From: Ectothiorhodospiraceae bacterium BW-2
Lineage (GTDB): Bacteria > Pseudomonadota > Gammaproteobacteria > Thiohalomonadales > Thiohalomonadaceae
Length of the DNA stretch: 64,000 bases
NCBI GenBank assembly: GCA_008375315.1
Contig: CP032507.1
Location: 496,001 to 560,000 of the forward strand
Reading direction: 5' to 3'
Notes under the pieces: generated by a model
Seen by the model: only the letters and a program-made list of their open reading frames with translations
Databases searched by the model: none
Told to the model about the DNA's origin: nothing
In this document: one piece after another, positions 1 to 64,000 of the stretch
How positions within the stretch are numbered: the first letter of the stretch is position 1
How the letters are laid out: every line of letters begins with the position of its first letter
Position numbers and translations under genes: made by a program

Positions 1-212
1 AATAGGGGATCAAATTGATCCGCTGCAGCGATGTCGTAGTAGCTCTCTAATAGCGTTAGCCATAGCGTTTTGCCAAAACGGCGCGGGCGTAGAAACAGCA
101 ACTGCCGTCCTGCCGCTTCTAATTCAGGTAAAAGATGGGTGCGATCAAAATAGAGTCCACCCTCCTCTCTGAGGGTTTTAAAGTGACCCAAACCATATGA
201 GATATTGACCAT
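1..212 (-). CDS. AAA-ATPase-like / PD-(D/E)XK protein, partial at window edge
   Basis: This is the N-terminal ~70 residues of a fifth paralogue of the AAA-ATPase/nuclease family; the rest lies left of the window. It starts at ATG 212 with a GGAT-type ribosome site in the CTTAATTTAC-side sequence shared with the 46-50 kb copies. The first residues (MVNISYGLGHFKTL) match the 46.4 and 48.3 kb copies rather than its neighbour at 334-2112. The Walker-A-like stretch RPRRFGKTLWLT is present. Whether the remainder is intact cannot be seen. Confidence 0.85.
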   Translation of the reverse strand, partial: MVNISYGLGHFKTLREEGGLYFDRTHLLPELEAAGRQLLFLRPRRFGKTLWLTLLESYYDIAAADQFDPL

Positions 213-231
213 GTGCGATCCTTAATTTACT

Positions 232-306
232 CGTTCCCACGCTCCAGCATGGGAACGCAGATCTACCCCAAACAAGCGCTAGTATGAATTTCCACGGTGA
301 CCGTGG
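232..306. repeat. Intergenic inverted repeats (TTCCCACG type)
   Basis: The gap between the first two AAA/nuclease genes holds CGTTCCCA (232-239) facing TGGGAACG (250-257), then a second palindrome CCACGGTGACCGTGG (292-306). Related TTCCCACG/CGTGGGAA hairpins lie near 2140, 48210 and 50100-50190, always beside this gene family. They could be REP-like repeats or transcription ends. Confidence 0.6.
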
Positions 307-333
307 GAACCCAAAAAGCGCATACCGACACCC

Positions 334-2112
334 CTAGCGCCACACCAGCCGCCGTGTACCTAGACTCACCACCGCAAACGACTTTAATTTCCACTCTACC
401 GCCGGAAAGAGCTGCTCTAATGTCGGCTGATACGAGGCTAACTGCCCCTCTGCGTCATCTAACAGTTTTTTTACCGGTGCCAACTCAGCTAGCTGCTCCC
501 GGCTCATCTCATTTAGCTGCTCTGCGCTCAATTTGAGATCTTTGAGTGATAGATATTTGAGCTCAAATAGCAGATCATATAGCGGTGCCTGGCGCTTATC
601 GGGGCGAATTTCAAATAGAAGATCACTATAACCGCCACCTAAGGATAACTCTGAGCGCGGCAGGTAGTAGAGGTCATTGGTCAGCAGCAGTAGTAGCGTG
701 GTTTTGAGCGTCAGCTCATTACTCCAGCGCATATCACGATTATCGAGCACGCTATAAAAACGCTGTTCGATAAAGTCAACTAGGGGTTCAAAGTCGGCCT
801 CGGTATAGAGCTGCTCCGCCACCGCCTGTTGACGGTTATTATCTTCATAGCCATTGAGTAGCTGCTGCTGAATTCGGTCGATATAGAGCGAACGAACCAC
901 CTGATTAGGAATGGCTACCTCCAGCTTCCCGAGTGGCGAGACATCCTGAATCGTCAATACCCCAAAATAGACCAGTAGTGAGATGATAAAGCTGGCATCA
1001 GGCGGATCGTTTAGCATCGCTTTAACACCAAAGTTTTGTGCAAGCTTAGCTACCCATAGCGACTGCTGCGGATTAAGCGCCGCTTCAATTACCTCTGTGC
1101 CGTGCGGTAGCGCGGCGATATAGCGTAGCCGGTTTTTGTCCATCGCTAAATTGTCATCTAACAGCTCATCAGGGTAGCGACAGCGCCGCTGCCAATGTTT
1201 CAAAAAGTAGAGGGTGAGGGTCGGGTTATAGAGCCGCTGCGCCTCTTCACGACAGAAGCGGTAGCCGTTATAGAAGTTTCGCATCATCGACAGCGCCTCG
1301 TCTGCCGCGCTCTCAGGTAGCTGACAATGTTGCGCTATTTGGTGACACACCGGTTGCAACTCTTCAGCGGTTAAGCCGCACAGGGCATGAAATTCGGGCC
1401 AGTGGCTAATATTTTCGGCCACATTGTAGCCGCTGGTGATATCGCTCATCACTACCGGTGAGACGCCGGTGATAAAGACTCGCTCTAAGCCTAGGCCATC
1501 GGTCGCCGCTTTGACTGCTTTAAATACGGTTTTGATAACGCCTTCCCCCTCAACCAGCTCATTATAACGCTGCCGTCCCTGTTCACGACTGGTGAGCACC
1601 TCATTAGCAAAGTTATCGTACTCATCTATCAGTAGGTAGAGCGGAAAATTAAACCGTTTCGCTACAATAAGTAACTTTTCAAGTGAGCCCAGTCCATCGG
1701 TCTGGTCAATCGGTACCGCTTCCGGTAAAAAATCGTGGTAGCGCGCTGAAAAAAATTCGATTGAGTTATTAATGTGGCGATGAATGCGGCTTACCAGCTG
1801 CTGATAATCACCGCCCGGATCGATAACCGAAAAGTTCCATTTCAGCATAAAGTAGCGGTTACGGTTCGGGGTCGGGTTTTGCCCTATCGCTAAATCGCCA
1901 AATAGGGGATCAAATTGATCCGCTGCAGCGATGTCGTAGTAGCTCTCTAATAGCGTTAGCCATAGCGTTTTGCCAAAACGGCGCGGGCGTAGAAACAGCA
2001 GCTGTTCGCCAGCGGCTTCAAGCGCGTGCAGTAGTTCGGTGCGATCAAAGTAGAGCTGGCCATCGGTTCTTAACCGCTTAAAATCGCCTTTACCATACGG
2101 AATATTTACCAT
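334..2112 (-). CDS. AAA-ATPase-like protein with C-terminal PD-(D/E)XK nuclease domain (copy 1)
   Basis: This 592-residue protein belongs to the widespread but uncharacterised 'predicted AAA-ATPase + DUF1703-type PD-(D/E)XK nuclease' family. A Walker-A-like RPRRFGKTLWLT lies near residues 42-53 and a Walker-B-like LYLLIDEYDNF near 156-166. The C-terminal domain (about 480-530) carries YSDLLFEIRPDKR and FELKYL, the D...ExK pattern of restriction-like nucleases. The N-terminus (MVNIPYGKGDFK) pairs it with the copy at 50226. The segment between Walker A and Walker B differs sharply from every other copy, whereas the C-terminal third is nearly constant. The ATG at 2112 has a GGAG-type ribosome site (complement of GCTCCTTAC). 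The biological role is unknown. Confidence 0.9.
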   Translation of the reverse strand: MVNIPYGKGDFKRLRTDGQLYFDRTELLHALEAAGEQLLFLRPRRFGKTLWLTLLESYYDIAAADQFDPLFGDLAIGQNPTPNRNRYFMLKWNFSVIDPGGDYQQLVSRIHRHINNSIEFFSARYHDFLPEAVPIDQTDGLGSLEKLLIVAKRFNFPLYLLIDEYDNFANEVLTSREQGRQRYNELVEGEGVIKTVFKAVKAATDGLGLERVFITGVSPVVMSDITSGYNVAENISHWPEFHALCGLTAEELQPVCHQIAQHCQLPESAADEALSMMRNFYNGYRFCREEAQRLYNPTLTLYFLKHWQRRCRYPDELLDDNLAMDKNRLRYIAALPHGTEVIEAALNPQQSLWVAKLAQNFGVKAMLNDPPDASFIISLLVYFGVLTIQDVSPLGKLEVAIPNQVVRSLYIDRIQQQLLNGYEDNNRQQAVAEQLYTEADFEPLVDFIEQRFYSVLDNRDMRWSNELTLKTTLLLLLTNDLYYLPRSELSLGGGYSDLLFEIRPDKRQAPLYDLLFELKYLSLKDLKLSAEQLNEMSREQLAELAPVKKLLDDAEGQLASYQPTLEQLFPAVEWKLKSFAVVSLGTRRLVWR

Positions 2113-2151
2113 GTTTGCTCCTTACAATACCTTTTACTCGTTCCCACGCTC

Positions 2152-2176
2152 GGCCTTGTTTATCGTTTCGTCATCT
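2152..2176. repeat. Single MITE terminus (GGCCTTGTTTATCG...)
   Basis: The stretch GGCCTTGTTTATCGTTTCG matches, with one or two changes, the terminal inverted repeat of the MITEs at 8536-8794 and 10844-10957. I see no partner end or target duplication, so this is a solo or degraded end. Confidence 0.55.
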
Positions 2177-2445
2177 GTTTAGAGTACTACCTTGATATTC
2201 CCAATGTCGCCCTGCACAAAACAGCAACCGACTGAATTAATTTAACTTATTCACTCTTTAACCCCCTATAACCCCATACAGATACGGCATTCCGGCTCTT
2301 TGGGATTTTGCGTGGCATAAAAACAAAAATAAAACAACCAGTTACAGCTATATATATTTTTTATGCACCATAAAAATAGATGATATTTCTGTGGTTCTCT
2401 TATTTTTGCGCATATTAATGAGTAGCACCGTTCAGCAGCATATCG

Positions 2446-2531
2446 ATGATTGCCCCTACTCCGGCTAAATTGACTCTCGGTTTTCCGGGCATGGGCTTTC
2501 ATTGTCGTTGAGTTATGACCCCTTTTGTTCT
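2446..2531 (-). mobile_element. RAYT 5' fragment (decayed copy)
   Basis: On the minus strand this reads the RAYT leader and first codons (start ATGCCCGGAAAACCGAGAG, encoding MPGKPRVNLAGV), followed by unrelated sequence. The leader is internally shortened: GTTGAGTTA joins directly to TGACCCCTTTTGTT. It ends 10 bp from the stop codon of the hicB gene at 2541. The AT-rich 2180-2440 interval is otherwise unassigned. Confidence 0.75.
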
Positions 2532-2540
2532 TTGGCCTGT

Positions 2541-2873
2541 CTATTCATAAGATCCTGCCAGTTTTGCACTCGCCAAGCGATTAAGACTTACCCTTTGCTC
2601 AGCCGCCGCCAGAGCAAGCTGACGATGCAGTTCAGGTGGAATACGCACTCGAAACTCTCCGCTGTAGTGCTTCTCTGACAACGGTTGCGGAATCAATTCA
2701 CCAGTCGCCTCAAGATCAGCAACAACCTCGGCAACAACCTTTCGTACACCTGCCAGTGCCTCTTCTGGCGTTTCTGCCAGCCAACTCAGCGAAGGAAATT
2801 CGATGCACAACCCAACATGTTCACCATCCTCGGGAGACCATGTAACACGATAAGTGTAATGATCAAGACTCAT
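2541..2873 (-). CDS. hicB: HicB-family antitoxin with C-terminal DNA-binding tail
   Basis: The 110-residue protein has the HicB partial RNase-H-like fold pattern (GLCIEFPSLSWLAETPEEAL) followed by a ribbon-helix-helix-like tail (FRVRIPPELHRQLALAAAEQ). HicB antitoxins bind and inhibit the HicA mRNA interferase and repress their own operon. Its ATG overlaps the stop of the upstream hicA reading frame (ATGA), the usual translational coupling. The toxin gene is frameshifted, so this antitoxin appears orphaned. It ends 10 bp from a RAYT 5' fragment. Confidence 0.85.
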   Translation of the reverse strand: MSLDHYTYRVTWSPEDGEHVGLCIEFPSLSWLAETPEEALAGVRKVVAEVVADLEATGELIPQPLSEKHYSGEFRVRIPPELHRQLALAAAEQRVSLNRLASAKLAGSYE

Positions 2874-3116
2874 TGCCTACCCTCTAGTTTGTCTATTGCC
2901 TGCAGCACCTGACGCACTTGATATGGCTTGGCCTTACCACCGGCGTCTTGAATATTAACTCGCGGATCACCTTGCCATGGCGTTTTGAAAATCATGTGGC
3001 TAGAGCCGCTCTGGCGTGGCTTACCAAAGTACGCTTCGCAGACTTTACGCGAATCAGCAAAACGGACATTCGAGGGCTCTCCGTAATTGTTCGAGAATTT
3101 TTTTGACTGAAGCCAT
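2870..3116 (-). pseudogene. hicA: HicA-like toxin, single-base frameshift
   Basis: Starting at ATG 3116 the frame reads MASVKKILEQLRRALE. About 45 nt in, it must shift to another frame to continue as NVRFADSRKVCEAYFGKPRQ, SGSSHMIFKTPWQGDPRVNI and AKPYQVRQVLQAIDKLEGRQ, a clear HicA sequence. The interval is 247 nt (246 + 1), consistent with one inserted base near TTACGGAGAGCCC. The stop overlaps the hicB start. A sequencing error is the main alternative to real inactivation. Confidence 0.75.
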
Positions 3117-3402
3117 ATAGGCTATGGTGTCACTATTGGAACCACAAGTCAAAGGTAAAGCAAACTGCAACAAAGTGGATGTCCTTTGGTTGCAGCTTGG
3201 GTAATCTAGTGGTGAGGTTCAAATGCGGCTTCTATTTTTAGGCGATTTTCGACATCATCGGCTTTAAGTGCTTTAAGTTTTTGAGATTTTCTCTAGTCAA
3301 AAAAGCAGGTTAAGGTGGTCAGCGACACACATCTGACCCCTTTTATTCTTTATCCCAACCCGCCCCTTGCACTTCTCCCTCTGTCTCTCTATTATCCCCA
3401 TC
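3117..3402. other. Intergenic stretch with a RAYT-leader end motif
   Basis: No complete gene is seen. On the minus strand 3208-3290 reads a short tail (LKALKADDVENRLKIEAAFE then stop) that may be the remnant of a small antitoxin-like gene. TCTGACCCCTTTTATT, the outer end of the RAYT leader, lies at 3332-3347. Confidence 0.4.
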
Positions 3403-3633
3403 ATGATATACAACATCGACCCCAAAGTAGATTGCGTCTTTAAGGCGATATTAGGGCGGTGCGGCCGGCGTCATCTGCTGCGCCACTTTCTTAATGCCAT
3501 GCTGTCTGCGAGCTGCACCGTTTTGAATTTAAAGGCGATACGGTCTCCAGCGAAGCGCATCGCTGGATCCGCTTCTTTATGGAGGCGCACCGCCTCGATA
3601 GCGATAATATACCCTAGTGGATGAGGACTAAAG
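3403..3633 (+). pseudogene. Rpn/PD-(D/E)XK transposase-family gene, 5' part, split by IS66
   Basis: ATG 3403 begins MIYNIDPKVDCVFKAILG, the typical start of the 'PD-(D/E)XK nuclease family transposase' (Rpn-like) proteins. After LLRHFLNAMLS the frame shifts and a large internal part is missing: the sequence resumes in another frame as LHRFEFKGDTVSSEAHRWI, FFMEAHRLDSDN, then TAG. IS66 is inserted in the codons that follow; the 8-bp target copy is 3626-3633. The remaining 3' part is at 6191-6413. The gene was already decaying (deletion and in-frame TAG) apart from the IS66 insertion. Confidence 0.75.
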
Positions 3634-3710
3634 GTAACCTTACGCCACCATAGCGTGACAGCCCCGGAGCCGGCCTGATAGACTTAAACAGAGGGAGGGA
3701 GTGGGCTCGG

Positions 3711-5409
3711 TTAAGCCGCAGCCTTCAGGGGAACTGACAACGATGCCATCGTCTGCTGATAGTTCCAAGGGAACCACAACTGTGGGTGGCGATTAACCTG
3801 ATGGGCATAACGCTGTAGCGCCACCAAATAATCAAACGGATTGACCCCGGCCAAATAGCAAGTAGCGACCAGAGAGAGAATGACATCGGCGACACCGGCT
3901 CCGCCGAGCGTTCTGAAGAAGAGACTGTTACGCCGTCCCCGAATCACCAGCTTGAGCATGCGCTCCATCTGGTTATTATCGATTTGCGCCCCCTCAATGC
4001 GGCAAAATCCGGTCAATTTGTCGTAGTGGTTGAGCAGATAGCGGATCGCTTTGCCCAGCGGACTGTTTTCCTCGACATCGCCACTCTCAATCTGCGCCTC
4101 GCCCCACTGTTTGAGCTGCGCCATCAGCGGCAGTGAGTGCTGCTGATGGTAAGCCAGCCGCTCTGCCGGGGTGTACTTCTCCTCCTTGCAGTGAGCATCG
4201 TGGCGCCACACCGGGTCGTAGAGCGCTAACACCCATGGGCCGTTATCCGGATGCAGCTCTGCCACATCCACAAACCCCCGCCTACAGTGGCTGTTGCAGA
4301 ATGTATCGTGTCGCTGTGTTTCATCCAGCACCGTAGGCAGATTGCGACTGAGCGCATCGCACATGATAGTGGGTTTGGGTAACCCAGGATGGCGCAGACG
4401 CAGAATCTCATCGATCAACTCTCCGGCATGGCCAATATCGGTCTGGTAGAGCACGATTTGTTGGCCACTCTCCAGTGTCGCGATTACGCCGGAAGTGAAG
4501 GTGCCGCTGCGGGATTTAAGTTGACCGCTCCGTCTGTCAGGCTTCAGAATCGTGCCCTGATTCAAAATCCGGTTGTGTGTGTCATCCAGATTGAAGTGGG
4601 GCGCATCAGCAGCCAGTTGTTTGAGTGCCTTAAATACCACGAAGCCATCATTGGCGACAGACTCGGTCTGGTCATAGAGTGACGACGCAGTCAGTGGCAC
4701 CCCTAATATCTGCTGTAGCGTCTGCTGCCGGTGAAGCGGCAGACCGGCAAAGTGGCGGTGAAGCGCGATAATAGCCCGGGCGCTGTAGCCATAGAGCTGA
4801 TTCATGCCGCCATCTTGCTGAAAATCGTCTGTAGGGGTCGCGGTAAAGTAGGCGCCACAGCTATTGCAGCGCAGCCGCTCGAAAATATGTTCGACCGCAC
4901 TTAAAGGGGGCTCGCCCTGAATCCGTACCCGTATCACCGGCTGATAGAGGTAGAGCCGGCCATGACCGCATTCTGGGCAGAGCTGTCCCGCCTTCAGCTC
5001 ATCATGGTTGTGATGGCACTGCAACCGAATCACCCGCTCTGCTTTTTGAGTCGATGGTTTTCTCTTCTTCTTCGGCTTGTCTGACGCAGCTGGCTCGCTG
5101 TTGCTGTCGGGTTTTGATGCGGCTGCATCGCTCTTTTGGGTACCATCCGAGTCGTTTGACGCATCGCCATCAGGAATAACCGCAGAGCGTTTCTCTGAGC
5201 TGCTGATTATCCCAGCCAGTTTACGCCATTTGTGTATCGTGACATCTTTCAGAGACAATGAGATCTGGTCGCTCTGTGACCATTAACAAAACCCCCAACA
5301 GTAGCTGCCTATCGGCTTTAGAGAGGGCCAAATCTTCTGCAATGGCTCTCTCAACACGCTCAATCAGCTCGTCAATCTCGGTTTTACTCAATGTTTTAAA
5401 CTCTGTCAT
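3711..5409 (-). pseudogene. tnpC: IS66 transposase TnpC, frameshifted
   Basis: The frame starting at ATG 5409 (MTEFKTLSKTEIDELIER) stops after about 62 residues. The remaining ~515 residues continue in another frame from about 5258. Compared with the intact copy at 27237-28928, the left copy has one extra base (GCGACCAGATCTC against GCTACAGATCTC). Downstream, the zinc-finger cysteines (CHHNHDELKAGQLCPECGHG and LRCNSCGAYF) and the DDE domain, with NLDDTHNRIL and DNNQMERMLKLVIRGRRN, are intact. A translational frameshift could rescue it but nothing suggests a programmed site. Confidence 0.85.
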
Positions 5410-5413
5410 GGCA

Positions 5414-5725
5414 CTATCTTACCAAATTTGAGAGGAGTTGGCGTAATTGTTGTGCCTTAATCGCACTTATCGGCTCTGCCGGGCGAGGCCAACCCCGGTA
5501 TTTGCCTTTGGAGAGGCGTTTGGTCATCAGCCAGTAGCCATTGTTCTCATAGACCAGCAGGCGAATCATCGTTTTGGAGCGGTTAATAAAGGCAAACACG
5601 GTGCCCGAGCGCGGCTGTTGGCCGAGTTGGTGTTGGCACAGCGCGACAAAGCCGTCGATGCCACGGCGAAAATCAGCCGGTGCTGTCGCTATCATCACCG
5701 GAGTCTGTTCTGTGAGGTAGATCAT
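5414..5725 (-). CDS. tnpB: IS66 accessory protein TnpB
   Basis: The 103-residue TnpB has the family signature (TAPADFRRGIDGFVALCQ, FAFINRSKTMIRLLVYENNG, TKRLSKGKYRGWP). TnpB is required for IS66 transposition, though its biochemical role is unclear. Its start overlaps the tnpA stop (ATGA). It is almost identical to 26921-27232. Confidence 0.92.
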   Translation of the reverse strand: MIYLTEQTPVMIATAPADFRRGIDGFVALCQHQLGQQPRSGTVFAFINRSKTMIRLLVYENNGYWLMTKRLSKGKYRGWPRPAEPISAIKAQQLRQLLSNLVR

Positions 5726-6108
5726 GAGTTAGCTCCCATCTGACTGAGCAGGGGCAGTAGTTGCCGCCATTGTTCCGGTGATAACTCGCCCTCCACACTC
5801 AATGGTCGACCGGTAGTGGTTTCGGTCGTCCATTTGAGAGCCAGAAGAGGTTCGCTAGTCGGCTCTGACGGTTCAAGCGCGATGAATCCCGGGATGGTGT
5901 CGTTCTCCTCCCGGCTCTTCTTCCAGCTGCTGAGTTGACGGTAATTGATGCGCAGCGCTTTGAGTATGTGGCTCACCGGGTAGTGGCCTATTAACGCTAC
6001 GGTTTGTTGTTGCAGCGCCTCGGGAATTCGGCTTCGCGCGCTCTTTTCCGGGTTCTCCCGCCAATCTTTAAAGGCCTGCGATACGGCTGCTAGGGTGGGG
6101 TTCGGCAT
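5722..6108 (-). CDS. tnpA: IS66 accessory protein TnpA
   Basis: About 128 residues beginning MPNPTLAAVSQAFKDWRENP, with a helix-turn-helix-like middle (IGHYPVSHILKALRINYRQL). The start at 6108 is chosen because GAGGAG lies just upstream in the transcript sense; the longer frame from FHYSPDEP lies before this site. It is translationally coupled to tnpB. Confidence 0.88.
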   Translation of the reverse strand: MPNPTLAAVSQAFKDWRENPEKSARSRIPEALQQQTVALIGHYPVSHILKALRINYRQLSSWKKSREENDTIPGFIALEPSEPTSEPLLALKWTTETTTGRPLSVEGELSPEQWRQLLPLLSQMGANS

Positions 6109-6190
6109 CTCTGTTCTCCTCTGTGGTTCATCAGGGGAGTAGTGAAACAAATTTTTCGGGGCTTTTTACGCTATGGTGGCGTAAGGTTAC

Positions 6191-6413
6191 GACTAAAGAG
6201 ATGAGTCAGGCGCTATGCACCCGCAGAACCTTGTATGCCAAAAAGCAGGATCGCTGCCTCTACTTCTCCCGAATTGAGGCACAACGGGAGCAGATAACCA
6301 TTCAGCGTGAAAACGATAGGCTGGAGCAGGAGCTACAACAAGCTCAAGCCGAGCGGGAGCAGGCTTTAGCTGAGTTAGCGGGGTTAAAAAAGCAGCTGAA
6401 TCAGCAGAGTTAA
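6191..6413 (+). pseudogene. Rpn/PD-(D/E)XK transposase-family gene, 3' part after IS66
   Basis: Removing IS66 and one target copy joins the 3403 fragment in frame to KEMSQALCTRRTLYAKKQDR and then a coiled-coil tail (REQITIQRENDRLEQELQQA, QAEREQALAELAGLKKQL). This charged tail and the WM.TKEMSQAL stretch are typical C-termini of Rpn-type nuclease/transposase proteins. The rejoining shows which gene IS66 hit. It ends at TAA 6411-6413. Confidence 0.75.
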
Positions 6414-6473
6414 ACACGAAAGTCGGGAAAGGGAGCCATTAACAGCCATTACTCCCATCCTCTCCCACAATTA

Positions 6474-6612
6474 ACCGGCTGAATCGTTGGCTTTTCTCCA
6501 TCCCGTTGCCTACCTCCGCTTAGCTGCCTGTAATCGCGCACAGATTAACTTAGGCTTTAGGCTGAAGGGGGGGGGTTAGCATGGCTGTTGTTTTACCCAA
6601 ACCACTGCCCCC
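6474..6612 (-). mobile_element. RAYT 3' remnant
   Basis: Two stretches match the 3' coding region of the intact RAYT gene (14304-15038): the GGCTGAATCGTTGGCTTTTC segment with CTTAGCTGCCTGTAATCGCG, and GGGTTAGCATGGCTGTTGTT followed by TTACCCAAACCA. The sequence between them in the intact gene is missing, so this is an internally deleted remnant. Confidence 0.7.
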
Positions 6613-6631
6613 CTTTTTATGTGCTTTATAG

Positions 6632-7420
6632 TTATCCGCTCGTTTGTATCCCCTTAAAGGGCACCACTCTCTGCCCGGTTACCCCCGGTTTACACTGTAA
6701 TACCTGGCCGGAAAGAGGATATTGCTGCAACTGCGAGCGGGATAATCCTTCGCTGGCGGTCGTAATAAACAGAGTATCCAAGTCATCCCCCCCAAAGCAG
6801 CAGCTGGTTGGCCTCGGTAGCGGTACATTAATCGTTTGCAGCAGCTCACCTTTGGGGTTGTACTGATTAACTGCTGCCCCACCCCAGTGGCAGTTCCATA
6901 AGTTACCGTCGCTATCAAGAGCCCCACCATCCGGCGTTGCAGGAGCTTTTGAGAGGTCGAGCAACAGCTCAACAGAGCTCCACAGTTGGTTACGCCCTCG
7001 TTGAAAACAGAATAACCTCTGCTGCCAAGCGTCGATAAGATAGAGCTTTGTCCCATCAGCAGACCAACAGAGAGTATTAGGAATCCCGAGTGAGACGAGA
7101 TGATCAATCAGCTCCCCTGCAGCGGTAATTTGGTACAGCGAGCCGTCTAAGCCCAGCGGACGCCACGCCATAGAGCCAAACCAGAAGTCACCATTCGGGT
7201 CAGTCGCGCCATCGTTAGCACGGAATAGATACGAAAGGGGTAACTTAATCCGACGATGGTAGAAGCCGCTATCTAGGTTCAGATAACCAAAACTTTTATC
7301 GGTCACCATCCATAGCCGCTCATCATAACAGCTATCTAACGCTAATGCAGAAGCTGTTTCGGGTAGCGGCCAACAGTTATCATACGACACTTTGGTGGAA
7401 TCAATCCGCGCGGATGCCAT
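6632..7420 (-). CDS. SMP-30/gluconolactonase/LRE-like protein, probably 5'-truncated
   Basis: This 262-residue protein has the six-bladed propeller sequence style of SMP-30/gluconolactonase enzymes (metal-dependent sugar lactone or phosphotriester hydrolases). It shows NDGATDPNGDFWFGSMAW, GIPNTLCWSADGTKLYLIDA and PDGGALDSDGNLWNCHWGGA. The Asn in GIPN and the Asp in DGGALD fit the usual metal ligands. The N-terminal LGEGP-type motif with the metal-binding Glu is absent and the protein is ~30 residues short, so it may be inactive. A 50-bp fragment of a close paralogue lies at 62459-62511. Confidence 0.75.
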   Translation of the reverse strand: MASARIDSTKVSYDNCWPLPETASALALDSCYDERLWMVTDKSFGYLNLDSGFYHRRIKLPLSYLFRANDGATDPNGDFWFGSMAWRPLGLDGSLYQITAAGELIDHLVSLGIPNTLCWSADGTKLYLIDAWQQRLFCFQRGRNQLWSSVELLLDLSKAPATPDGGALDSDGNLWNCHWGGAAVNQYNPKGELLQTINVPLPRPTSCCFGGDDLDTLFITTASEGLSRSQLQQYPLSGQVLQCKPGVTGQRVVPFKGIQTSG

Positions 7421-7550
7421 AGCGGTCCTCCGGCTGATAGTGCCGCATGGTCAGAGAAGAGGGTAACAGGAATCGGGTTTGACATAGGGGGTAATAGCTG
7501 TAGGATGGAACTGTATCTCCAAATTATCGGGTAGGCGAATCATAAGGTCA

Positions 7551-7855
7551 TCAGGTTGTAACGCTGTAGCTGTGTCAGGCCATCGGGCAGGGTGGCAGCT
7601 CCGGGCTAGTCGCTCGCTTCGGTCTGTTCGATCACGACGACATCGAGAAATTGCGGCACTTTGGCCACATCAACTTCTACTTCTACCCGGTACGGGCTGT
7701 CGTGACATTGTTGTTGTACCATCAGGCCAAAGAGCCGGTGCCATTGGCGGCGGCGTTGTGGGGTGAGTGGGGACGGGTGACGCTTCATGGGGAAATTGCA
7801 GCGTTAAGTTTGTGGGGGTGGCAAGGGGGAGCCGATTAGGTCAGGGGGGGATGGT
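7551..7855 (-). pseudogene. 5' fragment duplicate of the 9019-9636 gene
   Basis: This stretch repeats 9460-9780 nearly base for base. On the minus strand from 7788 it reads MKRHPSPLTPQRRRQWHRLF, GLMVQQQCHDSPYRVEVEVD and FLDVVVIEQTEASD, then stops. It preserves an upstream start (MKRHPS...) that in the 9-kb copy is followed by an in-frame TAA (CAA to TAA), suggesting that the ancestral protein began here. Confidence 0.75.
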
Positions 7856-7857
7856 TG

Positions 7858-8118
7858 GGTTAGGAGGATGGTGAGATGGTCACAAAATTTAATTCACCTC
7901 TGACCCCTTTTATTTTGACCCCTTTTATTTAAACAAGGCCCGGTTAGATTAGGGGGGTTGTGGTTCTGCGTTGAATAATATGTGCCGCTACTCTGACTAA
8001 ATTGACTCTCGGTTTTCTGGGCATCGGGCGTCACTGTCCTGTCGTTGAGTTAAGAGGACGGTGAAATTGTAACAAAATTTAATTCGTCTCTGACCCCATT
8101 TATTCATGACCCCATTTA
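7858..8118 (-). mobile_element. RAYT leader and 5' fragment (double end motif)
   Basis: Two leader units are stacked. The first, a diverged GGATGGTGAGATGGTCACAA unit, ends at TCTGACCCCTTTTATT (7899-7914) plus a second TGACCCCTTTTATT. The second, 7975-8118, carries the RAYT first codons (complement of ACTCTCGGTTTTCTGGGCAT), the leader, and TCTGACCCCATTTATT followed by a repeat of its last 14 bases. Its outer end supplies the TAA of the xre gene at 8116. Confidence 0.8.
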
Positions 8119-8397
8119 TTCCGCGAATTCAATATGGAGTTTCTTACCAACAGCGTGGGCAACACGCTCCAGAATCTCTATAGTTACAGAAGTATTTTCT
8201 GGATCAAGAATCCTGTCTAGCTGAGAACGGCTAGTCTTTAACTTTTCTGCCAAACTCGTTTTGGTAATACTGTTTTCTTCCATAATATCAGCAAGCTGAA
8301 GTGCCAATAAGCGTTTGTGTGCTTTCGCTGAGACTTCTTCCAGAATACCTTCTTCTTCGAGAAAATCATCAAAGCTGCTGCCTGTATGTTTATTCAT
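8116..8397 (-). CDS. Xre-family antitoxin (HigA-like)
   Basis: About 93 residues from ATG 8397 (MNKHTGSSFDDFLEEEGILE). The C-terminal helix-turn-helix reads ITKTSLAEKLKTSRSQLDRI. Such proteins neutralise HigB/Gp49-type toxins and repress the operon. A longer frame upstream is the toxin region read in the wrong frame. The ATG lies 4 nt after the stop of the broken toxin gene. Its own stop TAA falls in the AATAAA end of the RAYT leader. Confidence 0.82.
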   Translation of the reverse strand: MNKHTGSSFDDFLEEEGILEEVSAKAHKRLLALQLADIMEENSITKTSLAEKLKTSRSQLDRILDPENTSVTIEILERVAHAVGKKLHIEFAE

Positions 8398-8535
8398 GAA
8401 CTTATACCTCATCAAACCATTGATCTTTTCGAGCACGAGCCAGGTCAATTTCTTTTTGATGTGTTTTCTGCGATTTTTTGATGAATCCATGCAGTAATAT
8501 CATGACTCCATCACGGACAGTGAAAAAAGTTCGGG

Positions 8536-8794
8536 GGCCTTGTTCATCTCTTCGTCAGCTCCCCTCCACCCCTCCCCGCTGGGGGAGGCGAAAAGGGAAG
8601 GCGAGGGAGTTATGCCTCATGAGGGTGACGAGACGATGAACAATACCCGGGTTTCGTAGGGGCGGGTTTGAAACCCGCCCCTACACGCCGTGGATTACTG
8701 GAAAAAAGGGTCGTCTAAAAAGCACGGTTTGAATCACACTTGGTTGGATGGGCATAATAGAAATCGCAAGGGTGACGAAACGATGAACAAGGCC
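8536..8794. mobile_element. MITE, 259 bp, in a toxin gene
   Basis: The ends are inverted: GGCCTTGTTCATCTCTTCGT (from 8536) and, read inward from 8794, GGCCTTGTTCATCGTTTCGT. Perfect 8-bp target duplications AGTTCGGG flank it (8528-8535 and 8795-8802). It has no coding capacity. A shorter family member (114 bp) is at 10844-10957, and single ends lie at 2152 and about 29118. The 8-bp duplication and GG-start ends would fit mobilisation by an ISL3- or IS1595-like transposase; none is in the window. Confidence 0.9.
8656..8684. repeat. Perfect 14-bp-arm palindrome inside the MITE
   Basis: GTAGGGGCGGGTTT (8656-8669) and AAACCCGCCCCTAC (8671-8684) form a perfect inverted repeat with one central base. 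It could fold as a very stable hairpin or be an independent REP-type insertion nested in the MITE; the shorter MITE lacks it. Confidence 0.8.
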
Positions 8795-9018
8795 AGTTCG
8801 GGCAATATTGCCATTGCTCAAATTACTCCGCACCTCCCATAGATCAGCTTCCATCTTCCTGACCAATGGCATACCCAAAGGCCAGCGAAACTGCACAAGC
8901 ATTATATCTTCGCCAATCACTTTCCTATCATCGCGTCCCATATCTTTCAACCAGTTGCGGACTGGCTCGTTACCAGAACTTGTGAGAAAAAAACTGACAG
9001 TCAAAATTGGTTCTGTGC

Positions 9019-9636
9019 TCATGTGGCAAATTGTACCATATAAGGTACATCAATAAATAGTAAATTTTCCTCTTCACTGTATATCTCTAGTAGTTGCTGT
9101 ACTACGCCATAGATGATCTCATTTGAGTATTGCCGGTAGCGTTGGCTCGCTTGGCGTACCCGTTCGATTTGGTGGCTAAACAGGTGCGACAGGTCATTGC
9201 GGGGGGCAGTGTCAATTTGGCTTAAAACGATAAGTTGTATCGTATCACTGCCCCACCGGAGTTGGTAGAGGCCGGTTGTGTTATCTGTGGTCAGGTAGTT
9301 GGCCAGTTTTTGCGGGTAGTGGTGGCTAACAGCATAGAGTCCGAAGTCGGTTTGTGGTGGCCGTTTGCCCGCTTCGTTTAGCTGTTTACGATAGCTGACA
9401 TAGTAACCTATCAGCTCTTTAATTGACCAGTCGGTGAGTGATTCGTGGTGCGATTTAAAGGTCATCAGGTTGTAACGCTGTAGCTGTGTCAGGCCATCGG
9501 GCAGGGTGGTTGCTCCCGGCCAGTCGCTCGCTTCGGTCTGTTCGATCACGACTACATCGAGAAATTGCGGCACTTTAGCCACATCAACTTCTACTTCTAC
9601 CCGGTACGGGCTGTCGTGACATTGTTGTTGTACCAT
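9019..9636 (-). CDS. Uncharacterised protein, possible PD-(D/E)XK-like family
   Basis: The 205-residue protein contains VEVEVDVAKVPQFLDVVVIE, TFKSHHESLTDWSIKELIGY, GLYAVSHHYPQKLA and RWGSDTIQLIVLSQ. I associate this pattern with uncharacterised proteins that may share the Rpn/PD-(D/E)XK fold; this is from memory and unproven. Upstream in frame there is a stop codon where the 7.7-kb fragment has CAA, so the N-terminus is probably shortened by about 20 residues. Its stop overlaps the start of the toxin gene. Partial copies of it lie at 7551-7855 and 14151-14240. Confidence 0.6.
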   Translation of the reverse strand: MVQQQCHDSPYRVEVEVDVAKVPQFLDVVVIEQTEASDWPGATTLPDGLTQLQRYNLMTFKSHHESLTDWSIKELIGYYVSYRKQLNEAGKRPPQTDFGLYAVSHHYPQKLANYLTTDNTTGLYQLRWGSDTIQLIVLSQIDTAPRNDLSHLFSHQIERVRQASQRYRQYSNEIIYGVVQQLLEIYSEEENLLFIDVPYMVQFAT

Positions 9637-9777
9637 CAGGCCAAATAGCCGGTGCCATTGGCGGCGGCGTTATGGGGTGAGTGGGAACGGGTGACGCTTC
9701 ATGGGGAAATTGCAGCGTTAAGTTTGTGGGGGTGGCAAGGGGGAGCCGGTTAGGTCAGGGGGGGGATGGTTGGGTTA

Positions 9778-9829
9778 GGAGGATGGTGAGATGGTCACAA
9801 AATTTAATTCACCTCTGACCCCTTTTATT
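9778..9829 (-). repeat. Diverged RAYT leader unit
   Basis: GGATGGTGAGATGGTCACAA followed by AATTTAATTCACCTC and TCTGACCCCTTTTATT repeats the 7864-7914 unit. It ends 8 bp before the stop codon of the higA gene at 9838. Confidence 0.75.
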
Positions 9830-9837
9830 TCCCGTGA

Positions 9838-10143
9838 TCAGGCCACCCTCAATGAGGGCACATTACTTACATCAATTTCACGTTCCGCATGCCAAGCATC
9901 ATATCCTGCCTGCAAACGCAGCCACAGAGCAGGGCCGTTACCGAACAACTTGCCTAGACGGGCGGCTATTTCAGGCGATACGGGCTTTCGTGCGGCCAAT
10001 ATGGCGTGAAGTTGCTGGCGTGATATCCCCAGCATCTTCGCCACATTGCTCTTGCTGTAATCCAAGTCATCCAGTATGTCCTGGATCACCTCACCGGGAT
10101 GCGGAGGGCAGCGGTCGTGATTCTGTTTTGCCGAAATAGCCAT
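9838..10143 (-). CDS. higA: HigA-family antitoxin
   Basis: The 101-residue protein starts MAISAKQNHDRCPPHPGEVI and has an Xre helix-turn-helix, YSKSNVAKMLGISRQQLHAI, then RKPVSPEIAARLGKLFGNGP and WLRLQAGYDAW, diagnostic of HigA/VapI. It would neutralise HigB, a ribosome-dependent mRNA endonuclease. It lies 16 bp after the higB reading frame in the same operon. As higB carries an in-frame stop, this antitoxin is probably orphaned. Confidence 0.9.
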   Translation of the reverse strand: MAISAKQNHDRCPPHPGEVIQDILDDLDYSKSNVAKMLGISRQQLHAILAARKPVSPEIAARLGKLFGNGPALWLRLQAGYDAWHAEREIDVSNVPSLRVA

Positions 10144-10159
10144 AGTATTTCCTCATCGC

Positions 10160-10435
10160 TTAATGGTACTGCTCAAAATCAACCTCGTAGGCATTGCCAC
10201 CTGTGAATTCAAAAGTGAGGCACCAAGGGCCGTTCACATGAACAGTATAGCGCTTAGGGTTGAAGCCCTACAGAATGTGAAAGTTATAGCCTGGTAAATT
10301 AATATCATCAACACCTGCAGCCTCGTTGATCACAGCCAATCGGATCAGTATCCGTTGGTGCATGCGCTTGTCGATCTTGGATTTGCCTGACTGCCATAGT
10401 GCCGCCAAGCTTTTGCACTTAAAAGTCTTGATCAT
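10160..10435 (-). pseudogene. higB: HigB-like toxin with premature TAG
   Basis: ATG 10435 opens MIKTFKCKSLAALWQSGKSK, IDKRMHQRILIRLAVINEAA and GYNFHIL, then TAG (10268-10270). The same frame continues GFNPKRYTVHVNGPWCLTFE and TGGNAYEVDFEQYH to TAA at 10160. The total is 276 nt, the normal HigB length. A single sense-to-amber change is the simplest explanation. The family's C-terminal catalytic part lies after the stop. Confidence 0.87.
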
Positions 10436-10451
10436 GGGATGAAGTATAATC

Positions 10452-10493
10452 CAACTGGTTACACATGTAAACCAGTTGATTAAATGTGTAACC
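10452..10493 (-). promoter_or_regulatory. higBA promoter with overlapping operator palindromes
   Basis: CAACTGGTT (10452-10460) faces AACCAGTTG (10470-10478). A second pair, GGTTACACAT (10458-10467) and ATGTGTAACC (10484-10493), overlaps it. On the minus strand a -35-like TTTACA and -10-like TATACT are 17 bp apart and sit in these palindromes. The -10 is only ~9 nt from the HigB ATG, so the message would be almost leaderless. This arrangement fits autorepression by HigA. Confidence 0.65.
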
Positions 10494-10642
10494 GTTGGCA
10501 GCCATCGGCAGGGTATCAATAGCCAGCATCGCGTCATTCTCTACCCATGCCAGCACTGCTTTGGCTCTCACGCCAGGCCTCTGACCCTGGCATAGTCGAT
10601 GGGTGTCCTTTATATGTCCGTTATCGTCATCACAAGTAAAGA

Positions 10643-10813
10643 TTACCTAGCGGTTATTGCCGCGTTGAATAATATGTGCCGCTACTCTGACTAAATTGAC
10701 TCTCGGTTTTCTGGGCATCGGGCGTCACTGTCGTTGAGTTAGGGGGACGGTGAAATTGTAACAAAATTTAATTCGTCTCTGACCCCTTTTATTGTATTGT
10801 GACCCCTTTTATT
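10643..10813 (-). mobile_element. RAYT 5' fragment plus leader
   Basis: Read on the minus strand it carries the RAYT leader and ~110 nt of coding sequence (MPRKPRVNLVRVAAHIIQRG frame) before breaking off near 10643. The outer end has TCTGACCCCTTTTATT and a partial repeat of it (GACCCCTTTTATT, 10801-10813). The interval 10500-10640 before it holds nothing I can name. Confidence 0.8.
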
Positions 10814-10843
10814 GCTGGATGGCTGACTTGCTTTTGTATTTAA

Positions 10844-10957
10844 GGCCTTGTTCATCGTTCCGTCAGGCTTGCGGTTTCTATTATTCCCCCCTCCAACCCC
10901 CCCCAGCGGGGGAGGGTTGGGGTGGGGGCAAAAAATGGCGAAACGATGAACAAGGCC
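10844..10957. mobile_element. MITE, 114 bp
   Basis: The ends are GGCCTTGTTCATCG (10844) and its complement CGATGAACAAGGCC (ending 10957). They are flanked by perfect 8-bp duplications GTATTTAA (10836-10843 and 10958-10965). The interior is C-rich then G-rich and could fold as a long hairpin. It is 50 bp upstream of the parD gene, so it may affect its expression. Confidence 0.9.
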
Positions 10958-11008
10958 GTATTTAATATTGAATATATTGAACACACTAAATTATTAAAGG
11001 AGGATATT

Positions 11009-11269
11009 ATGAACAGATCAGCCACCACAACGATGACCGTTCGACTCAGTGGCTCACTCCGCGACTTCGTTGCCTCGAACGTGAGCGAGCACGGTGCCTA
11101 CGAGAACGTTAGCGAATATGTACGCGACCTGATCCGGCGCGACAAAGAACGAAAGGAAACGGAAACATTTGAGCGCCTCAAAGCCGAACTGAAACACGCC
11201 TATGCAGCACCCGAAACAACCTATCACCTGCTGACCGCGGCGGAAGTGATCGCACGCAATAAAGTCTAA
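11009..11269 (+). CDS. parD: ParD-like antitoxin
   Basis: The 86-residue protein starts at ATG 11009 behind a strong AAAGGAGG site. The N-terminal ribbon-helix-helix reads TMTVRLSGSLRDFVASNVSE, with NVSEYVRDLIRRDKE, typical of ParD/CopG. ParD antitoxins neutralise ParE gyrase poisons. The ParE-like gene 6 bp downstream is cut after ~25 codons. Confidence 0.87.
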   Translation: MNRSATTTMTVRLSGSLRDFVASNVSEHGAYENVSEYVRDLIRRDKERKETETFERLKAELKHAYAAPETTYHLLTAAEVIARNKV

Positions 11270-11275
11270 CAGGTC

Positions 11276-11352
11276 ATGCCCAAAACCAGTATCCGCATTC
11301 AGGAAGCTGCGTCCTACCGGATTGACGAAATTTACCGTTATACCCGTGACCG
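11276..11352 (+). pseudogene. parE: ParE-like toxin, 5' remnant
   Basis: ATG 11276 reads MPKTSIRIQEAASYRIDEIY and RYTRDRWGT, the characteristic ParE N-terminus, then runs into unrelated sequence (TTTATT...) and stops soon after. About three quarters of the gene is missing. The break lies in a TACTTTTATT context resembling the RAYT-leader end; 11434-11466 holds more leader scraps. Confidence 0.8.
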
Positions 11353-11520
11353 TTGGGGTACTTTTATTATGATTTCCCGGGCGGGACTTTAACCCGCTAG
11401 AACGATTGTTGTTACTGCGAACGTTCTGCCCCCTTTTGACCCTTTATTCTGTCGTTGAATTAAGGGTATGTTGAGTGGATAATGGACACATGATAATTGA
11501 TAATAGACATGTTTCTTTTT

Positions 11521-12437
11521 TTAAATCAATGGGTTAGCGAGAGAGAAATTCCAGATTCCAGCGCATATTCCTAGTATTTTGCTATATAACTTGACGGAAT
11601 GAGTTCTTAATCTATCAGCTAAAGCTCTAAAACGTTTTAGCCCACCAATGCTATGTTCAACGAAAATCCTCTCAGAACCAACCATTTTATTTTCTGCTTT
11701 TTGCTCATCTGTCAATGAGCCATTTTTAGGTTTTTTATGTGGAATTTTTATTGAGTTAAAATCATAAACAGACTCAATACCAAGAAACCCTAAATCAACA
11801 TTTGCATTCATATTTTCAAACCAGTTTTCCATCGGATCAAATTCTTGCTTCATCATTGAAAAATCATGTACACTACCTGCATATGGCATACTTATATATG
11901 GGATATTTCTTCCAGAGGTTGCAATCACTAAAGCCTTTACTGTATGCCTTTTTTTTTACCTGAAAAATGTTCTTTTTGTCTATCATATTCTGATGGTCTT
12001 TGTTTCGGTTGCTCGGTTGCGTCTATGAGTATGTTTTCGATATTATTTTTCTCAAAAAACTCTTTAAATTCAGTGGGATCCTTAAATTTTCTAATTGGCA
12101 TACATTCTAACTCATTTAATGCGTGCTCCAAAACAGAGAGACCAAATGCTTGAATTTTGTGCGCATAAGATGATGATATTCCAGCCACAAAACCCAAGTT
12201 ATCATAAGTTAATCCACTCTTTAAACTGAACAGCGTAAAAAATAAAAGTTCCTCTGTGTTTTTGATACAGAATTCATCACCAATTTCAATCGTATTTTTA
12301 AGTAATTTCGATTCGATAATACTAGAGTGGCTTTTTTCGAAAGTTTCCAAAATTAAGTAAAACTGCTTTTTCTTTATGCCAGTAGCAGCAGCCCAACCTC
12401 TATCAGTATTTAACTCTGATGTGCTAAATTTCATCAT
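11521..12437 (-). CDS. IS5-type DDE transposase in two overlapping frames
   Basis: Frame 1 (11937-12437, 166 residues) holds the helix-turn-helix half, ending NILIDATEQPKQRPSEYDRQ and FSGKKKGIQ. Frame 2 (to 11521) continues VKALVIATSGRNIPYISMPY, GSVHDFSMMKQEF and SIGGLKRFRALADRLR. The join lies at nine A residues in the transcript (T run at 11949-11957). A -1 slip there gives GKKKRHTVKALV, the normal sequence for this group, so programmed frameshifting is likely. The AT-rich codon use differs from the neighbours and suggests recent entry. I could not define clean terminal repeats. Confidence 0.82.
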
Positions 12438-12544
12438 TAAAACCTTTCAAAAAATTGTTTAAAAAAATTAATTATAAACTATATGGTTTGATTGGGAAAC
12501 AACTTTAATGTTTTTGCGCCCTATGTGGAAGAGGATACCGAATT

Positions 12545-12754
12545 ATGCAAGTAACATTGGATTTACCCGATGATGTCGGGCGAGAATTGAAAGCGCTGGC
12601 GAACCCGGAATTGTTTGTTACCGACTTGATCAGAGCAGCACGGCAATCCCGCAAACCGACACAAAAACGTCCGTTAGGAGCGTTAAAAGGACGCATGAAA
12701 GTCACATTTCAAGAAAATTTCAAAATGACTGATGAAGAATTTTTGCAGTCATGA
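12545..12754 (+). CDS. vapB: VapB-like antitoxin
   Basis: The 69-residue protein starts at ATG 12545 behind GAAGAGGA. MQVTLDLPDDVGRELKALAN and a C-terminal GALKGRMKVTFQENFKMTDE are typical of small antitoxins paired with PIN toxins. Its stop overlaps the toxin ATG by 4 nt, so the pair is translationally coupled. This is one of the few pairs here in which both partners look intact. Confidence 0.82.
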   Translation: MQVTLDLPDDVGRELKALANPELFVTDLIRAARQSRKPTQKRPLGALKGRMKVTFQENFKMTDEEFLQS

Positions 12755-13152
12755 ACGGTTTTCTGCTCGATATTCATATGTTTTTGTGGTCGCTCAATGC
12801 GGAAGAAAAACTCGGTGACAAGGCCCATGAATTATTGTCCATGCCGGAAAATCCAGTATATGTCAGCAGCATAATGTTTTGGGAAATCTCATTGAAAACC
12901 GCACTGGGAAAATTAACTCTGGAAAACTATACACCGGATGAGTTACCTGCAATTGCGGAAAGCATCATGGGCTACCAAATTTTGCCGCTGGAAGCGCAAG
13001 AAGCCGCGACATTTTATCAACTACCGTTAATACACCGAGACCCCTTTGATCGGATGCTGATTTGGCAGGCGATTTCCACGAAATTGATTTTGGTAGCAAA
13101 AGAGAGTGAGTTCGGCGCATACGCGAAATATGGTTTGCAGACAGTGTGGTAG
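12751..13152 (+). CDS. vapC: PIN-domain toxin, VapC-like
   Basis: The 133-residue PIN-domain ribonuclease has an N-terminal acidic motif FLLDIHMFLWSL, the central VSSIMFWEISLKTALGK and HRDPFDRMLIWQA. VapC toxins cleave tRNA or rRNA with Mg ions held by these acidic residues. The last acidic position, usually D in a 'SxDxxF' motif, is ESEF here. It is coupled to the vapB gene before it. Confidence 0.87.
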   Translation: MNGFLLDIHMFLWSLNAEEKLGDKAHELLSMPENPVYVSSIMFWEISLKTALGKLTLENYTPDELPAIAESIMGYQILPLEAQEAATFYQLPLIHRDPFDRMLIWQAISTKLILVAKESEFGAYAKYGLQTVW

Positions 13153-13265
13153 GTTGAAAAAAGTGTGTGTCCTACAGTCAATAAATAAGGAGGATATATC
13201 AAGAAAAGCAAGTTGACGTCAGAACAATAATAGACTTATTGCATACCCACTCTGTTTACCCTCAT

Positions 13266-13436
13266 TTATTTTTCTTTAAACACATCATTCCATTGGACGT
13301 CTTCATCCTTATCATTGGCAAAGAAACATTCAATTGAAGCCATTTCCAGTGGGTCTTGCCTATCTTTAATCACCGGTTTATTAATGGAATGTATCCCTGA
13401 ATCATCGTTTATCTCTTCTGTGACAGCTTTACTCAT
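13266..13436 (-). CDS. Small acidic protein of unknown function
   Basis: A 56-residue frame from ATG 13436 (MSKAVTEEINDDSGIHSINK) ends in the acidic tail NDKDEDVQWNDVFKEK. I recognise no family. A longer start at 13463 would use RAYT leader sequence and is unlikely to be native. Size and charge would suit an antitoxin remnant, but nothing downstream is a toxin. A strong unused AAGGAGGATAT site lies on the other strand at 13188. Confidence 0.4.
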   Translation of the reverse strand: MSKAVTEEINDDSGIHSINKPVIKDRQDPLEMASIECFFANDKDEDVQWNDVFKEK

Positions 13437-13439
13437 ATC

Positions 13440-13490
13440 TGCTCTCTGGGCATGGGCTTTCACTGTCGTTGAGTTATGACCCCATTTATT
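13440..13490 (-). repeat. Short RAYT leader fragment
   Basis: CTGGGCATGGGCTTTCACTG and TCGTTGAGTTATGACCCCATTTATT carry the RAYT start-codon region joined directly to the outer end motif, as in the 2446-2531 copy. The outer end abuts the stop codon of the antitoxin gene at 13491. Confidence 0.75.
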
Positions 13491-13796
13491 TTATGAGACA
13501 ACATCAGGTTCATGCGGCCGAGCCGTTAAGTCAACACCAAGGGCTCGCGTCACGGCCAGTAGAGTCTTCAATGTCGGGTTGCCCTGCGCACTAAATGAAC
13601 GATACAACTGCTCACGAGAAAGTCCTGTTTCCCGGGCAAGATCACTCATACCTTTAGCCCGTGCCACGACTCCCATCGCCTTGGCAATATAGGCAGAATC
13701 ACCTGTTTCCAGTGCATCTGCCAGAAAAACAGCGACTGCCTCATCGTTTTCCAGTGCTTCTGCCGGATCGTAATCAAATATTTTATCGCTCATCAT
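13491..13796 (-). CDS. Addiction-module antidote protein, Xre type
   Basis: The 101-residue protein reads MSDKIFDYDPAEALENDEAV, then AYIAKAMGVVARAKGMSDLA, REQLYRSFSAQGNPTLKTLL, which is the COG3636-type antidote family with a helix-turn-helix. It follows its RelE-like toxin with a 14-nt overlap. Its TAA is the first codon beyond the RAYT leader end. Confidence 0.85.
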   Translation of the reverse strand: MMSDKIFDYDPAEALENDEAVAVFLADALETGDSAYIAKAMGVVARAKGMSDLARETGLSREQLYRSFSAQGNPTLKTLLAVTRALGVDLTARPHEPDVVS

Positions 13797-14091
13797 TCAT
13801 CCCCCACTCTTCTGCAAGGCGCTGTGCTATCTCAATATCGCGTTGCTGCGTACTCTTGTCGCCACTGCACAGTAAAATGACGATCTCGCTTCCTCGTCGC
13901 TTAAAGTAGATGCGATAGCCGGGACCATAATGAATTCGTAGTTCACTGAGACCCTGGCCGACTGGCTGAACATCCCCTGGCAAGCCATTAGCTAAACGGA
14001 ATATACGCGCTGCAATCGTCGCTTTAGCACGCTGATCCCGTAGTTTGCGTTCCCACTTACGGTAATTATCAGTCTGTTTGATTTCAAGCAT
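13783..14091 (-). CDS. RelE/HigB-like toxin (Gp49 superfamily)
   Basis: The start at 14091 (MLEIKQTDNYRKWERKLRDQ) is preferred to the ATG at 14121, because family members start here and the upstream codons lie in a palindrome. It contains ARIFRLANGLPGDVQPVGQG, LRIHYGPGYRIYFKRRG and IVILLCSGDKSTQQRDIEIA. Such toxins are mRNA endonucleases acting at the ribosome. The 102-residue protein appears intact and is paired with the 13491 antitoxin. Confidence 0.87.
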   Translation of the reverse strand: MLEIKQTDNYRKWERKLRDQRAKATIAARIFRLANGLPGDVQPVGQGLSELRIHYGPGYRIYFKRRGSEIVILLCSGDKSTQQRDIEIAQRLAEEWGMNDER

Positions 14092-14097
14092 AGGCAA

Positions 14098-14117
14098 TTG
14101 TAGTCCATAAACTACAA
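14098..14117 (-). promoter_or_regulatory. Palindromic operator before the RelE/Xre pair
   Basis: TTGTAGT (14098-14104) and ACTACAA (14111-14117) form an inverted repeat 7 bp before the toxin start. Position and symmetry fit binding of the antitoxin for autorepression. Confidence 0.55.
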
Positions 14118-14150
14118 TCATTCAATGATACCGACTCAGCCGGAGCCAAC

Positions 14151-14275
14151 AAGGTAGTGGTGGCTAACAGCATAGAGTCCGAAGTCGGTTTGTGGTGGCC
14201 GTTTGCCCGCTTCGCTCAGCTGTTTACGATAGCTGACATAGCATGTAGGTCGGGTTAGCATAGCGTAACCCGACA
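14151..14275. repeat. Fragment of the 9019-9636 gene followed by a REP-like palindrome
   Basis: 14151-14240 repeats 9318-9408 of the uncharacterised gene nearly exactly. It is followed by GTAGGTCGGGTTAGCATAGC and GTAACCCGAC, a palindrome of the GTCGGGTT...AACCCGAC type. Similar palindromes occur at 18124, 19640, 46361 and 50193. Confidence 0.75.
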
Positions 14276-14303
14276 GCGAAGTTGCAGCGCAGCCTCCCCC
14301 CCA

Positions 14304-15038
14304 CTACACGCTGCCTGATGATTTGGGCAAACCGGCTGAAGCGTTGGTTTTTCGCCATCCCGTTCGCCTCCCCCGCTTAGCTGCCTGTAATCGCGTACCG
14401 GTTAGGTGTTCTATTTCGGCAATAAACCGTTCATTACCCAGTGCCAGGCCTTTATTCGTTGCCTTTCGAATATCATCTATCAGTTGCCCGTCAATTTGAT
14501 ATTTAAACAGGTCACGATAGTTGTGTTGTCGCTCTTTATCGGTGTGACCGAGTCTGAGGTAGCTTGAATGGGGGGTTAGCATGGCTATGGTTTTACCCAA
14601 ACCATTCCCCTGATAGCTTGACCAGCTATAGTTGGCCGGGTCATCGACCATGCCGGCTCTGACCGGGTTTAGTTCTATGTAACGGTAAAGCTGCAGCAAG
14701 TAGCGCTCTTCCTGCACTAAGCAGGAGCGAAAACGCCCTTCCCATAGGGTGCCTGACCGTTTATAGCTGCGGTTAAAGTATTGGACATAGCGACGCCCCA
14801 CGGCTTGCATCATTGCGGAGAGGGCTGTAGCGCTGCCGGGGGTGCAGAGCAGGTGAACATGGTTGGTCATCAGTACCCAGCTGTGGAGTGAGACTTCGAA
14901 TTGCTTGGCATAGTCTTTTAGCCAGGTGAGATAAACCCGCATATCGTCATCACAGGCAAAGATAACCTGGCGGTTATTGCCGCGTTGAATAATGTGTGCC
15001 GCTACTCCGGCTAAATTGACTCTCGGTTTTCTGGGCAT
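14304..15038 (-). CDS. REP-associated tyrosine transposase (RAYT)
   Basis: The 244-residue protein starts MPRKPRVNLAGVAAHIIQRG. It has the HUH motif TNHVHLL (His60 and His62) and the catalytic-tyrosine region YRYIELNPVRAGMV (Tyr120 or Tyr118). RAYTs are single-strand Y1 transposases that recognise REP palindromes, and a REP-like palindrome lies just past its 3' end. It is the only complete copy; at least eight 5'-anchored fragments and one 3' remnant are scattered over 2.4-20.5 kb. Its leader ends in the hicB stop. Confidence 0.93.
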   Translation of the reverse strand: MPRKPRVNLAGVAAHIIQRGNNRQVIFACDDDMRVYLTWLKDYAKQFEVSLHSWVLMTNHVHLLCTPGSATALSAMMQAVGRRYVQYFNRSYKRSGTLWEGRFRSCLVQEERYLLQLYRYIELNPVRAGMVDDPANYSWSSYQGNGLGKTIAMLTPHSSYLRLGHTDKERQHNYRDLFKYQIDGQLIDDIRKATNKGLALGNERFIAEIEHLTGTRLQAAKRGRRTGWRKTNASAGLPKSSGSV

Positions 15039-15113
15039 GAGCTTTCACTGTCGTTGAGTTAAGGGGACGGTGAAATTGTAACAAAATTTAATTCGTCTCT
15101 GACCCCTTTTATT
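15039..15113 (-). promoter_or_regulatory. RAYT leader, reference copy
   Basis: This ~75-bp segment between the RAYT ATG and the hicB stop is the unit repeated across the island: GTCGTTGAGTTAAGGGGACG, GTGAAATTGTAACAAAATTT, AATTCGTC and TCTGACCCCTTTTATT on the forward strand. It probably holds the element's left end and promoter; TTGTTACAATTT-type A/T runs lie in the middle. Confidence 0.7.
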
Positions 15114-15504
15114 AACGCATGGCAGCCCTGGCCGCATCTGCCAGAAATCCCGAGCGCGTAGCCCCGTGCGTGCGTGCGTAGTCATCGATCTTAGCCAACA
15201 GACGACGAGGGAGAGTGATATTGATCTTCTCCGACCGACCATCATACCGCGATACATCCACATCAACTGCCGCCCACACGCCGTCTGCATAGTCTGGATT
15301 GGTGCGATGTTCAGCAATAGCTCTGGGTACAGGAACCTCGCCACCATCTTCTGTTAGCCCTTCAAGATGCAGGTCGATGGCTTCAAGAACCGAATCCAGG
15401 GCAGAATCAAAGGAGTCGCCAGATGAGAAGCAGCCAGGCAAATCAGGCACAGTCACGCCAAAGCGCACACCATCATCAGAGTGCAAAACAACCGGGAAAC
15501 GCAT
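15112..15504 (-). CDS. hicB: HicB antitoxin
   Basis: The 130-residue protein shows MRFPVVLHSDDGVRFGVTVP, DLPGCFSSGDSFDSALDSVL and a C-terminal ribbon-helix-helix (INITLPRRLLAKIDDYARTH, RSGFLADAARAAM). It would neutralise HicA and repress the operon. It lies 9 bp after hicA. Its TAA is created at the junction with the RAYT leader (TTAATAAAA), so the last codons may differ from the ancestral gene. Confidence 0.93.
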   Translation of the reverse strand: MRFPVVLHSDDGVRFGVTVPDLPGCFSSGDSFDSALDSVLEAIDLHLEGLTEDGGEVPVPRAIAEHRTNPDYADGVWAAVDVDVSRYDGRSEKINITLPRRLLAKIDDYARTHGATRSGFLADAARAAMR

Positions 15505-15513
15505 TGTAACCTC

Positions 15514-15696
15514 CTATTTCCAACCCGCCTGTTTACGAATGCTGTTAAGTGTACCGGCAGGAATGTCACTGTCAGGATGCTTCACAGTCACCAAGCCAGG
15601 CTTGTTCGGGTGCTTGAACTGGTGATGCGAGCCTTTCACTCGCGCCAAAAACCAGTCGTCGGCTTCCAATTGCTTGATGATCTGTTTGCTGTTCAT
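15514..15696 (-). CDS. hicA: HicA toxin
   Basis: This 60-residue mRNA interferase starts at ATG 15696 (MNSKQIIKQLEADDWFLARV). KGSHHQFKHPNKPGLVTVKH holds the catalytic His of the double-stranded-RNA-binding-like fold, followed by IPAGTLNSIRKQAGW. The upstream alternative start (MVIITT) lies in the operator palindrome. The full hicAB pair looks intact. Confidence 0.93.
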   Translation of the reverse strand: MNSKQIIKQLEADDWFLARVKGSHHQFKHPNKPGLVTVKHPDSDIPAGTLNSIRKQAGWK

Positions 15697-15715
15697 GGTG
15701 GTTATTATAACCACC
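15697..15715 (-). promoter_or_regulatory. hicAB operator palindrome
   Basis: GGTGGTTATTATAACCACC is a perfect inverted repeat (9-bp arms, one central base) directly before the hicA ATG. The central TTATAA could be part of the -10. HicB proteins repress by binding such sites. Confidence 0.72.
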
Positions 15716-15774
15716 TAGCAAAGATGTTCAACACCATACCTACCATTTAACGAAATGGGTGTCCTGTAGTTGCA

Positions 15775-16041
15775 GAGCAGGTGAACATGGTTGGTCATGA
15801 GTACCCAGCTGTGGAGTGAGACTTCGAATTGCTTGGCATAGTCTTTTAGCCAGGTGAGATAAACCCGCATATCGCCATCACAGGCAAAGATTACCTAGCG
15901 GTTATTGCCGCGTTGAATAATGTGTGCCGCTACTCCGGCTAAATTGACTCTCGGTTTTCCGAGCATCTGGCGTCACTGTCGTTGAATTAGGGGGACGGTG
16001 AAATTGTAACAAAATTTAATTCGTCTCTGACCCCTTTTATT
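15775..16041 (-). mobile_element. RAYT 5' fragment, longest truncated copy
   Basis: About 190 nt of RAYT coding sequence (as far as the LMTNHVHLLCT region) plus the complete leader ending at TCTGACCCCTTTTATT (16026-16041). A base change makes the RAYT start ATGCTCGG and a stop interrupts the frame (TAG for the CAG of NNRQV), so it is dead. It abuts the promoter of the antitoxin gene at 16117. Confidence 0.85.
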
Positions 16042-16116
16042 CCTTTTATTCTATCTCGCCGACCACTTGGTGCTGTGCTATCATGTATTTACAATGTAAC
16101 ACATGAGGGCAGCAGC

Positions 16117-16404
16117 ATGAGCGAAGTCACTTTTACCTTTCGGGTCGATGAGGCGCTGAAAACCCAGTTCTCCACAGCCGCGAAGGAACGCGACCGTACT
16201 GGCGCGCAACTCCTACGCGACTTCATGCGCGAGTATGTGCGACATCAGGAAGATGCTGCCGAGCATGACGCTTGGTTCCGTCGCCAAGTGCAAATCGGCC
16301 TGAATTCTGCCAACAACGGCAACTTGATTCCCTCGGTCGAAGCAGAAGCCAAGTTCGCGGCAAAGCGAGCCGCAACACACCGCCGGATTGACGCCTTCAA
16401 ATGA
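16117..16404 (+). CDS. RelB/ParD-like antitoxin
   Basis: The 95-residue protein starts at ATG 16117 behind GGGCAG; the upstream ATG at 16075 would place codons in the promoter region. The N-terminal ribbon-helix-helix reads MSEVTFTFRVDEALKTQFST, then DRTGAQLLRDFMREYV. The C-terminus is rich in Lys, Ala and Arg and would wrap the toxin. It overlaps the downstream toxin by 4 nt. The pair appears intact. Confidence 0.82.
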   Translation: MSEVTFTFRVDEALKTQFSTAAKERDRTGAQLLRDFMREYVRHQEDAAEHDAWFRRQVQIGLNSANNGNLIPSVEAEAKFAAKRAATHRRIDAFK

Positions 16405-16688
16405 GGCAACTTTTCTGGACGCCAGAGGCGATACAAGACCGCGACGAAATCTATGACTACATCGAGGCTGACAACCCGGCCGCAGCGCTGGCTCTCGATG
16501 AACTATTTGAAGAGAAGGCTGGCCGCTTGGTCGATCACCCCAACCTTGGCCGGCCGGGTCGCATTGCCGTAACGCGTGAACTGGTCGCGCATCAAAATTA
16601 CATTCTGGTCTATGACATAACCGGCGATATGGTGCGCATGCTGCGCGTCTTGCACGCGGCTATACAGTGGCCGTCAGTGCGGGATTAG
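16401..16688 (+). CDS. RelE/ParE-family toxin
   Basis: This 95-residue toxin reads MRQLFWTPEAIQDRDEIYDY, LFEEKAGRLVDHPNLGRPGR, ELVAHQNYILVYDITGDMVR and LRVLHAAIQWP, the pattern of the RelE/StbE to ParE branch. The target could be mRNA at the ribosome or DNA gyrase; sequence alone does not decide. It is coupled to the antitoxin by an ATGA overlap. Confidence 0.85.
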   Translation: MRQLFWTPEAIQDRDEIYDYIEADNPAAALALDELFEEKAGRLVDHPNLGRPGRIAVTRELVAHQNYILVYDITGDMVRMLRVLHAAIQWPSVRD

Positions 16689-16689
16689 T

Positions 16690-16705
16690 ACCTTATATAT
16701 AAGGT
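16690..16705. repeat. Perfect 16-bp palindrome
   Basis: ACCTTATATATAAGGT is its own reverse complement and begins 1 bp after the toxin stop. It marks the junction with the glycosyltransferase fragment and might be a protein-binding site or an insertion scar. It lacks a GC stem or T run, so it is not a classical terminator. Confidence 0.6.
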
Positions 16706-16998
16706 CTGGCAGGAGCAAAAAACAGATAGCGTACACCGTCAATCATGTGATGAGACTTGTAGCTTCGGTTGTTAAACCCGGGTTTATCCCACGGCAATCC
16801 AGGGCGCGTGACGGCAATAATCTCTTTACCCGCCCGGGTGAGTGCTGTTGCAATGGCATGGCTGCGGGTTGCGTAGCCGTTAGAGGAGAACGGCATGGAG
16901 TGGTTAAGACAGTAGAGCAGTCGTCCCGGTTTGCGCCAAAATTTCGGACTTAACGGTGGGTGCTGCGGAGAATGAAGACATGCAAAAAGATTATGCAT
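16693..16998 (-). pseudogene. Glycosyltransferase N-terminal fragment
   Basis: On the minus strand this reads LLYCLNHSMPFSSNGYATRS, HAIATALTRAGKEIIAVTRP, GLPWDKPGF and HHMIDGVRYLFF, the acceptor-side N-terminal half of a GT4-type glycosyltransferase. It is cut off after ~100 residues at the boundary with the toxin gene. The donor-binding half is absent from the window nearby. Confidence 0.75.
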
Positions 16999-17116
16999 AA
17001 TCAGTGTGACAATGTTCCAGCTGCAACGAACTCAGCAACCCAACATTAGCAGCGCCAAGAACATCGTAATAATTTGCTTTTGCTCCTTGGATTTGTCGCC
17101 AACAAGAATTAATTCA

Positions 17117-17134
17117 GTTCTGATCCCATTTATT
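17117..17134 (-). repeat. RAYT-leader end motif (short)
   Basis: AATTAATTCAGTTCTGATCC followed by CATTTATT is a diverged leader end (TGATCCCATTTATT) immediately before the stop codon of the MqsA-like gene. The rest of the leader is missing; 17000-17116 shows nothing recognisable. Confidence 0.6.
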
Positions 17135-17536
17135 TTAACGAACTTCATTCAGCAAATCGGGGTGACGATCCAGAACTCTGAGCAGTTTGACCAAGGCGAG
17201 AGGCGGTTTGGTCTTACCGCTCTCGTATCGCGAGAATGCATTAACCCCCCCACCGAAGATTTCGGCCGCTTCCTTCTGACCAAGGTTAAGTTTCTTGCGC
17301 ACGGTGACAACGAAAATGGGGTCAACAATCGTCGAATTCACCTGCCGATTGAAATCCTGCATTTCACGCATGACACGATCCGTCTCAGCCATATCGGTGA
17401 CAGACTCATCGCATGCCGGGCAGAAATCCCCCGTAACAGCAGGGATTACTGTGGATTCACCTTTGTAGGTGTAAGTGATGTCGCGAGTATCGTGGATTAG
17501 TTCCGCTGCGCCGCAAACAGGACATTTCATGTTCAT
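17135..17536 (-). CDS. MqsA/YgiT-type antitoxin, copy 1
   Basis: The 133-residue protein has an N-terminal zinc site (MKCPVCGAAELIHDTRDI and DFCPACDESV) and a C-terminal Xre helix-turn-helix (LNLGQKEAAEIFGGGVNAFS, RYESGKTKPPLALVKLLRVL). This is the MqsA/YgiT antitoxin architecture. The gene is nearly identical to 20492-20893 (two residue changes). No MqsR-like toxin precedes it; an antitoxin-like gene lies there instead. Confidence 0.9.
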   Translation of the reverse strand: MNMKCPVCGAAELIHDTRDITYTYKGESTVIPAVTGDFCPACDESVTDMAETDRVMREMQDFNRQVNSTIVDPIFVVTVRKKLNLGQKEAAEIFGGGVNAFSRYESGKTKPPLALVKLLRVLDRHPDLLNEVR

Positions 17537-17555
17537 AGCTGTCTAATAACATCAA

Positions 17556-17819
17556 TTATTCCCTACCTGGCAAGGGGCGATCTTCCCGGATCGTGCGTTG
17601 CCATTCGGCAGGATCTGCGATATGAGCCAGAGCATTCCGATCAGCCATGCGCTGAAGAATCACCGCCATCGGTTGTCCTTGATTGCTTTTTAATGCGGAC
17701 TGCGCTTGTAAAGAAAGCCCCTCTTCTTGTGCAATTTGTGTCAGCAAGGCTTGCATAAGCTGAAACTTTTCGGAATGCGGTAAAGCTTGAACGAGCGGCA
17801 GGACTTTTTCTATCGACAT
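17556..17819 (-). CDS. Small antitoxin-like protein, PIN-partner type
   Basis: The 87-residue protein reads MSIEKVLPLVQALPHSEKFQ, LMQALLTQIAQEE and a C-terminal DPAEWQRTIREDRPLPGRE. I know this tail from small proteins encoded before PIN-domain toxins; the assignment is from memory. No toxin follows: 19 bp on, the MqsA-like gene starts. It may be an orphaned antitoxin. Confidence 0.6.
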   Translation of the reverse strand: MSIEKVLPLVQALPHSEKFQLMQALLTQIAQEEGLSLQAQSALKSNQGQPMAVILQRMADRNALAHIADPAEWQRTIREDRPLPGRE

Positions 17820-17934
17820 CTTCTATATCCTTGTGGTTGGTGGCGGCCTCTGGCACCCAGGCGCACAGGGGTTTGCCGGCCAGGGGGTGATGTTTTTCTT
17901 CGGGATGCTTTTGGAGCCGCCGCGGAGGGGGATG

Positions 17935-18117
17935 CACTTTCTCTTCGGCATTGGCTTCCCGGGCGATGTGTTCGTTGAGGCAGCGCATATACCAGGAGAG
18001 GTCATAGAGTCGTTGCCGGTAGAGGGCTATCTGCTCTGCTACCCATTGCAATTCCGCTTCAACCATGGAGTCTCGTTGTGGCGATTGGTATTTCTGAATC
18101 AGATAGCTACCACTGAA
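17935..18117 (-). pseudogene. Fragment of a second, unrelated IS200/RAYT-like transposase
   Basis: The minus strand reads FSGSYLIQKYQSPQRDSMVE, AELQWVAEQIALYRQRLYDL and SWYMRCLNEHIAREANAEEK, matching the middle of a longer IS200-like transposase type ('SWFMRCLNE..AREAN') before degenerating. A long open frame from 18195 fuses it to RAYT start codons and a REP palindrome and is an artefact of the junctions. Confidence 0.65.
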
Positions 18118-18122
18118 CAGCA

Positions 18123-18270
18123 TGTAGGTCGGGTTAGCGTAGCGTAACCCGACGGCCTCTACTCCGGCTAAATTGACTCTCGGTTTTTCGGGCATCGGGC
18201 GTCACTGTCGTTGAGTTAAGGGGACGGTGAAATTGTAACAAAATTTAATTCGTTTCTGACCCCATTTATT
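18123..18270 (-). mobile_element. REP palindrome joined to a RAYT 5' fragment
   Basis: GTAGGTCGGGTTAGCGTAGC and GTAACCCGAC (18124-18153) adjoin the RAYT first codons (complement of ACTCTCGGTTTTTCGGGCAT) and the full leader ending TCTGACCCCATTTATT (18255-18270). Its outer end is fused directly to the truncated IS3 element at 18271. The same REP-RAYT join is seen at 19640-19788. Confidence 0.8.
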
Positions 18271-18303
18271 TCTAAGCTTCCCACCACAGAGCAGGGTAAC
18301 TTC

Positions 18304-18921
18304 TTGAATCTCTATGTGGTGATGGATCTCTACAGCCGTTTTATTGTGGCTTGGATGGTCTCAAGGAAGGAGAATAGTGAGCTCTCCAAGCTGTTAATCA
18401 GTGACGCAGCGGCTCGCTATCGGGTCGCGCTCAGTGGCTTAACACTGCATCAGGATAGAGGTGTGCCGATGACCGCCAGAGGCTATCTCGACTTGATGGC
18501 CGAACTGGGGATCACCTGCTCCCACAGCCGTCCACGAGTCAGTAACGACAATCCGTTTAGCGAGAGTCAATTTAAAACACTCAAGCAACAACCCGATTAT
18601 CCTCAACGATTGACAGGAGTTGACCATGCCAGAATATGGTTTAGTGACTATGTTGACTGGTACTGTTTCCACCACCACCATCGAGGGATTGCGTGGTTCA
18701 CTCCAGAGCAGGTATTTACCGGTCGTTACAAGGAGGTTAGCGAGCAGCGTGAACAGGCGCTGAAGCAGGCCTATCAGCAGCATCCGAAACGCTTTATTCA
18801 TGGTGAGCCCAAGGTTAAGCAACCCCCTACTGAGGTATGGATTAACCCCGCTCTACCGGAGGAGGGGGTGGGGTCGCTGGAGGTCAACTATCCAACCCTG
18901 AATAGAGCGAAGGAGAGATGA
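18304..18921 (+). pseudogene. IS3 OrfB transposase, C-terminal part
   Basis: The 205-residue frame covers the rve integrase core (VVMDLYSRFIVAWMVSRKEN, LHQDRGVPMTARGYLDLMAE, HSRPRVSNDNPFSESQFKTL). It differs from 53375-54424 by one residue (L for F in PQRLTG). It lacks the N-terminal ~145 residues including the first catalytic Asp region (VWTWDITKL), so it cannot be active. Confidence 0.9.
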
Positions 18922-18997
18922 GTGACGGTGCCGCTAGTGGGTCTATCGTCGATGGCTTTAGCCGGTTGTGGTGGCTGAATGACAGAGCGTTATCCAT

Positions 18998-19042
18998 AGC
19001 CCGCCCCCCGGAGACCCCCTTATTATCGTAGGGGGGCGGGCT
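18998..19042. terminator. Strong hairpin at the IS3 3' end (left copy)
   Basis: AGCCCGCCCCCC (18998-19009) pairs with GGGGGGCGGGCT (19031-19042) across a 21-nt loop, just downstream of orfB. It may stop read-through out of the element, though there is no T tract right after it. Confidence 0.55.
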
Positions 19043-19272
19043 GTGGGTAACGCGGTGCAGGAGGGAGGTTCCTAGATTAGGGGTTGCAGTTCGCCTTGCA
19101 GCTCCCCCTTGCTGAAGGGCTTGGCTCTTGCGGCAAAGGGCCATGAGGGTCATGTTCGCTCCTTGTTGCGTCATGACTCAACATAGGCGAAATTTGCCGG
19201 TGAGGGCAGTGGCAATCACCGGCTAGATTTAGAGCTTTATTTTTTTAACAACTGGTCTCAAATTGCTTGACA

Positions 19273-19403
19273 GCTTCCGCATCCGCGCAGGCTATCGCCG
19301 ATGGGTTGCGGACAGATACATGATCTACTTCCGCGTAACCGACTACGGAATTGCAGTCATTCGCATATTGCACACTCGCATGGATTCGCTACGCCACTTG
19401 TAA
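19273..19403 (+). pseudogene. parE: ParE-like toxin, 3' remnant
   Basis: Immediately after the IS3 end the frame reads SFRIRAGYRRWVADRYMIYF, RVTDYGIAVIRILHTRMDSL and RHL before TAA, the ParE C-terminus. The first half was lost with the IS3 insertion or a later deletion. It is not the missing part of 11276-11352, since the orientation and contexts differ, but it could be of the same family. 19404-19639 holds a REP half (CGTAACCCGAC) and an unidentified degraded gene. Confidence 0.78.
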
Positions 19404-19637
19404 CTTGATGCACAACGCGTAACCCGACAGCGAAGTTGCAGCGCAGCCTCCCTTCCACCACTACACGCTGCAACCCTACGCCGCATTCGCCAACACCCTT
19501 TTTGCCATACCAATGCCGCGCAGATATTTGCATTGGCGCCGCTCGGAAAGTTGCACCAATGAATCAGGTCGTCCCACCGCTGAGCCAAACTCTTTGAGCA
19601 AGGTGCTGGCATAGCGGATGAATCGTTCTCCATCAAA

Positions 19638-19788
19638 GCACGTAGGTCGGGTTAGCGTAGCGTAACCCGACGGCCTCTACTCCGGCTAAATTGACTCTCG
19701 GTTTTTCGGGCATCGGGCGTCACTGTCGTTGAGTTAGGGGGACGGTGAAATTGTAACAAAATTTAATTCGTTTCTGACCCCATTTATT
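19638..19788 (-). mobile_element. REP palindrome joined to a RAYT 5' fragment (second example)
   Basis: The same order as 18123-18270: GTAGGTCGGGTTAGCGTAGC palindrome, about 30 nt of RAYT coding start, and the leader to TCTGACCCCATTTATT (19773-19788). The outer end truncates an IS4-type transposase gene. Confidence 0.8.
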
Positions 19789-20250
19789 CCTCGTTCCTTT
19801 AGGACAACTCGCCGCTGCCTCTTTTATAATCGGCTCTAGCAGCATCGGGTGCGAACTGCGTCGCTTTACATTAATAAGTGATAGACTGAAAAAGCACAAT
19901 CCGGGTACCGTCTTGCCATATATTGAAGAAAAAAATCGTTCCAAGCCATATGTTTTTTTACCCGATTTCGTGACCACAACCTCATCCGCAGCCATCACCC
20001 ATTCGGTATCCTCTCCTAAAAGATGGCTCTGAAACAGCGACCAATTCAGTTGTGGCCAATTAATCGTGCTATGAAAAAAACGCTGAAGTGTACGATAGCT
20101 TCCCCCTCGACCGCTCCAGCGGGAAAGTCCCAACATGGTGACTCGGCCTGTCATCGACAGCATCGCTTCAGCGATTCGAACTAAACGACGCTGATTTGTT
20201 TTTCCTAACTCGTAGTTTAAACAGGTTAAAAGTAGCATAATGTCTGGCAT
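19789..20250 (-). pseudogene. IS4-like transposase, 3'-truncated by the RAYT leader
   Basis: From 20250 the frame reads MPDIMLLLTCLNYELGKTNQ, LSRWSGRGGSYRTLQRFFHS, WVMAADEVVVTKSGKKTYGL and SSIYGKTVPGLCFFSLSLIN, the N-terminal third of an IS4-type DDE transposase with its first catalytic Asp (AADEVV). At 19788 it runs into the RAYT leader, and ~25 foreign codons follow to a stop at 19720. Inactive. Confidence 0.82.
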
Positions 20251-20354
20251 GGGCTGGGGCTCCGGTGTTCGCTTGTTGTTTGGTCACTTAAGCTTATCAC
20301 CTTAGCCCCTCGCCCTCCTCATTTTTTTGGCGAAGGTATTGCCATACCGCTAAA

Positions 20355-20475
20355 GATTACCTAGCGGTTGTTGCCGCGTTGAATAATGTGTGCCGCTACT
20401 CCGGCTAAATTGACTCTCGGTTTTCTGGGCATGGGCTTTCACTGTCGTTGAGTTAAGGGGACGGTGAAATTGTTT
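20355..20475 (-). mobile_element. RAYT 5' fragment with shortened leader
   Basis: It carries ~95 nt of RAYT coding start and the leader as far as GACGGTGAAATTGTT, after which the usual end is replaced by TGTAGTGGCCTATCGCC before the MqsA stop. This is the only fragment whose outer end is missing, although the antitoxin still lies directly beside it. Confidence 0.75.
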
Positions 20476-20491
20476 GTAGTGGCCTATCGCC

Positions 20492-20893
20492 TTAACGAAC
20501 TTCATTCAGCAAATCGGGGTGACGATCCAGAACTCTGAGCAGTTTGACCAAGGCGAGAGGCGGTTTGGTCTTACCGCTCTCGTATCGCGAGAATGCATTA
20601 ACCCCCCCACCGAAGATTTCGGCCGCTTCCTTCTGACCAAGGTTAAGTTTCTTGCGCACGGTGACAATGAAAATGGGGTCAACAATCGTCGAATTGACCT
20701 GCCGATTGAAATCCTGCATTTCACGCATGACACGATCCGTCTCAGCCATATCGGTGACAGACTCATCGCATGCCGGGCAGAAATCCCCCGTAACAGCGGG
20801 GATTACTGTGGATTCACCTTTGTAGATGTAAGTGATGTCGCGAGTATCGTGGATTAGTTCCGCTGCGCCGCAAACAGGACATTTCATGTTCAT
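20492..20893 (-). CDS. MqsA/YgiT-type antitoxin, copy 2
   Basis: This duplicates 17135-17536 (two conservative changes: Y.Y to Y.I in ITYIYKG, and FVV to FIV). The zinc cysteines and helix-turn-helix are intact. Here the start overlaps the stop of a toxin remnant (ATGA), showing the ancestral toxin-first operon order. The two copies probably arose by a recent duplication of the antitoxin plus its RAYT-flanked 3' side. Confidence 0.9.
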   Translation of the reverse strand: MNMKCPVCGAAELIHDTRDITYIYKGESTVIPAVTGDFCPACDESVTDMAETDRVMREMQDFNRQVNSTIVDPIFIVTVRKKLNLGQKEAAEIFGGGVNAFSRYESGKTKPPLALVKLLRVLDRHPDLLNEVR

Positions 20894-20955
20894 AGCTCCT
20901 TAAAAGACACTATTAGCACATCATCAATGACCGTTAGTTTCAGGTATACAGCGCC
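20891..20955 (-). pseudogene. 3' remnant of the toxin gene preceding MqsA copy 2
   Basis: The minus strand reads AVYLKLTVIDDVLIVSFKEL then TGA overlapping the antitoxin ATG. This is the usual C-terminus of a small DUF4258/MqsR-like toxin. Upstream it is cut by sequence leading into the leader motif at 20982-20997. The AAGGAG ribosome site of the antitoxin lies in its last codons. Confidence 0.6.
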
Positions 20956-20992
20956 CGCCTTTGTAGTCCCAGCTGCACACATCTGACCCCTT

Positions 20993-23900
20993 TTATTCCG
21001 GCTGCACTCCATACAACCAACTCCCTCCCTTACCACAGATAAAGCTCGGACAATCTTTAACTAGGGGATCGGTACCATAGAGCTGCTCTTCGCTATCACT
21101 GAAGCCGTCGTTGTCGTCATCGCTATCGGCGTTGTTGCCGGTACCATCGCCATCGGTATCGATTGACTCAGTACTATCTAACGGGAAGAGATCAATGGAG
21201 TCGTTGACACCATCGTTATCGCTATCGGCCTTGAGTGGATCGGTGCCGAGCTGCTGCTCTTCGATGTCTGATAGACCATCATTATCGTCGTCAGTATCGA
21301 TGCTATCAGGAGTGCCGTCGTTATCGGTATCTAATGTCGCTGTTGTGGGTTCTGTGTAGCGCCGTGTACCGTAGCGGTAGGCTAGGTATTGTTGGAGTGT
21401 TGTGAGCCCGGCTGCAGCTTCCACAATGACGGTACGAGTCACTGGTGCTGCGGCATTGCCAGCTGCATCGCTGACACGATAGGTCAGGGTGTACTCTCCT
21501 GCCGTTTGGGTGTCAACGCTACCTGTCACGACTATCGCGTTGGTTAGGTCGCCATCGACATTATCTGTGGCGGTTGCCCCCTGCTCTTGATAGCTCTCAT
21601 TGATATTTATGGTGAGTGGATTATCTCCTAGTAGAGTCATCAGTGGCGGCTCTTCGTCCTGGGCCGGATCGGTGCCGTTTTGATGTTCTTGCAGGTTAGT
21701 CACCCCATCACCATCGATATCACCTGCTGCATCAGCGGCATCGAATGGATTCATGCCGTAGCTGATTTCGGCGCTATCGGCAATACCGTCGCCATCGCTA
21801 TCTTGCCACCATACGCTATTGTCTGGAAAAGCATCACAAACATCACCATGACCATCCTCATCACTATCCATTTGGTTTGAGTTGAGTGAGTAGGGGCAGT
21901 TATCTGCATTATCAGCAATGCCATCGCCATCAAAATCGGATAGATTCAGTTGAGCAGTCGGGTTTGACTGTTGATAGTCATTTTTACCCCAGCAGATTAG
22001 CTCACCGGTCTGCTCTATGGCACAACTGTGATCGTAGCCTGCTCCAATCGAAATGGGATGGGTTAACTCTGGTACTGTTATCTGTCCAGAGCTGTTATCC
22101 CCCCAGCAGCTCACCCCTGAGTCATCCAGCGCACAGCTATGGTTAATGCCTAATGCCAAGGCGATCGGGTTTGAGAGTGTAGGCGCACTACTCTGTCCAT
22201 AGTAGTTATTACCCCAACAGATAACGGTGCCCTCATCGATGGCGCAGCTATGGAAGCCACCAGCCGCAATCACGGTTGGGTGAGTTAGCTGAGGCGGGGT
22301 AGCTTGTCCAGAGGAGTCCGCTCCCCAGCAAACGACCCCATTGGCTTCAATGGCACAGCTATGGCTGTAACCACTGGCTATTCGTCTCGGGGCTGTTAAG
22401 CTGGGTATATCGAGCTGACCGGAGCTGTTGTCTCCCCAGCACTGCACGCCGCTCGCATCCAAGGCGCAACTAAAGTCCCTGCCTACGGCTATATCTGTCG
22501 GATTAGACAGTGTTGGTACGGTGGTCTGACCGTTGCTATTGTCTCCCCAGCAACTGACGCCATTTGTATCGAGCAGACAGCCATGACCTGAGCCATTGAT
22601 CTCAAATTTGATCGGCTGTTCAACGGTAGGTTTTGTTGAAATCACGCCGTAGTTATTGTAACCCCAGCAGGCGAGCTGAGTTGCATCCATCGCGCAACTT
22701 GTAATCCACGATCCATTCACCTGATAACGGGGCTGCAATGGCAAGTGGCCGAAATAATATTCATCCCGATCACTAGCGCCGTCGCCATCACTGTCGCTTA
22801 AGTAGAGATGATAGCTACCAAGGGTTATCTCTATTGAATCGATTAAATTATCATTATCGTCATCATTATCGCTGTTATTACCGATACCATCACTATCGCT
22901 ATCTAACCACTCAGTACTATCAGTCGGAAAGGCATCGATACCATCCGCTCTATTATCGCCGTCACTGTCCCAGTTAAGCCAATTAGTGAGCTGTTGCTGC
23001 TCTATTGAATCACTTAATCCATCGCCATCAAAATCGGCTAGATTCAGTTGAGCAGTCGGGTTTGACTGTTGATAGTCATTTTTACCCCAGCAGATTAGCT
23101 CACCGGTCTGCTCTATGGCACAACTGTGATCGTAGCCTGCTCCAATCGAAATAGGATGGGTTAACTCTGGTACTGTTATCTGTCCAGAGCTGTTATCCCC
23201 CCAGCAGCTCACCCCTGAGTCATCCAGTGCACAGCTATGGTTCATGCCTAATGCCAAGGCGATCGGGTTTGAGAGTGTAGGCGCACTACTCTGTCCATGG
23301 TAGTCATTACCCCAACAGGTAACGGCACCTTCATCGATGGCGCAGCTATGGTAGCCACCAGCCGCAATCACGGTTGGGTGAGTTAGCTGAGGCGGGGTAG
23401 CTTGTCCAGAGGAGTCCGCTCCCCAGCAAACGACCCCATTGGCTTCAATGGCACAGCTATGGCTGTAACCACTGGCTATTCGTCTCGGGGCTGTTAAGCT
23501 AGGTATATCGAGTTGACCGGAGCTGTTGTCTCCCCAGCACTGCACGCCGCTCGCATCCAAGGCACAACTGAAGTCTGTTCCTACGGCTATATCTGTCGGA
23601 TTAGACAGTGTTGGTACGGTGGTCTGACCCTTTCTATTGTCTCCCCAGCAACTGACGCCATTCGTATCGAGCAGACAGCCATGCCCCCAGCTACCTATCT
23701 CAAATTTTATCGGCTGTTCAATGGCAGGTTTTGCTGAATTCACACCGAAGAAGTCGCTACCCCAGCAGGCGAGTTGGGTCGCATCCATGGCGCAACCTGC
23801 AACCCACGAACCACTCACTTGATAGCGTGATATTAAGGGGGAATAGCCATTATCGATCTCTAGGTTATCATTGGCGCCATCGCCATCACTGTCGCTGAGT

Positions 23901-25363
23901 AGGGGATGGGTCCCTAGTAATATTTCTGCTGCGTCACTAAGGCTATCACCATCGTCATCATCATCACTGTTGTTACCGATACCATCGCCATCGCTATCAA
24001 GCCACTCGGCGGGGTTTAGAGGGAAGGGATCCGCGCCGTCATTAACGCCATCGTTATCGCTATCGGCATCTAGTGGGTCGGTGCCATTTGCAATTTCAAC
24101 ACTATCGTCAACACCATCGCCATCATCATCGCTATCACTATTGTTGCCGATACCATCGCCATCGGTATCAAGCCACTCATTGATGTCTAGTGGGAAAGCA
24201 TCCTCTCCGTCGTTAATGTTGTCGCCATCGCTATCTACTTCTAATGGATTGGTACCGATTGCTGCTTCTTGGCTATCTGTCAGGCCATCACCATCGCTAT
24301 CTGTGCAGGTTGCGTTTTTAACTCCACTGCCATCGCTATAGAAGATGAAGTCACTTTCGTTACAGCCGGCATCTACATAGATGGTAAATGTTGCTAAGGT
24401 CACTGGTGTGATAGGATGCGGGGCAGAGAAAGAGGGATCGGTTGTCTCCTCTGCGTAGGGGCCAACGCTGCTTCCCCCAATAAAGCGCTCTTCTATTGAT
24501 TCGGCGTGCACGGTATATTCGCCCGGTAGTAATGCAATATTAAAGCTACCATCACCCAGTTCCATATAGTCAGAGACTGTAGAGAAGATGGCATTGTCAC
24601 TAATGCGTTTAAACCAGATGTTTGCTCCTAAGATAGGGGTGTCGTCGCTAGGCAGCAGGAATTTGCCTCTGACGATACCATAAGTGTTTGCAAAGTCTGG
24701 TGATGAGTATAGGTGGCTAATAGCTGCTATGTCGTCATTTTTTAGTTCGGGTGTATCACGATATGAAATGGGGTACATCACGGGGTATTCAGTGATAGGC
24801 AGCCCTTGTGTGTCATCGAGCTGAGAGTGGTCTAAACCTACAAAGTGACCTAGTTCATGGACAATGGTCTGTTTAATATCTTCTGTCGCTTTTGTTGCCA
24901 TAAGGTAGCCATTTAGTACTGCACGCCCTTCTATGTAGTTTCCGGTATAGCTGCTCCAGCTAGAGCCGGCAAAGCCTAGAATAAACTCTTTTTGCCCGCT
25001 GCCTTTTAGCATGTCGATGATGGAGCCATCTGTGTCATAAATGACAGGATTCAGGCCATCCGTTGTTGTCATCATGCTGTTATAGTTAGCCGTAGTAACA
25101 TCGACTTCTAGATCACTACCCCGCTGTAGTTGAATAGAGCTTGTAGGGATACTGTTCCAAATTTGCAGGCTGTCGGAAACGAGTTGATCAGCTTGTTCTT
25201 TTGGGAGCGTTCCTAATGTGCCTTGATCAAAATTGAGGCTGATTGTGGGTTGGGAGTAGGTAACGGGGGCACTGTTAAGCGATTTTAGCGGGCCTCCTGC
25301 AAAGCTGGTCGAAAACCAGAGCAGAAGGAGGAGTAAAGGGGGGGCTATTTTTAGTAATTTCAT
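20993..25363 (-). CDS. Large secreted metzincin-like protease with TSP3 and RCC1-type repeats
   Basis: The 1456-residue protein has a signal peptide (residues 1-22, hydrophobic run of leucines, FAGG cleavage) and a zinc site [11 protein letters not shown] (169-179) followed by a Met-turn-like YPVMYPIS (Met196): a matrixin-type metalloprotease. Then come several calcium-binding TSP3-like repeats ([18 protein letters not shown]), two ~260-residue blocks of RCC1-like repeats ([18 protein letters not shown]), an Ig-like/DUF5011 domain ([20 protein letters not shown]) and more TSP3 repeats. The last codon is followed by TAA from an AATAAAAGGGGTCAG motif, so the natural C-terminus may have been replaced. 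It overlaps the upstream gene by 4 nt and is probably exported and surface-associated. Confidence 0.88.
21949..22727. repeat. Internal duplication unit 1 of the metalloprotease gene
   Basis: About 780 bp encoding a block of RCC1-like repeats. It is almost identical at DNA level to 23039-23826, apart from a cluster of changes near the outer edges (for example CWGYNNYGV against CWGSDFFGV). Such identity implies a recent duplication or ongoing gene conversion. Confidence 0.88.
23039..23826. repeat. Internal duplication unit 2 of the metalloprotease gene
   Basis: The partner of 21949-22727, ~310 bp away. The intervening sequence encodes TSP3-like aspartate-rich repeats. Both ends of each unit start within the LNLxDFDGDG stretch. 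Confidence 0.88.
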
Positions 25364-26007
25364 TGGTCACTACTCCTTTCCATTCTGATAAGTAGTGAGA
25401 TAAATTTACCTAAGGGCATTTGGCTCCCTTCTGGCGGGGTTTGAGTCTGAGTTTCAGTCTCTTCCGGTTGGGTTTGACCCTCCTCTCCTGGCTGAATTTG
25501 ACTCCCCTCTGGCGGGGTGGTGCTAAAATCGATCTCTGCTGTTAAAGAGGTTGGCACATCCATAATAAGTTCGCTAATTTCACGGCCATTGGCGACTGTT
25601 TCTGTTGTGCCGTTTTCGATAACATTAAACCGTCCTTGTGTTAAAGCTAGGGGGGAGGAGAAGCCAAGTTCTGAGGGTTCGGGGAGGAAAATCACATAAC
25701 GCTTGCCCTCTTCAAAGGATACAATTTGGTCGTCTCTATGAATGCCATTGTCGTCAATGCCGTTGATTCCAAATTGTGTCAGTTGGTACTCTCTACCTAG
25801 GTTGCCTTTGATGTTATATATCACATCAAATTGAGTTCGGGTGACATAGATACCATTATTATCTTTTTCATTTTTATGTTGTAACACTCGTACATGAGCT
25901 ATGTAGGTGGCGTGGTCGTATAATTTTTGCAAGCCGGCTGGTAAGACGGTTGTACTGAGTGCTACTCCATGTATGTTCAGCAGTATTAATAATAGTATCA
26001 TTCGCAT
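25360..26007 (-). CDS. Secreted protein paired with the metalloprotease
   Basis: About 215 residues. ATG 26007 is preferred because GAGGTG lies just before it; the ATG at 26019 overlaps this ribosome site. A signal peptide ([18 protein letters not shown]) is followed by [40 protein letters not shown] and [20 protein letters not shown]. The Pro/Glu/Thr-rich linker ([20 protein letters not shown]) has two similar TPPEGSQ units. I know no named domain. It overlaps the protease by ATGA, so the two are co-translated and likely act together, perhaps as chaperone or inhibitor; this is inference. Confidence 0.75.
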
Positions 26008-26036
26008 AGTACACCTCATTTAACTTTAACTCTAAC

Positions 26037-26082
26037 TTAGTCTTAACTTTAATTTAGTCTTAACTTCATTTAGTCTTAACTT
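26037..26082. promoter_or_regulatory. Three direct repeats TTAGTCTTAACTT upstream of the secreted pair
   Basis: Exact copies begin at 26037, 26054 and 26070 (spacings 17 and 16 bp), starting ~30 bp before the 26007 start codon. Regular spacing at promoter distance suggests binding sites for a regulator, though simple tandem duplication is possible. The rest of 26083-26455 shows no gene. Confidence 0.5.
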
Positions 26083-26537
26083 TAAGTGCTTTGTTGATCA
26101 ATTCGTTGTCTGGTTGGGCGCTGCCGCACCCCTTTTGGGTGCAATGACGCTGGGGTTAAGTTACGCTTAGTCGTCATGCTCGCTGTTTAGCGGTACTCTC
26201 GATTTTAACGCCGTTGATTTAGGGTCTAGTATAGTCACTTCTGTAGTTTTGAGTCAAAATTATCTTTAATACGATGGAGTCTTTCATTTTGTTAATTTTA
26301 AATACCCTATTAATCTCAGTTGCTTACTTATTAATAGGGCGCGTGCTTTAGCCGAGAAAAGTAGGAGTTAGTGTACCTTAGGATCGTTTTTTGCTCAGTG
26401 GTGTTGCGTCGGTAGGGCGATTTAGGGGCGATTCTGTTGTGGGTCAGGGTCTGTCGTAACCTTACGCCACCATAGCGTAAAAAGCCCCGAAAAATTTGTT
26501 TCACTACTCCCCTGATGAACCACAGAGGAGAACAGAG

Positions 26538-26924
26538 ATGCCGAACCCCACCCTAGCAGCCGTATCACAGGCCTTTAAAGATTGGCGGGAGAACCCAGAA
26601 AAGAGCGCGCGAAGCCGAATTCCCGAGGCGCTGCAACAACAAGCCGTAGCGTTAATAGGCCACTACCCGGTGAGCCACATACTCAAAGCGCTGCGCATCA
26701 ATTACCGTCAACTCAGTAGCTGGAAGAAGAGCCGGGAGGAGAACGACACCATCCCGGGATTCATCGCGCTTGAGCCGTCAGAGCCGACTAGCGAACCTCT
26801 TTTGGCTCTCAAGTGGACGACCGAAACCACTACCGGCCGGCCATTGAGTGTGGAGGGCGAGTTATCACCGGAACAATGGCGGCAACTGCTTCCCCTGCTC
26901 AGTCAGATGGGAGCTAACTCATGA
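26538..26924 (+). CDS. tnpA: IS66 accessory protein TnpA
   Basis: 128 residues from ATG 26538 behind GAGGAG, with one residue (A for T in QQQAVALIG) different from the left copy. The helix-turn-helix-like region and family tail (RPLSVEGELSPEQWRQLLPL) are as in the left copy. It overlaps tnpB by 4 nt. Confidence 0.9.
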   Translation: MPNPTLAAVSQAFKDWRENPEKSARSRIPEALQQQAVALIGHYPVSHILKALRINYRQLSSWKKSREENDTIPGFIALEPSEPTSEPLLALKWTTETTTGRPLSVEGELSPEQWRQLLPLLSQMGANS

Positions 26925-27232
26925 TCTACCTCACAGAACAGACTCCGGTGATGATAGCGACAGCACCGGCTGATTTTCGCCGTGGCATCGACGGCTTTGT
27001 CGCGCTGTGCCAACACCAACTCGGCCAACAGCCGCGCTCGGGCACCGTGTTTGCCTTTATTAACCGCTCTAAAACGATGATTCGCCTGCTGGTCTATGAG
27101 AACAATGGCTACTGGCTGATGACCAAACGCCTCTCCAAAGGCAAATACCGGGGTTGGCCTCGCCCGGCAGAGCCGATAAGTGCGATTAAGGCACAACAAC
27201 TACGCCAACTCCTCTCAAATTTGGTAAAATAG
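26921..27232 (+). CDS. tnpB: IS66 accessory protein TnpB
   Basis: 103 residues, identical to the left copy except the last residue (K for R). The RRGIDGFVAL and SKGKYRGWP signatures are present. The 4-bp gap to tnpC and shared orientation indicate one operon. Confidence 0.93.
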   Translation: MIYLTEQTPVMIATAPADFRRGIDGFVALCQHQLGQQPRSGTVFAFINRSKTMIRLLVYENNGYWLMTKRLSKGKYRGWPRPAEPISAIKAQQLRQLLSNLVK

Positions 27233-27236
27233 TGCC

Positions 27237-28928
27237 ATGACAGAGTTTAAAACATTGAGTAAAACCGAGATTGAGGAGCTGATTGAGCGTGTTGAGAGAG
27301 CCATTGCAGAAGATTTGGCCCTCTCTAAAGCCGATATGCAGCTACTGTTGGGTGTTTTGTTAATGGTCACAGAGCTACAGATCTCATTGTCTCTGAAAGA
27401 TGTCACGATACACAAATTGCGTAAACTGGCTGGGATAATCAGCAGCTCAGAGAAACACTCTGCGGTTATTCCTGATGGCGATGCGTCAAACGACTCGGAT
27501 GGCACCCAAAAGAGCGATGCAGCTACTTCAAAACCCGACGGTAACAGCGAGTCAACCGCATCAGGCAAGCCGAAGAAAAAGCCATCGACTCAAAAAGCAG
27601 AGCGGGTGATTCGGTTGCAGTGCCATCACAACCATGATGAGCTGAAGGCGGGACAGCTCTGCCCAGAATGCGGTCATGGCCGGCTCTACATCTATCAGCC
27701 GGTGATACGGGTACGGATTCAGGGCGAGCCCCCTTTAAGTGCGGTCGAACATATTTTCGAGCGGCTGCGCTGCAATAGCTGTGGCGCCTACTTTACCGCG
27801 ACCCCTACAGACGATTTTCAGCAAGATGGCGGCATGAATCAGCTCTATGGCTACAGCGCCCGGGCTATTATCGCGCTTCACCGCCACTTTGCCGGTCTGC
27901 CGCTTCACCGGCAGCAGACGCTGCAGCAGATATTAGGGGTGCCACTGACTGCGTCGTCACTCTATGACCAGACCGAGTCTGTCGCCAATGATGGCTTCGT
28001 GGTATTTAAGGCACTCAAACAACTCGCTGCTGATGCGCCCCACTTCAATCTGGATGATACACCCAACCGGATTTTGAATCAGGGCACGATTCTGAAGCCT
28101 GACAGACGGAGCGGTCAACTTAAACCCCGCAGCGGTACTTTCACTTCCGGCTTAATCGCGACACTGGAGAGTGGCCAACAAATCGTGCTCTACCAGACCG
28201 ATATCGGCCATGCCGGAGAGTTGATCGATGAGATTCTGCGTCTGCGCCATCCCGGGTTAGCCAAACCCACTATCATGTGCGATGCGCTCAGTCGCAATCT
28301 GCCTACGGTGCTGGATGAAACACAGCGACACGATACATTCTGCAACAGCCACTGTAGGCGGGGGTTTGTGGATGTGGCAGAGCTGCATCCGGATAAAGTC
28401 CCGTGGGTGTTAGAGCTCTATGGCCAGGTCTGGCACCACGATACGCACTGCAAGAAGCAGAAGTATACCCCGGCAGAGCGGCTGGCTTACCATCAGCAGC
28501 ACTCGCTGCCGCTGATGGCGCAGCTCAAACAGTGGGGCGAGACGCAGATTGAGAGTGGCGATGTCGAGGAAAACAGTTCGCTGGGCAAAGCAATCCGCTA
28601 TCTGCTCAACCATTACGACAAGCTGACTGCCTTTTGCCGCATTGAGGGGGCGCAAATCGATAATAACATTATGGAACGTATGCTCAAGCTGGTGATTCGG
28701 GGACGGCGTAACAGCCTCTTCTTCAGAACGCTCGGCGGAGCCGGTGTTGCCGATGTCATTCTCTCTCTGGTCGCCACTTGCTATTTGGCCGGGGTCAATC
28801 CGTTTGATTACCTGGTGGCGTTGCAGCGTTATGCCCATCAGGTTAATCGTCATCCAGAGTTGTGGTTCCCCTGGAACTATCAGCAGACGCTGGCATCGTT
28901 GTCAGCTCCTCTAAAAGCTGCGGCTTAA
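27237..28928 (+). CDS. tnpC: IS66 transposase TnpC, intact
   Basis: The 563-residue transposase has an N-terminal coiled coil with leucine-zipper character (EIEELIERVERAIAEDLALS), a basic linker, a zinc-binding region (CHHNHDELKAGQLCPECGHG and LRCNSCGAYF) and the DDE catalytic domain. It shows NLDDTPNRILNQG, TFCNSHCRRGFVDVAE and DNNIMERMLKLVIRGRRNSL. It differs from the left copy by scattered substitutions, a 2-residue length change in the linker and the absence of the frameshift. Confidence 0.95.
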   Translation: MTEFKTLSKTEIEELIERVERAIAEDLALSKADMQLLLGVLLMVTELQISLSLKDVTIHKLRKLAGIISSSEKHSAVIPDGDASNDSDGTQKSDAATSKPDGNSESTASGKPKKKPSTQKAERVIRLQCHHNHDELKAGQLCPECGHGRLYIYQPVIRVRIQGEPPLSAVEHIFERLRCNSCGAYFTATPTDDFQQDGGMNQLYGYSARAIIALHRHFAGLPLHRQQTLQQILGVPLTASSLYDQTESVANDGFVVFKALKQLAADAPHFNLDDTPNRILNQGTILKPDRRSGQLKPRSGTFTSGLIATLESGQQIVLYQTDIGHAGELIDEILRLRHPGLAKPTIMCDALSRNLPTVLDETQRHDTFCNSHCRRGFVDVAELHPDKVPWVLELYGQVWHHDTHCKKQKYTPAERLAYHQQHSLPLMAQLKQWGETQIESGDVEENSSLGKAIRYLLNHYDKLTAFCRIEGAQIDNNIMERMLKLVIRGRRNSLFFRTLGGAGVADVILSLVATCYLAGVNPFDYLVALQRYAHQVNRHPELWFPWNYQQTLASLSAPLKAAA

Positions 28929-29012
28929 CCGAGCCTACTCCCTCCCTCTGTTTAAGTCTATCAGGCCGGCCCCGGGGCTGTCACGCTATGGTGGCGTAAG
29001 GTTACGTCTGTC

Positions 29013-29362
29013 ATGGGTTGGTTTTGTGTGCGATGGGGTGGCGCTAGCAGAAAATTGACTCTTTTTTTAAATTTAAATCAGAGTCACTCTTGTTAAAGGG
29101 GGCTTTAAACGGTTAGGGCCATTAACAGGCTTTGTTCTTTGTTTCGCTATTTTTTGCCCCACCCATCGTGCTATGTTGCTGTGTAAGCTTACGATTTTGT
29201 GTTGCCACAGCGCAGCTTATATTCACTCTGTACCCCTGAAAATTTTTTTTATTTGCCCTTGCTAAATCGCGCAGATGTAGTTAGAGTTATTCCTAAGTTA
29301 GCGTTAAGTGTAGCGTAGCTGTCCCATATAGCTATCGTTACATTGCAATCTGACGGTAAAGT
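29013..29362. other. Intergenic stretch with a degenerate MITE end
   Basis: No gene is visible. GGCTTTGTTCTTTGTTTCGC and TATTTTTTGCCCCACCC (29118-29156) match the right half of the 114-bp MITE with several changes. The AT-rich 29225-29330 region may contain the promoter of the downstream gene. Confidence 0.45.
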
Positions 29363-30052
29363 GTGGCACTAGTAGCCCGTTTCTGCTTGGTGGCAGTTGG
29401 GGGTTGCGCTTTGAGCACAGAGGTTGATGTGGATATAGATAAAAAGTGGGTCGTTGCGCTGCCGGTGGTGGCATTAGGTGGTTTTTTGGTCGGTCGGTTG
29501 AGTGTTGAGCCGACAGTGCCGATGCCATTGATGGTTGCTTCGCCCTCCCCTGCTCCGGTGAGTGTCGCTACAGCGGCTGATTCGGTGGAGGTGAGTGAGC
29601 CGGGTTGTCAGGCTACTCCAACGCCTGTGGCGTTACAGGGGGATCTCTCCTCTGCTACTCGTTTGTCTTCGTCCACTGTGGTTTCTGAGGCTGTCTCTTC
29701 ATCCGTGGATGGGGGTTCGGGCAGTTCGGCTTATGTGTCGCCGTTGGGGGAGTATATTCCGGTTGATGCGTTGCCTGTCGATAGTGGCGGGCCGGTTAAT
29801 GTGGGGGAGTATGTTCCGGTGGATGCCATGCCGGTCGATGTGGCGGGGTTGCCTGCGAATGTGGGTGAGTTGATTCCGGTTGATGCGGTTATGGTGGGTT
29901 ATGGGGCGGGGGTGCCGGTGGCAGATCCCGAGAAAACACTGGGGAAGTTGGTTCCTGTTGATCCTGTTCTGGGTGCGCCGGTTGATCCGGCTAGTTATGC
30001 GCCGGGGGGTGGGGTTGGGGAGTTGGTTCCTGTTGAAAATATATTGTTCTAA
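29363..30052 (+). CDS. Membrane-anchored protein with PVD repeats, unknown function
   Basis: The 229-residue frame has one hydrophobic segment (WVVALPVVALGGFLVGRL), a Ser/Ala/Pro/Val-rich linker and five imperfect C-terminal repeats: LGEYIPVDALPVD, VGEYVPVDAMPVD, VGELIPVDAVMV, LGKLVPVDPVLG, VGELVPVENILF. The start is uncertain: GTG 29363, or a TTG at about 29411 giving MSTEVDVDIDKKWVV, which would place the hydrophobic segment as an N-terminal anchor. Codon choice is strongly GTG/GCG/GGG-biased. I do not know this repeat family. Confidence 0.6.
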   Translation: MALVARFCLVAVGGCALSTEVDVDIDKKWVVALPVVALGGFLVGRLSVEPTVPMPLMVASPSPAPVSVATAADSVEVSEPGCQATPTPVALQGDLSSATRLSSSTVVSEAVSSSVDGGSGSSAYVSPLGEYIPVDALPVDSGGPVNVGEYVPVDAMPVDVAGLPANVGELIPVDAVMVGYGAGVPVADPEKTLGKLVPVDPVLGAPVDPASYAPGGGVGELVPVENILF

Positions 30053-30105
30053 ATTATTAATTTTGTACCGATCATAAATATTGAAACAGTTTCAGGAGAA
30101 TGATG

Positions 30106-30474
30106 ATGAAAAAAACAGCTATTCTAGCTAATGCAGTACTTGCTTCTACACTATTACTCAATGCATCTATCACATGGGGGGCTAATGCTTGGATTGGCGG
30201 TATAAATGTAACCAAAATAGTTACAACTGACGGCTCCCATGGAGGATGTATGGCCGCTTTATCTATAGACCCTAAAAGTAAACTAAGTAGCTGTGGCAGT
30301 GAGTTTGTTACTTTTAGCTGTACAGGAGTAAACACAACTGTAAATAACGCAAATAATATGTTTGATACTGCTAAAATGGCCTATGCACTAAACAAACCAG
30401 TTGCTCTTGGAATTACTGATGAAAAAGGGCATGATGGTTATTGCCAAGTTTATAGATTTCATCTACTCCCCTAA
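30106..30474 (+). CDS. Small secreted cysteine-containing protein
   Basis: About 122 residues. The third of three successive ATGs (30106) is best placed, 7 nt after AGGAG. A signal peptide (MKKTAILANAVLASTLLLNA, cleavage near TWGA-NA) precedes a ~95-residue mature part with four cysteines: GGCMAALSIDPKSKLSSCGS, FVTFSCTGVNTTVNN and HDGYCQVYRFHLLP. Similar small exported proteins of unknown role occur in gammaproteobacteria. The four Cys could form two disulfides in the periplasm. Codon use differs from the gene before it. Confidence 0.72.
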   Translation: MKKTAILANAVLASTLLLNASITWGANAWIGGINVTKIVTTDGSHGGCMAALSIDPKSKLSSCGSEFVTFSCTGVNTTVNNANNMFDTAKMAYALNKPVALGITDEKGHDGYCQVYRFHLLP

Positions 30475-31020
30475 CATTAAGCATCAGCAACTTCCCAGCT
30501 CCATGATTAGATAGATTTTGTGCAGTCACATGATATATACTTAACGCGGTAGAGTGATGAGCTTTTCTGGTTTATAAAATATTAATAATTTCAGTTGCTT
30601 GCAGGTTAACAAAGTTTATTCACCACCCGTGCAGAGTATAAATCCAATCACTGGAGCTAAGCTGATTAGTGCTTGATGTGTTTGCGCTGTACCCGCATAT
30701 AGTGTTCATTGGGAAGTAGTCCACTATACATTGTGCTTTCTGAGATACAGCGCGAGAGCCTCGTGCTTGGTTAGCCTACCGTTTTACCACACCCATATTC
30801 TCACTTTATTGGGTCGTTCCGGCTTGTAGCTATCCACAAATTGAGCACTGCCGTCTGCCGCCGTTTTCTCTGCAATCCAACAGAAGCCTCTACTGAGCCC
30901 ACGATTGCCCTATCCATAGCCATTTTATGGCTGTGGTTAAATTATCGGCATTGGACATAGCGACGACTTACACTTCTATAACTTGGGAGTAAAGTGATCG
31001 GCGACAAATTCTTTGGTTCC
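30475..31020. other. 546-bp intergenic stretch without an identifiable gene
   Basis: No convincing coding sequence on either strand. A minus-strand run near 30830-30890 (WIAEKTAADGSAQFVDSYKP) may be a decayed gene. GGCATTGGACATAGCGACGA at 30946-30965 matches part of the RAYT gene near 14783, so another small transposase scrap is likely here. Confidence 0.45.
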
Positions 31021-32049
31021 TTATTTAATTAAGGCCACACCCGCTGAAACTGTCTTATTAGATATAAGAAATAGAGCGCCTGTTGGCTCCAAATGATATT
31101 CTACAGGCCAATCTACTACTGAATTATAGCAAAGAGAATAGTCAGGCCGAATTTTAGATATTTTTATTAACAAATTATAATTCCCACGCTTTTCTAGTAT
31201 TGTATTAGCAAGCATCACATAAGAAAGCCGAGAATAATGACAATAAGTATCCCAAATTGATAGTGTGTCTGACCAGATTTGTCCGTAGCCTTCATGTATC
31301 ATCACTAGATCAAGAACCGGCGAGAATATACCGATATTCTGTTGTTGGACTAATCGAATGAATACTGGTTCAGGATGATTCGATGTCAACGACACCTCTA
31401 TCTTTTTAATCTGTTTTGGTGAATTTAATGGTAGATGTAATGGTGCAATCGTCAATTTTGGTCGAACATGTTTTGGTATTCGCTCTAATGCCCTAGCAAC
31501 AAGGCAACAAGGATTACTAAGATACCGCAAAGCTTCCGCGATTTGTTGGGCATAGATTTGTGCCCCTTCGAGTTTAGTATGAACACCTTTAAACTTCATT
31601 TCTAAACCAGATAAGCCAACAACGCTCACTTCAATTACTGGCAAACCGTATTGCCTCGAAATTCCAATAAATTGATCATAATGCGGCAATTCACAAGCCG
31701 GGCGATTCAAAGGTTCCGGCAATAACACCGTAACAGGAAGAATTCCTGATTCAAGCAGAGTTACATAAACATAACGCTTTTCAATTTCGAGACTATTTGT
31801 TCCACGTCGAGTATCTTCAATTAGCGGTTCAATAAGACAAATATCAGGTCGCCACGCCACCACATTTGCTAAACGAACTAGCCCCCCATCAGATAAACGA
31901 TTGCCAGGATAAGTAATCTGTCGAATTTCCGATACGCCAAGCCGTGCACTATACTCTCGACGCAAAACCTCAACATAACCAGTAACCTCACCAGTGATGT
32001 GATTAATAGTTTGGTGGCTAACAGAAGCGCCAAAGACAGCAAGTTTCAT
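31021..32049 (-). CDS. SGNH/GDSL-hydrolase-like protein
   Basis: The 342-residue protein has the block pattern of SGNH hydrolases: FGASVSHQ (nucleophile Ser) at the N-terminus, TYPGNRLSDGG (Gly/Asn block) and GVHTKLEGAQIYAQQIAEAL (catalytic His region). A ~150-residue C-terminal extension of beta-rich type follows. In polysaccharide loci these enzymes usually add or remove O-acyl groups. It is the last gene of the minus-strand polysaccharide cluster. Confidence 0.68.
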   Translation of the reverse strand: MKLAVFGASVSHQTINHITGEVTGYVEVLRREYSARLGVSEIRQITYPGNRLSDGGLVRLANVVAWRPDICLIEPLIEDTRRGTNSLEIEKRYVYVTLLESGILPVTVLLPEPLNRPACELPHYDQFIGISRQYGLPVIEVSVVGLSGLEMKFKGVHTKLEGAQIYAQQIAEALRYLSNPCCLVARALERIPKHVRPKLTIAPLHLPLNSPKQIKKIEVSLTSNHPEPVFIRLVQQQNIGIFSPVLDLVMIHEGYGQIWSDTLSIWDTYCHYSRLSYVMLANTILEKRGNYNLLIKISKIRPDYSLCYNSVVDWPVEYHLEPTGALFLISNKTVSAGVALIK

Positions 32050-32149
32050 AGGTCAAAGCTAATCGCATTATGGATCTTATGTAGCATACAATCACTTTCA
32101 TTTTCTCATAAAGTAGGATGTGGTTTTGGTTAAGCTACCACATAGCGGT

Positions 32150-34423
32150 TTAGTTCAACATTTTATTGTAAAGATTCAGATGCCGTTTAACAGAAGTATT
32201 GGGATCATTATGCTTTTTAGCCATTCTATGGCAACGCAACCCTCTCAAATGCGCCTCATTAGAACCAACAGCTGCAAGCGCCCAAGCAAGCCCTTCAGCA
32301 AAGTCCTTAGGATCTTCATAGCGGGCGATGAATCCTGTAATTTTGTGATCAATTAACTCCGATACATTCCCCACAGAAAAAGCCACGGCCGGTGTTCCAG
32401 AAAGCATGGATTCTACTAATGTCAATGGTGCATTATCTTCTCGTGACGGAAAAGCAAATACATCAGCTGAAGCATACACTAAAGACAATTTAGCTTCATC
32501 CGAAATATACCCCATATTATAACTTTTAATGCCCAAATCTAAACTCGAAGCTCCAAAAAAAACCCCCTCGACATTTGCTGCTTCGCCCATTTCTTTAAGG
32601 TAGCGAATGCTATTCGCTAAAATATCGCCCCCTTTGCGTCGATTATTTAGACTTTCAGCACCAAATACCACTAATTTGCTTCTCAACGGCAATCCCAACC
32701 GCAACCGTGCTACAATTTTGTTAGTAGGTGCAAATCGTTCAACTGGAAGAGCATTAGGGATCATATGCACAGCCCTATCTCTAAAAAGTGAGCTTTCACG
32801 CGCACAATCAGCTAGCCACTGTGAAGGACAAATAATATGCAAATTTTTGATTCTACCATATGCTTGTTGCTTTATTTGCCAAGCTTTGTGAGCCAAATCA
32901 GATTCATTACCTAAAAGCGGACAATTACGACAATCATTTTCATAATTTTTACATCCTTCAGAATAATGACAACCACCAGTAAATGCGTTCATATCAGCCA
33001 GCGTCCATGCAACAGGCTTGTTAGCCAAGGTCTCTGTATGATCAAAGTCAAACATACCGGAAACCCAGTGCATATGCACAATATCAACTTTATCAAAAAT
33101 AAACTGAATGTCGCGAAAATCAACTATAGACCCAATATCAGAAAACATTTCACGCGCGCTCAATGTTAAAACTTTCCCTTTAGTTACTACAGCTTTATCA
33201 CGCCAAATTTTGCGAATTTCAGATTCCTTCATCCGACTATAATTGGGGATAGAAAGTTTGATTTGATCGACGTAAGGAGCTTTAGTTTTAGAAAACACAC
33301 AATAAAGCTCAGCCTTATGACCTATATTCCTAAGAGCCTCAATCCGCCGCATGCTGCCTATACCAGCCCCACCATGATCGCTTGTGGAAAATGTTGCGAT
33401 TGTTAAGCATTTTGTATTATTTTTATCCCTAAGTTCGCATTCAGAAGGTTCAATCTGATACATTGACCAATCTAAACCTGTCCAAGCTTTAGAGCCTTTA
33501 GCTGCTTTTTCTTTTGCAAGAGCAAGTGCCGACTCACTAAATTGAGTGGATTTATAAGATTTAACTATTTTGCTTAGTCGCTCGGGAGTCAATGTATCTA
33601 AGTTTGCAAGAGAACTGACATCAGCGTTATTAATACTAGGGAAACTGCGAGCTATCATTCGGCTACGCTCTGCGAGAAGCAAATTCATTTGAGTGCTAGA
33701 CACCCCAGTATTACGAAAAAACATTACTGCTTTCTTTACCTCATAATGAGTATATCCAGCTTCGAACAAGCGAGTCGTCAATGCACGATCAGCATTTATA
33801 CGATAACGAGTATCGTACGGCCCTTGAGCGTCATAAATTTCTGCTGACAGAAGCATAGTTTCATGCCTGAGAGGCATGCGAAAATAAATGCCTGCATCGA
33901 AAGGAAAACTTGGCTGGAGATGCAGAAACCTCCCATTATTATCGGCATAATTAGCTAAACCTGAAACAAAATCGACTTTTTGATTTTTTTGCGCGTTTAT
34001 TAACATCTCGACGCAAGAGAACACATACCAATCATCTGAATTAAGGATAAGGATATACTTTCCTTTTGCTAACTCCAATCCTTTATTCATCGCATAATAA
34101 AGCCCATCATCAGGCTCTGACACATAGTAATCAATTTGCTCATCATACCTGCGAAGAATATCTAATGTACCATCTGCAGAACCACCATCCACGACAATAT
34201 ATTCAATATTGCTATAAGTTTGATTGATAACTGATAGGATTGTCTGTTCAATAGTCTTAGCCGAATTAAAGCAAACAGTGATAATAGTAACTAATGGTTT
34301 ATCTTCTTTACTTTGAGGAAAGTAATTATTTAGTCTTTTCCCACCTTCGCAAATACGCTTCCCCGTCAAGTCGGGGTAACGCTTGTAACGCCCTACAAAT
34401 GAAGAATTCTTTGAAATAGCCAT
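32150..34423 (-). CDS. Two-domain glycosyltransferase (GT2-GT4 fusion)
   Basis: Residues ~45-260 are a GT-A fold family 2 domain (PLVTIITVCFNSAKTIEQTI, YIVVDGGSADGTLDILRRYD, ILILNSDDWY with its DxD-like metal site). Residues ~340-750 are a GT-B fold family 4 domain (FSTSDHGGAGIGSMRRIEAL, VHMHWVSGMFDFDHTE, FPSREDNAPLTLVESMLSGT, the EX7E-like donor site). A short Cys cluster (GGCHYSEGCKNYENDCRNCP) lies between the GT4 halves, as in some GT4 enzymes. It would add two sugars, or initiate and extend, on a surface glycan. Confidence 0.88.
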   Translation of the reverse strand: MAISKNSSFVGRYKRYPDLTGKRICEGGKRLNNYFPQSKEDKPLVTIITVCFNSAKTIEQTILSVINQTYSNIEYIVVDGGSADGTLDILRRYDEQIDYYVSEPDDGLYYAMNKGLELAKGKYILILNSDDWYVFSCVEMLINAQKNQKVDFVSGLANYADNNGRFLHLQPSFPFDAGIYFRMPLRHETMLLSAEIYDAQGPYDTRYRINADRALTTRLFEAGYTHYEVKKAVMFFRNTGVSSTQMNLLLAERSRMIARSFPSINNADVSSLANLDTLTPERLSKIVKSYKSTQFSESALALAKEKAAKGSKAWTGLDWSMYQIEPSECELRDKNNTKCLTIATFSTSDHGGAGIGSMRRIEALRNIGHKAELYCVFSKTKAPYVDQIKLSIPNYSRMKESEIRKIWRDKAVVTKGKVLTLSAREMFSDIGSIVDFRDIQFIFDKVDIVHMHWVSGMFDFDHTETLANKPVAWTLADMNAFTGGCHYSEGCKNYENDCRNCPLLGNESDLAHKAWQIKQQAYGRIKNLHIICPSQWLADCARESSLFRDRAVHMIPNALPVERFAPTNKIVARLRLGLPLRSKLVVFGAESLNNRRKGGDILANSIRYLKEMGEAANVEGVFFGASSLDLGIKSYNMGYISDEAKLSLVYASADVFAFPSREDNAPLTLVESMLSGTPAVAFSVGNVSELIDHKITGFIARYEDPKDFAEGLAWALAAVGSNEAHLRGLRCHRMAKKHNDPNTSVKRHLNLYNKMLN

Positions 34424-34445
34424 TTATAAAATTTCTAGCAAATTA

Positions 34446-35381
34446 TTAAACAGAATCGTTCTGTTTTAAAAACCATTTCCAAGTTAAATCCATACCATCC
34501 TCTAACTTAAAAAATGGTTGAAAACCTAATACATTATGGGCCAAATCATAATTTGCAAAATTCCTCTCGACCTCACCTTTACGCTTAGTATTAAAATAAA
34601 TAGGATGATTATTCACAGAAGCCACTTGACAAGCAATATCGGCTAACTCTTTAATCGTGACCTCTCTTCCGCTTGCCAAATGATAGGCGTTAAATTTAGG
34701 TTTTTTAGCCTCTAATCCAGCAATAATCCCACGACACAAATCTTCGACATAAAGAAAATCACGAGTAGCAGCCCCATCACCATAAATTTTAATCGGCTCA
34801 TTATTCATAATAGCCTTAAAAAAAGCAGTTACCGCCCCTTTTTTATGCCAACTAATCGGCCCTACCACATTAGCAAATCGTAATGCTGTGATACTCATAT
34901 CATAAGCATTTGCAAAAGCACAGCAATAACCTTCTCCAGCTAATTTGCTTGCCCCATAGGGTGAAATAGGACGAGGTACAGACTGTTCATTAACAGGCGG
35001 TGTCGCATTACCAATCAGAGCACCACCGGTAGAAGAAAAAATCACCTGATCCACACCCGCACTGCGTGCTGCATTAAGCACTTTAAATGTACCTACTGCA
35101 TTAACTGAAAAGTTCTCTTCTGGCGCATCAACTGATTCAACAACAGAACCATACGCTGCTAAGTGAATGATAGCGTCTTGGCCTTGTGCAGCCTTCAATA
35201 CCGCATCTTCATCACGAATATCGGCATCAACAATAGCGTAAGCCGTATGATCATCCAAATAATCACGACTACCACGAGAGAAGTTATCCAAAATAGTAAT
35301 ATCATGCCCTTTGTTACGCAACATCGGCACCAAGTTAGCTCCAATAAAGCCGCATCCACCTGTTACCAAAATATTAGCCAT
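34446..35381 (-). CDS. NAD-dependent sugar epimerase/dehydratase (SDR)
   Basis: This 311-residue extended short-chain dehydrogenase has the Rossmann motif GGCGFIGANL, the catalytic SSTGGALIG and YGASK (Tyr-x-x-x-Lys), and a C-terminal nucleotide-sugar binding part (IYGDGAATRDFLYVEDLCRG). It is GalE/WbpP-like; the exact substrate is not determined. Its start codon overlaps the stop of the SQD1-like gene (TAATG), so both belong to one transcript. Confidence 0.88.
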   Translation of the reverse strand: MANILVTGGCGFIGANLVPMLRNKGHDITILDNFSRGSRDYLDDHTAYAIVDADIRDEDAVLKAAQGQDAIIHLAAYGSVVESVDAPEENFSVNAVGTFKVLNAARSAGVDQVIFSSTGGALIGNATPPVNEQSVPRPISPYGASKLAGEGYCCAFANAYDMSITALRFANVVGPISWHKKGAVTAFFKAIMNNEPIKIYGDGAATRDFLYVEDLCRGIIAGLEAKKPKFNAYHLASGREVTIKELADIACQVASVNNHPIYFNTKRKGEVERNFANYDLAHNVLGFQPFFKLEDGMDLTWKWFLKQNDSV

Positions 35382-36652
35382 TACTGATCCCCACTCACAA
35401 CACTATACCCCATCCCATGTCCACTATCTTGTTTATCCTTCACATCTAGCTTCCCAAACGATTTTTGACTCTCACTCTCTTTCTGTTCACTAGATGTCCA
35501 ATACGACTTACACAAAATTTTTGATCGGTCACAACGATTAGCATATTTTTCGGCAATCTGTTTCACCTCAAGCAGCAATCCATCTTCCAGAGTCGTCGGC
35601 TCTAGCCCCAACTCAAGAAAACAACGATTTTCAACATGGAGCTCATTTTCGGCATCCTCTTTACGAGGGTTAGGCAAATAGGCAACCTCTGCTCCTGTTA
35701 ACCGAGCAACCAACTCAGCTAACTCTCTCACCCGGTGCGTTTCAGTCATTTGGTTAAAGATCATTACCTTTTCATTACGCTGTGGAGGATTATTGAGTGC
35801 TATCTCAATACATTTTACCGTATCACGAATATGGATAAAGGCACGAGTTTGCCCCCCGGTTCCATGAACCGTTAGCGGATGACCGATAGCTGCCTGCATT
35901 AAAAAACGGTTTAAAACTGTCCCATAATCACCATCATAATCAAACCGATTAATTAGGCGCTCATCTAATAGTGTCTCATCGGTATGTGTACCCCAGACAA
36001 TCCCCTGATGCAAATCAGTAATCCGAATACCATCATTTTTGTTATAAAAGGCAAAACAGAGTGCATCTTGGGTCTTAGTCATATGGTAAACACTACCCGG
36101 ATTGGCTGGATAGAGGATCTCCTGTTCAATCGTTTCACCTGACTCAGTCACAACCTGAACTTTTAGATACCCTTCCGGAATTTTCATACCGGCTGTACCA
36201 TAACCATACACACCCATAGTGCCTAAATGAACCAAGTGGATATCTCGTCCGGAATCAACAATAGCACATAACACATTATTGGTTGCGTTTAAGTTATTAT
36301 CTACCGTATAGCGTTTGCCTTTTGAGCCTTTCATAGAATAGGGCGCTGCACGCTGCTCGGCAAAGTGAATAATCGCATCGACCTCTTCATTGCAGATCAA
36401 ATCCAATAGTCTTTGATACTGTTTAGAAACATCAATATTGTGAAATACAATCTCTTTACCCGTTTGTTCACTCCATGCCTCTAAACGACTAGACATATGA
36501 GCAATTGGAGTTAGCGATTCTACTTCTAATTCTAAGTCAATTTTTCTACGCGACAGATTATCGACAATAATGACATCATGACCAATTTTTGAAAGATGAA
36601 GCGCAGTTGGCCAACCACAAAATCCATCGCCACCAAGAACTAAAATTTTCAT
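35381..36652 (-). CDS. sqdB: UDP-sulfoquinovose synthase (SQD1/SqdB-like)
   Basis: The 423-residue protein matches SQD1-type SDR enzymes throughout. It has GGDGFCGWPTALHLSKIGHD, NLSRRKIDLELEVESLTPIA, IIHFAEQRAAPYSMKG, HLGTMGVYGYG and VYHMTKTQDALC (catalytic YxxxK), and RLINRFDYDGDYGTVLNRFL, QAAIGHPLTVHGTGGQTRAF. SQD1 makes UDP-sulfoquinovose from UDP-glucose and sulfite. The C-terminal ~45 residues are a charged extension not usual in the family. No SqdX/SqdD sulfolipid synthase is nearby; glycosyltransferases are, so the sulfosugar may enter a glycan rather than a lipid. Confidence 0.9.
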   Translation of the reverse strand: MKILVLGGDGFCGWPTALHLSKIGHDVIIVDNLSRRKIDLELEVESLTPIAHMSSRLEAWSEQTGKEIVFHNIDVSKQYQRLLDLICNEEVDAIIHFAEQRAAPYSMKGSKGKRYTVDNNLNATNNVLCAIVDSGRDIHLVHLGTMGVYGYGTAGMKIPEGYLKVQVVTESGETIEQEILYPANPGSVYHMTKTQDALCFAFYNKNDGIRITDLHQGIVWGTHTDETLLDERLINRFDYDGDYGTVLNRFLMQAAIGHPLTVHGTGGQTRAFIHIRDTVKCIEIALNNPPQRNEKVMIFNQMTETHRVRELAELVARLTGAEVAYLPNPRKEDAENELHVENRCFLELGLEPTTLEDGLLLEVKQIAEKYANRCDRSKILCKSYWTSSEQKESESQKSFGKLDVKDKQDSGHGMGYSVVSGDQ

Positions 36653-36673
36653 TTATTTACGACCCGTCTTTAA

Positions 36674-37188
36674 TTAATCAAAACTAGTATAACAATATTC
36701 CAAAAGTAGAGCTCTACACTGTAGGCAATCCAAGTTGCCCAAAAGATGCTTAACTCCGCCCTGATTACACTCATAACTAAAATGTGATAAAAGCTTAGCC
36801 GATGGTTTTATAGAGACCACAAAACCATACAGCTTTTGATTTGAAGTAGAGCTATTTACAAAAAAGCCTGCATCGTTAACTTGCTTAATCCAATCAATTC
36901 ATTCAAACCCAACTCACGCTGAACAACTTGCCGAATCACTGCTACTGCATCCTGATTTTTTTCATACCGTCCACCTGGAAAATCAAGTGTCAAGCAAGCA
37001 ACTCCAGGTCGGTATTGTTTCTTTGGCAACACAAAGCATCCATTGTGTAATGTAACCGCAATAACAGAATCGGCTGACTCAGTACGCCAGTAATCAATCT
37101 CTGATTGATCCTGTTTTTGATAGGTTTCACCAACAAGAGTAAGCCATGGTGATTCCACTTTCACTAATTGTTTAATTAGCTTCCACAC
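36674..37188 (-). pseudogene. Nudix hydrolase gene with a frameshift
   Basis: From ATG 37188 the frame gives 110 residues with a weak Nudix box (FPGGRYEKNQDAVAVIRQVV, QRELGL) and stops at LTMQAFL. In the -1 frame from the T6 run it continues GFFVNSSTSNQKLYGFVVSI, KPSAKLL and LLGNLDCLQCRALLLEYCYT to TAA 36674, a normal Nudix C-terminus. The site GCT TTT TTG could permit -1 slippage (T-TTT-TTG), or one T was lost. The box lacks the second Glu pair, so activity is doubtful. It overlaps the upstream gene by 13 nt. Confidence 0.72.
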
Positions 37189-38738
37189 AACCAGTTACCG
37201 TATCTTTCACTTATGCTATTAGCCTCATATCTCCTCAATCTCTCACCTATTTCCTCAAAATAGACCGCATGCTGCCGCATATAGTCACTAATCTTTTCCA
37301 CAGGAGAAGAGAACGGATCTTGCCGCTGCTTAAACTGCTGCGTCACCTGTGCTACCGACTCATCAAACATCGCTAACGATGCAACAGGAAGAGAAGATCG
37401 AAATTTAGCAGCCAAAGAGGCAATATAGTGAGGAATCGCCTCATAATGCACTACTTGAGCCGAAACAGATTCTACCGCTTGAGACTTACACCACTTCTGT
37501 AAAAAACCAGCGATATAGCAACTCTTAGCCTCTAACCAACTCACCAACTGCGACTCATCAGGCGGTATAAAATGATCATTCAGCAACTGATAGGCCGGTT
37601 TCAATATTTCCTTTTCATGCGAAAGCCATATTTTATTAATACTGATACCATTTTGAGCCAACACATCCTTATAACCAGCCAACTGCTCCAACACAAACCA
37701 TGAAGTTAGAATATAGAGCGGATCACGCACCAGCACCAAACGCCGTACATAGTGATTCGTCTCATAATCGGGATCGGATAGCGCAAAATCATGAGACTTA
37801 AGCAGACGAATCCGCAGCGACTGCTGCTCCTGAGCATACGTTGCAAATCCACTTAAGGCACACGGCATCTGCTGGCAACAGCCTGCCTCCTGATACCACT
37901 CACAAAAAGAGAAGTGCTCACCAAATAACCGAGCTAGCGTATTTTTTAAATAGTGTAACCCTGAACGCGGTAACGACTTAGAATCAATTAACAGAAACGG
38001 TAATGTACCAACCGGATAACGCTGCGCCAAATCATGATAAAACTGCTGCATAGCCCCCACCGGACGCAACTCAGGAACCGGCATCGGTTGAAGGGGCTTT
38101 TCTTTTAAACGGAGGTATGCACTATCCGGCTCGACCTCACCCTGCTTGCCCAAACGCAGACCCAAGCGACTTAACTCCTGATGCGCTCGGCTGATTACCA
38201 ACGACGATGCGGTACTATTAAATGTACCAACCGTAACAGAACTCTGAAAGTGTTGCAGTGCCTGCTGCTGATGCAAACCTAAAGCCGCCGCCCGCCCCAA
38301 ACTATTATAAGTCCCACCAACCAACACCCGCCCAATAAGCCCCTTCTCAGCCCCCCAACTCTTAGCCACCCGAATATACTGCCGGGCCAACACTGACTCC
38401 CCCTGCTGCAACTGCCCCGCAGCGGCCAGCAACGCCAACTTAGCCCGCTCCGGATGATTTTCAACCTGCTCTAACGACAGCGCAGCTAAAGCCGGCCAAT
38501 CCCCACTCTGCCACTGCTGCTGAGTCGTCGTCATTAAAGCCGTATCATACAATAACGGTGCAGCGTTAGCCTCGCTTACCGCCTCATAAGACGAAGGAGG
38601 CAGATTAATCACCCGCTCCACCTCAGTTTTAACTAAAGGTGCAGCCAGCCGCTTTTTCGACTTAGCCTTAACCGACTTCAGCGCTTTACTCTTTTTCAGC
38701 GCCTTGTCTGCTTTGCGTTTTTTGCCACTTTTTGCCAT
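37176..38738 (-). CDS. Sulfotransferase-like protein with basic N-terminus
   Basis: The 520-residue protein begins with a lysine-rich segment (residues 1-33) and a helical TPR-like region (70-210). The C-terminal sulfotransferase fold has a PAPS 5'-phosphosulfate-loop-like SLPRSGLHYLKNTL (about 255) and a 3'-phosphate motif RRLVLVRDPLYILTSWF (about 340). Such enzymes sulfate glycans using PAPS. Neighbouring an SQD1 gene, it suggests a glycan with sulfur-containing groups. Substrate and location are inferred. Confidence 0.75.
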   Translation of the reverse strand: MAKSGKKRKADKALKKSKALKSVKAKSKKRLAAPLVKTEVERVINLPPSSYEAVSEANAAPLLYDTALMTTTQQQWQSGDWPALAALSLEQVENHPERAKLALLAAAGQLQQGESVLARQYIRVAKSWGAEKGLIGRVLVGGTYNSLGRAAALGLHQQQALQHFQSSVTVGTFNSTASSLVISRAHQELSRLGLRLGKQGEVEPDSAYLRLKEKPLQPMPVPELRPVGAMQQFYHDLAQRYPVGTLPFLLIDSKSLPRSGLHYLKNTLARLFGEHFSFCEWYQEAGCCQQMPCALSGFATYAQEQQSLRIRLLKSHDFALSDPDYETNHYVRRLVLVRDPLYILTSWFVLEQLAGYKDVLAQNGISINKIWLSHEKEILKPAYQLLNDHFIPPDESQLVSWLEAKSCYIAGFLQKWCKSQAVESVSAQVVHYEAIPHYIASLAAKFRSSLPVASLAMFDESVAQVTQQFKQRQDPFSSPVEKISDYMRQHAVYFEEIGERLRRYEANSISERYGNWLCGS

Positions 38739-39192
38739 AACCCTAGATTAATCAATAAATTATTATTCACACGGCTACCGCACGGACTGACGCGACGACC
38801 CATAACACAAATCAATAGCGTAAATCCGGTAAACAGCGTAAACCGCTAATCTAATCTCAAACAACGGGCTCATAGTAACGCAATAATAGGCAGGACTCAA
38901 CCTAAAAAGCTATTTTTAACTCGCTTATACCGCAAGATAAAGTAGGCTTTTTAGGGGGGAGCCGCAATTGACTGTTATTACTTAAATAGTCGTCACCTAC
39001 TACTCAGTTCGACAACGGCTAAATTCTATCTCGTTAAGAGAAGATAAAGCAACACCCACCTCAACCTCCCTACAAAATCAGCCCAACGAAAACCGATATA
39101 ACGAAACGGCAACGGAGCACTATGGGTCAACAGACTCTCATAGGCCGCCTTCGCTGTCGCCGCCAGCTCTTGCCACTGCTGCGGATAGGCGA
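38739..39192. other. Intergenic stretch with a 3' gene fragment
   Basis: On the minus strand 39026-39190 reads YPQQWQELAATAKAAYESLL, THSAPLPFRYIGFRWADFVG, RLRWVLLYLLLTR then stop, probably the C-terminus of a lost enzyme of the polysaccharide locus; I cannot name it. 38750-39020 shows nothing recognisable. Confidence 0.5.
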
Positions 39193-39297
39193 TTACGGAA
39201 CCGTTACACTGTAACTAAACCGCTCTGCATCCACTAATCCAAGCGCAGCAATCAACGCCTCCATTCCTGTTAACTTGATTTCTGATTCAGATAACAT
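39193..39297 (-). pseudogene. Truncated small gene of the DUF4160-DUF2442 cluster
   Basis: ATG 39297 reads MLSESEIKLTGMEALIAALG, LVDAERFSYSVTVP then TAA. The start resembles small proteins commonly encoded after DUF2442 genes (MLxExEIKLxGMEALI.ALG.VDAERFI), but the usual RFI.LIQREPFDYT continuation is missing, so it seems truncated. Confidence 0.55.
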
Positions 39298-39335
39298 ACC
39301 AATTCTTCATAGTTGATAACGCATTGGGTATGAAA

Positions 39336-39572
39336 TTAGATTCTCTTACCACGCAGATAGAGTGTATCGGGCGAGAGGTCAATATCATCATTCCAGACCA
39401 CCACACCGTGTTCAACATGAACTTGTTGAAAAATGTCTGGATTTTGTAATGGCCGGAATGCCGGATAATCAAAATAGCGACTTAAATCAAACAATCTTCT
39501 CTCCCCATCGGCAAACAAAGCTTCTATTTTTGTGTTATCAATAACATGCACTTGAGTCACATCAGGTGTCAT
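39336..39572 (-). CDS. DUF2442 protein
   Basis: The 78-residue protein has the DUF2442 pattern: FADGERRLFDLSRYFDYPAF, then VVWNDDIDLSPDTLYLRGKR. DUF2442 genes usually follow DUF4160 genes and the pair is suspected to be a toxin-antitoxin-like module; no function is established. The gene lies 11 bp after the broken DUF4160 gene. Confidence 0.85.
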   Translation of the reverse strand: MTPDVTQVHVIDNTKIEALFADGERRLFDLSRYFDYPAFRPLQNPDIFQQVHVEHGVVVWNDDIDLSPDTLYLRGKRI

Positions 39573-39583
39573 TTTTTATTCCT

Positions 39584-39926
39584 CTACTGCAGTGGCGAAA
39601 TTTTAAACGGAGTCTGGCCGCGACTAGCCAGCTGCCAATCCTCTATTAACTCTTGCTGGTGTATCTCTATCCAAGCTTCTATGAGCTTCATCTGTTTACA
39701 TGATAACTCACCTTCCAGCAGCTCTCCATCAGGAATTTTAAGTGTAATTCAGTCCATTCAAACAGTGCTTTTAGTGCCCTGCGAGGAAAAGTACCGCGTA
39801 CCACACCGGTTTCGATTTCAATTGACACCCCATATTCGCCGTATCGGGCATGAAAGTGGGGTAATGGATGGGGTCTGCCCAGCTCATGTAGATAATAATT
39901 CCTAAAAATCCCGATATCTCAGGCAT
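39584..39926 (-). pseudogene. DUF4160 gene, frameshifted and probably chimeric
   Basis: ATG 39926 opens MPEISGFLGIIIYMSWADPI, then shifts frame to HFHARYGEYGVSIEIETGVV and RGTFPRRALKALFEWTELH. After another shift it reads LKIPDGELLEGELSCKQMKL, IEAWIEIHQQELIEDWQLAS and QTPFKISPLQ before TAG. The two halves repeat the equivalent strand-helix part of DUF4160, so two paralogues seem to be fused. It is not functional as read. Confidence 0.7.
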
Positions 39927-39988
39927 TTTTTTCGGCGCAATCCCGTTATAAATCCAGAAGATAACGCCATACAGCTATTGAGCACAAA

Positions 39989-40936
39989 TTACTCATGCGC
40001 CACAAACCAGCGATAAGCATCCGCTAACCCCTCCTCCAACTCAATCTGCGCCCGCCAACCTAACCTCGCTAACCGGCTCACATCGAGCAGCTTCCTCGGC
40101 GCACCATCCGGTTTACTGCTATCAAACTCAATCACCCCGTTAAACCCGACCACTTTAGCAACCGTCTGCGCTAACTCAGCAATGGTACAATCCTTACCAC
40201 TACCAACATTAATATGGGAGTTCATCGGCTGCGTCTGCTGCTGATAGATAGCGCTATCGAGCTCCATCACAAAAATACTCGCCGCTGCCATATCATCCAC
40301 ATGCAAAAACTCCCGCATCGGCTTACCACTACCCCATACCGTGACAGTCGGTTGCTGCGCCACTTTCGCCGCATGAAACCGGCGTAGCAGTGCCGGAATT
40401 ACATGGCTATTTTCAGGATGGTAGTTATCGCCGGGGCCATAAAGATTAGTCGGCATCACACTACGATAGTCGCGCCCATACTGGCGGTTATAGCTCTCGC
40501 ATAGCTTAATCCCGGCGATTTTAGCGATAGCATAGGGCTCATTAGTCGGCTCTAGCGTACTGGTCAGCAGCGCACTCTCCTGCATCGGCTGGGGAATATC
40601 ACGCGGATAGATGCAGGAAGAGCCGAGAAACAGCAGCTTATTAATACCGTTTTGGTGCGCGGCATGAATCAGATTCGCCTCTATCATCAAATTTTGGTAG
40701 ATAAACTCCGCCGGATAGCTGTTATTGGCGTGAATCCCGCCTACTTTAGCGGCGGCGATGTAGATCTGATCCGGCTGCTCACGAGCAATAAACTCACTCA
40801 CCTGCTGTTGATTGGTTAAATCGAGCTCAGCATGGGTGCGGGTCAGCAGCTCAACCCCTTCGCGCTGCTGTAGCTGGCGGGCGATGGCAGAGCCAACCAT
40901 ACCACGGTGACCGGCGATGTAGATGCGTTGTGTCAT
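39989..40936 (-). CDS. fcl: GDP-L-fucose synthase
   Basis: The 315-residue SDR epimerase-reductase shows [57 protein letters not shown] and the catalytic [20 protein letters not shown] (Tyr and Lys), plus [20 protein letters not shown]. It converts GDP-4-keto-6-deoxy-mannose (made by Gmd) to GDP-L-fucose with NADPH. gmd lies upstream with the UPF0175 gene between them. Length and motifs are complete. Confidence 0.95.
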
Positions 40937-41035
40937 GCTACTCTCCTATTTCTGATAACGCTCTATTGACAACTAGTGGCGACAACAACCTTTGCCAATA
41001 GAATAATCGGTGAAGCATTTACTACCCAAATATGG

Positions 41036-41290
41036 CTACTCGTCATCGTAGATTTCATTCAGTATTTCATCCTCGTCGATCTGAATAGCCGCTACTTTGC
41101 GTCGGCGTAGCTCATCAATAAATTGATACCGGGTTAAACCTGCCATCTCTGCTGCCCGCTCTTGTGAAATACGCCGCTCCGCATACCACTCAACTGCCGC
41201 AGCAATTCGCATCTCTTTAAATAGCTCTACCGGCGCAAGGCGTAAAGTATGAAAAGCTTGTTCAGGAAGCTCTATGGTATAGGTTGCCAC
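41036..41290 (-). CDS. UPF0175 family protein, copy 1
   Basis: The 84-residue protein reads MATYTIELPEQAFHTLRLAP, FKEMRIAAAVEWYAERRISQ, AAEMAGLTRYQFIDELRRRK, typical of UPF0175, a helix-turn-helix family suspected to be antitoxins of PIN-type partners. No toxin follows it. It lies 2 bp after gmd, so it is co-transcribed. A longer copy is at 52248-52538, also after a gmd remnant. Confidence 0.85.
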   Translation of the reverse strand: MATYTIELPEQAFHTLRLAPVELFKEMRIAAAVEWYAERRISQERAAEMAGLTRYQFIDELRRRKVAAIQIDEDEILNEIYDDE

Positions 41291-41292
41291 AA

Positions 41293-42411
41293 CTACTTCT
41301 CCGTCGCGATAGTCACATCATAACCGTGGCGCTGCAAAAAGGCGTGCTGTTTAGCCTGCTTTAAATCTTCCGCCACCATCTCATGACACATCTGCTCGAC
41401 ACTAATCTCCGGCTCCCAGCCTAACTTCTGTTTCGCTTTAGCCGGATTACCGAGCAGCGTCTCCACCTCGGTCGGGCGAAAATAGCGCGGGTCGATCGCA
41501 ATCACCACATCACCGACCTTTAGTGCCGGGGCATCATCACCCTCTATCGACGCGACAATCCCCTTCTCATCCACTCCTTCACCCTCAAACCGTAGTGTCA
41601 TACCTAACTCAGCCGCACTCCACTCAATAAACTGGCGTACACTATGCTGTCTGCCGGTGGCAATCACAAAATCTTCGGCCTGATCCTGCTGCAACATCAG
41701 CCACTGCATCCGCACATAATCTTTAGCGTGACCCCAGTCGCGCAGCGCATTAAGGTTACCCATATAGAGACACTGCTCCAGCCCCTGGGCAATGTTGGCT
41801 AAACCACGGGTAATTTTACGGGTGACAAAGGTTTCTCCACGGCGCGGCGACTCATGGTTAAACAGAATCCCGTTGCAGGCATACATGTTATACGCCTCGC
41901 GGTAGTTAACCGTAATCCAGTAGCTATAGAGCTTGGCCGCCGCATAGGGGCTGCGGGGGTAGAACGGCGTGGTTTCAGTCTGAGGCGTCTCCTGCACCAG
42001 ACCATAGAGCTCAGAGGTACTGGCCTGATAGAAGCGGCTCTTCTGCTCTAAACCTAAAATGCGAATCGCCTCCAGCAGCCGCAGGGTACCCATGCCGACC
42101 ACATCGGCGGTATATTCGGGTGACTCAAAGCTCACGGCGACATGCGACTGGGCTGCTAGGTTATAGATTTCATCCGGCTGCACCTGCTGCAGAATCCGTA
42201 CTAAATTGGAGCTATCGCTTAAATCGCCATAGTGGAGTATCAAGTGCTGGTGGTTGGTGTGTGGATCTTCATAGATATGATCAATGCGCTGGGTATTAAA
42301 TGAGGAGGCGCGGCGCTTTATACCGTGAACCTCATACCCTTTAGCTAACAAAAACTCCGCTAAATAGGAACCATCCTGGCCAGTAATGCCGGTAATTAGG
42401 GCTTTTTTCAT
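41293..42411 (-). CDS. gmd: GDP-mannose 4,6-dehydratase
   Basis: This 372-residue SDR dehydratase starts at ATG 42411 ([20 protein letters not shown]), better supported than a GTG nine bases earlier. It shows [60 protein letters not shown] and [20 protein letters not shown] (catalytic Tyr/Lys). It makes GDP-4-keto-6-deoxy-mannose, the Fcl substrate. Upstream is a heptanucleotide repeat tract. Confidence 0.95.
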
Positions 42412-42474
42412 CTGTGTCACTATCCTGATTAAAATTGAACAACTATTTCTTTAGTATAGACCAAACTGACGCCA

Positions 42475-42548
42475 AAGCGATAAGCGATAAGCGATAAGCG
42501 ATAAGCGATAAGCGATAAGCGATAAGCGATAAGCGATAAGCGATAAGC
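42475..42548. repeat. Heptanucleotide tandem repeat (AAGCGAT)10
   Basis: Ten exact units of AAGCGAT (42475-42544) plus AAGC lie 63 bp before the gmd ATG and ~80 bp after the three-domain glycosyltransferase gene. The tract is non-coding. Copy-number change would alter spacing in the gmd promoter region by 7-bp steps, so it is a candidate phase-variation tract. Confidence 0.9.
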
Positions 42549-42626
42549 TTAACAAATCGGCACGCCCAAGGTCAAAACAAAAACGACCTAAGCTATTTTA
42601 TTGATAATCGGGCTAAAATTTAGCAA

Positions 42627-45600
42627 TCACCTCATCGGACTAAGACATTGGCACAAAAAAGAGCATAGCTGCCTCGAATCGGACTGCAGCTGATGGTGAT
42701 AGAAACCGACAGCACCGGCAGCAAGCCGTTCAGCTAACACAGGGTCGGCTCTCAGCCGCTGCACCGCAGTGGCGATATGACTCGCATCTGCAATATCGAG
42801 TACCAGCGCCTGCTCCCCGTCAGCCACCACTAAACCGAGATTACTACGCGGCAATATCACCGGACGCCCCATAGCAAAATATTCGGGCAGTTTACTCGGT
42901 AAACGCTGGTCATTAAAAGCCCCCGCCCTCCCCGGCTGCACTAAAATATCGGCTGCGGCTAAAATATCTGGCAACTGCTGCCGCGATACCCACCCTAAGT
43001 GATGAATCCGCGCCGCAGTGAGCGGATCCAGAGTTGCAGCCCTCGCCTGCGCCTCACGATCTAACCCGGTGCGTAGCAGATGAGTCGGGCAGCCGTTGCG
43101 GTTCAGCTGGTCAACCGCCTGATAGAGCTGGTTAATCTCATCCCGGTTAGCCCGGTTCAGGTTACCACAATAGACCAGAACGCAGTGCGCCTCAGCAATC
43201 CCCATCGCTTGACGCAAGGCATGATTACGCGGGCGAGGATAGAACAGCTGCGTATCCACCGGCGCCCCCACCACCAGTGCCGGTTTTTGCGCGACATTAA
43301 AGGCGTCCAATGTATTAATCACCAGCGTCACCGCCTCAGCCTGACGCAAAAAGGTCGCCCCGTGGCGGGGGTGGTAGCGGTTAGAGGGGATCTGTTGATC
43401 CAACTCAGCCGTAGTGCACTGCTCCAGCTCTGACCAGGGACGACCAAGCGTCACCTCTGTCAGATAGGGCTCGTTATCCTCTAAATGGATCACTAAGGCG
43501 GCATGGTGGCGCTGTCGCAGCGCCTCAGCACAGCGACGCACTGCCTCACGCGGGGTCCAAGCATAGATAATATCGGGGCCACGACCATCGGCAAACAGCG
43601 CCGCAGCCGGCAGACGCTGCGCCATGGTATAGCTGATTTGACGCAGTTTATGCGGTGGCGTGGTGCTGCGGTTGTGGTGATCGGGCACCGCACAGAGCGA
43701 GTGAACCCCATATTGCCGCAAAGCCTGCGCATGCAGCTGAATATGGTAGCCGCTGTTACTCTCTAACGGACCGTGAAGCACAAACAGCAGATTGAGCCGG
43801 GATGATGGCTGCGGACGATAGCCGCTGTCCGGATCGGCGGCCTGCTGATACTGCTCAGCTATTTGCTGGGTATAGTCGTCCCATCGCAGCTTAAAGTAGT
43901 GGTGGTTGCGCTCCCTGCGCTCACGGGTTAGCGCTAAATCGCGGTTGCGGGTGGTTGACTCCTGATGCTGCAGGCTGAGTGTGGTGATGCAGTAGCTGGT
44001 TTTGTCCAAATCGCGCTGCAGCCGCAGACAGAGGTCGATATCCTCTAAGCCATAGTCATAAACTGGGCTAAAGCCGCCAATCTGCGCAAAGTCGGCCCGG
44101 CGACATAGCAAAAAAGCGCCGGTTACCGCCTGCTGTAGGTTGCTCTGTTGATGCGGTAACAGCGGCGGAGCGCTATCCGGCTGCTGCTCTGGCAGGTGAT
44201 CACACCGAATCTGCTGCGGCTGGTAGTAGCCCCGCTCAGGGTGCCAGACAAACTCAATCCCCAGATGTTGTACGGTGGCAGCCTGCCCCGACGGCAAACT
44301 TTCGGTCGGATCGTCCAGCCGGATACCGACCGCGCCGATAAAAGCGTCACCCAATTTAGCGAACGCCGCTGGCAGCGCATCGGCACTATAGATAATATCG
44401 TTATTTAAAAAGAGCAGATAGGGGTAACGCGCAGCCGCTGCGGCAAAGTTACACGACTCACTAAAGCGGTAGTTGCGACCGCGCTGTAGCAGCCGTATCT
44501 GACTCTGCGGATAGCGCTGCTGATAACGCGCTACCACTGCTAAGGTTGGGTCATCAGGGTTATTAAGCCGGCCATGGTCTACAATAATCCACTCCAGCGG
44601 CTGATAGCTGTTGATCGCAAAAAAGCTCTCAAACAGCCGCTCTAACAGCTCAGCACCATCGAGTGTTAGGGTGATAAGAGTAATCCCGCTATCGCTATCG
44701 GCTAGTTGTTGCAAATGCGACAGTGGCAGCGGATAGAACAGCGGCAGCGCCTGCCACTGCGCCGCCACAGGACTATAACCGGCCGGTTGGGTGCGCTTAA
44801 GACACTGTTGTAACCGGTTACGGTTAACCTCAAAGCTCAGTTCGCGCTCAAACAGCGGGTGGCGCTGCGGCGGGCCGGCTGCATCCAACGCCTGCTGTAG
44901 CGCTGCCGCTAGTTGATCCAAACCGGCCAGAAACAGACCCGGCTGTAGCGCCCAATCGAGCAGCGCAGGGAGCGGTGCCGTCACCACATTAACCCCCATC
45001 GCCAGCGCATCGGTCAATTTTGCCGGGGTCTGGTAGCGGCTAATGGCTGAATCGGGGTTCTGCCACATCACACAGAGATCAGCCATCGCAACCACATCGG
45101 GTGCTGCCGCAAACGGCTGATCGCTAAAGCAGCGAATATCGACTCCGTTAACGGCTAGTAGCTCTTGTTTTAACCCATGATCCCGAAAATTACCCACCAC
45201 CACCAATACCGTATCGGCTCGGTTAAGGCTCGCTAATGCTTGCGCCGTTTCGACTAACCCTTTATGACGGCGCGGTGTGCCGAAAAAGAGCACCACTTTT
45301 TTATCCGCCGCAAGCTTAAACCGCTGCCGGCTCTGCGCCCGGCGCTCTATCGAGGGGTTAAACTGCGCTTCATCACGCGCATGAGCAATGATGCTGCCAC
45401 CAAACTGTGACTGCAGCACACTATTACAGACGGTGATGCCATCAAATAGATCAACCGCCCCTACTGCTAACTGGGTCCACTGCTTCCCCGCTAACTCAGT
45501 CAGCAGCGGTATCGCCCCCTGCTGCATCAGCTCGTTTAACGACAGTGGTTCACTCGCTTTAACAATCGCTAACTCGCTATCGTCAATATCGATTAAGACT

Positions 45601-46097
45601 CTAGCCCCCCATATCGCACGATAGAGCAGTGCTAGCAGCAGATTAGCCGCCCGGGGTTTAGAAAAATGGACAACATCATAAGGGTGCGCCGCCACAAGCT
45701 GCAGCGCCTGTTGGACAAACTGCGCCTCATCCTCTACCACCAGGGTGTGGTGCGGGATATCGGTATCGCGAATAGGAGCCCAGAGCTGCTCGCCCCAGTG
45801 CGGAAAGTGGCAGCCGATAAGCTCTACCGGGGTAAAACAGCGGTAGAGCTGCGCTAACATATAGGCTCGACCCGCTGCATTATGAGATAATTCCCAGCCG
45901 CAGACCGCTACAGACAGCGTATCGCAGCCATCGCGCAGCCAACGATAGCGCTGCCGCGCCTGCTTGAAATTATCAGCCACAATCGAACCGAGTGAGGGGT
46001 TATCGACCACCGCCTGAATATAGTGCTGCACCGCTGCGGCATAATCTCGCGCCCGAAAGGCTTGGTTGCCTAAAAAATAAAAGGGGTCAGAGCCCAA
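42627..46097 (-). CDS. Three-domain glycosyltransferase (GT4-GT2-GT4), 5' end replaced
   Basis: The 1156-residue frame has a TPR-like start, a GT-B domain (about 60-430: VAVCGWELSHNAAGRAYMLA, VVLFFGTPRRHKGLVETAQA), a GT2 domain (about 475-730: ITLITLTLDGAELLERLFES, LLFLNNDIIYSADALPAAF, DYGLEDIDLCLRLQRD) and a second GT-B domain (about 785-1140: LLFVLHGPLESNSGYHIQLH, VLVYCGNLNRANRDEINQLY). The first codons (TTG GGC TCT GAC CCC TTT TAT TTT) are the AATAAAAGGGGTCAG motif read in frame, so the true N-terminus was probably lost. There is no good ribosome site. Confidence 0.82.
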   Translation of the reverse strand: MGSDPFYFLGNQAFRARDYAAAVQHYIQAVVDNPSLGSIVADNFKQARQRYRWLRDGCDTLSVAVCGWELSHNAAGRAYMLAQLYRCFTPVELIGCHFPHWGEQLWAPIRDTDIPHHTLVVEDEAQFVQQALQLVAAHPYDVVHFSKPRAANLLLALLYRAIWGARVLIDIDDSELAIVKASEPLSLNELMQQGAIPLLTELAGKQWTQLAVGAVDLFDGITVCNSVLQSQFGGSIIAHARDEAQFNPSIERRAQSRQRFKLAADKKVVLFFGTPRRHKGLVETAQALASLNRADTVLVVVGNFRDHGLKQELLAVNGVDIRCFSDQPFAAAPDVVAMADLCVMWQNPDSAISRYQTPAKLTDALAMGVNVVTAPLPALLDWALQPGLFLAGLDQLAAALQQALDAAGPPQRHPLFERELSFEVNRNRLQQCLKRTQPAGYSPVAAQWQALPLFYPLPLSHLQQLADSDSGITLITLTLDGAELLERLFESFFAINSYQPLEWIIVDHGRLNNPDDPTLAVVARYQQRYPQSQIRLLQRGRNYRFSESCNFAAAAARYPYLLFLNNDIIYSADALPAAFAKLGDAFIGAVGIRLDDPTESLPSGQAATVQHLGIEFVWHPERGYYQPQQIRCDHLPEQQPDSAPPLLPHQQSNLQQAVTGAFLLCRRADFAQIGGFSPVYDYGLEDIDLCLRLQRDLDKTSYCITTLSLQHQESTTRNRDLALTRERRERNHHYFKLRWDDYTQQIAEQYQQAADPDSGYRPQPSSRLNLLFVLHGPLESNSGYHIQLHAQALRQYGVHSLCAVPDHHNRSTTPPHKLRQISYTMAQRLPAAALFADGRGPDIIYAWTPREAVRRCAEALRQRHHAALVIHLEDNEPYLTEVTLGRPWSELEQCTTAELDQQIPSNRYHPRHGATFLRQAEAVTLVINTLDAFNVAQKPALVVGAPVDTQLFYPRPRNHALRQAMGIAEAHCVLVYCGNLNRANRDEINQLYQAVDQLNRNGCPTHLLRTGLDREAQARAATLDPLTAARIHHLGWVSRQQLPDILAAADILVQPGRAGAFNDQRLPSKLPEYFAMGRPVILPRSNLGLVVADGEQALVLDIADASHIATAVQRLRADPVLAERLAAGAVGFYHHQLQSDSRQLCSFLCQCLSPMR

Positions 46098-46195
46098 TTA
46101 AAACCCCACATCCAAAACACCCTTATCCATCTGCCCCCGATTCACCATCACCGTCTTAACCAACAAGAAAAATAAAAGGGGTCAGAAACTTACGG
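46076..46195 (+). repeat. Two AATAAAAGGGGTCAG motifs in opposite orientation to the island copies
   Basis: AATAAAAGGGGTCAG occurs at about 46076-46090 and 46169-46183. Between them is the 3' tip of the same peptidase-like gene seen at 52043-52257 (VMVNRGQMDKGVLDVGF then stop on the minus strand). A third copy is at 52021. The longer RAYT leader is absent here. Confidence 0.7.
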
Positions 46196-46281
46196 TCGGT
46201 CTCTTTAGACTGCTCTGCCACTTCACGCAGAATTTTCCATACCTCTTCAGGGCCAACCGGTTTACCATTTAACTCACTCAT
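46156..46281 (-). pseudogene. N-terminal fragment of a DUF3782-type protein cut by the repeat motif
   Basis: From ATG 46281 (with AAGAGAGATGAC upstream) the frame reads MSELNGKPVGPEEVWKILRE, VAEQSKETDRKF, then enters TCTGACCCCTTTTATT (LTPFIF) and stops. The start with the ETDRKF run resembles DUF3782/PD-(D/E)XK proteins with a coiled-coil N-terminus. The remainder is gone. Confidence 0.55.
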
Positions 46282-46397
46282 ATCGTCATCTCTCTTAAAA
46301 AATAATGGCCATCACTCTAACTCAAAACTTTGCCCAATAGAACATCGACTAATAGCTGTTCCAGTCGCGTCGGATTAGCGCAGCCTAACCCGACACC

Positions 46398-48188
46398 CTA
46401 CCGCCACACCAGCCGTCGTGTACCAATACTCACCATCGCAAACGATTTTAATTTCCACTCTACCGCAGGAAAAAGCTTTTCTAATTTCGGCTGATACGAG
46501 GCTAACTGCCCTTCTGCGTCATCTAACAGCTTTTTTACCGGTTTCAGTTCAGCCAGCTGCTCCCGACTCATCTCACTCAGCTGTTCCGCGCTCAATTGGA
46601 GCTCTTTCAGTGCCAGATATTTCAGCTCAAATAGCAGATCATACAGCGGTGCCTGGCGCTTATCGGGGCGAATTTCAAATAGCAGGTCACTATAGCCGCC
46701 GCCCAATGAGAGCTCCGAACGCGGCAGATAGTAGAGATCATTGGTCAGCAGCAGCAGTAGCGTGGTTTTGAGTGTAAACTCATTACTCCAGCGCATATCG
46801 CGATTATCAAGCACACTATAAAAACGCTGTTCGATAAATTCAGCTAGCGGCTCAAATTTGGCCTCGGTATAGAGCAGCTCCGCCACCGCCTGTTGGCGGT
46901 TATTATCTTCATAGCCATTGAGCAGCTGCTGCTGAATTCGATCGATATAGAGCGAGCGCACCACCTGATTAGGGATAGTCACCTTTAGCTTTCCGATTGG
47001 TGAGACATCCTGAATCGTTAAGACCCCAAAATAGACCAGTAGTGAGATAATAAAACTGGCATCAGGTGGATCGTTTAGCATCGCTTTAACCCCAAAATTT
47101 TGTGCCAGCTTGGCTACCCATAGCGACTGCTGCGGATTGAGCGCTGCTTCAATCACCTCCGCGCCATGGGGTAACGCGGCAATATAGCGCAGCCGGTTTT
47201 TATCCATCGCTAAATTGTCATCTAACAGCTCATTAGGGTAGCGACACAGCTGCTGCCACTCATCCCAAAAGTAGAGGCAGAGCGTCGGGTTATAGAGTCG
47301 GGTGGTATCATCACCACTAAAGCGGTAGCCGTTATAGAAGTTCTGCATCAACGACATCGCCTCATCTGCCGCACCCTCGGGTAGCTCGCACTCTCGCGCT
47401 ATTTGGCGATTAAGTTGCATCACCTCTTCAGCGGTAAAACCGCAGAGTTTGGCAAAGTGTGGCCGCTGACTGATGTTTTTCGCTACATTGTAGCCGCTGG
47501 TGATATCGCTCATCACCACCGGTGAGACACCGGTGATAAACACCCGCTCTAAGCCTAGGCCATCGGTCGCTGCTTTGACCGCTTTAAAGACGGTTTTAAT
47601 CACCCCTTCACCTTTAACCAGTTCGTTATAGCGCTTTCTGCCATGCTCACGACTGGTTAACACCTCGTTAGCAAAGTTGTCGTATTCGTCTATCAGCAGG
47701 TAGAGCGGATATCCTGCATGGTGGCATCGACTAACCAGCCGCTCAAAAGAGCGCAAAGCATCCCCTTCATCAATCAGCTCCGCTGCGCTAATTGCTTGAG
47801 GCCACCACGATTGATAGCGAAGTAACGCATCACGAATGCTATTATTGATATGGCCATACAGCCCCTGTTTAATCTGCTCGTGGTCGCCATTTGAGTTAAT
47901 GGTGGAGAAGTTCCACTTCAACATAAAGTAGCGGTTACGGTTCGGGGTCGGGTTTTGCCCTATGGCTAAATCGCCAAACAGAGGCTCAAACTGATCCGCT
48001 GCAGCGATGTCGTAGTAGCTCTCTAGCAGCGTTAGCCACAGCGTTTTACCAAAACGGCGCGGGCGTAGAAACAGCAGCTGCCGTCCTGCCGCCTCTAATT
48101 CGTGCAGCAGGTCGGTACGATCAAAATAGAGTCCACCCTCCTCTCTGAGGGTTTTAAAGTGACCCAAACCATATGAGATATTTACCAT
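46398..48188 (-). CDS. AAA-ATPase-like / PD-(D/E)XK protein (copy 2)
   Basis: 596 residues from ATG 48188 behind AAGGA; the TTG two codons earlier is less likely. It starts MVNISYGLGHFKTLREEGGL, then has the Walker-A-like RPRRFGKTLWLT and Walker-B-like LYLLIDEYDNF. The segment between them (GDHEQIKQGLYGHINNSIRD...) is shared with copy 3. It differs from copies 1, 3 and 4 in the sensor/lid part (HFAKLCGFTAEEVMQLNRQI, RFSGDDTTRLYNPTLCLYFW), yet its C-terminal nuclease domain is nearly identical to theirs. Function unknown. Confidence 0.9.
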   Translation of the reverse strand: MVNISYGLGHFKTLREEGGLYFDRTDLLHELEAAGRQLLFLRPRRFGKTLWLTLLESYYDIAAADQFEPLFGDLAIGQNPTPNRNRYFMLKWNFSTINSNGDHEQIKQGLYGHINNSIRDALLRYQSWWPQAISAAELIDEGDALRSFERLVSRCHHAGYPLYLLIDEYDNFANEVLTSREHGRKRYNELVKGEGVIKTVFKAVKAATDGLGLERVFITGVSPVVMSDITSGYNVAKNISQRPHFAKLCGFTAEEVMQLNRQIARECELPEGAADEAMSLMQNFYNGYRFSGDDTTRLYNPTLCLYFWDEWQQLCRYPNELLDDNLAMDKNRLRYIAALPHGAEVIEAALNPQQSLWVAKLAQNFGVKAMLNDPPDASFIISLLVYFGVLTIQDVSPIGKLKVTIPNQVVRSLYIDRIQQQLLNGYEDNNRQQAVAELLYTEAKFEPLAEFIEQRFYSVLDNRDMRWSNEFTLKTTLLLLLTNDLYYLPRSELSLGGGYSDLLFEIRPDKRQAPLYDLLFELKYLALKELQLSAEQLSEMSREQLAELKPVKKLLDDAEGQLASYQPKLEKLFPAVEWKLKSFAMVSIGTRRLVWR

Positions 48189-48259
48189 GTGCAATCCTTA
48201 ATTTACTCGTTACCACGCAGGAGCGTGGAAACGAGAATAAACGAGAATAACCCGACAAC

Positions 48260-50050
48260 TTAGCGCCACACCAACCGCCGGATACCAAGACTCACCACCG
48301 CAAACGACTTTAATTTCCACTCCACCGCCGGAAAGAGCTGCTCTAATGTCGGCTGATACGAGGCCAACTGCCGCTCTGCGTCATCTAACAGCTTTTTTAC
48401 CGGTTTCAACTCAGCTAACTGCTCCCGACTCATATTAGATAGCTGCTCTGCACTCAATTGGAGATCTTTCAGTGACAGATATTTCAGTTCAAATAGCAGA
48501 TCATACAGCGGTGCCTGACGCTTATCGGGGCGAATCTCAAATAGCAGGTCACTATAGCCGCCGCCTAAGGATAACTCTGAGCGCGGCAGGTAGTAGAGAT
48601 CATTGGTCAGCAGCAGCAGTAGCGTGGTTTTAAGCGTCAGCTCATTACTCCAGCGCCTATCGCGATTATCGAGCACGCTATAAAAACGCTGTTCGATAAA
48701 TTCAGCTAGCGGCTCAAATTCGGCCTCGGTATAGAGCTGTTTCGCTACCGCCTGCTGGCGGTTATTATCCTCATAGCCATTTAACAGCTGCTGCTGAATT
48801 CGGTCGATATAGAGCGAGCGCACCACCTGATTCGGAATCGTCACCGTTAACTCGCCTAACAGATTCACCGATTCAATCGTTAATACGCCAAAATAGACCA
48901 GTAGCGAGATGATAAAACTGGCATCAGCCGGATCGTTTAACATCGCCGCTACGCCAAAGTCCTGCGCTAACTTCGCGACCTGTAGTGGCTGCTGCGGATT
49001 AAGCGCCGCCTCAATCACCTCTGTGCCATGCGGTAGTGCGGCGATATAGCGTAGCCGGTTTTTATCCATCGCTAAATTGTCATCTAACAGCTCATCAGGG
49101 TAGCGACAGCGCCGCTGCCAATGTTTCAAAAAGTAGAGGGTGAGGGTCGGGTTATAGAGCCGCTGCGTCTCTTCACGGCAGAAGCGGTAGCCGTTATAGA
49201 AGTTTCGCATCATCGCTAACGCTTCATCTGCTGTGCTATCGGTTAGCTGGCACTGCTCGGCAATTTGGTGACACACCGGTTGCAGCTCCTCAGTGGTTAA
49301 GCCGCACAGAGCATGAAATTCGGGCCAGTGGCTAATATTTTCGGCCACATTGTAGCCGCTGGTGATATCGCTCATTACGACTGGCGAGACGCCGGTAATA
49401 AAGACTCGCTCTAAGCCGAGGCCATCAGTTGCCGCTTTGACTGCTTTAAATACGGTTTTGATAACGCCTTCCCCCTCAACCAGCTCATTATAACGCTGCC
49501 GTCCCTGTTCACGACTGGTGAGCACCTCATTCGCAAAGTTATCGTACTCATCAATCAGCAGGTAGAGCGGATACCCCGCATGACGGCATCGGCTAACCAG
49601 CCGTTCAAAAGAGCGCAACGCATCCGCTTCATCAATCAGCTCCGTTGCACTAATCGCTTGAGGCCACCACGGTTGATAGCGAAGTAACATATCGCGAATA
49701 CTATTATTGATATGGCCATACAGTCCCTGTTTAATCTGCTCGTGGTCGCCACTTGGGTTAATGGTGGAGAAGTTCCACTTCAGCATAAAATAGCGGTTAC
49801 GGTTCGGAGTCGGGTTTTGCCCTATGGCTAAATCACCAAACAGCGGCTCAAATTGATCCGCTGCAGCGATGTCGTAGTAGCTCTCTAGCAGCGTTAGCCA
49901 TAGCGTTTTGCCAAAACGGCGCGGGCGTAAAAACAGCAACTGCCGTCCTGCCGCCTCTAATTGGTGCAGCAGGTCGGTACGATCAAAATAGAGTCCCCCC
50001 TCCTCTCTGAGGGTTTTAAAGTGACCCAAACCATATGAGATATTTACCAT
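48260..50050 (-). CDS. AAA-ATPase-like / PD-(D/E)XK protein (copy 3)
   Basis: The 596-residue protein is a mosaic. Its N-terminal ~220 residues follow copy 2, whereas residues ~230-340 (HALCGLTTEELQPVCHQIAE, FCREETQRLYNPTLTLYFLK) are identical to copy 4. A middle patch (PQQPLQVAKLAQDFGVAAML, ESVNLLGELTVTIPNQVVRS) is unique. The nuclease signature YSDLLFEIRPDKR...FELKYL is intact. ATG 50050 has GGAT upstream. Confidence 0.9.
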   Translation of the reverse strand: MVNISYGLGHFKTLREEGGLYFDRTDLLHQLEAAGRQLLFLRPRRFGKTLWLTLLESYYDIAAADQFEPLFGDLAIGQNPTPNRNRYFMLKWNFSTINPSGDHEQIKQGLYGHINNSIRDMLLRYQPWWPQAISATELIDEADALRSFERLVSRCRHAGYPLYLLIDEYDNFANEVLTSREQGRQRYNELVEGEGVIKTVFKAVKAATDGLGLERVFITGVSPVVMSDITSGYNVAENISHWPEFHALCGLTTEELQPVCHQIAEQCQLTDSTADEALAMMRNFYNGYRFCREETQRLYNPTLTLYFLKHWQRRCRYPDELLDDNLAMDKNRLRYIAALPHGTEVIEAALNPQQPLQVAKLAQDFGVAAMLNDPADASFIISLLVYFGVLTIESVNLLGELTVTIPNQVVRSLYIDRIQQQLLNGYEDNNRQQAVAKQLYTEAEFEPLAEFIEQRFYSVLDNRDRRWSNELTLKTTLLLLLTNDLYYLPRSELSLGGGYSDLLFEIRPDKRQAPLYDLLFELKYLSLKDLQLSAEQLSNMSREQLAELKPVKKLLDDAERQLASYQPTLEQLFPAVEWKLKSFAVVSLGIRRLVWR

Positions 50051-50192
50051 GTGCGATCCTTAATTTGTAGACCTACTCCAAATAAGCGCCAATATCGATT
50101 CCCACGGTGACCGTGGAAACCAGAAAATAAGCTTAATGAAACAACCGACTCTTCTGTATTCCCACGCGGGAGCGTAGGAACGAGAATTCATC

Positions 50193-50223
50193 GTAGGTCG
50201 GGTTAGCGCAGCGTAACCCGACA
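50193..50223. repeat. REP-like palindrome
   Basis: GTAGGTCGGGTTAGCGCAGC and GTAACCCGACA repeat the palindrome seen near the RAYT gene and its fragments; a diverged copy is at 46361-46393. It lies between copies 3 and 4 of the ATPase/nuclease genes. Confidence 0.75.
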
Positions 50224-50225
50224 CC

Positions 50226-52004
50226 CTAGCGCCACACCAACCGCCGGATACCAAGACTCACCACCGCAAACGATTTTATCTTCCACGCCACCGCCGGAAA
50301 GAGCTGCTCCAATGTCGGCTGATAGGTGGCCAACTGCCGCTCTGCGTCATCTAACAGCTTTTTTACCGGTTTCAACTCAGCTAACTGCTCCCGACTCATA
50401 TTAGATAGCTGCTCCGCACTCAATTGGAGATCTTTCAGTGACAGATATTTCAGTTCAAATAGCAGATCATACAGCGGTGCCTGACGCTTATCGGGGCGAA
50501 TCTCAAATAGCAGGTCACTATAGCCGCCGCCTAAGGATAACTCTGAGCGCGGCAGATAGTAGAGATCATTGGTCAGCAGCAGCAGTAGCGTGGTTTTGAG
50601 CGTCAGCTCATTACTCCAGCGCATATCGCGATTATCGAGCACGCTATAAAAACGCTGTTCAATAAAGTCAGCTAGCGGCTCAAATTCGGCCTCGGTATAG
50701 AGCAGCTCCGCCACCGCCTGTTGGCGGTTATTATCTTCATAGCCATTGAGCAGCTGCTGCTGAATTCGGTCGATATAGAGCGAGCGCACTACCTGATTCG
50801 GAATCGCCACCTCCAGCTTCCCAAGTGGCGAGACATCCTGAATCGTTAAGACCCCAAAATAAACCAGTAGTGAGATAATAAAACTGGCATCAGGCGGATC
50901 GTTTAGCATCGCTTTAACCCCAAAATTTTGTGCCAGCTTGGCTACCCATAGCGACTGCTGCGGATTAAGCGCCGCCTCAATCACCTCCGCACCATGGGGT
51001 AGTGCGGCAATATAGCGTAGCCGGTTTTTATCCATCGCTAAATTGTCATCTAACAGCTCATCAGGGTAGCGACAGCGCCGCTGCCAATGTTTCAAAAAGT
51101 AGAGGGTGAGGGTCGGGTTATAGAGCCGCTGCGTCTCTTCACGGCAGAAGCGGTAGCCGTTATAGAAGTTTCGCATCATCGCTAACGCTTCATCTGCTGT
51201 GCTATCGGTTAGCTGGCACTGCTCGGCAATTTGGTGACACACCGGTTGCAGCTCCTCAGTGGTTAAGCCGCACAGAGCATGAAATTCGGGCCAGTGGCTA
51301 ATATTTTCGGCCACATTGTAGCCGCTGGTGATATCGCTCATTACGACTGGCGAGACGCCGGTGATAAAGACTCGCTCTAAGCCTAGGCCATCGGTCGCCG
51401 CTTTGACCGCTTTAAATACCGTTTTAATCACCCCCTCGCCGCCGACTAGCTCATCGTAGCTCTGCCGTCCCTGTTCACGGCGGGTGAGCACTTCATTGGC
51501 AAAGTTGTCATACTCATCAATCAGCAGGTAGAGCGGAGTATCATACGCCGCCAACTCACCCAATAAATTTTCAAAGCTATGTATCCCATCTTGCGGGTCA
51601 ATTTGAACCGGCCGGTTCAGCCATTGACGATATCTGTTGCAAAAGCGCTCAATTGAGCTATTCAGATGGTTATGCAAAGAGCGGCTAATATGGGCTAAAT
51701 CGCCACTTGGATCGATGACCGAAAAGTTCCACTTTAAAATAAAGTAGCGGTTACGGTTCGGGGTCGGGTTTTGCCCTATGGCTAAATCGCCAAACAGGGG
51801 CTCAAATCGATCCGCTGCAGCGATGTCGTAGTAGCTCTCTAATAGCGTTAGCCATAGCGTTTTGCCAAAACGGCGCGGGCGTAGAAACAGAATCTGTTCG
51901 CCAACGGCTTCAAGTGCGTGCAGCAGTTCGGTGCGATCAAAGTAGAGCTGGCCATCAGTTCTTAACCGCTTAAAATCGCCTTTGCCATACGGAATATTTA
52001 CCAT
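50226..52004 (-). CDS. AAA-ATPase-like / PD-(D/E)XK protein (copy 4)
   Basis: 592 residues. The N-terminus (MVNIPYGKGDFKRLRTDGQL) follows copy 1. The inter-Walker segment (GDLAHISRSLHNHLNSSIER, NRYRQWLNRPVQIDPQDGIH) is unique. The middle is identical to copy 3 and the C-terminal third to copy 1. The Walker-A- and Walker-B-like motifs and the ExK nuclease motif are present. A GGAGC site precedes ATG 52004. The three tandem genes are separated by 71 and 175 bp with TTCCCACG palindromes and a REP-like palindrome. Confidence 0.9.
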   Translation of the reverse strand: MVNIPYGKGDFKRLRTDGQLYFDRTELLHALEAVGEQILFLRPRRFGKTLWLTLLESYYDIAAADRFEPLFGDLAIGQNPTPNRNRYFILKWNFSVIDPSGDLAHISRSLHNHLNSSIERFCNRYRQWLNRPVQIDPQDGIHSFENLLGELAAYDTPLYLLIDEYDNFANEVLTRREQGRQSYDELVGGEGVIKTVFKAVKAATDGLGLERVFITGVSPVVMSDITSGYNVAENISHWPEFHALCGLTTEELQPVCHQIAEQCQLTDSTADEALAMMRNFYNGYRFCREETQRLYNPTLTLYFLKHWQRRCRYPDELLDDNLAMDKNRLRYIAALPHGAEVIEAALNPQQSLWVAKLAQNFGVKAMLNDPPDASFIISLLVYFGVLTIQDVSPLGKLEVAIPNQVVRSLYIDRIQQQLLNGYEDNNRQQAVAELLYTEAEFEPLADFIEQRFYSVLDNRDMRWSNELTLKTTLLLLLTNDLYYLPRSELSLGGGYSDLLFEIRPDKRQAPLYDLLFELKYLSLKDLQLSAEQLSNMSREQLAELKPVKKLLDDAERQLATYQPTLEQLFPAVAWKIKSFAVVSLGIRRLVWR

Positions 52005-52042
52005 GTTTGCTCCTTACTCAAATAAAAGGGGTCAGAACCCAA

Positions 52043-52257
52043 TTAAAAACCCACATCCAAAACACCCCTATCCATCTGCTCCCAATTCACCATCACCGTC
52101 TTAACCAACAACGGCGAAACCTGATAATCCTCAGCCAACCGCTCCAACACATCATCCTCATCCCCTCCGGTTGATCTCTCCCGAACCGCCACATACGGAC
52201 AGAGCAACTCCTGCGCACAGGCGCGTTGAATCTTCTGCCGTATCGTCTTAGCCCCTG
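52043..52257 (-). pseudogene. C-terminal remnant, possibly ImmA/IrrE-type metallopeptidase
   Basis: The minus strand reads AKTIRQKIQRACAQELLCPY, VAVRERSTGGDEDDVLERLA, EDYQVSPLLVKTVMVNWEQM, DRGVLDVGF then TAA. This resembles the C-terminus of ImmA/IrrE-like peptidases ('RAFAQELLCP...VSELAV.T.LVN'). The catalytic HExxH part is missing. It is followed by AATAAAAGGGGTCAG, and the upstream end is fused to the UPF0175 gene. Confidence 0.55.
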
Positions 52258-52538
52258 TTAACGGCCACTATGTAAGGGTAACTTTTTTCGTCATCGTAGA
52301 TTTCATTCAGTATCTCATCCTCTTCGATCTGAATAGCCGCTACTTTGCGTCGGCGTAGCTCATCAATAAATTGATACCGGGTTAAACCTGCCATCTCTGC
52401 TGCCCGCTCTTGTGAAATACGCTGCTCCGCATACCACTCAACTGCCGCAGCAATTCGCATCTCTTTAAATAGCTCTACCGGCGCAAGGCGTAAAGTATGA
52501 AAAGCCTGCTCAGGAAGTTCTATCGTATAGGTTGCCAA
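52248..52538 (-). CDS. UPF0175 family protein, copy 2 with foreign tail
   Basis: Its 84 residues are nearly identical to 41036-41290, but the stop is lost and 12 extra residues (KSYPYIVAVNRG) come from the fused peptidase remnant. Together with the gmd remnant before it, this marks a duplicated block. Whether it is still functional is unclear. Confidence 0.75.
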   Translation of the reverse strand: MATYTIELPEQAFHTLRLAPVELFKEMRIAAAVEWYAEQRISQERAAEMAGLTRYQFIDELRRRKVAAIQIEEDEILNEIYDDEKSYPYIVAVNRG

Positions 52539-52540
52539 AA

Positions 52541-52765
52541 CTACTTCTCCGTCGCAATAGTCACATCGTAACCGTGGCGCTGTAAAAAGGCGTGCTGCTT
52601 AGCCTGCTTTAAATCTTCTGCCACCCTCTCATGACACATCTGCTCTACGCTAATCTCCGGCTCCCAGCCTAACTTCTGCTTCGCTTTAGCCGGGTACCGA
52701 GCAGAGTCAGCCGCACTCCACTCAATAAACTGGCGCACACGCCGGTGATTAGGGCTTTTTTCATA
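52541..52765 (-). pseudogene. gmd: gmd remnant with large internal deletion
   Basis: The last ~50 codons of gmd ([20 protein letters not shown] to YDVTIATEK) and scraps around [10 protein letters not shown] are joined to the first ~8 codons (complement of CCGGTGATTAGGGCTTTTTT). About 85% of the gene is missing. It parallels the intact gmd at 41293. Confidence 0.85.
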
Positions 52766-53023
52766 TTATTACTATCCTGTCACTCATCGGTTATAGCTGT
52801 TTAGCTAGGTAGGTAGTACCCAACAAGGCGATTTATCGAATCAGACCGCAGGATAACGCAATCATAGCTCAAGCTCAAGCTCAAGCCTAAAATCGAGAAT
52901 AATACCCGCTTTTTCAAATTATATCGTAAGACGCGATAAGCTTTATGGGTAATAAAAAACAGCTCATTAACTGGCGTTACACCTAGCAGCACTCACTGCC
53001 GCTGATGGCGCAGCTCCGGAAGC
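52766..53023. other. Intergenic stretch with a hexamer repeat and an IS66 scrap
   Basis: Three units of AGCTCA lie at 52866-52883. 52985-53016 (CAGCAGCACTCACTGCCGCT, GATGGCGCAGCTC) matches tnpC of IS66, so a small piece of a third IS66 copy survives. No gene is seen. Confidence 0.65.
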
Positions 53024-53253
53024 TGTCAAGTAATTTGAGACCAGTTGTTAAAAAAATAAAGCTCTAAATCTAGCCGGTGATTGCCACTGCCCTCACCGGC
53101 AAATTTCGCCTATGTTGAGTCATGACGCAACAAGGAGCGAACATGACCCTCATGGCCCTTTGCCGCAAGAGCCAAGCCCTTCAGCAAGGGGGAGCTGCAA
53201 GGCGAACTGCAACCCCTAATCTAGGAACCTCCCTCCTGCACCGCGTTACCCAC

Positions 53254-53298
53254 AGCCCGCCCCCCTACGATAATAAGGGGGTCTCCGGGGGGCGGGCT
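53254..53298. terminator. Strong hairpin at the IS3 3' end (right copy)
   Basis: AGCCCGCCCCCC (53254-53265) pairs with GGGGGGCGGGCT (53287-53298), the same hairpin as in the truncated copy. It lies just after orfB in the sense of transcription. Confidence 0.55.
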
Positions 53299-53374
53299 AT
53301 GGATAACGCTCTGTCATTCAGCCACCACAACCGGCTAAAGCCATCGACGATAGACCCACTAGCGGCACCGTCAC

Positions 53375-54424
53375 TCATCTCTCCTTCGCTCTATTCAGGG
53401 TTGGATAGTTGACCTCCAGCGACCCCACCCCCTCCTCCGGTAGAGCGGGGTTAATCCATACCTCAGTAGGGGGTTGCTTAACCTTGGGCTCACCATGAAT
53501 AAAGCGTTTCGGATGCTGCTGATAGGCCTGCTTCAGCGCCTGTTCACGCTGCTCGCTAACCTCCTTGTAACGACCGGTAAATACCTGCTCTGGAGTGAAC
53601 CACGCAATCCCTCGATGGTGGTGGTGGAAACAGTACCAGTCAACATAGTCACTAAACCATATTCTGGCATGGTCAACTCCTGTAAATCGTTGAGGATAAT
53701 CGGGTTGTTGCTTGAGTGTTTTAAATTGACTCTCGCTAAACGGATTGTCGTTACTGACTCGTGGACGGCTGTGGGAGCAGGTGATCCCCAGTTCGGCCAT
53801 CAAGTCGAGATAGCCTCTGGCGGTCATCGGCACACCTCTATCCTGATGCAGTGTTAAGCCACTGAGCGCGACCCGATAGCGAGCCGCTGCGTCACTGATT
53901 AACAGCTTGGAGAGCTCACTATTCTCCTTCCTTGAGACCATCCAAGCCACAATAAAACGGCTGTAGAGATCCATCACCACATAGAGATTCAAGAAGTTAC
54001 CCTGCTCTGTGGTGGGAAGCTTAGTGATATCCCATGTCCAAACCTCATTCGGGCGGGTCGCCCGTAATCGGGGGATAGCGTGTGATTTGGCCGGTTTTTG
54101 AGCTCGCCGCTCTCCCGTCTGTTGATTAGCACGAAGGATCCGATACATCGTACTGATTGAACAGTAATATTTCCCTTCATCCAGCAGGCTAGCATAGATC
54201 TCTGCCGGAGGTTGGTCATAGAATCGTTCGCTGTTCAAAAGCCCCAGAACGGCTTGCCTCTCTGCCTCACTCAGCGCATTGGCTGCGACGGGTCTTGGAA
54301 GGCTCGCTCGGGGGGAGACAACCGGAGCCTGTCGGCGGTAGTAGCCTGCACGCGAGAGCGCTAGGCTATCGCAAGCGGCTCTTATGCTCACCGAACTGGG
54401 GCACTCTTTTTCAACTAATCTCAT
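53375..54424 (-). CDS. IS3 transposase OrfB
   Basis: The 349-residue protein has an HTH_21-like region (LNSERFYDQPPAEIYASLLD) and the rve integrase core with DDE residues: VWTWDITKLPTTEQGNFLNL, LHQDRGVPMTARGYLDLMAE, SDNPF-type SNDNPFSESQFKTLKQQP. It starts MRLVEKECPSSVSIRAACDS. Its ATG overlaps the orfA stop (ATGA), so translation is coupled rather than frameshifted as in most IS3 elements. Confidence 0.95.
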   Translation of the reverse strand: MRLVEKECPSSVSIRAACDSLALSRAGYYRRQAPVVSPRASLPRPVAANALSEAERQAVLGLLNSERFYDQPPAEIYASLLDEGKYYCSISTMYRILRANQQTGERRAQKPAKSHAIPRLRATRPNEVWTWDITKLPTTEQGNFLNLYVVMDLYSRFIVAWMVSRKENSELSKLLISDAAARYRVALSGLTLHQDRGVPMTARGYLDLMAELGITCSHSRPRVSNDNPFSESQFKTLKQQPDYPQRFTGVDHARIWFSDYVDWYCFHHHHRGIAWFTPEQVFTGRYKEVSEQREQALKQAYQQHPKRFIHGEPKVKQPPTEVWINPALPEEGVGSLEVNYPTLNRAKER

Positions 54425-54825
54425 AAGCTTATCTCTGTGTTCATCTGCTCCAATAAGCTGAAGGCTTTTTTTTGGAGCGCAATCACCCCTTCGGTCTGCT
54501 GTAACCGTTGGCTAAGACGCTGAATTTCCTTCTTTAAACGCTCTATCTCCTTATCTCGCTTGTCTAGGCTCGGTTTGCGACCACTCTGTTTCCCTTTCAG
54601 GCCAGCCTGCCCCTGTGCTTGCAGTTGTCGGCGCCATTTGGTCAGATGGGAGCTGTAGATCTGCTCTTTGCGCAGCAGCTCGCCTAGCTGACCCGGCTCC
54701 TTGCACTGCTCTGCTTCTGCTAGGATCCGAAGCTTCTCTTCCTCACTAAATTTGCGGTAGGAGCGCTTCTCTTCATCGGGGTCGGTAACCTCGTTGGAGG
54801 GTAAAACGGTAGTATCTTTGGGCAT
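54421..54825 (-). CDS. IS3 transposase OrfA
   Basis: About 134 residues from ATG 54825 behind GAGGAG; the upstream ATG at 54864 is before this site. It has a helix-turn-helix (RKFSEEEKLRILAEAEQCKE, YSSHLTKWRRQLQAQGQAGL) and a C-terminal leucine zipper (KEIERLKKEIQRLSQRLQQT). OrfA binds the IS ends. Confidence 0.92.
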   Translation of the reverse strand: MPKDTTVLPSNEVTDPDEEKRSYRKFSEEEKLRILAEAEQCKEPGQLGELLRKEQIYSSHLTKWRRQLQAQGQAGLKGKQSGRKPSLDKRDKEIERLKKEIQRLSQRLQQTEGVIALQKKAFSLLEQMNTEISL

Positions 54826-54898
54826 CGTGTATCTCCTCTGTTGCCCCCCTGATTCTACATTCATTTCTCATCAGGGGTGGTCTCAGGGTATCTTGACA

Positions 54899-55411
54899 CT
54901 CAGGGGTTGCGTGCGATGACGGCAAATTGTCACATTTTACCGCAGGGAGATACCCTCTGTTTTTCTCCTTTCCGTCCCAGACTGCTAGCAAGTGACTTGA
55001 AAAAGAACCTCTTTGTCAGAACGGGTCATTTCGGCAGTAGTGCCCTTTGATTTTGTGGGTCGTTACACTACCATCTTATCTGCTCCTAAAAACCTAAGCA
55101 AAGTTGCTCATGGCGGTTTTTGGTAATTCGCTCTCCGTTGATAACACCCGTGCGGGCGAGCAACTGGAGTCCTGGTTGAGCAGTCCCAACCGGATGGCCG
55201 GTCAACACCGGCAACATGGGCAGTTTCAGCCATCGAAACCCAGCTTGCGCCATAAAAATTGCCTCGACGTTCATCCTGAACAGAGAACAACCTTGCGATT
55301 CGACTTCGACTCTAACCATGGCACGCAAAACCTTCGCGCTTGTAGATAACCTATCTACGGTGGAAAATTCTAATGACAAATAAATAAAAAATCAAGAACT
55401 GTTTTTTGCTC
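54899..55411. other. 513-bp stretch, no recognised gene
   Basis: Open frames occur on both strands around 55086-55379 (for example VRVEVESQGCSLFRMNVEAI on the minus strand and LSVDNTRAGEQLESWLSSPN on the plus strand). None has a family resemblance I recognise or a good ribosome site. It is probably a degraded mobile element. Confidence 0.5.
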
Positions 55412-56125
55412 CTATCCCCACAAACGGTTAAACAGCCATACGCTACCAAACAGCAGCGGCTGATGTAGCATATAGATCAATAACGAATGCCGGCCGATTA
55501 CGCTTAACCCCTCTCCTGCTCTACCTACTTGGTTTAGCGAATATTGATGCCCGCCCCAAGCGGCAAAAGCGATCCCCATTAAAACAAATCCGAGCCACGG
55601 AAACGGGGGGATATAGTCCATCGCGGCATGCGGTAGCTTCCACCACGGCAGAGACCAACCTAACCCCCAGTCACCTATAACTAACCCCGCTCCCAGCACC
55701 AACGCCAGACGCGGCCAGCGCACAAACGGCAGAGCCAATACCGAGCAGAGTGCAATGCTATGTAGTGTGCCGAAATAGACCCATTGTTCACGAAAGGCGT
55801 ACCAAGTCACTATCGAAATTAGCAGCGCATTAGCGCTAATCAGTAGCAGCCGATAGTTATAAGCCCGCCAACGGATCGCTCTATGGTGCGCCAGCCACAG
55901 GCCGATACCGACGGTAAACATAAACAGCATCACAATAAAGCGCGGCAGCAGGTACCAAAAGGTATCGTGCTGAAAATCGATAGTCAGATAACCAAACAGG
56001 GTTAAATCGTAACAGAGATGGAACAGCGCCATCAAAACAATGGCCAAGCCACGTAGCTGATCGGGTAATAGATATCTCACTTTAGCCGCTGAATCGTGAT
56101 AGAGTGATGAATTTAAAGTCTGCAT
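55412..56125 (-). CDS. DUF1624 / HGSNAT-like membrane protein
   Basis: The 237-residue integral membrane protein has about six to seven hydrophobic segments. RYLLPDQLRGLAIVLMALFH, LCYDLTLFGY and RAYNYRLLLISANALLISIV are diagnostic of DUF1624, homologous to the catalytic domain of heparan-alpha-glucosaminide N-acetyltransferase. A periplasmic acyl transfer to a glycan is possible but unproven. Transcribed alone; upstream is the decayed FliK-like gene on the other strand. Confidence 0.85.
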   Translation of the reverse strand: MQTLNSSLYHDSAAKVRYLLPDQLRGLAIVLMALFHLCYDLTLFGYLTIDFQHDTFWYLLPRFIVMLFMFTVGIGLWLAHHRAIRWRAYNYRLLLISANALLISIVTWYAFREQWVYFGTLHSIALCSVLALPFVRWPRLALVLGAGLVIGDWGLGWSLPWWKLPHAAMDYIPPFPWLGFVLMGIAFAAWGGHQYSLNQVGRAGEGLSVIGRHSLLIYMLHQPLLFGSVWLFNRLWG

Positions 56126-56165
56126 TTATCGATTATACCCACTGTTAACCCTAAATGGATCATAT

Positions 56166-56690
56166 ATGGCTCTGACAACGCATCAACTACGACTTAATCT
56201 GCAAAGCGCGGCGACGCTAAAAACGGGTGATAGCGTCAATGCCAAGGTGCTGGATGTCCAAGGCAATAAACTGCTACGACAGATCGGAGCCGGTCAAGGA
56301 GCTGATTGCCCCTCTGCTATCACAGTGGAGCGATCCGCCATCTCCCGGCACCACACTACAGGCGCGGGTTATCACCAGCGGTCAAAATCTGACTCAACTG
56401 TAGATCGGTAACGAAAAGATCTGGTTTAAGGCGGGAGAAGGTGCTGCACTCAAACCGGGCAGCCTGGTGCTGCTCCAGACAACCGCCCGCGATAGTCAAA
56501 CCGTACAACTGCAACCGTTAGAGGGGCCACTGCGCCCCTTCAAACAGATTGAGACCGAAGCTCTGTGCCATATCCTGCCACGCCAGCAGCCGCTGCATGA
56601 GGGGTTAGGCCGACTCATGCAGCTAGTTCAGAGCAGGAGGCAAAGGGCGAACAGCCCTACAGCTCCTCAAAATAGGTATAACCACTCAAA
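56166..56690 (+). pseudogene. FliK-like gene, decayed
   Basis: ATG 56166 reads MALTTHQLRLNLQSAATLKT, GDSVNAKVLDVQGNKLL, then must shift frame to ELIAPLLSQWSDPPSPGTTL, QARVITSGQNLTQL, TAG, IGNEKIWFKAGEGAALKPGS, VLLQTTARDSQTVQLQPLEG and LPRQQPLHEGLGRLMQLVQS. This resembles flagellar hook-length-control (FliK) proteins. At least one frameshift and one stop make it a pseudogene. It converges on speA. Confidence 0.6.
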
Positions 56691-58531
56691 CCGTGCTTAA
56701 ATTCGTTATAAAAATAGTGCTGCTGTTCAAGCGGCACCCCACTCTGCTGTAGCAGCTGACGGTAGTGCTCTAATAGCAGTTCACTATCGAAGTGGAGATA
56801 GTGGAGCAGCTCCGCAATCGTATCTCCCTGCTGCGTATTGACTAGGCGATAGCGGCCATCCGGCTCCATAGCGACATCAACCACATGGGTGTCGCCAAAC
56901 AGATTATGGATATCACCCAAAATCTCCTGATAGGCGCCGACCAAAAAGATCGCCAAAATAGTCGGCTTATCTGCCACTAAGGGGGGGAGTAGAATCGCCG
57001 GTTCAACCCTGCCGTCATCAATATAGTGATCGATACGGCCATCCGAGTCGCAGGTTAAATCCTCCAACACCACCCGCTGCGACGGTGGCTGCTTCAGACC
57101 ACTAACCGGCATTATCGGGAAAATCTGCTCAATCCCCCAAATATCGGGCAACGACTGAAAAATTGAGAGGTTACAGAAATATTTTCCCACTAACTGCTGC
57201 TGCAGCTGTTGATAAATGTCAGCCTGCAACGGCTGACTTCTGTCGAGCTGCGGCATTAAACGGGCAGCGATCACCCGATAGAGCTGCTCCGCATCGGCTC
57301 GCTGCTGCAGAGTGATTAACCCCGGCAAAAAGTGCTGCTGCACACCCTCCATTGCAGTCATCGCATCATAGTGGATATCGACCACAGAGCGCTGCCCTAT
57401 CTGTTGCAGCGCCTGATATAACTCAAGCAGAGGTTCAGCTGCCCCTGTGGTGATAGCCGGTACGGTAGTGGTATCAGGTATCTCACTATCGATCACTTCG
57501 GTTAACAGCAGCGCATGGTGTGCGGTTAAGCCGCGTCCCGATTCGGTTAAAATTTCGGGATGAGGCAGCTGATGCTGTCGACATACCGTTAACAGCGGCT
57601 GCACCAACGCTTCCGCATAGTGCTGTAGGGTATAGTTTATCGAGTTATAGCTACTGCTGCGGCTGCCGTCGTAATCGATTCCCAGCCCGCCCCCCATATT
57701 AATCGCACTCACCGGTACACCCAGTTTTCGGAGTTCAACATAGAAGCGGGACATCTCTCGCACTGCCTGTTGAATGTCGTGAATATTAGCTACCTGTGAG
57801 CCGATATGGGTATGTAACAGATAGAACGACGCTAACTGCTGCTGCTGGCGTAACCGCTTAATCAGAATAAAGAGGTGATCGGTTGTCAGACCAAATTTAG
57901 CTCTGGTGCCGCCACTATTCTGCCACTTACCGGCTCCCCGACTGGTTAAGCGTACCCGTACCCCTAGTCGCGGCTGGAGTTGTAGCTTTTGCGCCTCATC
58001 CAGTACCAAATCGAGTTCAGAGAGTTTTTCGATAATAAGGGTTACATCAATTCCGAGCTTCAGCCCGATCAATGCCAGGCGAATATACTCCCGATCTTTA
58101 AAGCCGTTACAGACAACCCGGCTCCCCGGCTGGCTCAGCCCCAGAACCGCCAACAGCTCCCCCTTACTCCCCGCCTCCAGCCCTAGCCGACCGCCCCCCC
58201 CCTGCTGCAGAGCGCGAACCACACTATGCTGCTGATTCACCTTAATCGGGTAGAGCGGCTGATAACATCCTTGATAGCCACTCGCAGCCATCACCTGTTC
58301 AAATGTGCGGGTTAGCTGCTGCAGACGATGGTGTAAAATATCGGGAAAACGGATCACAACCGGTAGCTGTAGCGATAACGACTGCAGATCAGCGCAGAGC
58401 TCGGTCAGTGTTACCTTCTCCCCTGCACTACCCTGTGGCAGAACAGTTAACTCTCCCTGCGCGTTAACCGCAAAGTAGCCCTCGCTCCAGTTAGCGATGT
58501 TATAGTTTTTAGCCGCACACCATGCTGACAT
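56657..58531 (-). CDS. speA: Biosynthetic arginine decarboxylase
   Basis: About 624 residues; ATG 58531 is preferred to the TTG one codon earlier. The PLP-binding region reads CYQPLYPIKVNQQHSVVRAL (Schiff-base Lys). GLEAGSKGELLAVLGLSQPG, RLTSRGAGKWQNSGGTRAKF, HTHIGSQVANIHDIQQAVRE and NMGGGLGIDYDGSRSSSYNS are SpeA signatures. It converts arginine to agmatine and CO2 for polyamine synthesis. It is the last gene of a five-gene operon, starting 8 bp after the TrpF-like gene with its ribosome site in that gene's last codons. Confidence 0.95.
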   Translation of the reverse strand: MSAWCAAKNYNIANWSEGYFAVNAQGELTVLPQGSAGEKVTLTELCADLQSLSLQLPVVIRFPDILHHRLQQLTRTFEQVMAASGYQGCYQPLYPIKVNQQHSVVRALQQGGGGRLGLEAGSKGELLAVLGLSQPGSRVVCNGFKDREYIRLALIGLKLGIDVTLIIEKLSELDLVLDEAQKLQLQPRLGVRVRLTSRGAGKWQNSGGTRAKFGLTTDHLFILIKRLRQQQQLASFYLLHTHIGSQVANIHDIQQAVREMSRFYVELRKLGVPVSAINMGGGLGIDYDGSRSSSYNSINYTLQHYAEALVQPLLTVCRQHQLPHPEILTESGRGLTAHHALLLTEVIDSEIPDTTTVPAITTGAAEPLLELYQALQQIGQRSVVDIHYDAMTAMEGVQQHFLPGLITLQQRADAEQLYRVIAARLMPQLDRSQPLQADIYQQLQQQLVGKYFCNLSIFQSLPDIWGIEQIFPIMPVSGLKQPPSQRVVLEDLTCDSDGRIDHYIDDGRVEPAILLPPLVADKPTILAIFLVGAYQEILGDIHNLFGDTHVVDVAMEPDGRYRLVNTQQGDTIAELLHYLHFDSELLLEHYRQLLQQSGVPLEQQHYFYNEFKHGLSGYTYFEEL

Positions 58532-58539
58532 CAAATTTG

Positions 58540-59253
58540 CTATCTACATCCTTCGTGCAATAGCCAGTCGGCTTCTTTTGTTTTTTCAATGAATAAGCGG
58601 CATTTGAGCATATTTTTGACTCTTAAGCCGTCCGACATTCTGTCGCTCACACCATTTTCTACATCAACACCAAACGGTTTGACCGTTTCAATTGCACGGT
58701 GAATATTGTCTGGATTCAAGCCTCCTGCTAAAAAAACCGGAGATTGGCACTTGCGCACGATTTCCGCGCAATGTTGCCAATTACCGGTTTTCCCCGTTCC
58801 GCCTATCCAAGCACTATCTAACAGAAAAGCATCTACCACATCATCGTAGTAGCGAATAAACTCATCGTCACTCATCTGATTTTCTTCAGACTTTTCTGAC
58901 ATTAATTTAATAATTTTAAAATCCCCCCCCATTTTTTCTCGTAGTTTAGTTATTTCCTGACGAGAAATAGGTGCATAGGCTTGAATGGCATCAGCTGCTT
59001 TCAATGTAGAGAGAATATCAAGCAATGTATCGCCAGTTAAATCTGTCAGTAGTGTTTTACAAATGTTCGCTGGAAGATAAGAAAAAATATGTTTGAATTT
59101 TTCTGCTTTAGCCAGATAATCTTGATCACTAAAAATATGAAAACCTAGAAAATCCGCACCAATAAATGAAGCCTCATAGGCGGCGTCTAAAGATTCAAAT
59201 TCACATAATTTAATGCGGGTATAGTGTACGCTAAGATCCCATACATGATTCAT
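58540..59253 (-). CDS. TrpF-like phosphoribosylanthranilate isomerase homologue
   Basis: 237 residues from ATG 59253 (MNHVWDLSVHYTRIKLCEFE), chosen because GAGAGGA lies 9 nt upstream and overlaps the alternative TTG. TrpF catalyses an Amadori rearrangement of a phosphoribosylamine. The general base Cys17 (IKLCEFE, TrpF KICG) and general acid Asp146 (FLLDSAWIGGTGKTGNW) are kept, with the phosphate-binding FLAGGLNPDNIHRAI and GVDVENGV. The KICG glycine is replaced by Glu and an insertion follows residue 120. No other trp genes accompany it, so the substrate may not be phosphoribosylanthranilate. Confidence 0.85.
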   Translation of the reverse strand: MNHVWDLSVHYTRIKLCEFESLDAAYEASFIGADFLGFHIFSDQDYLAKAEKFKHIFSYLPANICKTLLTDLTGDTLLDILSTLKAADAIQAYAPISRQEITKLREKMGGDFKIIKLMSEKSEENQMSDDEFIRYYDDVVDAFLLDSAWIGGTGKTGNWQHCAEIVRKCQSPVFLAGGLNPDNIHRAIETVKPFGVDVENGVSDRMSDGLRVKNMLKCRLFIEKTKEADWLLHEGCR

Positions 59254-59313
59254 TAATTGGTATCCTCTCAAGCAGGTTTATTATTGAACTTCTAATGAAC
59301 ACTCTTAAGTATA

Positions 59314-60096
59314 TTAATCAAGCAGCAAAGCAGGGGTAAGACTATCGAGGAAAATTGTCACCTGATCGACGCCTTGCCGCATGACTTCCAAGAACGCAGT
59401 ACCAATAATAACACCATCTAATTTTTCAAGTTGCTTAAGCTTGCGAATATCATCCGGAGTTCTAACTCCAAAGCCAGCCATTATCTTGATGTCAGAACGA
59501 TAGGCTTTTGAGCGTCGAATGCACTCGTTCAATTCTGAATGAGAGAATAATTTCGCGCCGGTCATTGATGCTGAAGTTAGATAAACCAGTGGCTCTTTAA
59601 CCGCACTACCTAAGTATTTCTCCATATCGGCTTCAGTCATTTCCGGATAGACGCATTGAATAAACTCAATATCGTAGCGTTTGGACTGCTCAACATACGG
59701 TTTGACATCTTCAACTTCCCATTCAAGTAAAACAGAGTCAATCTTGCCGTACATTTTTTGCAGCAAGATTTCAAAACCCAAGGCATCAACCACTTCTTGA
59801 TAGACCACGGCAACGGAAGGTTTTTTAAAAGCTTGCAATGTTTCTAGTACGGTTAAAGCGTTTTGATACTGAGAAGCCGTTTGATGGGCAGTGCGGATAA
59901 TTTGATTGGCAAAATCAGAAAATTTTGAAGTAACGGGAAAAGTCGTTTCAATAATAGTAACGCTGGGATGTTCATGTAAAATATCGAGTATTACATGATA
60001 GGTATCAGGATCGGGAAAATTGGGAATAACATAAATCATCAATGCCAAAGCCCCGTTGTCATTAGCTGTTTGAACTGCCTGATGCAATGTTGCCAT
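59314..60096 (-). CDS. TrpA-like (tryptophan synthase alpha) homologue
   Basis: This 260-residue (beta/alpha)8 protein has ATG 60096 behind AAGGAG. TrpA cleaves indole-3-glycerol phosphate by retro-aldol chemistry. Both catalytic acids align: Glu50 (VTIIETTFPV) and Asp61 (SKFSDFANQ), with the same 11-residue spacing as Glu49 and Asp60 of TrpA. The phosphate sites are YLTSASMTGAKLFS, IMAGFGVRTPDDI and GVIIGTAFLEVM. The ELGIPFSDPLADGP loop is otherwise much changed and no TrpB is present, so it probably acts alone, like BX1-type lyases, on indoleglycerol phosphate or another substrate. Confidence 0.85.
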   Translation of the reverse strand: MATLHQAVQTANDNGALALMIYVIPNFPDPDTYHVILDILHEHPSVTIIETTFPVTSKFSDFANQIIRTAHQTASQYQNALTVLETLQAFKKPSVAVVYQEVVDALGFEILLQKMYGKIDSVLLEWEVEDVKPYVEQSKRYDIEFIQCVYPEMTEADMEKYLGSAVKEPLVYLTSASMTGAKLFSHSELNECIRRSKAYRSDIKIMAGFGVRTPDDIRKLKQLEKLDGVIIGTAFLEVMRQGVDQVTIFLDSLTPALLLD

Positions 60097-60106
60097 TTAT
60101 GACTCC

Positions 60107-61288
60107 TTATAGAGTGGAAAAACCCTGAAACAGAAGTTCCTTAAAGCAAGCTAATTCATAAAGAGCCAGGCTTTCTATTTCTTGATTAGCGGTTTTCTGT
60201 ACAATGGTTTCTGTATCTAAAAAATGGTGAAACTGAAACAAATAATCTTGTATAACAAGTTTTTCAAGTTGGATTAAATAATGGTAATTCTTTTGGAAGG
60301 TAATATCTTTGTAAATAGGTAATAACCAAGGTGCCGTAGCATACAAAACGAAACTGCTTTTTTCTTTTGCTAAGGCTAACAACCATAATGGAAAAGAAGC
60401 GAGCACACCAGTTTCAACAATGAGCAATGGCTGTCCCGTTTGAAGCATATCTAATTGTGCTTTTGATACTTGCCAAAACGCCTGAGGTAAATCAGCATGG
60501 GCAAAAAGCTTCTTAATATAATCGTGGCAAAACACATGCAAATCACACTCACCCTGCTGGTTTAACGTGTCGTATAAGGTATCAGCCATCGTATAATAAA
60601 ATTCAGTATCACCGGCACAATATTTTAGCACTGTACGATTTAATAACAAGGGTTTCAGTGGCGGCAATTGCATTCCTTGATTTTGTAGCCAGACAAAGCC
60701 CAAATAAACCAATAAAGTATCGCGCAATAAAAATACCGGAGTAACAGCCGGATGCTGTTGCAAACGAGGCTGCATCCATCGCATAAAGTTTACAATTTCT
60801 TGTATGACTGAACGGGTATTTTCTTGCCAAATTTCCATGTCACGCTGATGGGTAAAACAATGCGAAATGTCCGGTAACTGATTACCTTGCTGCAAAAGAT
60901 AATCAAGATAAGCATTTAAAGAAATTTGTTCGCCTGTGATCTCTGGCGTTTGTTGAAACACTGTAGGTTGCGCGGATTCAGGGCACAAATAAAAAAGACT
61001 TTCTTTAGAAACAGCACCTAGCTGTTTTACCACCTTACCAACAAAAGCAGCAAGACGCTCATAGGCATCTTCTGTGCCGACAATGGCATCAATGATCGTT
61101 TCGGCATTATCAATCCCAAATGTTTCATCCTGAAGATCGTCCATATATTTTAAGATTGCAGAGGCTTCTTGTCCTAAATTAAATAGCGTATCTTTCGGGC
61201 ACTTTGCAATATTCGTTTGTTCATATAGCTGGACGCGGGCTTGTGAGTAACGCGTCAAAAAGATCATCTCTTGTTGATTGTCAGGCAT
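60107..61288 (-). CDS. Uncharacterised 393-residue protein in the amidinotransferase operon
   Basis: I do not recognise this protein. It has no signal peptide or clear membrane segments. The N-terminal half is helical and acidic (LGQEASAILKYMDDLQDETF). Near 175-215 there is TPVFLLRDTLLVYLGFVWLQ, and near 285-320 LLIVETGVLASFPLWLLALA followed by FVLYATAPWLLPIYKD; the latter alternation recalls a Rossmann-like or phosphoribosyltransferase-like core, but no motif is decisive. It lies 10 bp before the TrpA-like gene and 32 bp after the amidinotransferase gene, so it belongs to the same pathway. ATG 61288 has AGGAAA upstream. Confidence 0.75.
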   Translation of the reverse strand: MPDNQQEMIFLTRYSQARVQLYEQTNIAKCPKDTLFNLGQEASAILKYMDDLQDETFGIDNAETIIDAIVGTEDAYERLAAFVGKVVKQLGAVSKESLFYLCPESAQPTVFQQTPEITGEQISLNAYLDYLLQQGNQLPDISHCFTHQRDMEIWQENTRSVIQEIVNFMRWMQPRLQQHPAVTPVFLLRDTLLVYLGFVWLQNQGMQLPPLKPLLLNRTVLKYCAGDTEFYYTMADTLYDTLNQQGECDLHVFCHDYIKKLFAHADLPQAFWQVSKAQLDMLQTGQPLLIVETGVLASFPLWLLALAKEKSSFVLYATAPWLLPIYKDITFQKNYHYLIQLEKLVIQDYLFQFHHFLDTETIVQKTANQEIESLALYELACFKELLFQGFSTL

Positions 61289-61320
61289 TATTTTTCCTGT
61301 TTGTTATGTATAAATTCTTA

Positions 61321-62421
61321 TCAGAAATAAGACATTAATCCACCACGACGACGAATATCTAAGGTTGCACAATGAAAACCGCCTAGAAACGGATAATAAT
61401 TATCAAAAGCACATGGAATAGGCTTTAATCCCCAATTCTTGAAAGCCTTAATGAGCGGCTGTTGATTTTTAGCGACAATAACGCGCTCTTCATCCAGCAT
61501 CAATATATTGATAGCAATCCACTTACTCACTGCTTGAATGGGATCTTTATTGGGGACAGGCTCAGGGGCTACTAGAATATCCCAAGTTTTCAAGATATCA
61601 GGCAATTTTTTTACGTCGATATAATCCTGACTAACCACTACTTTGCCGGGGGCCAAGGGCATAAAGGTCGTGTCGATATGAATAGCTTCAGGATTGCAGG
61701 TTTCTAGCACATGGATGTTGTAATCACTACCTAAGTGACGCTCCAACCACAGAATACCTAAATCATTAGTGACATGGCTACGTTGCACAAACAAGTCCCG
61801 TCCACAACGCACGAAATCCGCAGCGTCGAATACCGGTTCAAATTCAGTAAGTACGTAACCCATTGGTTCTCCGGCTTCAGGAAAACGATGATCGGTTTTG
61901 TATAAAGCATCCGTGAGTTGAGGTTTGGGAGCTGCGCTCCAACGTGCGCCAGCTTTGAGATATTCTTTAAACAGAGAGCGATACGCCCAGGCTTCGAAAT
62001 AGCGTCCTCGATCCGCCATAGGTGTTTCAATGATTTCGTTACCAATCACGATGAAAGGATCTCGTGGGTTGGCGGCACAAAAACCATGCGCCATGTGCCA
62101 ATCCGGTGAGGCGTAGGGTCGCGTGTAATCGACAATATCCGGTCGGCGTACCGTTACGCCTTCTGCTTCCAAAATATGAATGAATTCATCCAGTTCTTTT
62201 TGAGCGCCATCAATTAAGTGCTGCGGATAAGGCCTGCCAGCACCCGCAGTTCTGGCGGTCAGTTTTTCCCATTCACCGGGCGCAACCGTGTGATCATTGA
62301 TAACATTCCAGGAAGAAAATACAGCATTTTCCAATCTGCCGACAATGACTTCTTCTAAGGGATCCCATTCAGTATAAGAATTTACCGGGCATGCGGATGT
62401 TGTTTGTGCATTATCACTCAT
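61321..62421 (-). CDS. Glycine-amidinotransferase (AGAT)-family enzyme
   Basis: 366 residues from ATG 62421; a TTG eight codons earlier is less likely. The family moves the amidino group of arginine onto an amine, releasing ornithine, through a covalent Cys. The catalytic triad is visible: Asp202 (FDAADFVRCGRDLFVQRSHV), His248 (NPEAIHIDTTFMPL) and Cys351 (GGFHCATLDIRRRG). The N-terminus SYTEWDPLEEVIVGR is typical. The acceptor amine is unknown; relatives act on glycine, lysine, inosamine phosphate or polyketide precursors. First gene of the operon ending in speA, which also consumes arginine. Confidence 0.92.
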   Translation of the reverse strand: MSDNAQTTSACPVNSYTEWDPLEEVIVGRLENAVFSSWNVINDHTVAPGEWEKLTARTAGAGRPYPQHLIDGAQKELDEFIHILEAEGVTVRRPDIVDYTRPYASPDWHMAHGFCAANPRDPFIVIGNEIIETPMADRGRYFEAWAYRSLFKEYLKAGARWSAAPKPQLTDALYKTDHRFPEAGEPMGYVLTEFEPVFDAADFVRCGRDLFVQRSHVTNDLGILWLERHLGSDYNIHVLETCNPEAIHIDTTFMPLAPGKVVVSQDYIDVKKLPDILKTWDILVAPEPVPNKDPIQAVSKWIAINILMLDEERVIVAKNQQPLIKAFKNWGLKPIPCAFDNYYPFLGGFHCATLDIRRRGGLMSYF

Positions 62422-62458
62422 TATTTTTTCATCATTATTTATCAAAAATAAAAGGGGG

Positions 62459-62511
62459 CGGTAGTAATAAACAGGGTATCTAGGTTATCGCCCCCAAAAC
62501 AGCAACTAGTG
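62459..62511 (-). pseudogene. Fragment of an SMP-30-like gene
   Basis: The minus strand reads TSCCFGGDNLDTLFITTA, matching TSCCFGGDDLDTLFITTA in the gene at 6632-7420. Only this ~53-bp piece remains, between degQ and the operon start. Confidence 0.75.
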
Positions 62512-62519
62512 GGAGACGG

Positions 62520-63977
62520 CTATTCAGCTACTTTCAATGCTAAAAAGCGTGGACCACTTTGACGAACAACCAGAACCGGAACAGAGCGACCCGCAGCCAC
62601 ATCACCCACTAGCTCCATAAACGACTCGACCCCCTTCACTTGGCGATTATTAAACTGGGTAATCACATCTCCCTGACGCAGACCAGCACTCAAGGCAACC
62701 CCTTCAGCCTTCTCTACGATCACACCGCCACTCTCAATATTGAGCTGTTTGCGCTGTTGCGGGCTCACCTCGGCTACCACTAAACCGACTCTGGCAACCT
62801 CCCCTTTCGGAGCCGGTGGTTTAGGTGCCACACGGCTGCGACTAGCGTTCGCCCCCTGTTGGGGTAGCTCGCCTATCTCAACCTTTAAAGCCATCTCTTT
62901 GCCGTTGCGCAGCAGTTTTAATTCGGCCCTCTTACCGATCCGAGTTTTACCGACCAGTGGCGGTAGATCGGAAGAGCGCTGTAGTTCAGTACCATTATAG
63001 GCAAGGATAATATCGCCCACCTCAAGACCCGCTTCAGCAGCCGGCGAGCCATCCAGTATTTGGGCTACCAGCGCCCCCTGAGGGCGATCCATACCAAACG
63101 ATTCAGCCAGCTCGCGGGTTACATCCTGAATCAGCACACCGAGCCAACCACGCGCCACAGAGCCGTTCTCTTTGAGCTGCTTGACCACATTTTGCGCCAC
63201 ATCGACCGGAATCGCGAACGACAACCCCATAAATCCACCAGTACGGCTGTAGATTTGGGAGTTAATCCCCACCACCTCGCCGCTAAGATTAAACAGCGGC
63301 CCACCCGAGTTACCGGGATTAATCGCCACATCAGTCTGAATGAACGGTACATAGTTTTCAGAGGGCAGGCTACGCCCTAAAGCGCTCACCACACCGACGG
63401 AGACCGAGTGATCAAAACCAAAGGGGGAGCCGATAGCCATCACCCACTCGCCCACTTTCAAGTCGGTACTATCACCAAACTTAACCACTGGCAGATTATC
63501 GGCATTAATCTTTAGTAGCGCCAAATCAGTCTGCGGATCGGTTCCGATCACCTCCGCCTCCAGCTCGCGCCGATCGCTTAAACGGACTAAAATCGTATCG
63601 GCATTCTCGACCACATGGTTATTTGTCAACACGAAACCCTGCTCATCGATAATAAACCCCGAACCGAGCGACTGCGACTCAAAGCCATCGCCGTGACCAT
63701 CGGGCTGAGGATGAAAATTGAAGTTATCCCCAAAAAAACGCTTGAGCAGATCATCCCAAGGCGTCCCCTTATACTCATTCGGGATCTGAAATAGCTCCAC
63801 CCCTGAGCGTTTCACCCTCTGGTGGGTACTGATATTGACCACCGCAGGGCTGTTCTGCTCGACCAGTTCGGTAAAGTTAGGTAGCCCTACAGCCGGAAGC
63901 GCCGATAGCGGCAGCGCCACCAGTAGCAACATCACCCCGCAACTAAGCAAAAACGAAAAGTAGTGTTGTCGTTTCAT
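62520..63977 (-). CDS. degQ: DegQ/MucD-type periplasmic serine endoprotease
   Basis: The 485-residue HtrA protease has a signal peptide (residues 1-27, LLSCGVMLLLVALPLSALPA). The trypsin-like domain has His121 (LTNNHVVENA), Asp151 (DPQTDLALLKI) and Ser224 (AINPGNSGGPLF), followed by two PDZ domains (about 262-350: GWLGVLIQDVTRELAESFGM; about 390-480: GGVIVEKAEGVALSAGLRQG). It degrades misfolded envelope proteins. Length and two PDZ domains fit DegQ/MucD. Its promoter lies mostly beyond the window. Confidence 0.93.
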   Translation of the reverse strand: MKRQHYFSFLLSCGVMLLLVALPLSALPAVGLPNFTELVEQNSPAVVNISTHQRVKRSGVELFQIPNEYKGTPWDDLLKRFFGDNFNFHPQPDGHGDGFESQSLGSGFIIDEQGFVLTNNHVVENADTILVRLSDRRELEAEVIGTDPQTDLALLKINADNLPVVKFGDSTDLKVGEWVMAIGSPFGFDHSVSVGVVSALGRSLPSENYVPFIQTDVAINPGNSGGPLFNLSGEVVGINSQIYSRTGGFMGLSFAIPVDVAQNVVKQLKENGSVARGWLGVLIQDVTRELAESFGMDRPQGALVAQILDGSPAAEAGLEVGDIILAYNGTELQRSSDLPPLVGKTRIGKRAELKLLRNGKEMALKVEIGELPQQGANASRSRVAPKPPAPKGEVARVGLVVAEVSPQQRKQLNIESGGVIVEKAEGVALSAGLRQGDVITQFNNRQVKGVESFMELVGDVAAGRSVPVLVVRQSGPRFLALKVAE

Positions 63978-64000
63978 CGTCTAAATTTCACTCCTTAATT

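Follow-up and report, generated by a model that had tools for sequence, protein, structure and literature searches.

A probably acquired four-gene cassette of TrpF-like and TrpA-like barrels with an SxtG-like amidinotransferase as a candidate guanidino-metabolite pathway

Histidine biosynthesis uses PRPP, passes through an Amadori step and gives imidazole glycerol phosphate as its ring product. The azomycin route from arginine is not known to involve PRPP or a TrpF-like or TrpA-like enzyme. In tryptophan biosynthesis, Arg36 of TrpF (T. maritima numbering) holds the anthranilate carboxylate. Among guanidine-transferring enzymes, SxtG from the saxitoxin pathway amidinates an alpha-aminoketone (PMC7073992), OroA of the sponge oro (oroidin) route is an amidinotransferase, and HsvA, of the same family, is a polyamine amidinotransferase (PMC12833800). 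CriT-type enzymes make O-ribosides, that is O-glycosides and not N-glycosides; the relevant CriT residues are R679 and D680 in loop 1, S707 and R708 in loop 2 and E818 in loop 3, and, of two helix bundles, one precedes the alpha/beta core and the other interrupts it after loop 2 and before loop 3 (PMC10299916).

Here we describe four genes that seem to encode a hitherto unreported pathway, one in which steps taken from tryptophan synthesis would serve to make a guanidine-containing small molecule. They lie between degP and speA on the minus strand (58540-62445) of the window, by which we mean the 64,000-nucleotide stretch of the Ectothiorhodospiraceae bacterium BW-2 genome that was analysed. 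In the direction of transcription they encode an SxtG-like amidinotransferase (AGAT; 61321..62445, ATG at 62421), a 393-residue protein without a family, referred to as X393 (60107..61288), a TrpA-like TIM barrel that is a candidate retro-aldolase (59314..60096) and a TrpF-like TIM barrel that is a candidate Amadori isomerase (58540..59271, ATG at 59253). The gene for a biosynthetic arginine decarboxylase, speA, follows on the same strand (56657..58534, ATG at 58531). The first-pass annotation had treated all five genes as one operon with gaps of 32, 10, 60 and 8 bp. The five open reading frames are present, intact and adjoining on one strand, these gaps are reproduced with the ATG starts given above, and the spacing makes co-transcription likely. 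The grouping itself needs correction. The GC contents of the AGAT (44.7%), X393 (38.7%), TrpA-like (40.7%) and TrpF-like (38.8%) genes are lower than those of degP (53.4%) and speA (52.3%), and the locus is better described as a four-gene cassette, probably acquired horizontally, beside a native-looking, probably resident speA.

The same genes occur together elsewhere, in two bacteria distantly related to this one and to each other. Scanning a species-genome collection for the AGAT yielded 23 loci, two of them with the cassette; the scan relies on exact eight-residue AGAT patterns, so that more cassettes may exist. In a Methylococcaceae MAG (L013) the order is X393, TrpF-like, TrpA-like, AGAT, and in Ca. 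Parabeggiatoa (L011) it is AGAT, X393, TrpA-like, the last cut by the contig end. Identity to the window proteins is 64-68% for the AGAT, 65% for the TrpF-like protein, 55-60% for the TrpA-like protein and 38-39% for X393, and the cassette frames are open in all three lineages. Equal gene content in differing order argues for a functional unit, in agreement with the initial suggestion of a dedicated gene set. Beyond these three loci, X393 was found in none of about 1,120 different genomes, drawn from relatives, the class, the phylum, further AGAT carriers and the orders to which the two finds belong, and in no plasmid, phage or viral contig; a weak match in one genome (G854) was a TGVxKYL repeat protein and spurious. 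Likewise, TrpA-like orthologues lacking an accompanying X393 were not seen in 368 other Gammaproteobacteria, and viral contigs held no TrpA-like gene.

Both barrels look, judging from their residues, like working enzymes on phosphorylated, ribose-derived, non-anthranilate substrates, since catalytic and phosphate motifs are kept and the anthranilate arginine is lost. The TrpF-like protein matches PF00697 with 60.7 bits and the TrpA-like protein PF00290 with 58.8 bits, each far under the NCBIfam equivalog cut-off. The TrpF-like protein retains, along with its phosphate motifs, the catalytic Cys and Asp noted at first pass. At the position of Arg36, however, which lies in an ungapped stretch of the alignment, the window protein has Tyr and the L013 protein Val, as opposed to Arg in the genome's own TrpF and in the solved TrpFs shown. 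The TrpA-like protein keeps the catalytic Glu50 (Glu49 of TrpA) and the phosphate loops TGA, GFG and GTA, the third of which reads G(T/S)A across members; Asp61 (Asp60 of TrpA), likewise named earlier, is present in the window and replaced by Glu in both L011 and L013. The retained catalytic residues agree with the earlier proposal that barrels suited to Amadori and retro-aldol steps stand beside an amidinotransferase.

That proposal had also set the locus apart from ordinary tryptophan synthesis, and rightly so. The cassette has no TrpB, TrpC, TrpD, TrpE or TrpG, and no trpB open reading frame lies near it in the window, L013 or L011 loci. A canonical truA-trpF-trpB-trpA-accD-folC cluster is located elsewhere in the 4.07-Mb, single-contig genome (C1, 2.41 Mb), and the cassette genes are thus not its only trpA and trpF. 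The cassette barrels are just 21-26% identical to the TrpF and TrpA encoded there and form a subfamily of their own, 55-65% identical across cassettes. The presence of a separate trpFBA set in this genome and the loss of the arginine together rule out that these are ordinary tryptophan genes. Compared with the TrpD/F/C/A sequence of steps, the cassette shares a TrpF-like and a TrpA-like enzyme with catalytic and phosphate motifs and a candidate PRPP enzyme to act first; it differs in the missing Trp proteins and anthranilate arginine, in a PRPP enzyme of another family and in the added amidinotransferase.

The amidinotransferase may give a hint of the kind of acceptor involved. Over its full length it aligns with SxtG (6u1r) at 516 bits, with HsvA at 331, with human AGAT at 322 and with StrB-type inosamine-phosphate amidinotransferase at 221, which by bit score places it much nearer SxtG than HsvA. 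The motifs FDAADF, HIDTT and FHCATLD carry the catalytic Asp, His and Cys, so the triad reported at first pass is there. In our tree the AGATs of all three cassettes fall in one 15-row clade (support 100/96), within which those of L011 and L013 are sisters (99/98) and that of the window stands apart. At four other loci of this clade (L012, L015, L018, L031) the AGAT gene adjoins synthases with ACP and AONS-type aminotransferase domains, which are expected to make alpha-aminoketones. Because clade AGATs adjoin such synthases, SxtG amidinates an alpha-aminoketone and a TrpF product with a free amine would be one as well, we propose that the cassette AGAT may act on an alpha-aminoketone. The cassette resembles the SxtA-SxtG steps in its SxtG-like amidinotransferase and its possible alpha-aminoketone acceptor, but it contains no SxtA or other sxt gene and its aminoketone would derive from PRPP. 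No SxtA-like synthase neighbours any of the three cassettes, and nothing indicates saxitoxin. The plasmid-borne AGATs of Methylobacterium, Bradyrhizobium, Streptomyces and Pantoea have no cassette gene next to them and were rejected as further carriers.

No Pfam, NCBIfam or PHROG family scores meaningfully against X393, and PDB sequences matched neither its single members nor their profile. At the sequence level it is a new (orphan) family; the other cassette enzymes belong to known superfamilies. Pfam matches to Pox_RNA_pol, CCDC138_C and APP1_cat concerned one member each and were set aside as chance. P-loop and GxGxxG motifs are absent, and none of the three members matches the PRPP signature of classical type I PRTases (PS00103). 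Two AlphaFold models built from a three-row alignment were of low confidence (pLDDT 57 and 61). When the model with the L013 row first was searched with Foldseek, ranks 1-6 were Bcs3 of H. influenzae type b and rank 9 was a T. composti ribofuranosyl transferase (7shg), both PRPP-dependent ribosyltransferases, at E values of 0.19-1.2 that are not in themselves significant; the first model matched no such enzyme, and the viral fold library also gave nothing. In addition, X393 contains R189-D190, N217-R218 and E292 in the order of the CriT residues. None of the three divergent members departs from the R, D, R and E; the second pair is Ser-Arg in both relatives and Asn-Arg only in the window, and the D-to-R spacing is 28 residues throughout, as in CriT. 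Among 581 ORFs a strict pattern of these motifs matched no further one and a loose one matched 26; the pattern was drawn up after the X393 sequences had been seen and is a lead, not proof, and the L011 member fails its strict form at hydrophobic positions. We regard X393 as a candidate CriT-like PRPP-dependent phosphoribosyltransferase, a role that would supply the missing first step of the pathway. With Bcs3 and 7shg it would share the RD/(S/N)R/E residues, their spacing and, in the low-confidence model, helices at places that match the CriT bundles round the alpha/beta core. The classical PRPP motif is absent from X393, and in CriT too the acidic pair is divided over two loops. X393 differs from these enzymes in having no sequence match to them, in lying outside a glycan locus and in lacking a HAD phosphatase partner, the last of which suits a pathway that keeps its phosphate.

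We propose that the acquired cassette could form a shortened tryptophan-type pathway of four enzymes joined to guanidine transfer. X393 would take the role of TrpD and move ribose-5-phosphate from PRPP onto a nitrogen, and the TrpF-like enzyme would convert the N-ribosyl compound, by an Amadori step, into 1-amino-1-deoxyribulose-5-phosphate, an alpha-aminoketone. The SxtG-like AGAT would give the guanidine from arginine, either onto this aminoketone or onto the amine before the first step. Spontaneous closure of the alpha-guanidinoketone, standing in for the TrpC reaction, could then give a 2-aminoimidazole ring that bears a glycerol-phosphate arm, and the TrpA-like enzyme would release glyceraldehyde-3-phosphate in a retro-aldol step to leave a 2-aminoimidazole-type product. 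These roles, taken as a set, we hold tentatively and with somewhat less than even confidence. The gene set, its conservation, the intact active sites, the lost arginine and the CriT-type motif are what we observe; the reactions and their order we infer. A product of the 2-aminoimidazole type is possible but speculative and of low probability, and we give an equally low probability to a new 2-aminoimidazole alkaloid route with ring carbons from PRPP instead of an amino-acid skeleton and a CriT-like maker of the N-riboside. Counted against the proposal are the non-significant Foldseek values, the poor models with a matchless first one, the reading of the motif after the fact, the O-glycoside precedent, the Glu in place of Asp61 in both relatives and the absence of any exporter or tailoring gene from the window cassette; moreover, we know of no citable precedent for guanidine or ammonia as acceptor of a PRPP transfer. 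The proposed route has in common with the histidine pathway (HisG, HisA, HisF/H) the use of PRPP, an Amadori step and an imidazole ring product, but the enzymes differ and histidine synthesis has no retro-aldol release. A guanidine-derived 2-aminoimidazole would also link it to the oroidin and azomycin routes, although the proposed oro steps use no PRPP and no TrpF-like or TrpA-like enzyme.

The distance of the barrels from the genome's own TrpA and TrpF (21-26% identity) and the variation at Asp61 would also agree with a different chemistry, in which the barrels carry out changed phosphosugar isomerase or aldolase steps, X393 ribosylates an oxygen and the product is a guanidino-modified sugar with no imidazole. 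CriT-type enzymes do yield O-ribosides (PMC10299916), and the relatives of the AGAT include the StrB-type enzyme (221 bits), but the TrpF Cys and Asp and the TrpA Glu50 are kept and Amadori catalysis depends on an N-riboside. We consider a guanidino-sugar product rather unlikely.

The role of speA bears on a further alternative. Its product passes the TIGR01273 and NF003763 thresholds (764 bits for the latter), identifying a standard biosynthetic arginine decarboxylase, and the gene, which starts 8 bp downstream of the cassette, is the genome's only strong SpeA match. In L013, a 60-residue SpeA C-terminal end (PF17944, 52.7 bits) stands on the X393 strand, 30 bp upstream of that gene; the 1.9-Mb genome yielded no other trace of SpeA. 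Thus speA adjoins the cassette in two lineages, at different cassette ends; agmatine may formerly have been used by the pathway, speA may have travelled with the cassette, or the adjacency may be coincidence. Its decay suggests that speA is dispensable in L013. The earlier view of speA as a pathway member is changed accordingly: given its native GC content and its decay in L013, speA is not a core gene, although the repeated adjacency is notable and it is a possible accessory member. SpeA may supply agmatine, which could possibly be joined to the product, or merely share the arginine pool. Were it a true fifth member, the genes could instead specify a modified-polyamine pathway, in which the AGAT amidinates a different polyamine or the agmatine made by SpeA, and the PRPP, TrpF-like and TrpA-like enzymes attach and trim a sugar-derived piece. 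The repeated proximity of speA and the membership of HsvA (331 bits) in the same amidinotransferase family (PMC12833800) are consistent with this, but speA differs in composition from the cassette and is broken in L013, the other two cassette genomes, which are incomplete MAGs, yielded no intact SpeA, and the AGAT is much nearer SxtG than HsvA; we judge this pathway unlikely.

That spare or decaying trp copies lie beside an amidinotransferase by chance is highly improbable and ruled out by conservation, because, for all the transposase-like and repeated genes in the window and the rarity of the set, four genes with open frames recur in differing order in three lineages, the TrpF-like protein has lost the anthranilate arginine and the barrels form their own subfamily.

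Returning to the shortened tryptophan-type pathway, no paper describing this gene set was found among openly licensed literature, in line with the first-pass statement that no such pathway was known, and there is a real chance that it proves categorically new. If true, a natural-product pathway would have arisen from remodelled primary enzymes of tryptophan synthesis combined with an amidinotransferase and a protein of an unassigned family, and would be present in a Methylococcaceae genome, in the giant sulfur bacterium Ca. Parabeggiatoa and in a third gammaproteobacterium. It would also tie sugar-polymer ribosyltransferases to small-molecule synthesis, and it offers a function hypothesis for the orphan X393 family.

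Several smaller observations concern the surroundings of these genes. Transposase-like and repeated genes are abundant in the window, and a search for Rfam elements found none. Relatives do not share the degP-speA order and hence provide no empty insertion site for comparison. The spacer between degP and the AGAT gene (62446..62519, minus strand) contains a GGGGGCG/CGCCCCC hairpin with a T-rich tail, whose folding does not differ significantly from that of shuffled sequence (z -1.36); we give little weight to it as a possible degP terminator. Finally, a P-type ATPase is a frequent neighbour within the AGAT clade, at L009, L012, L013, L015, L016, L018 and L027.

Members of a P-type ATPase family, which could act as small-molecule exporters, are found both in the genome of strain BW-2 itself and in Parabeggiatoa, where we obtained 23 matches to the family. 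The BW-2 gene (locus L070, 7361-9448) is flanked on one side by an Asp/Arg hydroxylase-like gene and on the other by a long ORF whose product is weakly similar (25%) to an AT-ACP-AONS synthase. Among the loci collected from genomes, amidinotransferase genes repeatedly adjoin a member of this family (L009, L012, L013, L015, L016, L018 and L027).

In two loci, L012 and L031, from uncultured gammaproteobacterium and Methylococcaceae MAGs, the second gene upstream of the one for an SxtG-like amidinotransferase encodes an AprA/SxtA-like synthase with an MT2-ACP-AONS architecture (L012, 5196-11074; L031, 5453-11062, where GNAT was found too). Directly upstream of the Ca. Parabeggiatoa cassette, 3.5 kb of sequence with a GC content of 36% (L011, 6488-10003) lack any ORF of 80 aa.

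Within the window, an 81-aa ORF faces the arginine decarboxylase gene speA and is followed by a stretch resembling a broken coding sequence (together 56166-56650), for which comparison with Pfam returned no match. An AAA-ATPase_like/PDDEXK_9 protein is also encoded four times in the window (334-2112 and 46398-52004); the copies are nearly identical, and three of them stand in tandem. The window further encodes a secreted protein of 1456 aa (20993-25363) that combines a metalloprotease-like start with RCC1 repeats and TSP3 calcium repeats.

Follow-up and report, generated by a model that had tools for sequence, protein, structure and literature searches.

What does a 393-residue protein of no recognised family do in the middle of a gene series that otherwise encodes an amidinotransferase and two relatives of tryptophan-pathway enzymes? 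The question was addressed in a 64,000-nucleotide stretch of Ectothiorhodospiraceae bacterium BW-2 (contig CP032507.1, positions 496,001 to 560,000), referred to here as the window; coordinates are those of the window unless another locus is named. As a tentative answer, the protein (X393) is read as part of an imported operon of four genes whose product would be a small heterocycle derived from guanidine. This compound would be made by a proposed 2-aminoimidazole route, with X393 either supplying the amine or modifying the product.

The gene series and the A+T-rich island

X393 is encoded on the minus strand at 60107-61288 (ATG start, 393 aa), exactly where the first-pass annotation had placed it. 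It is a genuine gene and more than a chance open reading frame. At the base composition of X393, the chance of an open frame of 393 codons is P about 6e-12. Using codon statistics trained on three neighbouring genes, the annotated frame gave a log-odds of +0.17 and the other five frames were negative. A Shine-Dalgarno-like AGGAAAA lies ahead of the ATG, and the TAA stop falls within the AAGGAG upstream of the TrpA-like gene.

The series is tightly packed and runs entirely on the minus strand in the order amidinotransferase, X393, TrpA-like, TrpF-like and speA. X393 is thus second, 32 nt from its upstream and 10 nt from its downstream neighbour, which agrees with its earlier description as tightly embedded. 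The four genes ahead of speA are probably expressed as one transcript. A 25-nt imperfect direct repeat (80%) at 61271-61295 and 62404-62428 spans the start regions of X393 and the amidinotransferase gene. Because it covers both starts, the two share similar leaders and first residues (MPDN, MSDN).

These four genes, with 39-45% G+C, form an A+T-rich island at 58540-62445, between degP (62520-63977) and speA. In sliding windows, G+C was 38-46% in the island and 48-54% on either side (about 52% around), and GC3 was 0.32-0.39 in the four genes versus 0.58 in speA and 0.56 in degP. The boundary of the composition shift coincides with the junction of the TrpF-like gene and speA. Together with the absence of X393 from the other genomes of the order (protein search, 20 genomes), this break points to import of the four genes as a cassette by horizontal transfer. 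Flanking repeats were looked for at the island and none were found. The cassette encodes no oxidase, transporter or regulator.

The last gene of the series, speA (56657-58534, minus strand), begins about 6 nt past the stop of the TrpF-like gene and has host-like G+C. It encodes a biosynthetic arginine decarboxylase of 625 aa with Pfam arginine decarboxylase domains. Most of the other genomes in the family and order have copies with 47-50% identity, and the island genes were absent from the flanks seen.

Elsewhere in the window, a set of four close paralogues, each ~595 aa long, is encoded at 334-2112, 46398-48194, 48260-50050 and 50226-52004, three of them in tandem. They start with MVNI(P/S)YG and contain an RPRRFGKT segment.

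Enzymes encoded next to X393

The first gene of the operon (61321-62445, minus strand; G+C 45%) encodes an SxtG-type amidinotransferase of 374 aa if read from TTG 62445; the likely true start is ATG 62421. Its best PDB match was SxtG (6u1r, E 6e-154, 516 bits), ahead of HsvA (331 bits) and human GATM (323 bits). The catalytic triad is kept, with Asp207, His256 and Cys359 aligned to Asp254, His303 and Cys407 of GATM. The signatures [EQ]A[ILM]HIDTT and YPFLG[SG]FHC (or a near form) are present in the window protein, in SxtG and in the proteins of loci L056, L132, L057 and L058, whereas nearly all other amidinotransferases have PMHID and PFGG instead. In a tree of 44 amidinotransferases, from which SxtG itself was left out, the window protein fell into a six-member group (support 99/93), most of which has signatures in common with SxtG. 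Its partners in the group are MAG proteins from Thiotrichales, Acidobacteriia, Planctomycetaceae and Desulfuromonadaceae and a protein of one further bacterium; the other subgroup members sit in unrelated gene contexts. The compound amidinated by SxtG is the alpha-amino ketone 4-amino-3-oxo-guanidinoheptane (PMC7073992). Judging from its SxtG subgroup, the acceptor of the window enzyme would likewise be an alpha-amino ketone.

Further amidinotransferase loci were seen. Positions 662000-681900 of the same genome (locus L024) hold a small gene cluster at locus coordinates 4836-10443 that, judged by reading, encodes a cupin, a 1044-aa AMP-binding-type protein, an aminotransferase-like protein and another amidinotransferase, a distant one with 34% identity to that of the window. 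Close to this intact copy, at 15182-15514 of the locus (near 677139-677510 of the genome), lies a 110-aa C-terminal amidinotransferase fragment, apparently a gene remnant. L132, from an Acidobacteriia MAG, encodes at 13684-14421 a protein that weakly matches DUF3865/haem-oxygenase-like families, ~2.6 kb downstream of an SxtG-type amidinotransferase.

The TrpF-like isomerase (58540-59253, minus strand; 237 aa from ATG 59253) matched Pfam PRAI with E 2e-16. In an alignment with Thermotoga maritima TrpF, the catalytic Cys7 and Asp126 are kept and a Tyr occupies the position of Arg36, the residue that in the T. maritima enzyme contacts the carboxylate of anthranilate. The protein thus belongs to the fold family of TrpF and of recruited kin such as AdeK and has the same catalytic Cys/Asp pair. 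It differs from TrpF in the Arg to Tyr change, in a score far under family cut-offs (89 bits versus 215 for the NCBI TrpF equivalog) and in being an extra copy besides the normal trpF. There is a precedent in AdeK for specialised metabolism having recruited an isomerase of the HisA/TrpF type (PMC13055916).

The TrpA-like TIM-barrel lyase (59314-60096, minus strand; 260 aa) matched Pfam Trp_syntA with E 5e-16. Glu50 and Asp61 align with the catalytic Glu49 and Asp60 of 28 canonical TrpA proteins, and the phosphate-site GFG/GT is kept, features that it has in common with TrpA including the free-standing BX1, which works without TrpB. In contrast to these likenesses, identity to canonical TrpA is ~25%, the score of 65.5 bits lies under the trpA equivalog cut-off of 102, and the substrate pocket is altered: the GxPFSDPxAD region and the Asn and Tyr positions are changed and many indole-pocket positions are lost. 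This genome also has a standard trpF and trpA, at 2.41 Mb, which leaves the cassette copies free for another role. Since catalytic residues are kept and recognition positions changed, both cassette proteins look like active enzymes with changed substrates.

The first-pass annotation had treated the amidinotransferase, TrpF-like and TrpA-like genes as one pathway unit, and this frame is supported. The cassette is an unusual mix of known enzyme families, of which no described counterpart was found in the literature searched.

Searches for relatives of X393

X393 had been said to share no motif with amidinotransferases or Trp enzymes. This was borne out, as X393 gave no sequence match in Pfam, NCBIfam, PHROG, PADLOC or the PDB. 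Protein searches with a pass mark of E 1e-3 detected no homologue in 20 genomes of the order, 369 of the class, 399 of the phylum, 339 cyanobacteria or 17 genomes with near amidinotransferases. Outside the own genome only two loci passed, both spurious: L153 is an isoleucyl-tRNA synthetase, judged by reading its sequence, and the match in L154 runs across a stop. Weaker matches in relatives led to unrelated proteins. No relatives were found in plasmids and phages at E 10, and pattern scans of genome and viral contig collections, which can reach close relatives only, gave no match.

Loci with the nearest amidinotransferases were collected from 84,980 species, and none of the best 80 listed has an X393, TrpA-like or TrpF-like gene in its flanks. 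When X393 was compared by hhalign with the 1,339 proteins of collected loci, only X393 itself and places chosen for likeness to it were returned. A regular expression for its RD...NR...(D/E)TG order matched X393 alone. Among the matches listed, no relative operon was found in the other genomes searched, so that co-function of the four genes is without comparative support.

Some leads were taken as chance. A terpene-synthase-like DDxxD at residues 50-54 (DDLQD) had no profile support, and matches to Pfam Pox_RNA_pol (E 0.02) and RhoGAP (E 0.08) were sub-threshold. As no search returned a relative, X393 is an orphan and, on these comparisons, apparently lineage-restricted; relatives may be present in metagenome collections.

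Proposed route, alternatives and known systems

In the proposed 2-aminoimidazole route, the TrpF-like isomerase would carry out an Amadori rearrangement of 5-phosphoribosyl-amine (phosphoribosylamine) to 1-amino-1-deoxyribulose-5-phosphate, an alpha-amino ketone. The SxtG-type amidinotransferase would then transfer the amidino group of arginine to the amine of this compound. Ring closure of the resulting guanidino-ketone would give 2-aminoimidazole-4-glycerol-phosphate, which is the 2-amino counterpart of imidazole-glycerol-phosphate and also analogous to indole-glycerol-phosphate. Retro-aldol cleavage by the TrpA-like lyase would release 2-aminoimidazole and glyceraldehyde-3-phosphate, and X393 would either provide the starting amine or alter the product. 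The substrates, the sequence of reactions, the end product and the part played by X393 are all putative. The route is favoured by the operon spacing, ribosome-binding sites, coding statistics and single composition class of the four genes, and by the fact that a TrpF-type rearrangement yields the kind of acceptor that SxtG uses. Against it count the lack of a relative operon among the matches listed, of a phosphoribosyltransferase motif in X393 and of an oxidase, transporter or regulator in the cassette, as well as the derivation of the amidinotransferase specificity from a subgroup whose other members sit in unrelated contexts. A stronger form of this proposal, in which the cassette builds 2-aminoimidazole, or a closely related compound, out of arginine and ribose phosphate along an unrecognised route that follows the carbon logic of indole, and X393 is the first of a new family catalysing an essential step, was considered unlikely.

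Phosphoribosylamine is made by the housekeeping PurF, so the scheme has no strict need for X393. A tailoring or accessory role therefore stays a strong rival. Instead of catalysing part of the core route, X393 could serve the cassette in tailoring, as a scaffold, for self-protection or in connection with export; this is a serious possibility, although short of probable. The sequence from TrpF-like isomerase to amidinotransferase to TrpA-like lyase is complete without a fourth enzyme, and small-molecule cassettes commonly have fast-evolving orphan proteins among their accessory parts. However, X393 is the second of the four genes and ends within the ribosome-binding site that serves the TrpA-like gene, as would be expected for a stoichiometric partner. 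It also lacks a membrane-protein pattern beyond one stretch with a mean hydropathy of 2.0.

Alternatively, the amidinotransferase might partner SpeA in a guanidino-amine route, for example from lysine via homoarginine to homoagmatine, with X393 and the Trp-like genes separate from it. In L056 (Thiotrichales MAG BB2, 8067-11086), a 65% identical SxtG-type amidinotransferase begins at the end of speA on the same strand; glycosyltransferase genes were observed upstream of this pair. In sponges, OroA and the decarboxylase OroE make homoagmatine (PMC12833800), and in the window speA is last in the gene series. Against this, the island composition stops exactly ahead of speA, which is a housekeeping gene in most relatives although these have no X393, and the gene order of L056 is not that of the window. 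The partnership with SpeA was regarded as rather unlikely.

In a further reading, X393 would be an enzyme of the phosphoribosyl- or glycosyltransferase type and would produce the N-phosphoribosyl substrate for the TrpF-like isomerase. This follows the first-pass annotation, which had suggested synthesis of a phosphoribosylated substrate for that isomerase and a hydrophobic stretch as a possible nucleotide- or phosphoribosyl-binding core. Such an enzyme would fill the sole missing step class (the TrpD role), and the order FLLRD...LLLNR...LLIVETGVLASFP resembles, by eye, the beta-alpha-beta order of class I phosphoribosyltransferases. The stretch itself is present: residues 288-307 (LLIVETGVLASFPLWLLALA) hold the most hydrophobic 19 residues of the protein (mean 2.00). 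Its interpretation as a binding core found no support at motif level. The 13-residue class I PRPP motif is absent from X393; the best partial match in the stretch agreed at 7 of 12 positions, versus a commonest best score of 8 among 391 size-matched control proteins (330-460 aa). The motif argument is thus no better than chance and carries no weight. Also absent from X393 are the glycine-rich GTGGD motif of the TrpD type, P-loop and Rossmann GxGxxG patterns, TrpD profile matches in Pfam or NCBIfam and, at E up to 10, any match to the phosphoribosyltransferase family profiles of these libraries. Likeness to class I phosphoribosyltransferases is therefore confined to a superficial strand-helix motif order, whereas the PRPP motif and a profile match are both missing. 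AlphaFold2 without alignment gave unusable models (pLDDT 34.7 for the whole protein, 41.0 for residues 150-393), and a Foldseek search with the low-pLDDT model of residues 150-393 yielded nothing (best E 2.7). Neither of the two outcomes that would have counted against the suggestion, a confident unrelated fold or homologues mostly in other contexts, was obtained, because no homologue was found and the models were too poor. A phosphoribosyltransferase function of X393 is doubtful.

Synthesis of a modified indole, with the Trp-like paralogues acting on Trp-pathway intermediates and the amidinotransferase decorating an amino-indole, is very improbable. In its favour, both enzymes are homologues of Trp-pathway enzymes and the genome has ordinary trpF and trpA genes. 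Against it, the TrpF-like protein has lost the Arg that binds anthranilate, the TrpA-like protein has lost most positions of the indole pocket, and the cassette has no TrpC or TrpD partner.

If the 2-aminoimidazole proposal is true, 2-aminoimidazole would be assembled by the logic of the tryptophan pathway: ribose would contribute two ring carbons, and glyceraldehyde-3-phosphate would be released. We know of no such route from the literature. Since only four genes are involved, the idea can be tested directly in E. coli. X393 also illustrates concretely how a protein embedded in a pathway can escape placement by profile libraries and sequence searches alike.

Among known systems, the saxitoxin pathway provides the best solved match to the window amidinotransferase, SxtG (6u1r), which has the triad and signatures in common with it. 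The cassette differs in having no further recognisable gene of that pathway; the partners of the SxtG-type enzyme here are Trp-like enzymes and X393. In Streptomyces, RohP and its partners oxidise arginine on the way to 2-aminoimidazole and azomycin. Should the proposed scheme be correct, the cassette would have the end product 2-aminoimidazole in common with this route, but it encodes no PLP arginine oxidase, and ribose phosphate would provide the ring carbons of its product, in the manner of indole.
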